64,000 nt of DNA from Panorpa germanica (lineage: Eukaryota; Arthropoda; Insecta; Mecoptera; Panorpidae): assembly GCA_963678705.1 (NCBI GenBank), contig OY783205.1, positions 28,759,034 to 28,823,033 on the forward strand, given 5' to 3'. This document shows positions 1 to 64,000 of the stretch, piece after piece. How positions within the stretch are numbered: position 1 is the stretch's first letter; every line of letters starts with the position of its first letter. The notes beneath the pieces are model-generated. The model was not told the origin of the DNA, did not search any database, and saw only the letters and a program-made list of their open reading frames with translations. A program made the position numbers and the translations under genes.

Positions 1-676
1 TGGTGATATTTATTTCTTTATCATCATACTAAAAATGATTAAGCAGAAAAATAAGTCAATAAAGGGATTCAAGTGTTGATCAATTAAAGAGACGATAATT
101 ATGAAAATTGCAATTCTCAATGAAAATATGTAACTAGAGTATATAAATGAATCTTGAATTCTTTACTAACAAAATCATTTAACTACATATTCAACAATAT
201 ATGGTACGTACGTATTGTGAAATGAAATAATTTTGTAATAGTTTTATTAAAAAAAACCATTTTATTATTTTTAGAGATTCTCATTACTATTACAACTTAT
301 TAACAAATCTAATTGAATTGTTTCCATTTGGACAAGAAAAATGTTAGAAACAAGGAATGACGTCGCTTTCCGCAAATCCACAATACGTTAGAAGGATATG
401 AAAAATTGTGATAGTGCTACAGGTATAAAAACCATAGTATTTTAATAGGCTATTTAATATTACAATTATGATTATATACCAAGAATTTAATATTTTGTTA
501 TCTCATAAAAATATTCCTTAGTTTAGTAATTATTCATATAATTAAAAATGCACCAATAAAAATTCTTACAATATTTATTAAGAAAAAAGAAAGACATATA
601 AATTGCACAATAAAGATGTAAAAGCTAAACAAATCAAAATTAATAAAAAATAGTATATAAAATAAAATTGAACTCG
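1..676. other. AT-rich flank downstream of PLK4
   Basis: Sequence beyond the PLK4 stop codon. It presumably contains the PLK4 3' UTR, because the minus strand carries an AATAAA hexamer near 568-575, about 100 bases past the stop. I see no coding exon, RNA gene or clear repeat here. Confidence 0.5.
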
Positions 677-3600
677 TCATCTGAGTCCTTGTCGTGCTGA
701 ATTTGTGGGTTGAGTCATTAAATGTTTCAAAACATAAGGCATCTCTGATAATCTTGATCTTACTAAACTAGGTAATTCATCCACATTTTTAACTGAATAA
801 TTATTGAAAGTACCATCAGGCAAGCTGTAATTAATTCCATCACCCGACAGGACGGTTAAACGTGCTCCATCCGAATAGGTAACTTGAACTTCCCCCGAAG
901 AAGACTAAATTTAAATGAAGAAATAAATTATTTTTTAGTAACACTTACATTAAGTATATATGTATAATCACAAAATGTTATACCTGGGTTGCAGTTCCAA
1001 TTCCAGGGACATTTACGCGTCTTGCAAATTCAAAATTCTGATGATTAGGCTTATGCGGTTTTAAAATTTGAGGGTTTGAAGACAATCCAGTCATTGAAGA
1101 AATACCAAATGAAAGCATCTTTAAAAATAAGTTATTGAATATTAATATTTATTTAAAAAAAGTAAAACAAAAACTTGTATACGTAAACATACTCGTGGTG
1201 TTGAATTTTGCGAAATATTTTCTTTTCCTCGACCGCTATAGGTATCATTTTTTGGAAAAGGTCTTCGTCCTACCGTGACAGGAAAGAAAGTTGCATCATG
1301 TGCCAACTGTGAGATGGTCTTTTCCACGATTCGGCATTTTTCCAAACACTACAAATATGGAAAAGTTTTGTCATATTTTATTCATTTAGAATGTTTAAAA
1401 CTCTATCTATTTACCTGTTGATAGTGTTCCCACATAGTCCTTGTTTCGCTAGTGTGTAAATCCGAATTTTGTGGATTAGGAGGCGAAACTGATCGACCTT
1501 CTCGATCAATTAAACGAACTCCTGAAGCTTCAGAATGCGTTACTTTTCCTCCTAAAGCAGATAAAATTGTATCACAACAAATGATTCAATTTGAATAGTT
1601 ACGAGGAAGTATTCACGAACTCACCGTCATAGAAACCTACTTCAAAATCTTCCATGGTTTCCATCAGTTGACATTTAGCTAGTTCGGTGTACAACGTAAT
1701 TTTCGGTGTTTTGGCACGAGATAAATATACGAACCTGGCAGCATAGATGTATTTTTTGGAGTGCTTAGCTGGTAAGCTCTCATAACTGTATATTTCATCG
1801 GCTCCTTTGAATGGTGTAGATGGGGGACTATTTTCCACAGGCACCCCGCTAAAATATTGATCATGTATTTATTTTCAGGATCATGTTTTACAAATTTTCA
1901 TTTATTCAAACATACCGTCCTTGCTCAGGCTGATATATTATAATTCTAAGTCCATCTTCAGTTATTCTGCAAACATCAACAACGCGTTCTTCTTTAGAGT
2001 GACCTTTAATTTTCAAAAATTCTACGACGACTTCCCTGGAGGCAAGAATACTTAAAATTGCATTTTTAGTTCGGTGTCTGGTTGGTAACAGGCGTACTGC
2101 TGAAAATGGAGGCACACCTATATATCGGTTAATTGCAGGTCTTCCTGTATCTGAAAAAAAGAAATAAAATTAGTTCAACGGGTTAAGATTAATATTGTAA
2201 CTGTAATTGTTATTGACGCATAATTTCACTTACCCGGAGAGTTCCTGCCAGCTAACTTTTTACTATTGTTTTCATCATTTTTACTTTGTTGAGATGTTTG
2301 TACACGTGGTACTTCTGATGAAACAGATGGATTATAATTTATTTCTGTTGATTTAGGTTTTGCGAATTGCTGAAATACTTCATTGTTGTCGTTATGTAAT
2401 ATTTGCTTAATTTCATTGGGATTATATTTATGGTACGCTGAATTATTTATTTCTCCTTTTTTATGTAAATGCCTTGAATTGGACATACTGCCGAATTCTT
2501 CAAAATTATCTTTATGATTATTAATAAAGTTTTCCTTATAAAGGTTAGTTGAGTGTGCTTCATTTAATTTTAAACCGTTATTAAAATCGATTTCAAAATT
2601 TTTGAACCCTCCAGGATCAATTTGTTTTGCAATTGGTCGATTTTTACTATCACCGTTTAATGATGACTGATATTTACATATACCGTCAAGTACGTTTGAA
2701 TAATTTGATGTTTCATTATCGCTGTGATACGGATTTACGTGAGAAGGATTTCCGAAATGCTTGTCACAGCTTGGATGTGCGCAAACACATCTCTCATTAC
2801 CCTTGCTTGCCCTTGTTATTGCCTTTTGACATGATACTGGTTTATCATACTGATCTGTTTGAGCGCTGTTCATTAAATAATTTTGGGATTGTGACATTCC
2901 ATAATATTGCTTTTCCATTAATTGAGGTTTGTTGCTATAGTGACGGTTTTCTAATAATGATGTATGACAGCCGCTTGAATATCCAACACTGTCTCCTGCA
3001 GATAATTTGTTCTTATGATATACTGGCTGTGGTGCAGGTAGGGGTCGCCGTTCTTCTGATCGTGATCTGTAATAGTTATTCATGCGTATAGTACATGCGT
3101 GGCAAATTGTTTTTTGTTTGTTACACGTAATATTAGTACCTATATCTTGCTATATTAGAACTAGCTCCGCTCGATATTGTATGGACTCCACTATCTTGGG
3201 ACGCAATCGTATTACTATTATTTGATTGACTATTTCGTGCATTACTCGTCATAAATGGATGAATTAATATCTCATTAACTCTAATTCGCTGCACAGGATT
3301 TTTCTGTAGAAGTCTATCTATAAGATCCTTAGCATCAGTGGAAATATAGTCCGGAATCTACGATTTTAATTATATGACTCATCAGTTCTTAAAAGTGAAA
3401 TTTATATGAGTTACTTATATCTCAATCTTTTTAAATATATTATTTTACCACATAAGGAGCCATCACAACTCGGGTTAATGTACTCTGAATAGCATTCGCG
3501 TCGAATGGAGGTTTACCAACAAGTAATGTGTACAGTAAACATCCGAGCCCCCATACATCAACAGGTAGACCATGCGCAGTTCTAGTAGCTACCTCAGGAG

Positions 3601-4495
3601 ATATGTAATTGGGGGTCCCGCACATAGTTGTATGCTTTTCGTTGGGTCGAGTCAATTGCGTGGCTAATCCAAAATCTGCTATTTTCTAGAAACAAAAGAT
3701 TCGCGTCATTTTAATTTTGTATTAATTTTATCGAGAATAACTTACGAGAGTATGACTTACTACTTTCATATTCTTAGATAACAATAAATTTGACAATGAA
3801 ATATCCCTGTGAAGTATAGAATGAGAATGTAGATATAGCAATCCATTAACCACTTGTTTGAATATTTGACCTGCTTCAAATTCTGATAGGACCTAGGAAA
3901 AAATGTATTAGCTAAACCATCATAAGAGAATATATATAAATATATATAAAATATAACCAAGAACATCGAGTAAATTCACCTGTCCATTATTTTTAAGATA
4001 TTTTTGCAACTCTCCGTTTTCTGCTAATTCTAAAACAAGATAAATGTTCTGACCATCTTCAAAAAATGTGTACAGTTCTATAATAGCTGGGTGTTTTAGC
4101 CTGGAATGAATAGCAACTTCTTGATGAACTCTTTCAGTCAAGCCTGATTCAATCATTCGCTTTTTGTCTATCTAAAATATAAATATTGTACAATTTTTCG
4201 TTACCACACATAATTGGTTTACCTAAATTATTAATTATACCATCTTTATAGCGACATGGACTCCTGTTTTTTTACATTTGGCACGATGGACGCTAGCAAA
4301 ACCTCCCTTTCCTAAGAAATTGAGAACCTCATAAGCCTGTCAAAATTATAAGCAGTGTTAATAAATTATTATTAGTAGTATAAAAGCTAGGCACCATTTA
4401 TTATTGCGTATGCATTTCTTATGAAATAATGTTCAATATGTAAGTAATAAATACATTAGACTAACCTCTATATTTTCACCAAAAGTTAATGCCAT
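677..4495 (-). CDS. PLK4: Serine/threonine-protein kinase PLK4 (SAK), complete, 13 exons
   Basis: Polo-like kinase 4 is the master kinase of centriole duplication. Exons in transcript order: 4495-4466, 4336-4241, 4171-3980, 3892-3761, 3685-3449, 3357-3140, 3066-2234, 2150-1916, 1848-1625, 1551-1415, 1348-1193, 1118-984, 904-677; phases agree at every junction and give 950 residues. The kinase domain shows the glycine loop GKGGFA (19-24), VAIK lysine 41, HRD with Asp136, DFG at 154-156 and activation loop threonine 170 before MCGTPNY, the same numbering as known for human PLK4. A DSGVHT motif at 284-289 fits the beta-TrCP/Slimb phosphodegron. A low-complexity Asn/Ser linker follows, then a cryptic polo box region (about 580-745) and a C-terminal polo box 3 (about 876-950). 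The start lies in a 10-codon first exon ([10 protein letters not shown]). The catalytic loop reads [11 protein letters not shown] rather than the common HRDLTLSNLLL. Identification is very secure; minor splice borders could shift. Confidence 0.95.
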
Positions 4496-4640
4496 ATCTT
4501 TATCGAATATATAAAATAGTCTGTAACTTAAAAACTAAAGTGTGGGTTCTTTATATTACTATTTTCTAATACAATATTTTAAATAGGTTTTTATATAATT
4601 TTGACGTATATAGCAATTGTAAACAAATGTTTGATTTTGG

Positions 4641-4900
4641 GTGGCCATTTTTTAAAACCGCTAAGTCCAACTGTCATCCAATACCTTTGGTTTGGTCAAC
4701 TTCAAGTTCATTTTTGACTGTTTTCAAAATATCTCTGGTTTTCACTAGTCTTTGACCATCACCATCAATTATCTCTGGTTTTCAGATGTTTTCTGACATT
4801 ACCTAATAGAAAATTTGGGAAAACTTCAGCCAAACCAAGTATTGGATCATATTGGATGAAAGTTAAGTCAAGCGCGATTTTAGATCTTGATTCATGGCCT
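4641..4900. repeat. Short foldback (MITE-like) element upstream of PLK4
   Basis: The left part, around 4670-4710, contains CCAATACCTTTGGTTTGG. Its near reverse complement, CCAAACCAAGTATTGG, occurs around 4833-4850. The pairing continues outwards through AAGTCCAACTGTCATCCAA against TTGGATGAAAGTTAAGTC, and both ends carry GGCC next to an AT-rich run. No coding capacity and no convincing target-site duplication are visible. It lies within about 150-400 bases of the PLK4 start, so it could sit in or beside the promoter. Confidence 0.55.
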
Positions 4901-5020
4901 AAAAGAAAAATTGTACAACTTTTTCTATTTCATGGTGTCAGATCACTTCATTTAGTATACATATAATTTCTGACATATTCTATTTTATTAATTATTTTGC
5001 TCTCTCTTTCCATTCTGTTT

Positions 5021-6077
5021 TTATTTTAGCTATCGCAGTGTCGTATTTTCGAATTCAGTAGCAAAGAATAATATTTACAACATTTTAAATTTTTATAGTG
5101 TTATTTTGAAAAAATGTGTTGCTGTACGGAAGTGCAACATTTTTCTAATAGAAACTCTATTACTTTGTTGTGTGGGAATGGACTCATATATTGAGAATTT
5201 TGATTGATTTTAACTATAGATTTATTGTAGTTGTTATTATTATTTAGTATATTTATTATATATTAGATTATAGTTTACAGATAAAAAGATCTTACAACTT
5301 TTTGGTTTACGTAGTCATCATTTTCAGCGTCCATTAATCTGTGGTCATGTTAGTAAAAAATAATGGCCGCATGGTCGCGTTATCTAGCTCGCGATGTTTT
5401 AATGTAAATATAATGAGGTGCTCCACTTTTGCGAATAATTACTATAATTAAGTAATATGATTATTGTATTTATAAATCAAGTTCGTAAAGCGTGCAAGTG
5501 TTCAAATATATTTTCTGTCATGTTTCAATCGGAAAAGTTTAACTAGAGGTAGGGTTATGTCTAATAATGTTTTCTTGTAATATTATATCGAGTTTGATAC
5601 TGTTCATTTATACGCTATAATTATTCATTAATGGATTGTATAATGAGCTATACATAAACGTTCGTTCATCAATCATTATTATTTCTCCGCAGTAAAATAA
5701 TCTTTAAAACAATCCTTAATATATTTTAAAGTAAATTATGCAAATAACTTCTTATTTTCCATCGGATTTCTTATTTGAAATTGTCCTTCTTGTTGCAGTT
5801 GCAAGAACTCTTGCAGCTACTCGAACTCCAGGTGCTACTGTGAGGCGTTGACAGATTGGACTTTAAAGTGTATGCCTGTTTACAACATTTCGCTGTTACC
5901 ATTGATATTATGGATGGATTATTACATTTCAAGTAAGTTCACAGTTTGAATAATATTTTATCTATTATAGATTTAGGGTTTCCAAAGCTTCTCTTCGTTT
6001 TCATTAAGTATCGGTGACTTTGACCTCTTGCTAAATACAATTTTAATATTATAATGGGTTTGTGAACTCTTTTTAAG
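5021..6077 (+). repeat. Left arm of a ~1.06 kb inverted duplication
   Basis: This block matches the reverse complement of 23984-25056 nearly base for base, with scattered substitutions. Similarity starts at the shared TTTTATTTTAGCTATCG and ends just after TGTGAACTCTTTTTA. The right arm is the natural downstream part of the metalloproteinase gene, so this copy is most simply the derived one. It is about 20 bases shorter near 5330-5350: the right arm has two copies of CTGTGGTC flanking CAGAGATAATA, and this arm has one. That looks like a deletion between short direct repeats here or a duplication there. No transposase or terminal repeats are visible at either edge. Confidence 0.9.
5799..5932 (+). 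pseudogene. Intact displaced copy of metalloproteinase tail exon 13
   Basis: These 134 bases equal the predicted metalloproteinase exon at 24262-24129 with one difference (CTA to ATA, Leu to Ile). Both the acceptor (TTGTTGCAG) and the donor (GTAAGT) are preserved and the frame is open: it reads CKNSCSYSNSRCYCEALTDW and then a hydrophobic stretch. It stands alone on the plus strand, with no other metalloproteinase exon beside it. The nearest downstream sidestep exon (7312) is read in phase 0 while this copy ends in phase 1, so simple inclusion in the sidestep transcript would shift frame. Calling it non-functional is an inference; it could be an unused cassette exon. Confidence 0.8.
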
Positions 6078-7311
6078 TCTTTTTAGTCAAACATGTTTTG
6101 TTTTAATGGCCCTAGTGCTTGTCTTAAACATCAGAAATATGAGTTTAATGTCTTTTGTAAGTACCCTGTGTCTTTATGTACCCTAGACCTTTTCGAAAGT
6201 ACGTCGAAAGTGAAAACAAGTTACGTTGTTGGTTGATTGAAACGAAATAATTGTAGTACATAAAACCCCCAATAGATGACAGATTATTTGTTTTTCTATC
6301 AATAAGGTTGTAATCCTAGATAAGCCATTTGATGTTGACGGATTTCTTGTTTGATTATGTTTCAAGTATACAGATAGTGGTTTATTCTTTATGTTGAAAT
6401 AGAAATAAGATCAATTGATTCACATTTAGAATAAAGAAACTAAGAAAGACATCATCAATCTTGTCGTAAGCAATGTTCTACCAGAAAACAAAAAAAAATA
6501 CAGTGAGCATATAACGAAGAACAAATAAAATATATTGCGCAGTAGTTAGATCCATTGGATTTTTGTTTGTTCGAGATAAATCCCCTATGATATATGGACC
6601 TGGATGAGATCAGTTTATGCTCCTGTTGAAGTAAAACATATATTATGTTATATAATTAGGTTAGGGCTTTCCAGGATTCTGATGCCGCTGCAGACGCGCT
6701 GCTTGGAAATAATATTTTCACTTGATCTTCACTTCATGATTAACTTCAGCCTTAACTTGAATCTTCCAACTGCAAATGTTTAGATTTTTAAGAAATTATT
6801 ACATTGATCTTTATGAACAAATAATTGCTTTGAAAACATGCTTAAAATCAGAAATTCAGAAAATTGATTCCATTAAGGAACTCATGGAATTATAGAATTA
6901 TTATGGAAATAATGGAATTATTGCTAATAATATTCAATAGCCTTGCATCCAGTTTTCCGGAGTAATAACAGCATGCTTTCTATTCTATTATCTTTCTATT
7001 CATTTGATCCCCCCCCCCCCACACAACAACTACTACGCCAATTTCACATAAAAAGGTATACCTGTTACACAACATCCCTGTCCACAATTTCCCCTGTTCG
7101 CAATCGTCCATATCAAAGTCATTACTTCCATTACGTCTTCCAAGTTTCAGAAAATGGCATTTTACTTTTTCCACGTTTATAACAATAAAATACAAAGTGT
7201 TTTCATCTGGCACTTACTAATTTCAACGTAACATTATAACTGATCAGGTTTTTCTAGTTGTACAAGTTGTTGTACTAAGTTTAACGACTTAAACGACTCT
7301 TTTTCCCCCAG
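6078..7311. other. Non-coding stretch upstream of the first sidestep exon in view
   Basis: AT-rich sequence, probably intron of the sidestep gene. A run of about ten C residues followed by CA-rich sequence lies at 7010-7030. I see no Ig or signal-peptide exon on the plus strand here, which is why the 5' end of the sidestep gene is placed outside the window. Confidence 0.5.
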
Positions 7312-10300
7312 GACTCGTTAGATGGCAACGTGAGCATTTCTACATTGACGTTTACACCGACTCGACATGACAATGGTAAAACTTTATTGTGCAGAGCTAG
7401 ACATCCACATTTCGAGGAAGGACAAGCCCTCTACGAAGCCACTCTCGTACTGAACGTATTTTGTAAGTATTTACATGTGTTTTATTCTTCTATCATATTT
7501 TTAATTTAAGATTTTTTTATACCGATATTTCGAGTAACGTCGCTTTAAAATATGGAGGCGCACATGTGAATTGATACACACCGCTTTTATAGGAGTAACT
7601 TGTTTGGATTTTTATTAGGCCATAAATAAAAGGTTGCTGCAGACAACGACTTAGATATGGTCGTTACTCCGTTGCGTCATAAATTCGTTAAAAATTTAAA
7701 TTTCATTACAATCGAATCAGAAGTACATACAGTGGATAACATGATGATAATGTGCTTGTGTCCTCATTTTTCAGTGGTTGATTGAAATTGATGTTAATAA
7801 ATGTGTATTGGCGTGTTTATTTTATTAAATATCTAAATATTGACGGAGATATAGCAATTAAAAATTCGAATTGTAGTTTTAGCGCTAGTAATGGTCGGTC
7901 ATATTTGTATGACGTGAAATGTATTTTAACGTCAGTTATTTGTTGAGTAGGTCAGTGCTGTGGTAATGTTTTGTAGCTGTTGGTAGTCGAAATAATCAAG
8001 TCAAGTCAAAGAATAATAAGCTTGTATTTTATTTAACCCTGCTACGGCAGATATAATATTGAAATTTGATTGTTCCTTGAAATAGCTGTAAACAATATTT
8101 GATATATAAATACATATGTCACATGCATTTGGAATGTGTACAACGTTGAATCCCTTTAATAATTAAAGAGACAAAATGACTTTTTTAATTGTTAATATCT
8201 CTTAACATACAAGGAGTTATTAAAAAATAATTGAACATTTGAGGTTCTAGTAACCCACTTTATCTATATATAATACAGTTTTATAGAAATTTAGACATAG
8301 GACACAAGCCCATTTAAAATATGAAAACCTTTACAAGTATAATTTTTACAATCAATTTTGTTCCATTTTCAGTTATTCCAATTCTTCATCTTGAATTGGG
8401 CTCGAATTTAAATCCCGAAGACATCGAGGAAGGGGATGATGTCTACTTCGAGTGTAAAGTGAATGCCAATCCTTGGGCCTACAAAATAGTTTGGCGACAC
8501 AATGTAAGTCAAGCAATACCATTTTTATTTTTTATTTAAAAAAATTCTAAATTATCTTAGCTATATATCAAAATCACATTTTTTAAATGGCATAGCATCC
8601 CCTCTAGTAACTTTTAGGTTTATATATATTTTTTATTTCCGAAATAAAAGTGTGTTCACAATTTCCGGGTTATATATCCGGTGCGGGGTGAGTGTGTGAT
8701 ATTCAAATTTAAACCATAAAATTCAACCATAGATTGCAAAACTGATAGGGTCAAAATTTACAGCATTCTTTGAGTAACTGAATATGAAGTTAATCAATAC
8801 GATTTTACGATAATTGTAATTATTTAACTTTCCAGTGTTAAATTTAACAGTCAGTTTAGTTGGGTTCAGTTTCAGCTTAGAATGATTATTTATCTTATTA
8901 GCGTTATAAATGACCCATTTTAATGGAACCATTTAATATAATCTCAATTTATTTTGACATAAAACTTTGTTGCATACATTTACATAATATCAGAACCACC
9001 TTGAAGTTGGTTTTCTTGTATATTCCATTAAAGGGCTAATTCAAAAAGTCATATTGTTATATAAATATTACCTTGTATTTACAGTTGTACGCTGCATATA
9101 ATTTCATTAACATCCATTACAACAGAATATCTTAATGTCAAGTTTTTCCAACTATTCACGGATATCATGTCCTATTTACAGAGTGGTATGTTTATAAGGG
9201 TACTTCGTATTAGGGATGGAGGTTAAAACGTGGCATCAGGGATCTAAACTAGATGGGTGTTTCCCGAAAACCCATCCCTTATTTCTAGTAAGAAAGGCAT
9301 ATGTCGGATAACCCTTGCCCCGCGCCCCGCATCCCTCGCTCTGCACACTTCTTAAGTTCGTGCCCTCATCTTTAGGAAACCTTAGGTCTGGCTGACTCGA
9401 TCCACGGCCGTTTTGTCTAATAATAATATGTCATGTTAGATAGACATAGACATAGGACTTCTGATATTGATATATGTTTTGTATATGTTATTATATGATA
9501 TGTGCTAAAACTACTAAACTATTTTATATCCCCCTCCCACCGCCAGTTCTTTATGTATTTCCGGAATTTATAGATTTAGCTTTGTGTTTTGCATAGCGAA
9601 TGAAAAAGTACATATAATTATTCATTTAAGTTTCAATTATTGTAATTCGTCAAGTGTATTTGTATAATAAATGTTTTTATGTAAAATACTAGTGTTTCGC
9701 TGCTATTTGATTTAAAGCAAATAAAAAATTGTTATTAATTATTTAATAACAAAAAGGTCCTTCGAGAAGTTTTGGCGCAATCTATAGCTATCAAAGGAGT
9801 TAGATGCAATCAAGCAATCCGAGAATTGGAAACCGTCAACATCGCAGATAAGCAAACCTCAAGATTATATAGATCCATAGGTCCAAACTCAACCAACATT
9901 ACATTAAGAAAAAATATAAAACAATAGCTTTTGTGATCCGCTTAAAATAATTGATTAAACTATTTGTATTTGAAATAAAATTAAGGACAATGTACTTTTG
10001 AGATAATAGAGATTCTTGAATATTTTATAGGGGTATTTCATTAGATCAGACATTTCATTATACATTGATTATACGAAGAAGATGGACGTACGTCGTCTGA
10101 TTAGGTTTGTGCAGGCAAATCCGATTTTATATGAATCTGGCCACTTAAGGTTTGAGGAAATACAGAAGAGGAAGCGCCTGTGGGAGAGAATTGGACGTCA
10201 ATTGGGATTCACCGGTATGTAGTTACTCTCTTTATTAAATACCTAAATGTTCTAATTGAGTTTTAGCGCTACACATGTCGGACATAATTATGACGTAACA

Positions 10301-13300
10301 TGTGGCACTATTAAGGGATAGGTCAGTTATTTGCTATATGTATGATAAGTGTTCTGTGCTAAGATTCATTATTATTACATATAGAAGCCCATAGCTTACA
10401 ATATCTTAGGTAACCATTGTCTTACATTTTTGTTTCCTGATCTTTGAACAATACAGCTTCTTCCGACTTAAGATAATTTTTAAATATTTCTCGTGGCTTT
10501 TGGATTCTTTGTTTATCGCATTTGCATCCGTCATAAGAAAAGGTCGAAATTTAGTTGCATTTTTTGTTCTCATTTATAATGAATCTAAGTCTTTATGCGT
10601 GTATGTGGTATGGTCAGTTTATTTTATAAAATTATGCAGGATTAATCTATTGACAACATGTCAACGTTCTTTGGGTTGCCTAACCTAAAATTAAAAGTAT
10701 AGATCGATAATAAATAACGTTAAGTGTTGTTTTTAAACTGTTTTTATCTTATGTTTCCAGCCGAGGAATGCAAAAAAAAATGGTGCAACATCCGAGATGC
10801 ATTCCGGAGGAGTTTGAGGAAAAACACAAAAAGACGGTATAAATACCACGAAGAGTTGATGTTGAAACATTGCCCAGGTAATAGAAATACCACGGAAAAC
10901 GGTCCGATTGATAGTAACGAAGAATTAAATCGATCACACCACCACCACCATTAATACTATTTCAGAAACTCCGTTATCACTTTCAGATGCTGTACCACTA
11001 GACGATACCGTACCACCACCTGTTGAAGCTATATTGCCGATAGCTCCACCTGCCGACTTGTGCGCTGGAGCTTCTGCCGCAGAAGCAGGATTACAATATC
11101 TAAATATGATATGTTTTTATGTATTGTTTTTTTTTTACGTTTGTCTTTTGTGTTTGGCTTTATTTTCTTGTTAAATTTAATTTCCATTTTAAAATTCAAT
11201 TATTTAACTTGTTCTATATAAATTTTACATACAAAAATAAATAATTTTTGACTTGTGTACAGGGGATACCGCAAAGAATGCTGTCCGACAGGGGCAGTAA
11301 TTTCATGTCGGAAGTTTTCAAAAAAGTGTGCGAGAGGCTAGGGATTAAAAAACTGGGCACAACAGCTTATAGGCCTAATTGCAACGGGATAGTTGAGAGA
11401 AGCCACCGAACAATAAAAACATATCTGTCACACTATATAGAGAAAGATACCGCGGAGTGGGAAGACCACTTACCACTAGCTATATTCGCCTATAATACGT
11501 CGGTACACTCGGCGATTAAAGAAACATTGTCAGTTTATTTTATAAAATTATGCAGGATTACTATTGACAACATGTCAACGTTCTTTGGGTTGCCTAACCT
11601 AAAATTAAAAGTATAGATCGATAATAAATAACGTTAAGTGTTGTTTTTAAACTGTTTTTATCTTATGTTTCCAGCCGAGGAATGCAAAAAAAAATGGTGC
11701 AACATCCGGGATGCGTATAAGAGGAGTTTAAAGAAGAATACAAAAAGACGTTATAAATACCACGAAGAGTTGATGTTCTTGGAACATTGCCCAGGTAATA
11801 GAAATACCACGGAAAACGGTCCGATTGATAGTAACGAAGAATTAAATCGATCACACCACCACCACCATTAATACTATTTCAGAAACTCCGTTATCACTTT
11901 CAGATTCCGGAGACACATATTCTGTACCATTATCAAAATGGATCTAATATTTAGTCGCAAGTTCTTTTTTTGAAAATTAACCAAATGGCGGCTTTTAACA
12001 GTTACTTTTGGATTAGCGACAAAAAGTATTAGTTTATTGTTAAAAAAAAATCGAAATTTCTAACAAAAATGAAATTCCATCAGTTAAGGACTACTTTTCA
12101 AAATTTTCAAAAAAAATTACACTTTCAGAATCCATTTCTCTGTGTATAGGTTTGAACTGTGTCCATAATTAATAACAAGTAGCTACATATGCAGCAATTT
12201 CTACAATAGTACTGCTACTACAAAATGGTTTTGGGCTCATTTTTCACTGCAGTTGATTCATGCTTTCATTATTGTTTTCATTGAATCCACCGATACACCT
12301 CAAGAGTAAATTATCATTACTCAGAGCTTCATAAATTGAAGGTAAGGGGCGATAATAATAAGATTGCTTGTAAGGATCAAGCACCAAGAATCTTTACCCT
12401 TTGTGCACATCTCATGATGTGGTTCTGCATTAGTAGGATATGTCAGAATCTATTCATCGGCATATTTTCGAAATATCATACTTAAAGAACATGCAAAAAA
12501 ATAAAAATTGATTTTTTGATAAATCTAACTGCACCGTAGCCCTTAAGAAAAAATATAAAACAATAGCTTTTGTGATCCGCTTAAAAGAATTGATTAAACT
12601 ATTTGTATTTGAAATAAAATTAAGGACAATGTACTTTTGAGATAATAGAGATTCTTGAATATTTTAGGGGTATTTCACGAGGAAGATGGACGTCCGTCGT
12701 CTAATGAGCTTGGTGGAGGAAAATCCGATTCTGTATGAATCTGGCCACTCCTCTGGCGAGGAAATACAGAAGAGGAAGCGCCTGTGGGAGGAAATTGCAA
12801 GTCAATTGGGATTCACCGGTATGTAGTTACTCTCTTTATTAAATACCTAAATGTTCTAATTGTAGTTTTAGCGCTACACATGTCGGACATAATTATGACG
12901 TAACATGTGGCACTATTAAGGGATAGGTCAGTTATTTGCTATATGTATGATAAGTGTTCTGTGCTAAGATTTATTATTATTACATATAGAAGCCCATAGC
13001 TTACAATATCTTAGGTAACCATTGTCTTACATTTTTGTTTCCTGATCTTTGAACAATACAGCTTCTTCCGACTTAAGATAATTTTTAAATATTTCTCGTG
13101 GCTTTTGGATTCTTTGTTTATCGCATTTGCATCCGTCATAAGAAAAGGTCGAAATTTAGTTGCATTTTTTGTTCTCATTTATAATGAATCTAAGTCTTTA
13201 TGCGTGTATGTGGTATGGTCAGTTTATTTTATAAAATTATGCAGGATTACTATTGACAACATGTCAACGTTCTTTGGGTTGCCTAACCTAAAATTAAAAG

Positions 13301-16300
13301 TATAGATCGATAATAAATAACGTTAAGTGTTGTTTTTAAACTGTTTTTCCAGTATGTTTCCAGCCGAGGAATGCAAAAAAAAATGGATTAACATCCGGGA
13401 CGCATATAAAGAGAATTTAAGAAACCCAAGAAAGCCGTATAAGTACCACGAGGAGTTGATGTTCTTGGAACATTGTCCAGGTAATAGAAATACCACGGAA
13501 ACCGGTCCGATTGATAGTAACGAAGAATTAAATCGATCACACCACCATTAATACTATTTCAGAAACTCCGTTATCAGTTTCAGATTCCGAAGATTCATAT
13601 TCTGCATCAACAGCGTCATTAGACGTTACCTTACCGCCACCTGTCGCCAATGGTGAGAACGACGTAGACCTGTTCTTCAAATATTGTTTATCTAGATGTA
13701 GAGATCTACACCCTTTGGAGTGGCACAGGGCCAGGGCGGAGATCTTAGAAACATTGCAGAAATATGAAGCGCGTGCGCTGGAACTGAAATTTGGTACGTT
13801 GCAAGTAGAAAATATAAACCATACAGAAAAACAGTTAGAAAAATTTTTGAGTGTGAAAAATCTTTCTAATTTGTTTCACATGTATCGTGTATTTCATTTC
13901 TACAGAGTATTTATACGGTATATCTTATTTGCATACCTATTTGCATACCACTTTTTTGAATACCTATTAGAACCCAATTGAAACAAGGCGTCTATTTTCT
14001 TGTATAATATGTATAATGTGTTGTATAAATTATTTTTGTTATTTTTACTATTATTTTTGTTATTATTATTTATAATTATTTTTGTTATTTTTACATTCCT
14101 TTTTTGCACAGTTGCTTGTAGTTTGAATAAATTAATTTTAAACGAAAAAACATTAACGTGGTTTTCTTCACATTTTTCGGCAACATCATTGTACAACATC
14201 GCATTATTTTCTATTTAAAATGTCATTAGTGTAAATAGGAATATAATTATATTATGATTTAAGTTTTTCCCTTAATTATTTTTTAATTTTAGGAAACGGT
14301 TATCAGTATTATTGAATAGATATAGATTTATTGCATGAAGAAAATGATAAAATATAATATAATAGTTAATAAAAATTGACAAATATTTATAATCATTGAT
14401 TTATCGATAGTTCATCAACTATATATGGCGCGTTTTCGACCGGAGGCACCGGTTGACCTGAAGTGATCCTATGACCGCGCGCTCTCCGCCCTCTATCTTG
14501 AAAACGGTTCACCGTGTAAAAAATTTTTTTAAACAAAATTTGTAGAGAATTTTGTATTCTACAATATTGATAATAAATACAAATAGCAAAAAACCCATAG
14601 GAAATGAGATATTTACAAAAAAAGCGCAAAAAACCGATTTTTGTGACCTTTGACCTTGAAATTTAATAGTTGCGCACACCCTACCATATGTAGGTTTTGA
14701 TACAACTTTTAGGGTGCCAATATACAAGTATTTACAAACTTACAGCTGGGTATCTCGAATTCCGAGATTCTTACCTAATTTAAGCTTAAATGACTGGGCC
14801 AATAAAAGTTTTTGAAAAATAAATGAAACTTAAAATTATAACAATCCACCGACTAATAAGCATAGAAAATAACATTGTCACATTTTGTTAGTGATGTGGG
14901 CTACAAATTATTCATAAAATACTTGATTCTGTTCAATACATTTACAATAGTGATTTCTATATGTTTTTTTTTCTATTATTTTTAGGGTCAAATTGTGCAA
15001 CACAATTCTAAAACAGGCGTCATTATAAGTAGTAGCAGAGCAAGAGCCCCGCAGGGTGTAAGTCGGACCCAGGCTGGAAATTATACATGCATTGCTTCAA
15101 ATGTAGAAGGAGATGGAGAAAGTAATGCAGTTTCACTCAGAGTAATGTGTAAGTATTTATAAAGTTATACAACATTGAATCATTATTCCACTAATTTCAA
15201 TTCGACAAGATCACTTTTCTCATGTCTATAGTAATGTTAGGGACCTGTAACAAACAGTTTAGCATTTTCCTTTTCCCACAGATAAACCATTATGTCGAAT
15301 GGACTCGAAACGTGTCTACGGAATCGCACGTCATGAAACAGCTAAAGTTTTATGCGAGGTGGATTCTTTTCCTGCTCCTGACAGCTTCCGATGGTCGTTT
15401 AACAACACGGCGGAGACGATTGACGTGCCTGGCACCAGGTATATCACTTCACCGACCGGGGGACAACGCACATCTGTTCTGACATATAAACCCGTTACTG
15501 AGATGGACTATGGCACCGTTATGTGTTGGGCCACCAATGTTGCTGGTCAGCAAAGAGAGCCCTGTGTGTTTCATATTATAGCGGCCGGGAAACCAGATCA
15601 GCCGTATAATTGCACATTGTTAAATCAAACTACCGAAAGCCTTGAGGTGGAATGTATCGAAGGTAAGTCTATACTATACGCTATACTCTATACACCCTGT
15701 CTGCCAATAGACGCAGAGTAAAACATAGGCTAGGAACTGTTAAAAAGCGTACAAGAATATACGTGCTTCAATGTATCTACATTTAATTACGTTCGTTTCA
15801 GGATTTGATGGAGGACAGCCGCAATACTTTCTTTTGGAAGTCTTTGATCAGCAAACTGGATTATTGCAACAAAATGTGTCCAGCAAATTCCCCTTCTTTA
15901 GAGTAGGAGGATTGGACGCTGGTCGAGTACTGAAAATGATTGTGTACTCAGCCAATACTAAGGGCCGCAGTGAGACAGTCCCCCTCGAAGGATTTACTTT
16001 GAAAGCGGCCGAGAAACAGACAGGTAGCTTATGGCTTGGAATACATCTTATTATTTATGCAAATTGTTTTTAATGTGTGCCCTAATTATGTTCAGGTTCT
16101 CATACGCAGTTCGAGTTAACGCCCATATTGGGTATTTTGATAGGAGTTGTTACCGCATTGTTGTTAGTGACGCTGGCAATTGGAGGTGCTTTACGAATTA
16201 GAGGAAAATCTACAAACAGTAGATCTGGTCCTACAAGACCTGGTGCTTTGCCTCTTAAAGAAAAAGTATCGCTACCTTTAAGTCAGTCTGAAGATTTGTA

Positions 16301-17022
16301 CGATGAAAAGAACCCAGACGTCGTACATTATAATAAGGGTTTGTAAAATATTATCATTTTTACATATTCGTAACTTTTTTATATTACGACTCTCAATATT
16401 TATGTATTTATTTTTAGATTTAGATTATCAAATGCCATCAGCCGCTCAAACTCCTGCTGCACTGAATAATTCTATACGAAGTGGTTCCGATATTCCAATC
16501 TATCCTGCATTGGATGACCCCAGGAGGTCGGAAACTTCGAGATACAACGGTCAAATCGTGAGTTATTGGACAATGTATTGTATTGTTAGATACTGGGTGA
16601 TTATAATGGCATTATTCAATGTCTTTCAGACAACTCCTGAAGTAACTTATGCTGAATTATCGCTTCCTCATCCACGTTCTCTTCAGGAGTCGACCACTGG
16701 CCAAATCGGAGCATCTTTAATGAGCCCTACTACGGTGGGGGGCTCAAGCTACCGTGACGACCCGACAATCTACGCTCAAATTGACCACAACAGAAGACTT
16801 CCAATGCCACAAGTATGAACAATTCAATTTATGTGTTTATTGTCCTTGAAGCAACAGCAATTTATATGAATTTGTTTTTCAATATTTCAGGTGACATCTC
16901 CGTTATCACCACTAGTATCGCCAGTGTCGTCGTTATCATTATATCCTCAAGGTCGACCTTATCGTGAAATTGTAACAGTGCGGACGCCCTTAATGGGTAG
17001 TCAACAAGAAAGTTGTGTCTAA
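7312..17022 (+). CDS. Sidestep-family Ig/FN3 transmembrane receptor, 3' part (9 exons)
   Basis: Sidestep proteins are neuronal cell-surface receptors or ligands of Beaten-path proteins and guide motor axons. Exons: 7312-7462, 8373-8503, 14986-15148, 15282-15662, 15802-16023, 16096-16338, 16418-16557, 16630-16812, 16891-17022; phases agree throughout and give 581 residues to the stop. Visible in order: the end of one Ig domain (TLLCRARH), an Ig domain with VYFECKVNANP and YTCIASNVEGDGES, a further Ig domain (VLCEVDSFPAP, VMCWATNVAGQ), a fibronectin-III domain, one membrane segment (ILGILIGVVTALLLVTLAIG) followed by RIRGK, and a cytoplasmic tail. The tail has VTYAEL and TIYAQI tyrosine motifs. 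The signal peptide and first Ig domain are missing and should lie before the window, beyond PLK4. The 6.5 kb intron 8504-14985 is filled with repeats. Which sidestep paralogue this is cannot be told. Confidence 0.88.
8504..9901. other. First part of the large sidestep intron
   Basis: Mostly AT-rich and featureless. A small inverted repeat (AGGGATGG near 9213, CCATCCCT near 9275) bounds about 75 bases. From about 9757 to 9927 an open frame reads VLREVLAQSIAIKGVRC and continues for about 55 residues to a stop. It looks like a transposon ORF remnant, but I do not recognise the family. Confidence 0.35.
10082..11174 (+). CDS. MADF-domain protein, copy 1, with a non-BESS tail
   Basis: MADF domains are Myb/SANT-related DNA-binding modules found in insect regulators and in accessory proteins of some DNA transposons. 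Exons 10082-10214, 10761-10877 and 10966-11174 join in frame to 152 residues. The domain starts MDVRRLIRFVQANPILYE and continues through LWERIGRQLGF into AEECKKKWCNIRDAFRRSL. The third exon matches copy 3 for only its first residues (ETPLS), then becomes a Pro/Ala-rich segment and a hydrophobic tail, so the BESS-like region is missing. Whether it is expressed or a decaying copy is unclear; the frame is open to its stop. It lies in the sidestep intron in the same direction. Confidence 0.6.
11248..11530 (+). mobile_element. Ty3/gypsy-type integrase core fragment
   Basis: An open frame encodes part of a retroviral-type integrase catalytic core. LSDRGSNF supplies the second catalytic Asp and NGIVERSHR the Glu, with exactly 35 residues between them (the DD35E arrangement). 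It continues into EDHLPLAIFAYNTSVHSA, typical of the region after the core. The first catalytic Asp, the zinc-binding N-terminus, reverse transcriptase and LTRs are absent. The fragment ends abruptly at about 11529, where sequence of MADF-gene intron 1 takes over. It is therefore a dead fragment caught in the rearrangement that made MADF copy 2. Confidence 0.85.
11529..11948 (+). pseudogene. MADF-domain gene copy 2, 5'-truncated
   Basis: Starts inside intron 1 (GTCAGTTTATTTTATAAAAT, as at 10612 and 13217). It retains exon 2 (11675-11794, AEECKKKWCNIRDAYKRSL) and the start of exon 3 (from 11883), which stops after about 20 residues. Exon 1 with the first half of the MADF domain is absent, so no complete domain can be made. 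Exon 2 is one codon longer than in copies 1 and 3. Confidence 0.75.
11949..12542. other. Spacer between MADF copies 2 and 3
   Basis: AT-rich sequence without a coding frame or a repeat that I could match elsewhere in the window. It may be the remains of another insertion. Confidence 0.35.
12686..13981 (+). CDS. MADF-BESS-like protein, complete copy 3
   Basis: Three exons (12686-12818, 13364-13480, 13563-13981) join in frame to 222 residues. The MADF domain spans roughly residues 1-85 (MDVRRLMSLVEENPILYE, LWEEIASQLGF, AEECKKKWINIRDAY, YKYHEELMFLEHC). An acidic Ser-rich linker follows (SDSEDSYSAS). A segment around residues 115-150 (DVDLFFKYCLSRCRDLHP, then ARAEILETLQKYEAR) has the acidic-aromatic start and helical pattern of a BESS interaction motif. 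The last 40 residues are aromatic and hydrophobic. MADF-BESS proteins act as sequence-specific transcription regulators in insects, but MADF proteins also travel with PIF/Harbinger-type transposons, and this one sits in a repeat-rich intron in several copies. The start codon is the one shared with copy 1. Confidence 0.7.
13982..14985. other. Last part of the large sidestep intron
   Basis: Contains a TTTTTGTTATTAT-type simple stretch (14030-14100) and, at 14425-14512, an unusually GC-rich island (CGACCGGAGGCACCGG onward) in otherwise AT-rich sequence. The island has no supported frame and is probably a fragment of an unidentified repeat. Confidence 0.4.
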
Positions 17023-19223
17023 ATAAGCAGAAACATACAAATAATTAATATCCAACAATAATAATTATAAGTATCAAATATATTATATATGTAGTATTTT
17101 TAATTATATATCCTTGAACGATAAAAATATGATATACAAAAAAAGGAAAAATTCTTAAATATCTCCTGAGACTGAATGTGAATGTTTTATAATTAAAAAT
17201 TTTAAAAATACTGAAATAATAATTAAACTCATAATCTATATGTTTGTTGCAAATCTTCCTCTAGACAAACAAGTTCAAAGATATTTGTTTTTGTGATAGA
17301 TCGATCAAACTCATCATTCTAATCGAGAAAATCGAGAAATGTTTGTACGTCACTCATATTTCATTGATAGAAAATGAATAGTTAGAAAATAAAATGTCGT
17401 ATCATGAAATTCCATGAAAATACATGACTCCATATTGTTTTCCATGTAAATATGTAATTGAATTTGACAAAATGTCAAAAGAAACAGGGAATTTGTTAAA
17501 TTATTTAACATATTAACTACAACAAGGATTTGACAAAGTTGATAGTAAATTTTATACAAAATGAATTCTCTATTATTCCTTAGGTTTACGATTATATTAA
17601 GAAAACTTTGATAATTTAACCAAATATTATCACTTTAAGAACAATTTATATGTACATTTTTATTACATATTATTTTCAAAGGTAGGGCACATTTTATTCA
17701 AAATAAATGGTATTTTTATCTAGTCTAAATTTAATATAAGAAAATAAAATGTATAAAAGAGTTAAGTGAAATGACACAGAAGTGTATTGCCATTAGCATA
17801 AAGCATTTACTCTATTGTTGTAAAGAGATATATTGCAGCTTTGTCAGTAAGAGAGGTAATAAAATAGTATCTAGAAATATAATAAATAGAAACCGACTGA
17901 AAAGTAGGTGTCGAATGAACCAAATAACAATTTCAAACTGACAAACTGAAAGCTGCCTCTTTTATAAATACTGTAGTTTAATTATTACCTGAACTGTTTA
18001 TTGGATAGCTGCATAATTCTTTTTATAATTTAGAGTTTAGAATAATGATGAGAAAGATCAAAGGCAATCCATATCAAACTTGATGGTCATAAAATTGAAT
18101 TAACATAGATGTTTATAAAAGAATAATTAGAATAATATTTTAATTATTAATCGTATGTAAATTAGTAGTTTAATTTTGATTTTATTTACATCAATTTTAC
18201 ACTGAAAACTAATTCAAATTCAACAACTTGTGAATAATTAATATCGTTTCTAACATAATCCTTTGAAATGACTTTATAAATAAATTAACGGGTATTTTTA
18301 TAAAGAAATAATAAAAATTAAAAATACTGTTTAAATGTTAATATTTAAAAAATAAAACAATTATAATATAAAATTTAGGATAAATACAATCTTAAGTAAA
18401 TCACAATTTGTTGCCATAAAAATGAAATTATGTCCATGTTATATATCACACCTAAATTGTAATAAAATATTGTAAACTAAGTTAGACGTAAATAAATATA
18501 TGAACTTTAATTTTGTTAAATTCTACCACTGCCAATAAGTAAACCAATAAATTCAGCTGGAATAATATTAAATAAATTGTGCAGTTAATTAGATACTCGT
18601 ATTGCAGAACAGAAGATAATGAGGACTTGTAGGTGGGAATAAACTTTTATAACGTGATAGATCAAGAGGAATGGAAATAGAGAGTGTACATTTGAAGGAA
18701 AGAATGAAGTATTGTATCCAGTCACAATTGTTTTCAACAGAAGTCTTTTTTGAAAGGTAAATTCCATTAATTATAAAAACTTGTGGAAGTCATTTTCTGA
18801 ACTTCTTCGAGATGATAGAAGGCTTGTTAAAAACGATCGAACATTTTTATCATTTCTAACAAGAGTAGAGTATAACCTTCTTTCTTCTCAAGAAATACAG
18901 AAATTCTCTAAACACTATTAATTATTTCATGAAACTTCATATAATAAAATTCGTATAACTTCACTTATTATTCCAGGAGTGATCCAGGAAGAAATGTCAT
19001 CAATGCGTCCTCGCTAGCAATTGTGAACTTCCAGAAAAAAACAAAAATAGTTGTTCGAAAAAGAATTAATGAAATTTATAAAAATGTAAAAAAAAATGAA
19101 AATAGAAATATTCAATCGACATTTACTTCTTTTATTTCTACTTCTAAAATCTTAAAAGATATTTGCAGTTTGTATTGTTTCTCTTTTTACATACTTATAT
19201 AAGTTTTAACTTTTTTTCATTAA
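17023..19223. other. AT-rich region after the sidestep stop codon
   Basis: Expected to hold the sidestep 3' UTR at its left end. Otherwise very AT-rich with no supported coding exon on either strand. Confidence 0.4.
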
Positions 19224-19298
19224 GACACCGTGGCTCAGTGGCAAAGTGCCAGACTTGAAATCGAATCTCTGAATCAAACCAGAGTTCGAATCCAAATT
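19224..19298 (+). pseudogene. tRNA-Ser(UGA)-like unit 1
   Basis: It has an A-box-like GTGGCTCAGTGGCAAAGTGC, an anticodon region ACTTGAAATC that would present UGA, a variable region, and a B-box-like GAGTTCGAATCC. The order and spacing resemble a class II tRNA-Ser gene, but the acceptor and anticodon stems pair poorly. A degenerate tRNA gene or the head of a tRNA-derived SINE is more likely than a working tRNA. Confidence 0.5.
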
Positions 19299-19352
19299 AA
19301 TTTATATATTTTATTTGTTTTGTATATATTTTTATTATATAAACTTTATTTG

Positions 19353-19428
19353 ATTAACACACCATGGTAAAGTACCAGACTTGAAATCGAATCTCCAAAC
19401 CAACCCAGAGTTCGAACCCAAGTTAATT
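19353..19428 (+). pseudogene. tRNA-Ser(UGA)-like unit 2
   Basis: Same layout as the unit at 19224, with the A box damaged by a small deletion (ACACCATGGTAAAGTACCAG) but the anticodon region and B box (AGAGTTCGAACCC) kept. It appears to have decayed more. Confidence 0.5.
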
Positions 19429-19493
19429 ATTTTATTTTCATTATTATTGAGTTTGTCTTATGCTTATATAAGTTAAATACGACTTAATTCTTC

Positions 19494-19583
19494 GAGCCAC
19501 CGTGGCTCATTGGCAAAGTGTCGGTTCGGGTTTTCTAACTCTGCCTTGATTCTAAATAAGATCCAGCGTTCGAATCCGAAAAT
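19494..19583 (+). pseudogene. tRNA-like unit 3
   Basis: Starts like the other two (CCACCGTGGCTCATTGGCAA) and ends with a B-box-like GCGTTCGAATCC, but the middle differs (GGTTCGGGTTTTCTAACTC). The UGA anticodon region is lost. An upstream TTATATAAGTT is shared with the flank of unit 1, so flanking DNA was duplicated along with the units. Confidence 0.45.
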
Positions 19584-19619
19584 AATACTTTAATTAATTA
19601 AAATATTATTTCAAGATTC

Positions 19620-20180
19620 TATTCAATAGTTCCTTAGGAACTACTAGGTCATGACCGCTTGTATATGCACTTGTACTGTGACCAGTACTTGTAAGCGGTT
19701 GTGTATGCATACGACAGTATGCACCAAGCAGCTCTGAAGACGTCAGAGAGGGGGAGACTAGAAATAGTCTTGCTTCGTACAAAGTTAAGGTTGCATATAC
19801 ACGTAGCTATTCTCATAGCTATAAGAGAGCCTATAGAGCATATAATTTGTATGAAGCAGATACTTTGGTGGAAGCTCTGAGGACGGTCAGACAACGTGTG
19901 GGCCGGAGTGTCATTCATACATTGCATATACTCTGCTCTAGAACTTCTAGACCTTCCAGACCTTCCAGAATCTACAAAACACAAAACTGTTGTTCACACA
20001 ACAAAAAACACACGAAATCGCCACTGATATATATATGATAGTATATATATATCATTGTATGGCGTCACACTGCAGCTAACCGCTAAGGTACCACCCACAA
20101 CTACCAACTCCGGTGAATGCGAGTATTGTAGTTAGTGGGTGGATGGAATGGCCTGTTGGCCATTCCATATTTTTTTTCTC
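19620..20180. other. Unassigned repeat-like segment of higher GC
   Basis: A compositionally distinct block: GACCGCTTGTATATGCAC and AAGCGGTTGTGTATGCAT look like partial repeats of each other, a TCTAGACCTTCCAGACCTTC reiteration lies near 19950, TATATAT palindromes lie at 20025-20052, and GGAATGGCCTGTTGGCCATT lies at 20145-20165. It could be a decayed solo LTR or MITE. I cannot name a family or define ends. Confidence 0.35.
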
Positions 20181-21134
20181 TCGTTGACCTTGAAAAAATA
20201 ATTTAAAAAAAATTATTATTTATTAAAAAAAAAAATTACTATTTATTAAAAAAAAAACTCTGATACAATATTTATAGGCAATGAATTGTATTATATTAAT
20301 TTATTGTAAAAAATAAAGACATGAAAATAAAGAAAACACTTGAAATAAATTTTATATCTTTTATTTAACAAAACGTACTATGGTAGGGTGATACAAGTTC
20401 TTACTGATTCTATTCTAGTATGTTATACTCTGATACAAAATATCTAATCCTATTCAAGTATGTACTCATACAAGGTAAAGCTTGTTAAATTTAAGAAGCA
20501 CGTTTTTTAAAAACGTTTGTGTGTTGACCCACCCACGTCTGCTCGTCCACACCCTTACTCCTATACTTAGGTATATCAAGTGCGAGACGTACAACGACCT
20601 CGAGTTTTAACAAAAATTTATACTGCCATCTATGATGAATATAAGTAAACTCGAAATTGAGATTATCTAAGACAAATACATATATATATCTATATGTATA
20701 TAAATACATATCTATACGAGACATAAAATACAATAATATATAATAAACTGCTAATAACTATTGAGAGTTGATGCACTCAATTAAAATATATATTATATTA
20801 ATATGTCCGTATGCCAATACATACATTGTAAAAATAATGGACATCAATTGTGACATTTTTTGAGGTATGTAAGGAAAACAAAAAAACAGACAAATTTTAG
20901 AGTAAAATTTGCAAAAATCATTTTCTTTATGATCTTTTTAATTTGTAAGTTTACAAAATGTTTTCATTCTTGATAGGTGGTATAATTTTCACCTTTACAT
21001 TCCGAGAAGCCGTTATTTTTTGGCAGTCATCTAAAATTAAAAATTAAATTTAAAATGATGGCCATTCCAACAGGAGCGGTGATGACCCCTTCCCCATGTG
21101 GGTATTTTTATCGGTAAAATTACGTATATGTATA

Positions 21135-21355
21135 TATATAGTTCAAATTACGAGAGTTCAGTGGCGAATCATATTTAAAACAAGTTGTGGGGTATAAACT
21201 GCCGATATAACTAAAAAGCACTGACTTATTTTTCTATTATGCATATAGAAACGAATAAGATAAAATTAATTATCGTATTATAGATCTATACCGCTCTTAT
21301 AACCTCTTTTAAGTATAAGTCGCCGCCGAACTCTCGTGATTTGAAATATATTTAC
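21135..21355. repeat. Nested inverted-repeat element inside the foldback
   Basis: TAGTTCAAATTACGAGAGTT at the left pairs with the reverse complement of AACTCTCGTGATTTGAAATA at the right (about 21328-21349), enclosing about 170 bases of non-coding sequence. It lies wholly in the loop of the larger foldback, so it is either part of it or a later insertion. Confidence 0.6.
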
Positions 21356-21429
21356 ATAATATATATATATATTTATATAAATATATTATATATTTAACAT
21401 GTATATATACACAGATACATATATATGTA

Positions 21430-21611
21430 CAGAGGTGAGCACAAATACTTTCGGAAAGTATTCAAATACAATTTAGACTCTATAAAAAGATAAGTGCCGG
21501 ACGCAGGGGGCCTTTAGTGCTCCGAACGCTTGAGAAATTGCCAAAACTCGTCTGGAAGCCTAGTCTATTTTGCATTTAAATACTTTTGAAAAGTATTTGT
21601 GCACATCTCTA
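21430..21611. mobile_element. hAT-like MITE nested in the foldback
   Basis: A 182-base element with ends CAGAGGTGAGCACAAATACT and, on the other strand, TAGAGATGTGCACAAATACT. The imperfect terminal inverted repeats of the CAGAGRTG type resemble hAT elements. The flanking 8-mers TATATGTA and TATATACA agree at six positions, compatible with the 8-bp target duplications of that superfamily, although both lie in simple TA-rich sequence. No coding capacity. Confidence 0.6.
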
Positions 21612-22710
21612 TATATACATATATGTACAGGGTGTCCTGTCGCCAACTACCATTTATTTACGTGCATGTTAAACACGTAATTTTATCGATAAAAATACCC
21701 ACATGTGGGGAGGGTCCATTACCTCTCCTGTTGGAATGGCCACCATTTTAAATTTAGTTTTAGATGACTGCCAAAAAATATCGGCTTCTCGGAATGTAAA
21801 GGTGAAAATTATACCACCTATCAAGTAATGAAAACATTTTGTAAACTTACAAATTAAAAAGATCATAAAGAAAATGATTTTTGCAAATTTTACTCTAAAA
21901 TTTGTCTGTTTTTTTGTTTTCCTTACATACCTCAAAAAATGTCACAATTGATGTCCATTATTTTTACAATGTATGTATTGGCATACGGACATATTAATAT
22001 AATATATATTTTAATTGAGTGCATCAACTTTCAATAGTTATTTGCACTTTAAACAATATGTACGTTTTACCAACATTTTACATTACATATTTTATAATTC
22101 TTTAACAACTATCCTATAATATAATTTCGCTTTTCCATTTTATTTTACAATAACTATAACTTCTTCAATAACTTCATTTTTCATCTTTTAACAACAACAA
22201 CAAGAACAACAACTGCACTAGATCTGTACTTTATTGTTGTCTGTTATTTTCCATATGTCGTCCAATTGTTTACTGAAGTCTTCGAGTGCATAACTTTTTA
22301 TTATATTTATTTAATTATACCCATTTATTTTTTTTATAACCAAACCCAGAAAATAGAATTCTGGTCTGGGGATCAAACCCGAAGACACAGCAGTCTAACG
22401 TCATGCTTCAATGCTCACGGACATATTATCTACAAAACGAAACCAAAATATTGCTCTGAGTTGCATAATTCGATAGTTATTGTTGTTTGAATATCACACT
22501 TACATAATCCTAAATGCGTTTCTAATTTTTTTAAAATGGACAACATTCACGACAAACAAAGAACAACTTGTAATTTAATAATTTTTAATGATACTACGTA
22601 CACTTATTTCCTTAATTGAAAAATTGATCAACTCAGAGTGATGATTTTGTCAATAGTGTCGGTTTGTAGATAATATTATCTCTGTATGTCAATGGAAATT
22701 TGCTAGGAAA

Positions 22711-22836
22711 TCAAACTTGGGTTTATATTTTCATTTTCGCTGTGGCTATGGCTCTCCTATATTAAAAATAAGGTTCTAATTAGGATGGTGGCCTCCCCGT
22801 ACCTCACCGGATATTCAAATATAAATCCAAGTTTAA
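22711..22836. repeat. Possible short inverted-repeat element
   Basis: TCAAACTTGGGTTTATATTT is answered about 100 bases on by AAATATAAATCCAAGTTTAA, its imperfect reverse complement. The interior is short and non-coding. It may be a MITE of about 125 bases; family unknown. Confidence 0.4.
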
Positions 22837-23360
22837 CTACTTTTCTCTTTACTTATACTTTTCACAGGTCTCTTTTTAACGACTTTCTTTGCAATCTGAA
22901 AACGTTTTAATAATTATAATAATAATAATTTAATAATAAGTTATAATAATAATTTGATATTAAAATTATCAAAACGTTTATAACTAACATAGTCAAGTAT
23001 TTAATATAATACGTATTAATACATACATTCAATTATAACTTGAAACAAATTTTACTTTTGTATTTTAAATAAATTATCAGTCATGGATGAAATTTTAAAA
23101 TTATTTTCTGCTCTTTAAACTATTACATCGTTAAGATGATGTTTGAAAGTTTCCAATTTGCATCTCAAATGATTATTGAACTTCTTATTTAGAACAAATA
23201 TTACTGCAATTGATAAAGCATTTATATATTGCAACAATTACTTTATAATCTCCAATCTCCACTCTTTGGTCATAAAAGTTCTTTCTAATCATTCCATTTA
23301 AACATAAATTACTCTAAATCTTCTCATAAATCTCTGACGTCTTCGTATCTCCAAGTCTGA

Positions 23361-26300
23361 TTAATGCGATGTAAAAAACGCCATGCCATTCTTGAGTAAA
23401 AGACTTCGTGCCCAAATTACTTGATAACAATATGCTGTTGATGAAGCAGCGATTAACTTTGATGTAGCCGCGAATATAGTAAATACTCTGATGTACCCTG
23501 GAAATATAAGAATACTACTTAGCTAATGTTTTATGTAAAAAGCATTTAATTTATTATTAGTTCATTAACTTACCAATTTTATGCCTATGGGCATTTCTCG
23601 ATATATATTATATCTATTTTTCATTTCGCCTATTTTTCATTTTTCAGAGCGCCACTTTGAACTACACCAAACATTTCAGGGACAAGACCTTAGAACAAAG
23701 AAAAAATTATATTATATAGAAAAAACATAACACAAATTCTTTCGGAAAATTAAATACTTGTTCCACTACTTGATAAAAGAGCTATTGTAATTTCCATAAA
23801 TCACGTATAAATTAAACTGTGTTAATTAATAAAGACGAGTCTAGTGAAAAAGAGATAAGAAATATCTCGATAATTTCTACTGGAATGTTTTATGCAAGTA
23901 AAGCATATCATTTGGATATTTAAAAAAAATAAAAACGCCACTACATTAAAATTTATTTTAATCAAAAATTTAAAAAAACGACCCCTAAAAAGAGTTCACA
24001 AACCCATTATAATATTAAAATTGTATTTAGCAAGAGGTCAAAGTCACCGATACTTAATGAAAACGAAGAGAAGCTTTGGAAACCCTAAATCTATAATAGA
24101 TAAAATATTATTCAAACTGTGAACTTACTTGAAATGTAATAATCCATCCATAATAGCAATGGTAACAGCGAAATGTTGTAAACAGGCATACACTTTAAAG
24201 TCCAATCTGTCAACGCCTCACAGTAGCACCTGGAGTTCGAGTAGCTGCAAGAGTTCTTGCAACTGCAACAAGAAGGACAATTTCAAATAAGAAATCCGAT
24301 GGAAAATAAGAAGTTATTTGCATAATTTACTTTAAAATATATTAAGGATTGTTTTAAAGATTATTTTACTGCGGAGAAATAATAATGATTGATGAACGAA
24401 CGTTTATGTATAGCTCATTATATAATCCATTAATGAATAATTATAGCGAACAGTATCAAACTCGATATAATATTACAAGAAAACATTATTAGACATAACC
24501 CTACCTCTAGTTAAACTTTTCCGATTGAAACATGACAGAAAATATATTTGAACACTTGCACGCTTTACGGATTTGATTTATAAATACAATAATCATATTA
24601 CTTAATTATAGTAATTATTCACAAAAGTGGAGCACCTCATTACATTTACATTAAAACATCGCGAGCTAGATAACGCCATTGGCGGCCATTATTTTTTACT
24701 AACATGACCACAGTATTATCTCTGGACCACAGATTAATGGACGCTGAAAATGATGACTACGTAAACCAAAAAGTTGTAAGATCTTTTTATCTGTAAACTA
24801 TAATCTAATATATAATAAATATACTAAATAATAATAACAACTACAATAAATCTATAGTTAAAATCAATCAAAATTCTCAATATATGAGACCATTCCCACA
24901 CAACAAAGTAATAGAGTTTCTATTAGAAAAATGTTGCACTTCCGTTACAGCAACACATTTTTTTCAAAGTAACACTATACAAATTTAAAATGTTTTAAAT
25001 GTTATTCTTTGCTACTGAATTCGAAAATACGACACTCCGATAGCTAAAATAAAAAAAAATTCTCAAATTTTCTCTTAGATAAAGTCAGTAAAAAAAAATT
25101 GGTTGATCTAAGTAGATAATTTGAACATTTTCTGTAAAAATATTTCTATAATAAAGAACAAAATGTAATCTTTGAGCTAATTTTTAAAACCAAGAAGTAT
25201 TTGAAATACAAAGGACCCTATTTGGGTTTATATTTAGTATACAAAATAAGTACAGTTCATTTTCTTAATCATGAAAGTTTATTCTATTCGTTTAATATAT
25301 TATATTGTATATCATTTCGTTGTGGGCACCCGAACCATTGATGCGTCGATAGTTGAGGATAGCCTGTTGCAACTCGAATGTAATGATTATCAAACTTCCA
25401 TACAAAAATGCCTTTAAAGAAGTAGGTCAGTCCTAAAAATATGCTCCCTGATGATATACACTTAACTATTTAGTTCACACCACAGTTCACACTAGAATAT
25501 TAGAAGATCTATTATTCTAATGTGAATGACTGTTTTTAAACGACTGATTATTATTTACCATCCTTCCACGTTACAGCAGTATCTAAATTATCTGGAATTC
25601 CTCTCCATCGTGTTATCGGCAAAGGATATTTTTCATCCATTTGTTTAGTGCTTTCGTTGAATCGCCATATTTGATCTCCGCTATATAAATAAGTCTTTCC
25701 ATTTTTCTGCCACACCTGTATTTTCAAAATATATATTATTTCAAAAATTTCTTGCATTTCACCATACACATATATATTGTTATACCTGCGCGGCATCAAT
25801 CTTATCCATATTCGAGGAAAGCCCATAATCGGTGATAGGACGTGGGCTGTCGATAAAGTCGTATCCATTATAAACCCAATATACATTTCCTGTACAAAGT
25901 TAAAATATCCAACAGTTAGTTGTGCTAATAAAACTAAAATTATGCACCAAGGCTTAAATTTTCAAAGTATATAAACCTGTAAATAATATAATGGCCCCAT
26001 CAGTTGGGCGCTCATATGCTGCATCAATTTTAACTACCGATTCCGGTAGCTTCCAAAATAATTCTCGAAACAAAACTGGGTAACCCTCTTCTATAACGCC
26101 TTGTTCACGCAGACGCCAGACGTACTAAAAAAATAATATTTTAAAATAACTAGACTATAGTTATGTATATTCATACACAAAGATATTAAAAAAAAATTAT
26201 GTTTTACCTGATCTTTAAAAACAAACAACTCTTGCCTCAAAAAAGCTACAGCATCATAGTTACCATAACAGATATCTGCAGGAGTTTGCGGTCTTGGTGG

Positions 26301-28255
26301 GTCTAGACCATGAGTTTTGTCATGATTCTAAAAAATGATTAGAACAAAATATTTATTTTTCTTGAAATATTTCAGGGATTTTTAGTTCTAGTCTTACTTT
26401 GTGCTCATCAACAGTTTCATCGTCGCCTACGTATGTTACAGTGGTTCGCCGGGGCACAGTTGTTGGATTTTGTCTTTGTGTAGTGGACTTTGCAGTTGTA
26501 GTTGTAGTTGTAACAACATCCTCCTCGTGGTTATTTTCATTTCCTTCGGAAGATTCGCTGTCTTCAGGTAACCGTCTCTGAACTAAATATACTTTTTATT
26601 GTTTGCTATCTCCTACAAAATCTTTCATAACCAATTCAACATGAATTTACATTCTAATAATATGAGAACACTTACTGTATAACTCGTACATTCCTAATAT
26701 ATCGTCGTAGTCCAATTGAAACCCGGCATTGGTGCCTTTGTAATAAGGAAACATTACAGACGAAGTTATCGGAGAATGTGCTAGACCCAATGAGTGACCC
26801 AATTCATGGACGGCTACGGTGAAGAAATCAACTTCACCATACTCTATACAATACAATATAAAATGATTAATTTCATCTTTATGTTTCAATATTGCTTCTC
26901 TGATAAAAGTTTATCAAAATTTATTTATAAATAACAATTGTTAGTACGAGTAAACATACCGTAATTTCTTTCGGAATTTGAGCGCCAGTTTTCATCGTTG
27001 TCAAAATGAATATCACCTCCATAGTGCCCCATTTCCAAAGGATAATAGGCATGAGCTAAAATGTTGCCTGGACCGTCAAAGGGATATCTACGAAATAAAA
27101 ATACTTTCATCAAAATGATTGTGACGGTAAGTGTTATTATTTTAGAAATAATTAATAATATTTATTACGGGTCTCCGTGGTAGGAACTTCCGAATGCAAT
27201 TATAATATCTGCGTTATTATCATAAACTCTTCGAAAAGAGAGGTTTCCATATCCTGCCCAAGCATCGAACGCGTTCTTCATGTCTTCTGCAATAGATTCC
27301 TCGCCAATATTTGGTGCCCAATTAGCTATACTAAAATTAAACAAAAGTGAATATATTTGCGAAGTTTACAATATGGAATAATTTGGAAAATAACTCACTA
27401 GTATGTTAGCTGTCTTTTATTCCAGCCTTCCGCACCTATTATAAACCTTTTCTGTCTGGTTGTTTCCGGGTTACGTATATCGGGAACACCACATCGTGGT
27501 GATGCCATCAACTGCAATTTAATTGCAATTTGTTAGAACAGGAGGCTATCTGTTAGGCATTTCCTTAGAAACAAACCTTTTTGTTTAGGGTACAGGTATT
27601 TCATAGTTAGATGGCGTTACAATGGTTTGGTAATATGATTAAATTTATTTATAACCCAAACTTATCCTGATAATAATATATCGCAAAAATTAATGGAAGA
27701 GCATGTTTATAATTTTAGTATAACATACGTACTTCCAATGTAAAATTGTCCATGACTCCTGTCTGAGGAATACCTCCAAATTTTTGCACATTTTTTATAG
27801 CTTCAATAACTGCTTCTTCCCTGTACAAAGCTTCTGCATTAGATGGCCCTTTTTCCAAATATCCAAATTGACGCATGAATTTAAACTATTGAAAAATAAA
27901 ATAAATACATTTAATAATTTATTGTATAAGAAGAATGAATATTTTAATATCGACTTAAGTGATACTTTTCATAGGTTTTTATCATTTTATATTTGAAGTT
28001 AAGAATCGTTTCACCTCGAGGTCACAAATAAACTTATTATTCTTGTTTTTACTATTTAGAATATATAGAATACTAATAATAGATAGAATACAGCCAAATT
28101 ATAATGAGCTACTTTGGCATAAATCGGTCACACACACATACCGCTTCAGGACTTGGAACATTTTGTTTCAAACTTATCGGACCACTGTTAACAATATTTA
28201 TAAATGTTATACTCGTTACAATTGTAAAACAAATACATCTTTTAAAGATTATCAT
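23361..28255 (-). CDS. Matrix metalloproteinase, complete, with two possible C-termini
   Basis: Secreted or membrane-tethered zinc endopeptidase for extracellular matrix. Common exons: 28255-28142, 27885-27733, 27511-27399, 27330-27169, 27087-26960, 26843-26676, 26582-26398, 26327-26208, 26124-25977, 25889-25786, 25715-25559. The signal peptide starts MIIFKRCICFTIVTSITF. The cysteine switch is PRCGVPD (94-100) and the furin-type site RQKR (108-111). The catalytic zinc motif HELGHSLGLAH spans 236-246, with the Met turn at M254. A Thr-rich hinge joins a four-blade hemopexin domain bounded by C361 and C553. Form A reads exon 12 (25432-25284) to a stop: 566 residues. Form B uses a donor at 25330, then exons 24262-24129 and 23497-23361: 641 residues with a Cys-rich then hydrophobic tail, as in membrane-anchored forms. 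Both keep frame and the last hemopexin Cys. Insect Mmp1 versus Mmp2 cannot be settled here. Confidence 0.9.
23984..25056 (-). repeat. Right arm of the inverted duplication (parental copy)
   Basis: Reverse-complement partner of 5021-6077. Here the block lies within the metalloproteinase gene, between exon 12 and the last exon, and includes exon 13 with its flanking introns. Since this exon is in the right order, orientation and phase for the gene, this arm is probably the source. Confidence 0.85.
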
Positions 28256-30003
28256 TTTTACGATTACTTTTTAATAGTATATTTTAGATTTAAATTAAAT
28301 TGAATTTTTCAAATATTTATCATACAAAAAAAGAACAAACACTTATTTTATATTATTTTGTTAGCACTATCTCTTTATGCTTTTAGAGCACAACTGGCGG
28401 CTAAATTCTTACGTTTCTCAAAGTAAACTTTGTTAAAAAAAAGTTTCGGTTTATCCAGAGTAGTGCGAATTATTTAAATTGCTTCAGAGAAAATCGTACA
28501 ATGCTTTATTTATATTGAAGACATGTGAGTGTCAGGTACAGTCCAATGCGCAAATATTATTGAAGAATAATCACAGTTTTCATTAAACTTAGATTTTCCA
28601 TAATTTTGTTTATGTTCAGATTTATTTAATATGAAAAATACATAAAGAATTCATTTTCTAGTTTTAATTATAAATTTTGTATAATTATACAACCTCATAT
28701 GCATGTTCATTAGTTTATTAGTAAGACATCTCCCAATTCTATGTTTTGAGATAAAGACGAAAGAAATCTTCAACTTTCAAGCATTATTCAACAAGTTTAT
28801 TAACATAATCAAACATAATAATTTTGTTTGGTTCATAATGAGAATATTTTAACATATATAGCTGCATATTACAGTTCATTTTAAATTTTTCAGAGATTAA
28901 TATTCAGACTAATAATTGGACAATCGATGTACGAAAAAACTTGATAAGCTAATTTCTCTGAAAATTGTGTTGAATAAGCATTATCGTGGATTATTGTGTT
29001 CTTTTTTGTATAACACAGTCTAGTAAACTAGGTTGTGTATAAAGTGTTTTTTCCTTTGTTCCAGGTAACTAATGACAGAACATCCGGCATGACCGTGACG
29101 TCATTTGTACGATTCATCAAAAGGTCATAAGATCTCATTTTTTTATATTTAATAAAAGAAACTGAAGTAGCTGTTGGAAATTAGTAGAAGATAGTATTGC
29201 GAGATGTGTGACTAATAAACTTGATTATTTTTACAGTTTATAATCAGTGTTATTAATTATTACTTATGAAGATTATAATTTAAACTTCTATACTAACTAT
29301 ATTAGTACAATAATTTGAAAACTCACCGATATTCTTTTATTCTTTTGCTGTATACGAGTATATAATCCTCTCCAAAATTTTTTTCAAATCTAAAACATTA
29401 GAGTTTTCCTTCTTTGTTCTCGCAATTTCATGCCCTTACTTCGCAGCTAGTAATTAAGATGCTATTGCCTTTCACGCAAGCCTCTGCGAGTAGTACTCTT
29501 CTCCGCTTCTTAACATCAATAGTTTTGTCATTTACGCCATCAGCTAAGAGATCTCCGTCAATCTGACCTGGTGTACATGAGTATACTTTCTTATGATGTC
29601 CATTTCCACGATATTGATCAGCACTGAGCTCAAGCCGTCATTTATCTAAAAAACAATTATATAATTTAATATTAAAGCAAAAGCTACACTCTAATTACTC
29701 CAACTATTTCAATTTTACTAAATCTTATAAATGTTATACCATTCAGAGATAATAAAGTTGTGTTATATAGTATATTAGAGTTGACTTGGTATAAATAATA
29801 TAAAATTGACTTTCTTCCACATTCAGATTTCACCAGATTTCACTAGCAATTGGGGCAGTCGTCAACAGCAACCAAAAAACAAAATGCTGTCGAGTGTATG
29901 CTGCGATTAAAGGCTTAGAAATTATATTTTTTACTAAAACTTTTAAATAGTTATTAATATAAATTTTTTGCAGTTAGATTATATAATTTAGAAAGAAGAG
30001 ACT
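28256..30003. other. Intergenic region between divergent metalloproteinase and CFAP251 starts
   Basis: The metalloproteinase (minus) and CFAP251 (plus) are transcribed away from each other across this 1.75 kb. It should contain both 5' UTRs and promoters. Apart from one exon-like segment on the minus strand I see only AT-rich sequence. Confidence 0.5.
29440..29645 (-). other. Candidate 5' untranslated exon of the metalloproteinase
   Basis: A segment of clearly higher GC is bordered on the minus strand by an acceptor (TTTTTTAG) and a donor (GCGAA|GTAAGG). All three minus-strand frames contain early stops, so it would be non-coding. Its position about 1.2 kb before the signal-peptide exon fits a leader exon, but this rests only on composition and splice-like borders. 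Confidence 0.35.
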
Positions 30004-33000
30004 ATGGGTTCAGTAGATACTTTTTCTGAAAGTACAGTTTCGTCCCTCACCTCTTGCGAAAAACGTTATCAAATGTAAGAAATTTATAATTTTAAATGAA
30101 ATACATAATTAAAAAAAAAACTCTGTCTTGTTCTCTATACTACAGAGAAAGTGATGCTAAAAAAATATCAACAACAGAAAAACCAGAGCCAGAACAAGCT
30201 TCTACAAGTAAATATAAAAATGATGAAGACGCACCTAAACTGACACCATTTGTAAGTGGATTTTAAATAAGAAATATAAGTTAATCGTAGAATTCATTTT
30301 AATTTAAACAAACATTTGCAGTATTTAGAATGGTCATTTGGGCAAAATACAACTATTCCATTAATTAACTTAACTGCTAGAAACGAAAAGAAAATTTTCT
30401 ATGCAACTGCGCATGCTGGAATGATATATGATTGCGATGAATGTACGATGAAGTCAATGCAAGGGCATGTATGTTAAATGAAATATACTTTAAAATCAAA
30501 TAAGAAGGTCATGTTGTCATGTTGTCATGTTGGATATATTAATATGTTAGACAAACGCAATCGTGAGTTGTGTGGCCGAAGCATCAGGTCGTTGGGTTGT
30601 TACAGCTGACCGGGGGCCTGACAATACAGTCGTTGTATGGGACACAAAGACCTATGTACCAGTGAGGACTTTATTTAATCCGCATCCAGAGTACGGTATG
30701 AATGCTATTGGAATAAGCCAGGATGCCAAATATATTGTTTCAGTTGGAGCAGAACAGAAACCAGAAGTCAAAATTTGGCTGTGGACTTTCGGAAAAGAAG
30801 AACCAAACGGTTGGAACACGTAAACCTAGTATTTGCTAATTATAAAAAAGTTTACCTACATATTTTCCAGATGTAAAAGAAATGGATGAGAAAGGATGGC
30901 GACCGAAATCTGTTTGCTTCAGTCCTGACAAAACCGAATTTTTTATGATAACTCAGGATCGTGGAGTTGTTTTTGGCACTTGGGTGAATAGTATGCTAGC
31001 AAAAAAATATTTTCTATGAATTATAACAATAATTAATATTAATTTATTATTGTTAGGCGGATGAACAATTAACAATTGTACGTCCCGCACCTTTTTGGAA
31101 ACCTAAACACGGTCATCTACTTGCATCAACCTATGTAGGAGGTAGCAGTTGGGTTGTTTCCGTTACTGCAAACGGATGTGCTTTAATATTTGGGAATTCG
31201 GTAAAAAAAAGAAAATACTTACATAATATAAAACGTTACTATTCACAAGATACGGAAGATATTATTAATGTCAATGTAAATTTAGGTTCTAGATAGTGAT
31301 CCCAAAATCACAAATGAAAAATCATGTATTAAAATAATAAAACTACAACCTTGTGCGATTACTTCGATTGTTAATATAGATGAGTAAGTCCACATACACA
31401 CAAATCAAATGAATACGTACAGTACAATCGAATCGAACAATAAATTCTATATTTGCGTTTAGTGTGGTGGTTACTGGAAACGATCTGGGGCATATTAGAT
31501 TCTACGATAAATATTTAAAAATAATGTATTGGTGTCAAACTTTTGATCTGGATCCAATAGCATCAATTAGTTTTAATTTACATAACAGGAAATACATTGT
31601 TAAGGATCCTCTTCAATTTTCAGGTACATTACTTAATACTTCGTTACTATAAAAAGAATAACTATTTTATAAGTAAATATTTTTTCTTATAATAGATGCT
31701 TCAACTTGGCTAACTACTTCGCCCAAGTCACCACTATCCCCAATTTCTCAAAACGAAGAGAAATTAATAGATGAGGAATCGGAAACGTCTTATGAAGACA
31801 ATATAGATGATCGTTCAACAGAATATGAACAAATATTCGATATAGCGATTCCTTCCGATGCTACAATTCAACATAAAAAATTCATTGTTCGAGATTTCAT
31901 TATCAGTATTTTCATTTGTAATTTGTAACTAGAAGTGATATTCATTTTTAATCTATAATAATAACATTTAAAATTGTATTGTTTTAGTGACAAAAACTGG
32001 TCGAATTGGATTAATAGACTTTTTAGCCAATAAATGTGAATTTGTACTTTTAAAATGTCAAGCCCATGTAACTGCATTAGAATTGCACCCCGAAAAGTAA
32101 GTAGAGAAATGAAATAGTTAGTAAAAGAAAAATTATAGAAAAAAACCTAAATTTCTAATCAACTCACCCCCTTTTTCTCAATAACCAGATCATTTGTGGT
32201 GTATGGAAATCTTCTAGGAGAATTAATGAATGTAGACTTCATAACTCATCGATTAATCGCAAATGTAGAGCTTCCGAGGCAACTGGTTAAAACTGGAAGT
32301 GAATTTGACCTGGGGGCTCAGAATGAAGAAGCAGTTCTTGCAAGAGTGCCTGTATCATACATCAAATATGCACCAATGGGTTTGTGTGACTTAACATTCT
32401 AAAAATAACGAAAATTTGTTATAATTAATTATACACTAACTAAATAAATTAAACCTTTTAAAAAACTAATTTTCATTACTTTGGAAATCACAGGTATCCA
32501 CTTAGCATGTGGTCTTCAGAATGGAGGACTTTGGCTAGTGGAACCAACACTGTTAACACCTGTCGGCGAAGATGACGAACCGGAACGTCACACATCATTC
32601 AAAATAACGGAAATTGCATTCTCATATGATTCTAAATACATGGCAACTGCAGTAAATAAAAATAATTTGTTTTTCAATATTTATTATGTAATTATTCATC
32701 GTACGTACCTTCTGATTAACTGTTATTTTTCAGGATGAAGGTTACACAGTTTGTTTATATATTTACAACAGTGGCACGGGCTACAACTTCTCAGGAAAAT
32801 ATAGAACACATTATGGGGAAATAGTAAAAATGTTTTTCGGAGCTTCACGTCCTGACACACCGTATCCCCGAATGTTAACCGTTGGTCAAGATAGGTAACA
32901 ACAAAAATTGTTCAATTAGATAATGTCCTTGACTTTTACATACTTTGATGGAATGAGTTATGAGCTTTACAAATGACGTCTTCTTATATAGAATGCTTGT

Positions 33001-34815
33001 TGAATACGCACTTGGAGACCCAGTGGACGTGAAATCCATAGAACGAATAGAACAGAGTGCCATACCAACAGCAGCTGCATGGTACACTGGACCAAATGAT
33101 AATATGATCATTACTGCTGTAGACACCTACAAATATAAATTAATAAATGATAGCACCGGTATGACAATGTCAACAATGTTAGGACCAACTTTTGGTGGAC
33201 ACATTAAACATATGCTGGTATAGATTAACAACTTAATTCATTTTAAAAATAATATTTAAATTATGTTTTACTATTTAATTCGCATGACATAGATGCTAAA
33301 CGATAAAGAGGATGATTCTGCAAAATACATGATATTTGCTACAAATAAACAAATTGGTATACAAATGATACCTGCAGATGGTAATCCATACAAAAATGTT
33401 GGAATGGTTGGTCACCCCACACTGGTAATTTAAAATAACAAATTAATATTACGAAAGTAAAAATTACCTATTACTTGAACTTTTTCATTTTACATTTGTT
33501 ATAGCTGACGCACATGTGTGTTACTCACGATGGTTCATATTTATTTACAATAGGAGAGAATGATAGTAGTGTATTGATGTGGCAAATAAATACGAGGTAA
33601 CGAGATACATATCATATTAGTAACCTACCGTTAAAATACATTTCGACATTTGAAACAAACTACCATTTCTACCACGACTACCACCTGTTACTTTATAACA
33701 CATCACAATTTTTTTAAATTATAATATAATAAATAAACAAAGAGAAAATAAATATTAACTTAATTTCAGAGCTGCAGATGTAATGCATAAATTAGGGGGT
33801 GAAAATTTGAAACCATTTTTTTGTCTTCTTGAAGGAGGAGAACAAGGATGGCTTTATAGAGAAATGCAAGATATGTTTTACTATACCCAAATATTGTTGC
33901 AAGGACAAAATAGTGATGAACCTCGTCAGGTTTCGCATCAGATACCATTATCTGAAATTGCCGATCTTATGAGAGCTGTTGGTTTCTATCCAACTGATTA
34001 TGAAGTAAAATTGATTCTCAAAACTTAACGCTTTTAAGTTAATTCATTTCTTTTATTACAATTCCTTAACATTTCTATAGATTGAAAATATAACTACAGA
34101 AGTTAATTACGTGAACAATAAACCATCTGCAGATATGACTACGCAAGTACCGTTCGAATACTTTGTGAGACTCTATTTAAATCACAGACCGCCGTTTGGA
34201 ATCTCCTTGGATGATATTCACAATACTTTTAAAGTTATTTTGGATGAAGATGAACCAAATCCTGACATGCCAAAAGAAGTACGTTGTTAACAATTTGTAG
34301 ATAATAGATAATATACGAGTTACTTGTATGTATTGTTGTAGATTTTCCTAGAAACAATGTGTGAAAAAGGTGAAATGATGCCTCCTGAAATGGTCAAACA
34401 ATACCTCATGGAGCTATGTGGAATAAAGCCCCCGAAAGATAGCGAATCCGTCGGTAGCGATTATTCAGATGACAGCTATGCTGATGCTTTTGCTTTTTTA
34501 CCAGATGTAAGTATAATGTTTGGTGTTCAAATAATTAATTAATATGATCAATAATTACTTCGATAATTATTATTTTAGACGTTGCCGTATAAAGACTTTG
34601 TGGAGGGTATTTTAGGATTGGAAACAAACCCCGATAATGTTAAAGCATTTACAGAGGCTCTTCGCCAAACACAATATGCGGAGCCCTTGTATGACACCGA
34701 CAATGTTGAATTAGCAGAAGGAAGCAGTGACCCAACTGAAGATCTGGAAGAAATTAAACATATAGAAATTAGTAAAAAAAGAAGCAGTGCCAGTCTATGT
34801 CCACCTAAACGATAA
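30004..34815 (+). CDS. CFAP251: Cilia- and flagella-associated protein 251 (WDR66), complete, 20 exons
   Basis: CFAP251 is a WD-repeat protein of the calmodulin- and spoke-associated complex at the base of radial spoke 3 in motile axonemes; in insects it would serve sperm flagella and sensory cilia. Exons: 30004-30074, 30146-30251, 30322-30468, 30551-30809, 30871-30983, 31057-31200, 31286-31383, 31463-31623, 31696-31905, 31988-32096, 32189-32379, 32494-32651, 32734-32894, 32992-33217, 33293-33424, 33505-33596, 33770-34004, 34081-34278, 34342-34506, 34579-34815; all phases agree, giving 1070 residues. WD-type blades include VVTADRGPDNTVVVWD, VVTGNDLGHIRFYD and GENDSSVLMWQ. The C-terminal part (MQDMFYYTQILLQG, then LMRAVGFYPTDYE) is the family's EF-hand-like region, ending in a basic tail. 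The donor after exon 4 (AACG|GTTGGA) is weak; the phase and the sequence after it support it, but that junction could be wrong. Confidence 0.92.
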
Positions 34816-35597
34816 TGTAATGTTTTATAATCACAAAATTGTTTATATGTACATTTCATTAAATTAATGTTGTCAAGGAATTATATTATTATTACATTTT
34901 GTCTATATTATTGTTTTACTTTATAAATAATATAATATTACACATGTGCGATTAAAACAATAACGCTAAACTTTAATATATGAATTGAATAATATAGGAA
35001 TAACTAGAATGTGAAAAAATTATGAACCAAATGCATATCTCCATAGTCATAGCATTTAATTCACAAAATGAAACAATTACTTTTAGATATAATAAAAACC
35101 CAATTGGGTAATTTTATTATTGTATTACCTTTTTAATATAATATACATATATTGCAAATAATAAACTATGATATTTTAATTTTTATTGTTAAAAGTTAAT
35201 ACTATTTAAATGTCTTTATATTTCTTTAGTGATTTTTTATCTTCCGCAAATTATTTGATTTTTTTAATTTGGTTCAAATAATTGTATGATCTAGATTTCA
35301 AATAAAAATATATATTTTCAATAGCCAAAATATACAAACGTACTACACATATAAAATTAAATTAAACTTAAATAACAACATATGTACAAGATTTTTTTTT
35401 ATATATTTACATAATTATTTTAATATGCACATTTCTAAAAAATAATATTTTAGCACAATTAATACGATTATAAATTAATTTCTTTTGCATAATAGATGTT
35501 TGAAATGAAATTAAGTAGTATGTTTATAAAACTGATTATATAAATAACGATTAATGTGAGAATGATTTGGGAAACTTCATTTTATGGGGTATTCATT
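34816..35597. other. Convergent 3' ends of CFAP251 and MESR4
   Basis: Only about 780 bases separate the two stop codons, so the 3' UTRs must meet or overlap. The sequence is very AT-rich with no other feature. Confidence 0.5.
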
Positions 35598-38500
35598 TTA
35601 TGTGCTAAAAAAATAATCATTTTTTCCTAAATTTTTTTGGCGACAATCTGGACAATACCATTTACCTTTAGGTGGCACCATAATTCCTACACATTCAAAA
35701 TGGAACCACTCAATGGCACAGTTACTCCCATCACACGCTATCATTTCAGAAACTTCATCATATGGACACCTACAATAACAATAAACACTTTCACCTTCGC
35801 GGGCTTGACGAGCACCTGCAGGAGGTGGCATTACAGGCCACTGTGGTTGCTGCTGCACAGGCTGTTTTTGTACATACAGTGGAGGCTGGCTAATATGCAA
35901 AGCACCTTCATCACTAGTATCTGAATCAGTATCACTTGATTTGTCTGGTTCACTATCACTTGGTGGTTTAGCGGCCGCAGCTTTTTGAAGAATATGATGA
36001 ACTGGTAGGGGTGGTACTCTAGGGGGTTCAACTATACGAGGAGGTGGTGGTGGTGGCGTTCTTCTTACAGGTGAGGGTGTAGGAAGATCCTCCTTCCGCC
36101 ATGTTAACTGTGGGGGAGGTTGTGGTTTCATAACTCCGGTAATGCTGGGTGATCCAATATTAGTTCCAACGCCATCGTCATCACTGGAATAGCCATAAAA
36201 CTTATTCGGTATGCGCCGTCGTTTCGACGCTCGTTTGCTATCATAATCAGATCGTCTAGCTGATGCAGGTACTTGAAGGGGGGCAGCCATCATTGGAGAG
36301 ACCGAGGGCCCTGTTACAGTAGATGCAGGAGATGTAATTGGAGGGGAAGGTATTACAATAGGAGAAACAACATCAGGAATAGTCGGCAAAGACAATGTCA
36401 GTGGCGGCTGGTGATTATAAATATTAGAAGGAGCTGGAATGTTTAATTTTAATGTTAAATCTGAATGGATTGGTGTGCTACTACGTGACTTTTTATCTTT
36501 CTTACGCTTTTTAGTTTTCACTTTCTTTTTTGTCGGTGTTATCATTTCTTCTGGTGGTAAACTAGGTGTCGATGGTCTACTGTTGTCCAATATTGCTCCG
36601 TTACTAGAAGGGCCTACAGCAGCAAGTAACATTAACTGGTTACGTTTTTCCGCTAAAAGTTTATTTGCTAATCGCTGTGGATGTTCATCATAAAAATCTT
36701 CATCGGTTTCACTTTCTTCTGTTTCAAGATCAGATTCATAGATTTGTATCTCTGGTGGTGAAGTACGGGCTGGAACACCGGACAGTATGGACGGCTCATC
36801 AAGTCCCATTATGTCTACAGCAGAAATATTACTAGCAGCAATAGAAGTTTCGCTTTCCTTTTTCTTATTTTTAAGACGATCTCTTCTTCGTTCACGCTTT
36901 AAAGCGGTTTTACGCTTATTTTCGGAACTTGAACTGTCGCTGTCAGAACTGCTGCTAGATGAACTTGAAGAACCAGAGTTGCTGCTGCAACTACAATTTG
37001 AACCACACGTACAACTGCTACTATCTGTACTACTGCTGCTATCACTTGAAGATGAACTCGCGCTATTAACTCGTTTCAGTGGTTTTTTCTTTGGTGATTT
37101 CATTTTTTTCTTAGGACTGCTGATAGAAAGCAATGTACTGCTCTCTTCTATTTGTTCAGTAGCTACGCCATCAACTAGACAGTAATCATGATCCGATTGA
37201 CAAACATGTAATCTAATTGGTTCTTCTTCGGTTTTATTTTCAATACTAGCTTGATATGATTTGAAATTATCCCAAATATTGTCTACTACAGGAACAGGTT
37301 TTGCTTCTTCATCAATAGGACATTCTTCTGTCGGCCTTTTGATATCTTCTTTGTTTTCCTCATTCGTCGACGGTGATTTCTTTACTGCTATTTCCATCTT
37401 TGTTTCGTGTTCTGATTCATCACTGCTATCACTTTCAGATAAATTTAAAGCTGGTAAATCTACAACGACATCGTCTAGAGATGCATGTTCTTTATCTTTG
37501 CACGATTTTTTAGATTTCTTAGATTTTTTAGATTTTTTACAATCGTCGTTTTCTTTACTTTCATCTGATTCTTTATCCGTTAAAGGCATAGGTGTATCTA
37601 TCAGTTTATTTTCTGGATTTATATTATTTTCAATATTTATTCCCAATGGTAAAACAGGTAATGGTTCATTATGCAATGCTACATGTCGTAACAATAACTT
37701 TTTAGATATAAACTTCTGATCACACGCTTCTTCCGTACATGGATAAGGAGCTAAGCCATTATGCAATCGTTTATGGACTTTTAAAGCAACAGCTCGTGTG
37801 AAGCTTAAATTACATTCCTCACAAACGAATGAATTTGGCGGAGTACAAAAATGATAAACATGAGGCCATTTCTTCTGTAAACACCTCTTACATAAAACAC
37901 TCTCAGTACCATGTTTCCAAAATAAGTGCTTCGTAATATCTGGTTTGTTTCTATAAGCTATTCCACATCTGTAGCAAACATGATGCAATTTATGTTTCCA
38001 AACATGATTTGATAGTTTTGATTGATCGCCACAGGATTCTAAACATACATCACAAGCATGATGACGTTTTCTTAAATGGACCATTAATCGAAACGCTGAT
38101 GGTAAATTATCTAAATCACAAAGACAACATCTGAATGAAACTTCTTGAACGTTTACAACTTGTTCATAATTTCCTGGACAAAAATGACATAATAATTCGC
38201 TGTACGTGTAAAAGGTGTTTTTACACATAATACATAATAAAATAGCTTTCTGGTGACACTTTCTATTATGTAAATATAACTCTTTATGTATTTTAGTAAC
38301 AAATTTACATTGGAAACATTCATAAACACCATCGTATGGTGTAAATGTAGTTATATCTGTGCTGTCATAGTTTTCTAAATTGAAGTGCGTTGATTCCAGT
38401 TCCAGTAGACATTCTTTTATGCGTTTTACTATTGTTTTAGGGTATAATTCTTCGGCTGTGATACTTTCAACAGTTGCACGAAACCTGTGTTGTGCTATTA

Positions 38501-41471
38501 AGTGTAGTCCTATCTGTTTTCCATTAACTGCAATTTTTCTAGCGTGATTACAATACAAGCACGTATGTTTTGTATAATTTAAAAACTTTTTCAATAGTTC
38601 TACAATTGGAAATTTATGCAAAGGTTGTTCTAACGTTAAATCGTACAGTTGAACTTCTTCACCTGCTACTTGAATATGATCATTTTCTTCTAAAACTCCT
38701 TGCATAGTTATTTCATTGGAATTATCTAGGTGGTTTTCAAGGTTATTTTCTTCTGTAAAACTAACGTCATTCAAAATACTTGCTTCAGACATAGCATCAG
38801 TATTTGAATTATCTAATCCTTCTTCGTGAAATTCTGTTTCATTTTCCTTATTTTCATTTATATTTTCCATGGAAGCATCATTGTTTGAATCGCTGTGTTC
38901 ATCAATCTCCATCGTTAGTTTTTCACTATCTTCGCTATCAGAAGATGTATCTGATGGAATCTTATCATTAAAGGATTTAGGTAATGTTAATTTTACTGTA
39001 ATTTTTGGTAATTTATTTTCTGCTGCAGGTGCTTCTTGAATTACATCTTCACTAACTTCATCATTATCACTAGATTCATCTGTACTTGTATCTAAATCAC
39101 TTTCTTGTTTACTAACGTCTTCTGTATCGACTATTTCGGAAATATCTTGCAAATCATGTTTTATAGAATTATTTACACCGGATTCGGATTTTTCAATATC
39201 AGCATTTTCGATAATTTCTTTATTATCTGAAACACATATTTCTGTTTCTCTTGAAATTTCATCATTTGTAGTATTGATTTTATTCGAGGAATCTGTTTTT
39301 GTGTTAGGTTCTGTTGCATTTGGAGATGAAGTACCATCAATTTTTGATATATCGTTCTCCACTAAAGGTTCTTTATCATTTTCTGTACTTGAATTTAATA
39401 GTGCATCGTCCGATTGTTCATCTATTGCATCATTACTTATCTGTAAATTATCGATACAATTATTAGTTACTTCTTCTGTGTTTGTAGCTTCTGTTTCAAT
39501 AGAATCTACTGTTTGATTAGCACTTAGCAGCGACTTATTACTTAAACTATCTACACTACACCTATCTGTTTCAAATTCATTAGATGTATTCCTTTTAAAA
39601 TCAACATCATTTACTTCATCACTTGTATTTGGAAAGTAATCTTCTGGCGTCCCGTCTTCCATATTTACTTCATTGGCTGGAGAGCCAGGACTCAATTGAT
39701 TTTCTTCCATTTTTTGTTTGTCTATATCTTCTTCTACATCTTTAACAGATTTATCAGATATGCTACTATTATTAGATCCTGTTTTATAAATATCATCAGT
39801 ACTTGTATCAGCTGCATCAAAAACATTTTTAACTGCAACAACAGCAGCAGCGTTTTCTTCAGCAACTTCTGCCTGTAAGCTTTTAGTTGGCACGTCCGTT
39901 TCAGTGCTTTGAATATCTTTTGCTGCCACACATTCTACAGTTTTCTCCTTTGTTCTTTCTAAATTTTCTATTTCCGCTGAGTCTATTAATTCCTTTTCAA
40001 CAGCTGATTCTCTTGTCGCAGCATTTATACTGTCATGCATATCCACTTGGCAAAATCTAGCAGGATTAAATGAATGTTCATCGTTTTGCAATATATGTAT
40101 CTTTGATCTTGCTGGTGAATCACTGTCTCCAGTAACATGCGAACCTGGAGAAACTTTCGATTTCAATTTTTGAGCAGCAAGCTTTATCAACTGATCAGTT
40201 GGCATAGGATTCAATCTAGGTACAGAATGAGATTTCTTCTGAGTAGATGATGTAGGGCCTGGTGCTGCAGCTCCTTTTAAAGAAGGTGTTTTTGATGCTT
40301 TAGGTGCACCTTTACATTTTGGTTTATGTAAACCTTTTAACCCACATAAACCACAAGGTATTGCGAAGTCACTACAAACGTGATCTGAAAAATTATCTCT
40401 TTCTGTAAAAACATGTTCACACGTCGTACACATAAAAAAGCACGATCCCGCGTACGCCTCAAAAAGTTCTGCAGGATCTCCGTATTTTTTCTCTGCAACA
40501 TTGTGTTTGCTAACTAAATGTGATGATAGTTTTTCGGCATGTGAAAACATACCCAAACAGAATAAACAAATGTACCGCTTATGAACTGTTTTCATGTGTA
40601 AAAACAAATTCCAATTTTCATAGTAAGTACCACAGGCGGAGCATAGGTAGACTTTTCGAGTAATTCTAAAATTTGTTGATGAATTCGTTGGTGCTGCATT
40701 TTGATGCGGCGTCGGTGTTTGATGGTGTGAACTAGTTCCTTCAGACAAGCAGCTAACTTGATGATCCTTCAGAACTGCGTAAGATTGAAAAGAATCGTCA
40801 TTACAATGGTAACATTTAAATTTAATAGATGGTTGTAATCCTAAATACTGAGCGTATTCCAATTGTGGATCACCATATGAATTCGCTGAATGACGTTTAC
40901 CAAATTCTTTACCTTTTGTGACATTTGTCTTATTTTTAACAGGTGGTTGTATTGAAACTGGTTCCTTTGTAATTTCAATATCGGCTTCCGGTCTGGGAGG
41001 TCCAAAGCACTTATTGTTTGTTTGATCCGCTGGCACTTTGGAAATAGTTACATCGTCTTCCATAGTTGTTTTCGGAAGTAAATCAGATAAGCTTGAAGTT
41101 TGCTCCAATATTCTCTTTTTATATCCTTTGTAGGATGAGGATTTATTCCCAACTGACGATGTTGTTTCAACATCTTCTTTGTCAAAGCTATTAGAACGTT
41201 TTCGTTTCGTAGTTGCTTTAATTGTGGGTACAATTTGTTCATCATTAATGTTTTCAATTTTAGTAACAGCTTGGTTTTTGTTTTCCAAATCAACTGTAAT
41301 ATCATCTTGTTGAGATGTCACAACTTCCATATCATTTTTGTTATCCGAACCATTAACTTTAACTGTTTCATATGGTACGTTTGCATTATTTGATGTTACT
41401 TCCTCGCTTAGGTCAGAATGATCCATTTTACAAACAGCTGGAGGAGTTTTGTTTCCGTCACCGTCTTCCAT
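35598..41471 (-). CDS. MESR4: MESR4-like multi-zinc-finger protein with C-terminal PHD finger
   Basis: A single large coding exon of 1957 residues. The reading frame extends further up, to an ATG at 41504. An acceptor (ATGATTTCAG) lies just before GCGTTTTTTGG, so the true start is taken as the ATG at 41471 (MEDGDGNKT). A first C2H2 group lies at about 215-390 (FKCYHCNDDSF, YLCSACGTYYENW, FFMCTTCEHVF). A long acidic Ser/Asp/Glu-rich region follows. A second group of about nine fingers lies at about 965-1265, ending FVCEECNLSFTRAV and YPCTEEACDQKF. Lys-rich and poly-Ser segments come next. The C-terminal PHD finger (about 1895-1940) reads YCYCRCPYDEVSEMIACD and WFHFECVGI, an ING-like type expected to read histone H3 lysine methylation. 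This layout matches Drosophila MESR4, a nuclear regulator first found as a suppressor of Ras misexpression. The lack of introns in the coding part is notable beside its neighbours. Confidence 0.85.
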   Translation of the reverse strand: MEDGDGNKTPPAVCKMDHSDLSEEVTSNNANVPYETVKVNGSDNKNDMEVVTSQQDDITVDLENKNQAVTKIENINDEQIVPTIKATTKRKRSNSFDKEDVETTSSVGNKSSSYKGYKKRILEQTSSLSDLLPKTTMEDDVTISKVPADQTNNKCFGPPRPEADIEITKEPVSIQPPVKNKTNVTKGKEFGKRHSANSYGDPQLEYAQYLGLQPSIKFKCYHCNDDSFQSYAVLKDHQVSCLSEGTSSHHQTPTPHQNAAPTNSSTNFRITRKVYLCSACGTYYENWNLFLHMKTVHKRYICLFCLGMFSHAEKLSSHLVSKHNVAEKKYGDPAELFEAYAGSCFFMCTTCEHVFTERDNFSDHVCSDFAIPCGLCGLKGLHKPKCKGAPKASKTPSLKGAAAPGPTSSTQKKSHSVPRLNPMPTDQLIKLAAQKLKSKVSPGSHVTGDSDSPARSKIHILQNDEHSFNPARFCQVDMHDSINAATRESAVEKELIDSAEIENLERTKEKTVECVAAKDIQSTETDVPTKSLQAEVAEENAAAVVAVKNVFDAADTSTDDIYKTGSNNSSISDKSVKDVEEDIDKQKMEENQLSPGSPANEVNMEDGTPEDYFPNTSDEVNDVDFKRNTSNEFETDRCSVDSLSNKSLLSANQTVDSIETEATNTEEVTNNCIDNLQISNDAIDEQSDDALLNSSTENDKEPLVENDISKIDGTSSPNATEPNTKTDSSNKINTTNDEISRETEICVSDNKEIIENADIEKSESGVNNSIKHDLQDISEIVDTEDVSKQESDLDTSTDESSDNDEVSEDVIQEAPAAENKLPKITVKLTLPKSFNDKIPSDTSSDSEDSEKLTMEIDEHSDSNNDASMENINENKENETEFHEEGLDNSNTDAMSEASILNDVSFTEENNLENHLDNSNEITMQGVLEENDHIQVAGEEVQLYDLTLEQPLHKFPIVELLKKFLNYTKHTCLYCNHARKIAVNGKQIGLHLIAQHRFRATVESITAEELYPKTIVKRIKECLLELESTHFNLENYDSTDITTFTPYDGVYECFQCKFVTKIHKELYLHNRKCHQKAILLCIMCKNTFYTYSELLCHFCPGNYEQVVNVQEVSFRCCLCDLDNLPSAFRLMVHLRKRHHACDVCLESCGDQSKLSNHVWKHKLHHVCYRCGIAYRNKPDITKHLFWKHGTESVLCKRCLQKKWPHVYHFCTPPNSFVCEECNLSFTRAVALKVHKRLHNGLAPYPCTEEACDQKFISKKLLLRHVALHNEPLPVLPLGINIENNINPENKLIDTPMPLTDKESDESKENDDCKKSKKSKKSKKSCKDKEHASLDDVVVDLPALNLSESDSSDESEHETKMEIAVKKSPSTNEENKEDIKRPTEECPIDEEAKPVPVVDNIWDNFKSYQASIENKTEEEPIRLHVCQSDHDYCLVDGVATEQIEESSTLLSISSPKKKMKSPKKKPLKRVNSASSSSSDSSSSTDSSSCTCGSNCSCSSNSGSSSSSSSSSDSDSSSSENKRKTALKRERRRDRLKNKKKESETSIAASNISAVDIMGLDEPSILSGVPARTSPPEIQIYESDLETEESETDEDFYDEHPQRLANKLLAEKRNQLMLLAAVGPSSNGAILDNSRPSTPSLPPEEMITPTKKKVKTKKRKKDKKSRSSTPIHSDLTLKLNIPAPSNIYNHQPPLTLSLPTIPDVVSPIVIPSPPITSPASTVTGPSVSPMMAAPLQVPASARRSDYDSKRASKRRRIPNKFYGYSSDDDGVGTNIGSPSITGVMKPQPPPQLTWRKEDLPTPSPVRRTPPPPPPRIVEPPRVPPLPVHHILQKAAAAKPPSDSEPDKSSDTDSDTSDEGALHISQPPLYVQKQPVQQQPQWPVMPPPAGARQAREGESVYCYCRCPYDEVSEMIACDGSNCAIEWFHFECVGIMVPPKGKWYCPDCRQKNLGKNDYFFST

Positions 41472-41962
41472 TTCTCCAAAAAACGCTGAAATCATAATTG
41501 ACAATAATATATCTTAATTATTTTTGAGGTGTATTACAATCTCACAATATATTTGCATATTCAATACTACAATATATCCAAATCTAATAAGACATAACTC
41601 TAAATTCATTAATTCTCAAAATAAAATGATCTATATGAAAAGTGTAACCTTTAGTCATTTTTTCTTTAAATTTTTATGAAATTTCTAAATGGTTATACAT
41701 TATTCAGGATAACATTTAATGTAATTTTTCTATTGAATGCGTGTTATAATGTTTGAACTATAATAATAGTCAGATTACATACATACGTAAACAATTATAA
41801 TTGCATGTAAACATTTTATATTTCATTAACCAAATGCATAAATATTTTATATACAATACAAAATTCTTCTAAAATACGAGACGTTGTATAAAATGATCAA
41901 ATTTAAAGTAATATATATATAACATATACATAAATAATTGAAACAATTTCTAAGCATCTTAC

Positions 41963-42028
41963 CGTGACTAGATTTATAAGGAACTCTGTAAAATTGAAGA
42001 TCTACTGCTGGATGTACGACACAGGCAA
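41963..42028 (-). other. Probable 5' untranslated exon of MESR4
   Basis: On the minus strand an acceptor (TTTTAG) precedes TTGCCTGTGTCGTACATCC, and the segment ends at a strong donor (GTCACG|GTAAGA). It contains no ATG and would splice to the acceptor just upstream of the MESR4 start, giving a non-coding leader. Confidence 0.5.
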
Positions 42029-42876
42029 CTAAAACATATAATTAGAATTAAACAAAATGATAGGTTAAGATATTAAGCAGTATAGGAAACATAACAAAAG
42101 AATTTCACGATTTAAGAAGTGAATGACAAAGGACTTAAACGGGGCCATGACCATTATTTGCCAACTTTAATGGAGGCCTTGCTTGATGAAATTCTTTCTA
42201 ATAAATAAAGATTACCTTTACATATGCATATAATAAGTACCTTAAGCTATAATAGGGTCCAATTATACCTAAATCACTATATAATTGACGATCTAGCACT
42301 TTTTAAGCACAACAAGCAAACTAGAACTTATCAAACACTTCTTGCCCGCTCAAAAGGTTAGTGTAAAATGGCGTCTTCATGGAACGCAATGAGCTCCCAA
42401 ACGACGAAACGGGCAAAATCTCTTTGCAGTAAATGCATCGGAACTACCACCTTGCCGGCTATTAATACGCTATAATAATAATAGGGTTAACTTTATTGCC
42501 TGCATATATTTATATAAATCCATTTACAATTATAAAAATCTATATAAAAAAACATCTTTAGAATAAAAAAATTGAATAACATTATGAATTAATATTTTTT
42601 GGTGATTTTTAATGAAACCTGTAGTAATTAGCGGACATTTTGTTTTTCTTTTAGAGTTGCCATCATATAATTTTCAGCAGTTGCTCAAGTTATCCACAGA
42701 TGTCACATACGATAAAAATGTGTATATATTTGTTGATAACACAGTTTGCTATAATACTTTAAATTTTAAATATTCTGTTAATTATTCACTCCATAATTGT
42801 CTTATTGTTTTAATAAGAAACCTTAATTTGCATAGCTTCTAAAAAAAAATATTTTTATATAAAAACACAGATTAAA
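42029..42876. promoter_or_regulatory. Bidirectional promoter region, MESR4 and coiled-coil gene
   Basis: The two genes diverge across this 0.85 kb. The part at 42350-42470 is much less AT-rich than its surroundings (for example GCGGGCAAGAAG and GCCGGCAAGGTGG on the minus strand) and is a likely start region for MESR4. No TATA box can be assigned with confidence. AT-rich sequence precedes the coiled-coil gene's ATG. Confidence 0.4.
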
Positions 42877-44366
42877 ATGAGCAAAATATTAGATTTAGAA
42901 CATCTATTAAAAGAATTTTCTTTAATAAAAGAGGTATACAATTTTAAGTGTCGTTGATAATTCATTAAACCGAAGAAAAATAATAACTTTCTTTGCCCTT
43001 TTATAGAACTACAATAAGTTATTATTAAAGAAAACTCAAATGGAAAATATAATCAAAAATTTAAAAACTGAAATACATGATTCACGATTGCAAGTGCGCT
43101 CTCAACGTAACAATATAGATAGTCAACGAAATGCTGTTGTCGATTTGCAAAATGCAATGGATAAGTTAGTGGAAGAGAAGAAAAAACTATTGGATTTCAA
43201 ACATATTTCACAAGAAAGAGAACAAGAACTTAATGATAAGAATATGGTACTTCCAAAATAATTCCAAAAATATTTATGCTCAGTAATTTCATTCATATTG
43301 TAATAATTTATTTCTTCTATTGATATCATAGTAGGATTTGGAAAATATTTTATTATTAATCTAAGTAGCCTTTCTAGCCTTACTATTTCAAATTTATGAT
43401 ATATTTTAATAAAAGATAACGCTTTTTATATTTTTTATACATACTTATAGAAATATAAATCGACAATAGACGAATTAAACAAAACAATGGAGAATTTAAA
43501 AGCTCAGCATTTAGCAAAAATTCAACAAATAGAAAAAGAAGCGGTTGAAAAAGGTTTTGAAATATTTAATTAAAATATATATCATAAATATAATTAAAAA
43601 ATGCAATAATTACAATTATTCTTTAGTTGAAGCAGTGAATATAGATTTTGATATGGCTAACGTTCATTCCATAAGTCGCCAAGCTAGTTTGGAAAAAGAG
43701 ATGGAAATGGCGAATACTTTAAATAACCAGAAGGTCTGATTAATAATTTATATATAAAATTAAAAACTACTTACCTTTTCGAAATGAAACCGAAAATAGC
43801 TGCATCATTTCCATTTAAATGTCTGTTCATGAGTTAAGAGTTATGTTGCATCAGTTGAAACTATAATTTACAAAAAAAAAAAAAATGTTTATAGAAAATA
43901 TATTAAGTGTTCAACGAAATATCAAAATATTGTTGTCAATTAATACAGATTGTTTTAAGGTTACTATGGTTGTATTGGAATATGAAGAAAAGTTACGAAG
44001 AGCTAGTGAACAATTGGCCTCGCTTCAGAAGGAACTTCAAGCTCTAAAAAGTCGTAATTCTGCTGGAGGAAGCATTTATCAGAAGGTATTGTAATAAATT
44101 AAAAATAAAATTAAATATCATATATTTCATTTCTAAATTTTTGTTTTTAGAGAGTCCATGAATTGGAAAGTAAATTAAGACTTCTGGAGCAAGCTCAATT
44201 ACTTTCTCACAACAATCCCATATTACAACAAACACCTGTGAATACTAACACATCGGACCAACCACAAAATGAAATGGTCTCAACTTCCACTACCTCAGCA
44301 GGGGAAAGAAAAACTGTGCCTAAACGCAGGAAATTGTTTTCCATGAATCAACAAGATGATTATTAA
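42877..44366 (+). CDS. Unrecognised coiled-coil protein, 6 exons
   Basis: Exons 42877-42933, 43007-43246, 43451-43553, 43627-43733, 43960-44085 and 44151-44366 join in frame to 282 residues, starting MSKILDLEHLLKEFSLIKE. Almost all of residues 20-215 is heptad-like and rich in Lys, Glu, Gln and Leu, predicting a long parallel or antiparallel coiled coil; stretches include NAMDKLVEEKKKLLDF and SEQLASLQKELQALKSR. The C-terminus is disordered, with Thr/Ser and a basic patch (TVPKRRKLFS) that could be a nuclear localisation signal or a phosphorylation-controlled motif, ending NQQDDY. No membrane segment or enzyme motif is seen. A cytoskeletal, centrosomal or kinetochore role would fit, but nothing in the sequence proves it. 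The exon 5 acceptor (GTTTTAAG) is a little weak. It diverges from MESR4 and may share its promoter. Confidence 0.75.
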
Positions 44367-47300
44367 GTTTCTATTAAATGTTATAAATTTTAAATAAGTA
44401 CATTTTTTCATTATCACTAACAATTTATATTACAAATTAATATAAAAAATATATTAGAATAAAAATATTTAATTTGATTAAACAGTATTATCATTTAATC
44501 GAATTTTATATATGCAGCTTTCACGTAAAAATTTATTTTAATATAAAGCAAAATTATAAAATGTTTTGCCATTTACGTATTAGAATTTTAATACCTAATT
44601 TGATAATGATTATCTGTGCTACACCTAGCATACATTTCTAAACTCTCCAGGTGCAAATAAAATTATATTAAATTTAAAAAAAATATTTTTTTAATTCTTA
44701 TACTTTATTATATATAATTATGATAAACTGCGTGTAGTCGTTCTTGTAATTAATTTTATTAAGATTATTTAATATCGATTTATTAAACCTATAAATAATA
44801 TTAATCTATTTGTTATATTATATTTTCTATAAGTATCTAAATGTCTAAAAGCCACGATTGTTTTTCTGTTAAAGCGACAATTAAAACGAATAGCTTTACT
44901 CAAGCCTTATCTTATCTTAAAATATTGCAAGTGTTTTGGTCGTTTTAAAACAATCATTGTTATTTATTTTCAACTCACAGTCATTGATCAAGCTACTGAA
45001 AGTCAAATTAATTGAAATAAGGAAATATATATCTTAAACGTTACTAGTCTTTAAAAATTAACTAGTGTATTAAGTTAGCCATCACAGCGTTGTCATTTTA
45101 ATATCGTCAAAAGTTGTCATTTTAATATCGTTAATTTTATCTCAATAATTAACTTAACAGTATCTTGTTATCAAATAAAATTATTTCGAAAATATTTTAA
45201 AATCACTTGACTTCCAGTTGTTTGATAGATTAGAACAAGCCTATATATATGCAGCATTAAAATATTAGGCGAATTTATTTTTTCATAGCTCTCGTAATGT
45301 AATAGAAAACTACATCAATTGATTGTAGATTTGACTATTTCATAAACCAACAAAGTAAAATGTACCTAGTTCTGCAACACTGTATAGATAATTGTATCAG
45401 ATGATATGTTTTATTAATAAAATATTTTACTACTACCGCTTTGGATTTAGTTAGATTAACGCATGGAGATCTTATGTTTAAATTGATGCGCGTTTATTAA
45501 TTATGAAAATTAAGTCTATTGTAAATAAGATACTTAATATTCCACATTTTACTCCAACATTTTTGATCAAGATTCGCATTAAAATATACATTTAACAAAA
45601 AAATATTAATATGAGAATTTAATAAATAGATATAAAAACACAGTGTCAGAAAATGTGATGAAATAATTGTTCTTATCATAACGCTCTATATGTTTGATAA
45701 GCATGAATACCGGAAATAAAAATTGTAGAAGTTCCAAATTATTTTCAGATTGAAAGAGCTCGTTCGTGACTTTTGAAATTTTTAAGACGAGAATTAACGT
45801 TGTTTGTATTTGATATCGTACATTTTATGCTGCATATTCCTTTTGTAAAATATGTTGTTTAATGTCAGGCAAAAGGAAGATAAAAGAAATAATTTCAGTT
45901 CGAGACAATAAACGAGATAAAAATAATAAAATAATTGCATAAGGACTAAACAGGAATGAAAAATAAAATATGTATTTTTTGTTTTAGATAATCTATCGCA
46001 ATGTAATTTATTATGCCAATTTATCTTATAACATACAAGTTTGCGATGAACTCCTTGCGCAAAGAATTGTCAAATTGACTTGCATTGCGATAAACTAGCA
46101 GGGCAAGATTTTCTTATACCAATTGTCTTTATTATTCGAACATTCAACTATTTCTTTCATTCAAATCTTAATAAACACAACTTCCTTTGCTACATACTAT
46201 TTTCTTTCAGAGTATGCAGTAGTAATATTACAGCTACAATAATCTAGTATAAAATATATAAAAATGTTTAGAGGTTGGGTTTATTATCACTAAATAACAA
46301 AAAATTGTGCTTTTAATGACCTTGGTTGAATATATAAATAATATCATCAATTATTAATACATATAAATGATAGGAGATATTTTTGTTCGGATGACAAATC
46401 ATCAAAAACTTTAGCTGACGAGGAAGAAACCTTTCGTCAGAGCTAAGTAAAACTTTATGTATATTAAGTTTTTATTAACAATATATTGATATTATATGAG
46501 GGCAAGTTTGCTTTGTAACATGAAGTATATAATTAATAAATTTTCAATAATAAAATCAACTATGTACACTACTTTTCATTATTAAAATGATTCTATATTA
46601 CTATAGACGATATTCTCCTCTATTTTATTATTTTTATGTATCTTTTTAATTTTTAGAATATATAAAATTTTTTAAATATATATTTTTGGAATAATAAAAA
46701 TGGCATAAATATTTGCTTTCTTTTCGGAAGACTTAAAAATGATAACAAAAAAATTAAAAAATGGCCTATTATGTCACATTTCAGTTTTCCTTCTTTAAAT
46801 ATATACACAACCGTATTTTGAAACTATTAATTGTTGGTCATTGTTATTTAAATTGAACAATTTAATAAAATGGTAATTTACTCACTTTTTATATGAAGAT
46901 ATGAATTATAACGAATAAATAACAAGAGATGCACTTCGATGAACTCAAATTATTTTTTTATTTATAATGGTGCACTTACCATTACATGATTAAAATTATT
47001 AACGATGGTACATTTTAACTATTATCTAATATTTAAATAAAATACCACTTTACTAAATGTAATATATGACTAAATAATTTTATTAATTTGGAGTAATTGG
47101 ATAATAGTTTTTTATAATATACAGATAAATAAGAAACATATTTTCGTATAGAAAATGGCAAAGTATAAACACTTTCGATAAATATTAATTGGTGTTACTA
47201 TTTGTTCATGTTATATCTCAGTTGATTTTCATATAAAAATGTAAATATTAGTTATAATAATTCATTTTTTCATAATATTGATAATTTATCACTTATAGAA

Positions 47301-48274
47301 TACTTACTCTTAATAAATACTATTTTTTTCATATAAATATATTAAATTTATTTGTATTAGCTGCAAATGGAATGTCGGATTCTTAAGCTAAGAAATATAT
47401 ATTTCTTTCAATGTACCATGCGAGCTTCTTGAGTAATTTTCCTAAATATCGTAGATTTCAGTTTAAAGAAAATCAAGCAGTGATGATACAACCGCAAGCC
47501 TTCGTTGTAATTAATGCTAAATTATTGGAAACAAAACTTTTCTCATTATTTGAAACATTAAATACATATATTTTATTTGGAATGTAAAATATATATATGA
47601 AAAAATGAATTATAAATTTACTAATTCTTTCTATACATAATTTTATAATTACAATAATTTATTCTGATTTAATTTCTTTTAATGATCCAAAGCTATTTCA
47701 CTTTCCTTTAAATATAAATATGAGATTCAAATGCTTTGACACCTTTTGTTAAGTTATTTACAATAATTTTACAAGATATATAGGTTGTAAATGTCTTAAA
47801 ATATTGCTTCTAATCTTAAAATGTTACTCTACAGAATTAACTGACTTAAATCAATAATATTGTAATTATAGTAGAGAGAATAACAATAGTAGAGTTGTTA
47901 ATTTCTCACATTTGTTATTCAGATATATTATCCTTTTTACTTACCGTTACATAAATTTAACTACACTTAAAATCTTTATAAATATTAAATAATAGATTAT
48001 ATATATGTATATATATAAATATATATACATTATATATAATTACCGACTTTGACCTTTGACACAATTGAAATAATAGGATGTGTGACAGATTTTAACAGAT
48101 TACGCAATATAAAAAAATTGCATATATTAATTAAAACTGAATTATCTGGCACGTCTGTGGTGCTTAATATATTTCTTAATGTATCTATAAGATTTATAAT
48201 CTATTAGCATCTGTCAAATAATCATATAAATATAACAAATAATTTAAAATACCTTTAATTGGTCGGTCAGAGCT
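44367..48274. other. Long AT-rich gene-poor stretch
   Basis: About 3.9 kb with no supported exon. The right part probably is a long 3' UTR of mastermind, which is transcribed towards it. A near-perfect direct repeat (GTTGTCATTTTAATATCGT, twice at about 45090-45133) and an ATATAT-rich palindromic segment (48000-48040) are the only structures I noted. Confidence 0.4.
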
Positions 48275-50551
48275 TTATAATATATCTTGTAAACTAAACG
48301 ATGTATCATTATCCAAAGAGTTAAGTAATTCCTGCGCAGAAAAATTGCTGGAATCACCTGTAGGAAGGCCATCCAAAAACTCCAAATTAAAATCTGGGGC
48401 TGCAGATGATTGAGCTGGACTACCAACGAAACTTCCCATGCCTAGAGAATTAGAAGAACCGTGGAGCATAGGTCCGGGTCCGGACATGGAAATTGATTGG
48501 GTTTGTGTCATATGAATATTTGGATGATTCATTTGTTGTGACATATTTGACATGGATTGTTGTTGCTGCTGTTGTTGTTGTTGTTGCGATAACATTTGCT
48601 GCATTTGTTGTGTGTGATTTGAGTTTGCTAAATTATTATTGGCACTAAGTTGTTGTGCTCGCATCATTTGTTGCTGAAATAAGTTATTATTTACTTAAAA
48701 ATAACTTGATAATATTTTTTGGATATAAATTTATATAATTAAATACGTAAATTACCTGCTGATGATGTTGCATTTGTGCTGAAGTCATCTGCATTGAAGG
48801 TCCACCAGGAATACCAAATCCTATCACAAAAATAATAATTATATTTCTTTCTATTCATAATCGTTGCATATTATAACCATCGTAAGTATATTACCTTGGT
48901 GATGTTGGGGATTGAATGTAGGACGCATCCCTGCACTAAAGCTAGCACTTTGCTGCTGAGTCATAATGTGTCTCCACTCATTATGCTGCGCGCCATGTTG
49001 CGTGGCCATCGGAAGGCCATCAGGAGTTACTTGAACATTAGGTGGACGTTGCCCAGCTCCAGGATGAGATCCAGGAAGGGGTCCACCGTGTGCTGAATGA
49101 TTTGGATGAGATGATGGATGTGGATAAGGCATACGGCCTGCAGCAACTCCTCCTCCTCCACCAGAATGCATATACATATGTTGAGGTCGCATCATAGGTC
49201 CTGGAGTAAAAGAAAATAAATTTCTGTCAGTCCTATATATGAAAAGAGTAAAAAAAAATATAGGTAAAATTCTGAGTATGTTTTAAGTACCTGAAGGAGG
49301 CATCGGTTGCTGCGTCCTTCTCATGGCGTTGGGGAAGCGCTGCCCTTGCATCATTTGTGCTTGCATCATATGTGCCTGAGAGGGACTTGCTTTATATTCA
49401 GGCGGGGGCGGCCTAATACCCCCACCTCCACTTTGCAAATGCATACTTTGGTGTTGTAGAGAATGTGCACGCAATATTTGTTGCTGCTGTTGCTGTAACA
49501 ATTTTGCATGTTGCTCCCTCGCAATATTTATATTTAATTGATTGCTTAAATTAGGTCCCATTATTGGATTCGGACCCATCGGTCCCATATTTGGTCCATT
49601 AGGACCCATGTTTGGTCCAATATTTGGAGTACCAGTTACAATATTATTGACAAGCATATTTTGTTGCCCCATATTCTGATTATTTGGTATATTTTGTACG
49701 TTTGAATTCATGGTACCGTTCGAAGATATATTTGCACCATTTCCACCCATACCGTTTGGACCGATATTAGAATTATTACCTATATTTGAACCACTTGAGC
49801 CCAAATTTGAGCTATTTGGACCTATATTTGATAAGTTGGGCCCGGAAATATTTGGTCCCATATTATTAGAGCCATTTGATCCCATACTTGATGAATTTGG
49901 CACCATATTCGATCCAGTTGAACTATTGGGATTTGGCCCACCCATATTTTGTGCATTTGAATTGTTCATATTATTGTTATTCATATTCGAGTTGCCCATA
50001 TTAGGCACATTTTGTTGATTGGCTTGTTGCGCTTGCTGGCGCTGTCGAAGTGATTGTTGAGTGAAATTGATAGTTTGTGATTGCGAAACTGTGTAAGATT
50101 CACTTGATGGAGGACCTAGAAAGAAAAAAGAGCTTAAATAATTATTTAAACTAGTAGACAATGCCTAAATAACTAAAATTGTAGTAGATTTAATAGTCTA
50201 TTATTATTTTGTACTCCTACACACATAATCAACTATTTATTAATTAAATATAACAATCATAAATAATGGTATAAAACCGCAAAACATTATTTATTATAAG
50301 CTAGAAAAACTCCAGCCAAATAAATATTATTTTACGAAAAAGTGTTTTGTTTTTCTTCAAACGTTCTTATCTGAAATACGTTAATCAGTTCAAATCAAGC
50401 CAAATTCAAGTCTTGATTTCATTTAAATAGCTAAAAATATATAAATATCTTACCTTGTTGGTTTGGTTGTGATTGAGATCCTGTATGATTTTGCTGCTGC
50501 TGTTGTTGCTGCTGCTGTTGTTGTTGATGCTGCTGTTGTTGTTGTTGATGC

Positions 50552-50586
<35 letters not shown>

Positions 50587-53500
50587 ACTAAAATACATTC
50601 CTTGTTGAGCAGCCACAGACACACCACTTTTAAGATCTCCTGAAAGATGCACATGTTGCCCGGCAGACACCTACGAAATCAAAGAGTATCACATTAAATG
50701 ATGAATGAATTAATAGAGTATCAGACCAAAGACCTATCCATGACAATAGTGACACTTACGAACGGTGTTTCTGCTAACCACTTCATGGTACGTACAAAAT
50801 GCATGCATAATTAATAAGTCTATTTATATTACCTAAAAAACAAACTCATTTTCAGTTAAGAGTTTCTTTTAATTAATGTTGTGTGCGCACTGGTTGACCA
50901 TGCGCTTTAAACGTGGATACAAATATTAAAAATAGGGGTGTAAGGGGTGAGGGAATAACATAATTCCACAATAACTTACAATTGGGATGTGAACCATAAG
51001 TGAATTTATATAAAACTGTATATATTTATAAAGTATGCTCTCAGAATCTCAATTTCTCTTATTCAATTCGCAATATTATAGAAGTTATGAAGTATAATAT
51101 AGTTAGTTTCCTCTTTATCTTTTCACCACTACAATTTACCTACCTATGCCATCGCTGTTAAACAAGAGAAATATAGAGATGCAGAATCCAGAATCACAGC
51201 AGCTGTTGTGGCAACCCATAAGGTTATGCCCAATACACAATAATTAACTTTTAATTCAATAAAGAATTAAAAAATGGACCCGTAAAAAATGTAATGCTTT
51301 TAAAATGCTGAAAAAATATACTAAACGTGTGTTATTTGCTACAAAAAGTTCATAAAAATCAAATTCAATGTTAAGCGAAACAGGTTAATTGTACTTAGAG
51401 TATAACGATGTAAAAGAATATTTTGGCTATGTAACGTATAAATTATACAAAAATAATCCAGTACAACTCTGTAAATTAATTTACTATGTAATGAGGATAT
51501 AGGTGGATGTAAGTATTGTACTGCATTACGTACTACGCGTATTCAAGAATCGCTCTGAATATTACTTTATATTATTAAACTATGGATACGAACTGTGGAC
51601 ACTGAGCAGTGTGGATATTCGTATTAATTACCATACATTAATTATAATAATGGCCGCTGCCGTTGTCTTGTAAAATGATATTGATATATACATATCACCT
51701 TAAAACGAACACAATGGGATAATATTTCAGACGGTAGACGATAGACGGTATCGAGAGATGGGGGTGAGGGAAGGTGATTTTGAAAGTTCATCGTTCAAAA
51801 GACGAATTGATCGAGGTTATATGTTACATGGGGTGAATCGGGCTGGTGCTTAAAGAATTGAACATTTGTTTTTAACTATATTATATAATTGTTGCTGGTT
51901 TTCATTTTGCTGCGATTTACCCATTTTTAGGAATTAACTAATCTAGCTAATTAAGCTTTCAAATCGAAAACCGAAACTTTCAGTGTTTCTCAAAGAAGGA
52001 GGCTTAGTTTGGGTACTAAAGTCAACGGATACTGAGGGATATTATTTACAAATATATAAGGCAACTAACAATAACTTTTCGCCGATGTCCTGTACCTATA
52101 TTTTAAAAGTAATGTTTACCTATATATTGGTAAACGTAGTACACCCTATCACTCTACGAATAGAGCGTAGGTTAGAGTTGGCAGCAGCCACAAGCCATGG
52201 GCCGGGGCCGCAAACGGAGCCCTACGAGGATGACTGGTACAAACGACATAAAATCAATAAGGTTCAATTACTAGCAGAGAATATGGAGAGGCGTTAAATA
52301 AAATGAAAAATATAAATATATAATACGCTAAATGATTTCAACATTTAAAAAAAAACGACAATAAACTATAGCGTCAATCGGCTAAATCAAGTATTAAAAA
52401 AACTATTATTATTAGTCTGAAAAAAATGTATACAAAGTCAACATTTCGTAAGCTTGTTCCTTGAACTCATCTTTATTTTCTGGCTAAGTATGGTTTAAGG
52501 TAAGCGTTCACAGATGAGCATAGTACGCATCAAATGGAACGTATCAAACGATATTTTAGTATTTTTTGTATGGATAAGTATGCATCGGGTAGTGTGATAT
52601 GCTCCATTCCAGCGTGCGTTGCAGTCCTGTGGACGCCTACCTTTAACCAAAGAAAATTGAAAAGAAGAAATTTTTATGACTTTTTAATATTACTAGAGCT
52701 TTATTCCCTTCGCAAAGCGACGTCTTTTTAGTGTGTATGATTTGAATCCAACAAAGTAAATCTTAATTTAATTTCAAATTTTAATTCCAATTTTAAATTG
52801 AAATACTTAACTCATTCAATTTTTCATATAAATTAACTAAAAAAATATATTTTTTTGAACAAAATATAAAATATTTTCAATTTATTCCTTATTTGAGCAA
52901 CTTTTTCAAAATTTGAGATTTTTTTTTTGATTTGTAAATTAGGTACTAAACTTAACCCATATATAAAATTTCAACTTTCTAGCCCAATTTTTACTCTCGG
53001 CAGAAACCGCCCCCGTGCACCCAAAATAAAAAAATTTCTCTACGAAATAGGAATTTTTTAATAAAATGCGCGGAGCCGTTTTAAACCAAACCAAACATAT
53101 AAACAAATAAGAATATAAATATGCACTTGGAACATTATAAGAAAGGATTTAAAAAAAGTTAATGATAAGTAATCAGTATGCTAAAATGATATGGAGGAAA
53201 ATATTGCATTGTGGTAAAAAAGTATGTTACATAAACATGATGAACCCCACTCTCTCTCCACCAGTTTTTGTGGTATTAAGACAACGCATGTAGAAAGATC
53301 ACGGCCGAATATTAAAAACTAACTGGATATTTATGATTAGACAGTATCTTAAAATAATGTCCATTAATTTAAAAAAATGAAGGAGTCGCGATGATAAATG
53401 GGAAAGAAATATTTATTAGTAGATTAGATTCTTGTTTTAAATCTTACTATTTAAATAAAGGGTTATACATATATGACTAAGAATTGTAATAGCTTTCACG

Positions 53501-56500
53501 TTTCTTCAATGTTTCGTTCATTGTATAGAGAGGCGCGCGCCGGAAGTGTGTGGGAGCCAATCAGCAACAACGAGAGTGCGCGCGCTTGGTCTGCTCTTGA
53601 TAGACGCCTTACTATGTGGTGCTGTGCTAGCGCGCATGTCAAATCGCGTTTCCCTTCAAGGAAACTGTAATCACAGGGATTCTCAAATAAAAGAATTCAC
53701 GAGTTCGACATGGAATGGTCCCCGAATACAACTAGACTTTACAACCAAGCTGTGTTAAGAGATGGTGAAGTGTTTTCAATCGTCTCGATGAGTAGAGAAT
53801 CCTAATCATAGACGTTCAGTCGAGTGGACTATAAAACCGACTTCATAGAGTAGGCAACAGATAATCTTGTCGATGACAACGACCGGAGTCGTCATCATTG
53901 GTTTAATCGATTAATGAGTAGATGCAGATGGAGATGCAAATCACAATTCAGCACAGTTAGATAATTATCTTTAGAATGAACAAATACTAAATGGGAAAAA
54001 TAAGTTGTCTACATTTTAGACGCCTTTCTTATTGTTTAAACCCACAGCTCCAGGACTAATTTTTTAAAATCATTATTAGGCTAAAGATCATTCACACTCA
54101 GTTCTTTAATTTAAATTTGTATTTAATTTAAATTATTTAGCATATGGCAATATGCGTAGTCATTCACAGTACCATTTTTAATTAAATTTTTTTCTTAAGC
54201 TTTCTTAGTTTTTTTCGAACCTTAAATTAAAAATATTAAAATAGAAAAACTATATTTTTTTATAACCTCCAAAATGTGACAATCTGTCAAAATTTTAATT
54301 ATTTCACATATAATTTTGTCGAACCGTCAAAATTTTTATTACTAACGATACATACGCACCAACTAAATTAACTAAACTTAAATGAAAACACAAATTCTTA
54401 TCTGAAAACCTGAAATCTACCTAGATTGCAATATTAAATAAAAACAGTAAATTAAATATCAACAGTGAGTGGAAATGACGATTTGTTCTGATTCAAATAT
54501 TCGATTATTTTTTACTTTATCGAGAACGCACTAACGCATTGCAGTTAGCACTTATTTTCTTGGAATGCATTTGGTACTTATGTTTAGTTTAACTGATACG
54601 ACGGTTGATATATCATAAGTATAAACCAACCGCCCACTTTAAATTTTCTACTCAGAAATGTGCAACTTGACACGTTCCACATGATACATGCATCTTTGAC
54701 TACGAATGCTCAATATCAGTGGTATGAATAATATTCGTTCACGAAGGAGAATCATTTTGCTCTAGTAGTGGTAAATAAAACATCAATGCATATGATAAAT
54801 TAAGAAAAATTTACATTAAAAACATTTATAAAAAATTCAATTTAACGAAATAATAAATATAATCCATGATAATAACAGATATAGATATAAATGTATATTT
54901 CTTATATGCATAGCACAAGACACCATGATTACATTTTTAATAGAAGTAAGTAAGGAAGGTAATATAGGAAATATATTAAATTCTTTTAAGTATAAGAGAC
55001 GGATATATATACAAGTGTGAGAGATAATATAATTGTAGAGCAATATATAACTTGTATGAGTGAGATGCAAAATTTATAAAACAGAGAAAGATGATGCAAT
55101 CAATACCTCCCGCTCTGAATCCAACTAAAAAGAGGGACTTGGAGTAGAGTTATTTGACCAAGAGCTTAGGTCGAGTTTACTATGGGAAAATATGTGATTA
55201 CAGGATCCATGACATATATTGTACAAATATTAAATAAGTATATTGCCACTGCTTTCAAATTTATATTTATTTTGAACTAAAATCCAAAATTACGGATGAG
55301 ATGTTTATAGCAATTATGCAAGTTACAAAATTAATTAAATAATTAGAACCAGTTTAACAAATTGAATTTTCTTTTTTTAATATTATATTCAATTATTACA
55401 CAATTAAAAATTTGAGCTTTCTCCAAAGTTTCCTACGGGCCCTATAATTTTCTCAGGGCCCCTTTGATTAAATTTTGAATTTCTATGATTTGAAATATGT
55501 TCGCATTTAATAGCGTAATACACAAGCAAACTTTCACCTTTCTATAATCTACGAATACAAAGTTATACAGCAAAAAAGAGCCCACTTTTACGGGTTTCCA
55601 GAAAATTCAGGGAAAAATCCGAGGACGCCAAAAATCTTAGAATTTTTTTCTCTACGAAATAGGTCATTTTCAAAAACTTCCCTGGAGCCGTTTTCGAGCT
55701 GCCATACAAAATTCACTACCAAACATATAAGATCATAAATATACACCTGGAACATTATAATATAGGTTACTACTATAGCTATACAAATAACAGATATCCC
55801 AACTGTCAGTATCACGTGTATAGACGTTTACGTAGCTCTGTAGTAGCACGGCAACAAGACACAGTATTCCATATCCTGCTGTTGACTTGAGGGATTGACG
55901 TAAACCAATCAGCTGCAGGTTAAACAGCTTCTACATTAAACCTTCATGTTACTTTCCAGATGACTGATCATTGTTTGTGACAAGAACATTATTGCAGAAG
56001 ACATCTAACAGAAAATCTAAATATTTGCACGTGAGCTACGAGTTCAACATCATTTTCGGACTCCTGTGAATCAATATTTAACGACTAGATCTATCTGAAT
56101 AGTATCAAGATTGTTAAGAATAAGCAAAAGATTTTATAAGTAGAAATTATTTTTAGCAGGCGAAGGTTTGCGTGTTTAGTATATATAATTTTAGATTGGT
56201 AACTGTTCTTTTAGCGTAAATTATGCATACAATTTTCTATATCAGCGTAATGTTGTAATCAGACACTTTCGCGAAATGTTCGAGCCTGCATTGCAATGCA
56301 TTGCTTTAGAAGTTGGAACAGAGAACTGTATTTCTCGTATACGTTTACCTACTGTTTCAATCGTCAACGTGAACGGGCCAACAGTCCGAGTGACTGCTAC
56401 GGGGTCGAGTATAACGGAGAACCTAGTGTACCGTGCCCGCCGCCTGTACAGTGTACCAGTGTACCCAGTGGACGACTTGGTGCATCAAGCATTCTAATGT

Positions 56501-57127
56501 GCATCATGGTAAATAATGCAATCAAACAAAATGTTGAGTAACACTTCATGAGAATTTGAAGGGGGCGAATGTTAAAAAGCTACATAAATTATCATCTCTT
56601 TCAAAGACTGTTTCCAACAAAAGTTGAAAAATCTACGACTATTTCAAAATCATTTTCACGTCAATATTATTCCATATATAAAAAGTAGTAATATTTATTT
56701 AAAAATATAATTCCTGCTAACGCAGAAATATGGTTTTAACAATAAAGTAATTAACAGTCGCTTGATGAGCAGCTTGACTCGGTTAGGCGTTCTGTAATAC
56801 ATGTATACACGCTTTAATAAATCAATAAATTTAATTTCAATAAGTGCTCACTGTAACTTGTAAGTAGTGAATTAAATTATCTTCTACAATCCACGCGATG
56901 TACTGGTCATACAGGTCTCGTGAAATACATCGGTCTATGAAATGATGCCAACCATGTATACATATAAAGTGATTTATGCTTTGACTTACATAGAAGTTGA
57001 AAATTAATTATTACTCACTTTCTGTCCATTCCATGTTTTAATACAAATATGAATTATGCTCTGCAAATAACGAGGAAGATTAATCGCGCTTATATCTCGT
57101 AAACTATAAAAGATAATTCGTTTTATC

Positions 57128-57209
<82 letters not shown>

Positions 57210-60200
57210 CATGGAATTTAGTTTGATAAGTGCGCTAACTTATACTTAAAATAGATTCTAATGGAAAAAGTTTTTGTTATTCAACAAGTAGTCAATTCAA
57301 AGAAAAATTATTTAATAAAGCTGCAATGTTATACTAGAAAAAATAATATTGTGAGATGCTGGATATTTTTAAGAGAATATAACATCCTGACTCTTAAAAA
57401 ATAGCCTGAAGAATTTAAACGAAAATAAGAATTATTTTTCGAAACCACAATCTATTATTTTATTTTAAAACTTAATCTAAATATCGTAATGTATCTTGCT
57501 GATCCCATTTTTTTCTGCGACCATATTGATAATATTTCAACATCACCTGTCACATGAAATACGTTATCTGAATCTTCCTCACACTGGTCAAACACACAGA
57601 CATTCTCTCTAAGTAATAGAGGTAACTATGAAGGGGGTAAAATGCAAACGCGATTATGGAAATAAATAAGAATGAGAACATAATGTTAATCACATTGTGA
57701 GATTTATATTTCTTAATTATCAAATCATGTAACAATTATTTTAAATTTTCTAACAAGTGAACAGATTTAAATTTCAAATAGTTAATTCTTTTATTAATTA
57801 GCTAAATTTCGTAAAGTTTCAACCAATTAAAGTTAGACAGGACAATTTTTTCGAGAACTGAATATTCAGCAAAAAAAAAAAATTGAAAGAACCGTACGGT
57901 AATTTGAACCACTAAATTTTATTGGTCATTGAATTTTTAATGTTGATTCTATAAAAAGGAACACATGTTCCCCTTCTTCGAAAGCTTTCTATTTTCTTGA
58001 TGCTATATGAAAGCGGGGTGTAGGTGGTAATCCACTTTCCAGTTATTACCAGACAATATTTATAGGGGTGGCTAACCCCGTCAGAGGCCATTTTTAGTCT
58101 CAACATATGAAATGATTCCAGCATAGCGTATGCGGTGTGTAGTATGCCGTACTACGTATAACGTATAACGTAGTACTCCTACGTAGGCGTCGCAAAACAC
58201 ACGGACAAAGGGATTTTCACCGCATGAACAAGTGCAAAGCAAAATTAGAGAAAGACATTTTTCCAACGTCAAAATATACGAGTATGGTACGGGAGATGCC
58301 ATTTTGTGGGGATCAACGAGAAATGAGACCCAAGATGACCTTTGGAAGAGTTATTGAGAACATTTTGTGTTTAACCTTTCCGTTGGATGGGCAGACAAAT
58401 GTATTTAATGGTAATAATACTCTCTATTATCATTATGACAAGAAAATTAATTGTGAAAAAGGCATTGTTCTTCCAAGAGTCGAAAATATAGAAAGAAAAA
58501 ATGAGTTGAGAATATGAAGAGCCAAAAAAAATGAAAAAGAGGCGTCAAAAAAACATAACGCAAAAGCGGTTATTTCAAAAGTTCGTTACTACGCATGCGT
58601 ACTAATTCGATTTAAGACCAAATTGCTAATAACAGTTCAAAAGGAAATATTACAAAACAGGACAATATGACGGGATAAAAAAACTACAAATCGTGGATCA
58701 GCTAATCATTTTCTTCATGGACCATATCAGTAGACCAGTTAGTCAATGTTTAGACGAATCAGACGAAAGTCGACCGCTCAATTCAACACCACGATAAAGA
58801 GAACAAGCGGGGTGATATTTGTCATCGGATCAATAAAGCCAGTACGGGCCCAAGAGGGACAAAGAGGGATAAGGGTTAACAGAACAGGAGACCGACACAC
58901 CGACACCAACATTGAAGCGGTAGCACTGTAGGTGGTAGATGGTAGATGGAAGGACGGGGCTATGGGAAATCGAGGGATGAGAAATAAGGGTAGAGGGTGC
59001 AATGCAAAGGTCTAAACCTGGTGTACTTTGTTTGTGGCTCGACAGAGCTTAGTGTTTAGCTAAGTAGAGAGAGCTAGTAACGCAATATGTGTTTTAAAAC
59101 GCAATTGGTAGGTAGATATATTAGAAATAAAAATAAGACGAGTATGTATATTCGTTAATTTTTAGAGTTATATTTTTGTACCGAATTTAAAGACGGAATC
59201 AAATTATTTATAGATCTCTAGAATGTCTTATGTGTATCTACAAATACACATACGTATCTTTTAAAATGTATTACTAACTGATACTGATAATAATTATTTA
59301 TCAGTGTCTCGTCTCAAATCAAGGACTAGAAAGAAATTCATCCAACTAATAAATCATCGTATATCTTATCAGAAAACTATTTGAACGCGCTGCTTTTATT
59401 AAAGTGTGTTAGAGCAGGCAAGAATAGATAAATCGAAATACATAAAAACGGAGAAACAACAGAAGCAAGTAGTCAACATGTGTCCAGTTTAGATTTCGCG
59501 TAAGATTGAGTCAATAGTTTTACGGCAACTGTACCTAATTCGACACTGTACTTTTAATGCAGGTATTTACTTAACAGGTTATTTGAATACTCAAGGTACA
59601 ACACTACTACACCCGGTTAAAGTACAAAGTTCAAAACACAAATACATAATATTAAAGGTATGTACGAGTATGTGGTATATATAGCAAAAAAAAAACACAA
59701 TCGTAAAAGTACAGGTAGTTAGAGTTAGGTCACATGTTCTAACAATAAGAATGGTCGAGTTATGGGCGCTCTGCTTTGCTCAGCTCTGCTCTGTTCAGTT
59801 CAGTTCAGTTCAGTTCTGAGCAACGCACACTGCTAGTGTAACAACAGATTACACAATTAGAACAGAACTTTCTATGACTTATTGACATTTCATAGTAAAA
59901 TACAATTATACATTGCTTCATTTTCGAGGCATTTCATTGTAAACACAGTCATAATACCATAAAACATATATTGTATGAATACTAAGCTTCAATAAGGGCC
60001 TCCGCACACGAGGCGACTGGTTGCAAAACTTAGCCCCGAATCTGCCCGAGAATGAAACTATGTTGTTAGTGAGAGAACGAACGTGTAAATGAGTGAAAAA
60101 GATGTCCACTGACCTGTATCCCATGGCCTTGTGATTGGCTGATATGTAGTTGTTGAGCTTGCTTAATTTGGAGCGTAGCGCCCCCTGCACCGGGTCCAGA

Positions 60201-61672
60201 CGGCGGTCGAGGAGGTGTTGCATTATTAAAAGGCCCCCCTCCACCCGGGGGTCCCGTTGGTTGGCCACTGGAAGCGCCTGGTCCCCGTGGTGGCATGTAC
60301 CCAGGACTACCATGATTTGACAGCGACCCCGGGCTTCCGTACGGAGAATATTGAGGTTGTTTATAGGGGCCCAGTTTTGCGTTTGCGTTGGTCTGCTGCT
60401 GTTGCTGCTGCTGCTGCGCTTGCTGCTGCTGATGCTGTTGGTGCAGCTGCGCCATACGTTTCTGCATTTCAATGTTCGGTGCATTGAATTCATTTTGATT
60501 TGGAAATATCATTTCTTGTTTGATTATATCATTTTGATTTGGGAAATTGTTCGGTGCTTGTTTATGAAATTGTGGAGGAACGTTTTGTTGTGGGTTGCCG
60601 GGACTTCCAATATAATCCCCTGCGAATTGAAATTCACCATAAGGCGACCTTGCATTTCCTGGAAGAAGAAACAACCACGTTGACAAACTGTATAATAGAA
60701 GAGAGGGCGAAGACACAAATGTAATAAGTTAAATAAAATTTAAAAAGAAAAGTTAAATGACATACCTGCTGGAGGTCTGGGTGGATTCGCTGGAAATCCG
60801 ATCCCGAATTGACTCTTATGCTGATGTTGCTCAGCCATGTGCTTTAGCGTTTGCGCAGCTGGTGATAGCTCCGTTTTAACAAAATCCATTCCAGGATAAG
60901 ACATCCTGGATTTTATACCTTGCGGCCCATCAAACACAGGAGGAGAAAACTGCGGCCCTGGTTGATTTAAAGGACTGCCTGCTTGATTTTTACCCAAGCC
61001 ATCAAGTAACCCTTGAGCTACATTCGAAAGAAGAGGAATATTATCCTTAGAATCTTCCGTTTTTATTCCATTAACTAATCCATCAACATTTTTATCAGGA
61101 AAGTCTACAAAATCCTTTATTAAATCAGGATGTAAGTCACTGATTTCAGAAATTAAGTCATTAAACGCATCTGTTGAGATCATTTCCTCGTTTGTATCGT
61201 CACCTATTAAGTCGGAAAATCTTGGAAAACTAGCGCCGTTATTAGCTACATCTTTCTCCAAGGCCGCCGCACAGGAATCTAAATCCGCGAAATCGTTATC
61301 AGGCTCCTGTTTGCATTCGACAAGCGTTCCGATGTTAACGTGGGAGCCTGTGTTAGTTCTTATGCCCCCGGATGCTGGAGTCGGTGGACCAGATTTAGGA
61401 GACGATGTGTTAACAATCTCATTCTTAACAGATGCATTTGTCAATGCTTTAACTGTTACGTTTGTAGAGATTTGCTGCGGTTGTGAATTAGCGGCCGATG
61501 TTGTAAATTCTAATTGTTGTACAATTTCTACAGAAAACTTTGTCCCCAACAAACTTTCTGTTTGTTGAGAATGTTGTTGTTGTTGACATTGTAATTTGAC
61601 GGGAGGCTCAAATGACTCTCCACTTGTCGGATCAAGATCTTCTCCCGAGGATCTCTTAAGGAACTTTTGTTG
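48275..61672 (-). CDS. mam: Neurogenic protein mastermind, lacking the 5' exon(s)
   Basis: Mastermind is the nuclear co-activator that joins Notch intracellular domain and CSL/Su(H) and recruits acetyltransferase. Exons in transcript order: 61672-60766, 60658-60114, 50670-50454, 50115-49291, 49200-48895, 48820-48756, 48673-48275; phases agree and give 1087 residues. The first begins [15 protein letters not shown]. Recognisable parts are the acidic region with [13 protein letters not shown] and [14 protein letters not shown], Pro/Gly-rich segments, long poly-Gln tracts (CAG/CAA mixture at about 50489-50588), an Asn/Gly/Pro repeat region (about 49540-49990) and the acidic C-terminus [14 protein letters not shown], ending SFSLQDIL. 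The basic N-terminal helix that binds Notch/CSL is not found up to position 64000, so at least one upstream exon lies outside. A 9.4 kb intron separates the second and third exons seen here. Confidence 0.92.
52159..52297 (+). other. Candidate coding exon nested in the mastermind intron
   Basis: After an acceptor-like CTACGAATAG the plus strand is suddenly GC-richer and open to a TAA. It encodes about 44 residues with protein-like composition ([20 protein letters not shown], then [20 protein letters not shown]). No upstream exon could be identified. It could be the last exon of a nested gene, a processed fragment, or chance. Confidence 0.3.
52499..52642. mobile_element. TTAA-flanked MITE
   Basis: A 144-base element between TTAA at 52495-52498 and TTAA at 52643-52646. 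Ends are imperfect inverted repeats: GGTAAGCGTTCACAG on the left and, reading back from the right, AGGTAGGCGTCCACAG. TTAA duplication and short terminal repeats are typical of piggyBac-type non-autonomous elements. The short frame inside is accidental. Confidence 0.6.
52990..53140 (+). repeat. Dispersed repeat, copy A
   Basis: Shares several blocks in the same order with 55580-55760: TTTCTCTACGAAATAGG, GGAGCCGTTTT, CCAAACATATAA and TGGAACATTATAA. Copies are clearly diverged. Family unknown. Confidence 0.55.
55580..55760 (+). repeat. Dispersed repeat, copy B
   Basis: Longer partner of the repeat at 52990, in direct orientation about 2.6 kb away, with an additional left part (ACGGGTTTCCAGAAAATTC). 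Confidence 0.55.
57130..57207. repeat. (TA)n microsatellite
   Basis: About 78 bases of uninterrupted alternating T and A inside the mastermind intron. Likely length-variable and able to form a cruciform. Confidence 0.97.
59794..59817 (+). repeat. (TTCAG)n short tandem repeat
   Basis: Nearly five copies of a TTCAG pentamer, preceded by related CTCTGCT units, about 300 bases past the mastermind exon that ends at 60114 in the transcribed direction. Confidence 0.85.
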
Positions 61673-64000
61673 CTGAAAACAAACAAAAATACAAGTTAAT
61701 AACGGCATATATATGTAAAAAATTGCAGCATATCAAAAACTTTTATTACTCGTTAGCGCCCGTAAAATTTACCGTCAGAGCTGTGCTAATACACCTCTGT
61801 AGACTTTATTGTTTATTCGTAAGTACAAATAGCGATATAAAATAAAGTATTGTTACTTTTTACCGTTGTTCTTTACAACAAACTCCTAATGTTGTGCAAC
61901 AAAAAAGAAATTGCACAACAAATAATATTTTATGTTTCAAGTTATTACTAAATATTCAGATTCGTAATATGTTATAGAATAAAATGATGTAGAACTACTC
62001 GATTGCTAAATTCAAAGGTTCCTAAATATAAGTCGCAAGAGATACTATTTATTAAATGTGATTGCCTCAAAGCCATATTATAGTAAACTAAGTTTACTCT
62101 AACTAAATATCTAATGAGTCACAGCACACAGGACAGGCCCTTCCAAATTTATATAATTTCGTAATTAGGACGGACTGCATTACAAGTGTCACGCATTGTT
62201 TGGACCAAACATGGCAACATCGCGGATTGAATTGGTTCGATGTAGGTTCTGTTTCTGTGTGTTCCATATACGAGTAGTAGACGTTTAGAAGGATCGACGA
62301 GTAAGCGGACTTTCGAAGAGATATGGATACGGAGTGTACTGTAAACAATGACGCTAAGCATAGCGTTAGCGTTAGTATTGGATTGGATGCTGCGATGATG
62401 GACTAACCCGCGCACTAACAGTCGATCCCCGAACCCGATGAACTCCTCGAGCTGCAATGTCTATGCCCTATGCAGCCTGCATAGTCATTTGTTGCCTGCA
62501 CGAGGGATACTAAGAGGCGCCAAAAGTTTACGGACGGAAACTTTTGGTGCGTGACACAAACGCGTTACAATGGGACATGCTACTACGAATAGTGGAATAT
62601 TATTATTACTGCATGTCCATTTACACACAGTCTTGTCGCTAGTTGCGTCTCCCAACTGTAAAGTTTATACAAATATGATATAAGGCTTTCAATATAAAAT
62701 AAACTTTTGCGTAATAAATTTAAGAACAGCATATCCAAAACACAAAAACCTACGTCACATAATATTTAGTTACCCCCAGTCCTAGTACAAAATTTAGGGT
62801 GAATGAATTAACAATATAGTACTGAGATGATTCCGTACAATGTCCTGAAATGCATACGAGCATATGCAGGTGCATTTTGGGTGAAGTTTACGAAAGAGGA
62901 AGTTGCATGACGTAACGCATAAGCCGGCTTTCGAGTAAGGGCTCTTATACTGGAACCCAGGGCTGGATTTAGAGGTGTGGAGGCCCCCAATTATTTTCCG
63001 AATAAAAGGAACAATTTTTTTTCGTCAAGTCTTTCAAAACTTTAGTGCTTTGATCTCTACTGTGGAGGCCCCGGGGCTGTAGCACCGCCTGCACTCCCTC
63101 AAATGCGGCCCTGCTAGAATCGACTACTTGCGACATCTGACTTTTTCAGTAGTGTGTAGTCACATTTTCTAAGTATAAGGAAAAGTTGGAGAAATGATAA
63201 CAAACAAAATTCAGTCAATATAACGTTATATTAATTAAAAACGTATTATGATAATAATTATATGTAAATGGTTGCACAAGTTTTTTAAAAATGTAAAATA
63301 ACTTTCTACAATTACAGAATATATGTAGAATTAAATGAAATCAGAACTAGAAAACCGAGTCTTTTTATTTATACAATAGATTCAATTATAAATTTGTCAT
63401 TTGATCTAATAACATGTTCTAGCAAATAAAATCTCAAATTCACATTGACTTTCAAATTTTATCGCAATCCATTAAACACAACACAGTTTATATATGTAAA
63501 GATTATCTAACATAAAAAATTACCTGTTACGTAAACAATTTTATGTAATATACAACTTTGTGTGACCTATTTCTTCTCGTATTAAGGATTATACAATCTT
63601 AAGAAACCTCTATGAAATAATAAAATCAGATCCTTTTAAATTAAATAATATTAGGTTTCAAATAAGATTACAAATATTCTTGTTATGTGTTGGTGGGAAT
63701 GTTGTAACTTCTGACTTATTCTAAAATTGTTCAAAATAATATTAAAACAAAACACGATTCAAAACATAACCCGCTAACCTTGCAGAGCACATGCCTGGAA
63801 TAAAGTGACCCTTTGCAAATTTCCGGTCATGCGCTCTGGAGTATAGCTAGAGTACCGGCTCTAACTATAAGCAAAGAATAGCAATAGAAGTTTATTGTTA
63901 TTAAAACAGAAACGACTACACTAGCTGGCTATCCGTATAAGAAGTAGCTTACCCCTGTGGTTGCAACGATACATGAAAGAAATTTAATTGAAATTAAAAA
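61673..64000. other. Mastermind intron sequence to the window edge
   Basis: AT-rich, with one hAT-like MITE and no recognisable exon. In particular, no sequence on the minus strand resembles the Notch-binding helix of mastermind. Open frames around 62100-62460 lack protein-like composition. Confidence 0.45.
62958..63113. mobile_element. hAT-like MITE with 8-bp flanking duplication
   Basis: A 156-base element. Left end CAGGGCTGGATTTAGAGG; right end read on the minus strand CAGGGCCGCATTTGAGGG. Terminal inverted repeats beginning CAGGG are typical of hAT elements. The flanking 8-mers CTGGAACC (62950-62957) and CTAGAATC (63114-63121) agree at six of eight positions, fitting an old target-site duplication. 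The interior is partly GC-rich (GGAGGCCCCGGGGCTG) and non-coding. Confidence 0.75.

What the first reader, a model, noticed from the sequence alone, without database searches (positions are those of the whole stretch)
5021..25056. An intact metalloproteinase tail exon duplicated in inverted orientation 18 kb away, around most of the visible sidestep gene
Segments 5021-6077 and 23984-25056 are inverted copies of about 1.06 kb. The right one holds exon 13 of the metalloproteinase in its proper place. The left one carries the same 134-base exon with one substitution, both splice sites intact and the frame open, in opposite orientation upstream of the sidestep exons. Conservation of a whole exon with its flanking introns points to a recent segmental duplication. 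The arms could mediate inversion of the ~18 kb between them, which holds all nine sidestep exons in view.
Basis: partly seen in the sequence, partly recalled or inferred. Interest (0 to 1): 0.75.

Follow-up and report, generated by a model that had tools for sequence, protein, structure and literature searches.

The report
Inverted duplicate of one exon segment
A one-kilobase piece of what looks like insect DNA, holding a single well-formed exon that is probably an alternative last exon of a matrix metalloproteinase gene, is present a second time in reverse orientation 18 kb away; this is most likely an ordinary recent small duplication, and it may mark or allow a local inversion.

Summary
Arms 5018-6075 and 23986-25055 are inverted copies: 1047 aligned bases, 12 substitutions, 6 indels. 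Each holds the same 134-base exon (5799-5932 +; 24262-24129 -) with one difference; splice sites, frame and G+C mark it as a likely real exon. The nine visible exons of a sidestep-family gene lie between the arms. The left arm starts about 0.5 kb upstream of a candidate Plk4 start codon on the other strand.

Membership in the metalloproteinase is only inferred: exon 12 can read on to its own stop, a few residues as in homologues; none of the 120 listed homologues (of 1451) has a similar tail; the exon 12 donors are weak. And an inverted duplication around a segment can be the footprint of a past staggered-break inversion, not only the means of a future one (PMC3355041, PMC5080602, passages).

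Best reading: a recent dispersed inverted duplication, right copy to left. Copy number elsewhere and the place of sidestep's 5' exons stay untested: the genome search did not complete (15 tries).

The parts
5018..6075 (+). Left arm of the inverted duplication (metalloproteinase sense on +)
   Evidence: Self-BLAST; alignment with the reverse complement of 23986-25055: 1047 aligned, 12 substitutions, 6 indels
23986..25055 (-). Right arm, starting about 0.27 kb past the weak exon 12 donors of the metalloproteinase; holds most of the putative intron 12, the exon and about 0.14 kb downstream
5799..5932 (+). Left copy of the 134-base exon; open in one frame; a stop after 14 codons if read in phase 0
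   Evidence: the sidestep exon at 7312 starts in phase 0
24129..24262 (-). Right copy of the exon; candidate alternative last exon ('exon 13') of the metalloproteinase
   Evidence: Splice-pair scan and G+C of the left copy, 0.40 against 0.27 in the rest of its arm; phase compatible with exon 12
25287..28255 (-). Matrix metalloproteinase gene, exons 1-12; exon 12 read-through ends at 25287, AATAAA at 25283
   Evidence: Pfam Peptidase_M10 and Hemopexin; gene model; homologues; polyA-like signals
7312..17022 (+). Nine 3' exons of a sidestep-family Ig protein, phase-consistent, stop at 17020-17022; about the first 240-320 residues of seven homologues find no match in the window
1602..4495 (-). Plk4 (SAK) gene, the part with family matches up to a candidate start codon at 4495, 523 bases from the left arm; a frame at 680-904 may be its C-terminal end but matched no family
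   Evidence: Pfam Pkinase, Plk4_PB1, Plk4_PB2; N-terminal exons by pattern only

Best explanation
A recent, small, intrachromosomal inverted duplication. A 1.06-kb stretch at the 3' end of the metalloproteinase locus (right arm) was copied, in inverted orientation, to a site about 0.5 kb upstream of the candidate Plk4 start codon (left arm), probably by template switching or templated repair of a break at short T-rich homologies. The left copy is a passenger: it lies on the strand opposite to the metalloproteinase and cannot serve it in cis. It carries a ready-made cassette on the sidestep strand, which would put a premature stop into sidestep if spliced in from a phase-0 exon. In its right-hand place the exon is most likely an alternative last exon that gives the metalloproteinase a second C-terminus. 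Shown: the duplication, its divergence, the exon's splice-site sequences and frame. Inferred: direction right to left, copying mechanism, exon membership and lack of function on the left.
For: Two copies in the window by BLAST at E up to 1e-10, with corresponding flanks unrelated. Copies are collinear end to end, and the arm ends do not look like a transposon's: no terminal inverted repeat (5 of the first 20 bases match), and the best target-duplication candidate, TTTTTA at both ends of the arm, has a length that 150 of 2000 random pairs of sites reach or exceed. The 19-base gap fits a deletion in the left copy between two CTGTGGTC repeats that the right copy still has. In phase 0, the phase of the first visible sidestep exon, the left exon stops after 14 codons. 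Right exon: acceptor phase matched by two donors in exon 12, and polyA-like signals at 23962 and 23957, about 0.15 kb after its in-frame stop. Drosophila Mmp1 makes secreted and GPI-anchored forms by alternative splicing of its last three coding exons (PMC5353688, passages).
Against: Direction is not proven. The exon 12 to 13 splice has weak donors, and none of the 120 listed homologues has the tail. The exon ends in a very strong donor (score 10.3), odd for a last exon. The strict thresholds of the splice-pair scan were set after seeing this exon (its acceptor scores exactly 4.8); with acceptor 4.0 and donor 8 there are 30 pairs, some in intron or repeat DNA. Copy number elsewhere in the genome is unknown.
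Confidence: 0.6

Rival explanations
1. The arms are the footprint of an 18-kb inversion made by staggered breaks: repair of the staggered ends left the same 1.06 kb in inverted orientation at both ends of the flipped segment. The nine sidestep exons were then on the other strand before.
For: Inverted duplications of originally single-copy DNA on both sides of a segment are the recognised mark of this mechanism, including fragments of genes at the ends (PMC3355041 and PMC5080602, passages). In the two best-120 lists, 20 species have a metalloproteinase and a sidestep-like protein both on contigs of 10 Mb or more; contig lengths agree in 7 of 20 (4 of these 7 are Anopheles) and differ in 13 of 20, so the adjacency is not general (read by eye).
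Against: It would cut sidestep in an intron, yet its nine exons are intact; an unbroken sidestep with 5' exons left of the window is simpler, although Plk4 would then sit in its intron. Contig length is a crude stand-in for a shared chromosome, and orthology of the listed proteins was not tested.
Confidence: 0.17
2. The arm is a copy of a dispersed repeat or transposon that carries or captured the exon.
For: The segment between the arms holds other repeated DNA (9904-13604, 20744-22051), and the arm is bounded by TTTTTA in both copies.
Against: No terminal inverted repeat, no convincing target duplication, only two copies in 64 kb.
Confidence: 0.11
3. Assembly artefact: an allelic fragment of about 1% divergence misplaced in inverted orientation.
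For: A divergence of 1.1% is in the range of heterozygosity (general knowledge).
Against: No N in the window; sharp ends with unrelated sequence on both sides; six indels between the arms.
Confidence: 0.06
4. The left copy is the source and the right copy the newcomer, so that the metalloproteinase gained a new alternative tail exon by duplication.
For: None of the 120 listed homologues has such a tail, and exon 12 alone can end the protein.
Against: On the left the exon has no known gene to serve: read in sidestep phase it stops after 14 codons. The 19-base gap suggests later loss in the left copy, though this does not fix the direction.
Confidence: 0.06

Closest known systems
Inverted duplications at inversion breakpoints made by staggered breaks (Drosophila mojavensis, D. 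subobscura; PMC3355041, PMC5080602, passages seen)
   Same: Single-copy DNA with gene fragments in inverted orientation at both ends of a segment; one D. mojavensis case has a duplicated piece of about 1 kb
   Different: No reference arrangement is at hand, so no inversion is shown; copy number here is untested; the segment is only 18 kb
[quoted passage not shown] PMC3961182, passages seen)
   Same: Inverted repeats around a segment (inversions of 5.1-226 kb there); in one case the likely exchange lies in 782 bp of 99.9% identity
   Different: No second orientation seen here
Alternative 3' splicing that gives secreted and GPI-anchored matrix metalloproteinases (Drosophila Mmp1; PMC5353688, passages seen)
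   Same: Catalytic and hemopexin part shared, a separate candidate tail exon after it
   Different: No transcript evidence; tail only mildly hydrophobic (best 12-residue mean 1.63, best 19-residue mean 1.24); no sequence match to the 120 listed homologues

Membership tests
Recent segmental (non-transposon) duplication | Two collinear copies of high identity with unrelated flanks | tested here: met
Recent segmental (non-transposon) duplication | Low copy number in the genome | not testable with these tools
   The genome search on the own genome gave no answer in 15 tries; two copies in the window
Transposable element copy | Terminal inverted repeats or target-site duplication | tested here: not met
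   5 of 20 terminal bases match; the best flank repeat has 6 bases, which 150 of 2000 random pairs of sites equal or exceed
Staggered-break inversion footprint | Inverted duplication at both ends of a segment | tested here: met
Staggered-break inversion footprint | Segment between is inverted relative to an outgroup | not testable with these tools
   No genome of a relative was at hand; the 5' sidestep exons are not found in the window
Matrix metalloproteinase, insect Mmp2-like | M10 catalytic domain and hemopexin repeats | tested here: met
   PF00413 6.7e-50, PF00045 2.9e-28; top hit 54% identity over 90% of the query
Matrix metalloproteinase, insect Mmp2-like | The duplicated exon is part of its coding sequence | tested here: inconclusive
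   Phase agrees, donors weak, no homologous tail among the 120 listed, region search without candidates

The most novel reading that the evidence does not exclude
The arms mark an 18-kb micro-inversion by staggered breaks that flipped the last nine sidestep exons away from their 5' exons, and in the same event gave or rebuilt the alternative tail of the metalloproteinase: one rearrangement changing an adhesion gene and a matrix-protease gene.
Probability: 0.1. Interest if true: 0.6.

Novelty: new member of a known kind. Interest (0 to 1): 0.3.

Why it matters
It is a clean example of how one exon-like unit with its splice sites is copied to a new place on the other strand, and of a structure that either records or permits a small inversion around a sidestep-family gene (in Drosophila, from recall, sidestep guides motor axons). 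If the arms are a breakpoint footprint, the place of the 5' sidestep exons would show it at once.

Tried and rejected
Dispersed transposon: not favoured, copy number untested. Gene conversion between arms: no signal (P = 0.36). Insulin-like A-chain exon: the first 15 residues of the tail peptide match an insulin-like peptide 5 A chain at E 0.32; not significant. RNA family: none at gathering score in the window. Tail search in the protein database by region 540-594: no candidate shared three words. Paper search on segmental duplications with five terms: no paper. The exon 12 donor at 25335 (model) gives QCCKNSC; the donor at 25329 gives the family-like WFGC, which I used by hand in the protein. 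A check of the exon 12 read-through at the end was in the wrong frame and is not used; one search has the right one. Organism: trees of 32 of the 120 sidestep and 28 of the 120 metalloproteinase homologues place the window beside Diptera, with low support for that node (0.385 and 0.516); a scorpionfly-like insect is only a guess, and a taxonomy look-up and a paper listing (listing only) added nothing.

Full report
What is there. Self-comparison of the window finds an inverted pair, 5018-6075 and 23986-25055, as the highest-scoring repeat (blocks). Aligned in metalloproteinase sense, the arms share 1047 bases with 12 substitutions (7 transitions) and 6 indels. Differences are spread as chance would spread them (P = 0.36 for the longest clean run). 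Corresponding flanks are unrelated. The window has no N.

The exon. The 134-base stretch 5799-5932 (+) / 24262-24129 (-) has a good acceptor (score 4.8), a very strong donor (10.3), one open frame and G+C 0.40; the rest of the left arm has 0.27, exons 2-12 of the metalloproteinase 0.35-0.44, its introns (putative intron 12 included) 0.14-0.30. With acceptor at least 4.8, donor at least 10, 60-250 bases and a frame open, the whole window has five pairs on both strands: these two, one inside the 1971-codon frame at 35601-41513, and two at 2314-2234 and 1551-1415 in or next to the Plk4 frames. These thresholds were set after seeing the exon; with 4.0 and 8 there are 30 pairs, 11 on + and 19 on -, among them known exons and pairs in repeat DNA. 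A G+C floor of 0.40 drops the left copy (0.396) and keeps the right. So the exon is likely real by sequence, but no transcript proves it. The copies differ by one base, Leu to Ile.

Which gene it belongs to. The metalloproteinase on the minus strand has 12 exons with consistent phases from 28255, Peptidase_M10 and Hemopexin domains, and homologues in insects and other arthropods, the top hit at 54% identity. Exon 12 has two phase-2 donors that fit the acceptor of the duplicated exon, both weak: 25335 (1.1) and 25329 (-0.1); the eleven other donors score 1.9-8.8. Read without splicing, exon 12 goes on ...WFGCPQRNDIQYNILNE and stops, with AATAAA at 25283. Homologues such as P0001 and P0002 end ...GCPEKPDTIWW and ...GCPEKLDTVWW, and tblastn carries P0001, P0002, P0005 and P0012 to 25311, past both donors; the likeness there is only a few residues. 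A direct comparison of the tail with the 120 listed homologues (of 1451 found; some listed ones are fragments or second isoforms) gives only scattered matches of 16 columns or fewer, and a region search gave no candidate. I therefore see two possible ends: a short one in exon 12 and a longer one through exon 13. Drosophila Mmp1 has secreted and GPI-anchored forms through alternative splicing of its last three coding exons (PMC5353688, passages). The tail here is only mildly hydrophobic, so GPI anchoring is a guess.

The neighbourhood. Left of the left arm is Plk4 on the minus strand (Pkinase, Plk4_PB1, Plk4_PB2), with a candidate start codon at 4495. Between the arms nine exons of a sidestep-family protein run from 7312 to a stop at 17022 with consistent phases; homologues bear names such as nephrin, syg-2, hemicentin and, once among the 120 listed, sidestep VI, so the family name rests on that one label and on recall. 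In the seven homologues tested, residues before about 237-320 find no match anywhere in the window at E up to 1. The 5' exons therefore appear to lie outside; if they lie to the left, both Plk4 and the left arm sit inside a sidestep intron.

How it arose. The plainest account is a copy of the right stretch into the left site. The exon has a gene that it could serve on the right and none known on the left: in the phase of sidestep it stops after 14 codons. The 19-base gap looks like a deletion in the left copy between two CTGTGGTC repeats. No terminal inverted repeat is present, and the length of the TTTTTA repeat at both ends is reached or exceeded by 150 of 2000 random pairs of sites. A divergence of 11 substitutions outside the exon in 913 bases would mean about half a million years at the Drosophila neutral rate of 0.0111 quoted in PMC3355041, if that rate is per site per million years and held here, which is not known.

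The inversion question. The literature gives the reverse reading as well: inverted duplications of single-copy DNA on both sides of a segment are how staggered-break inversions are recognised (PMC3355041, PMC5080602; passages), and inversions between inverted repeats can recur (PMC3961182, passages). In 20 species that occur in both best-120 lists with contigs of at least 10 Mb, the two genes lie on contigs of equal length in 7 (Anabrus, Athalia, Macrosteles and four Anopheles) and of different length in 13 (read by eye; Anabrus counted as equal although it has a second sidestep-like protein on another contig). Adjacency here is thus not general in insects, but this says nothing about the time or manner of the rearrangement. 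I give a past inversion 0.17.

Limits. The genome of the window could not be searched (15 unanswered calls, listed in Membership tests), so copy number and the 5' sidestep exons remain open. Gene models are mine, without transcripts.

Noticed in passing
9904-10988, 11526-11905, 12543-13585: Three related direct repeats (91-95% identity) in a sidestep intron; a frame in one (12668-12823) matches the MADF DNA-binding family (E 3.7e-6).
   Followed up: partly
11245-11613: Fragment resembling a retroviral-type integrase core (rve, E 3.1e-5, below the curated cut-off), between and partly overlapping those repeats.
   Followed up: no
20744-21125 and 21675-22051: A second, closer inverted repeat of about 380 bases with 549 bases between the arms, 94.5% identity; perhaps a foldback element.
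   Followed up: no
35601-41513: A 1971-codon open frame on the minus strand; only a weak Pfam match to a C2H2 finger model, below the cut-off (PF18387, E 4.8e-4).
   Followed up: no
48278-61732: Minus-strand frames, several rich in Gln and Asn, with a Mastermind-like transactivation domain (PF20802, E 1.2e-6) at 60743-61732.
   Followed up: no
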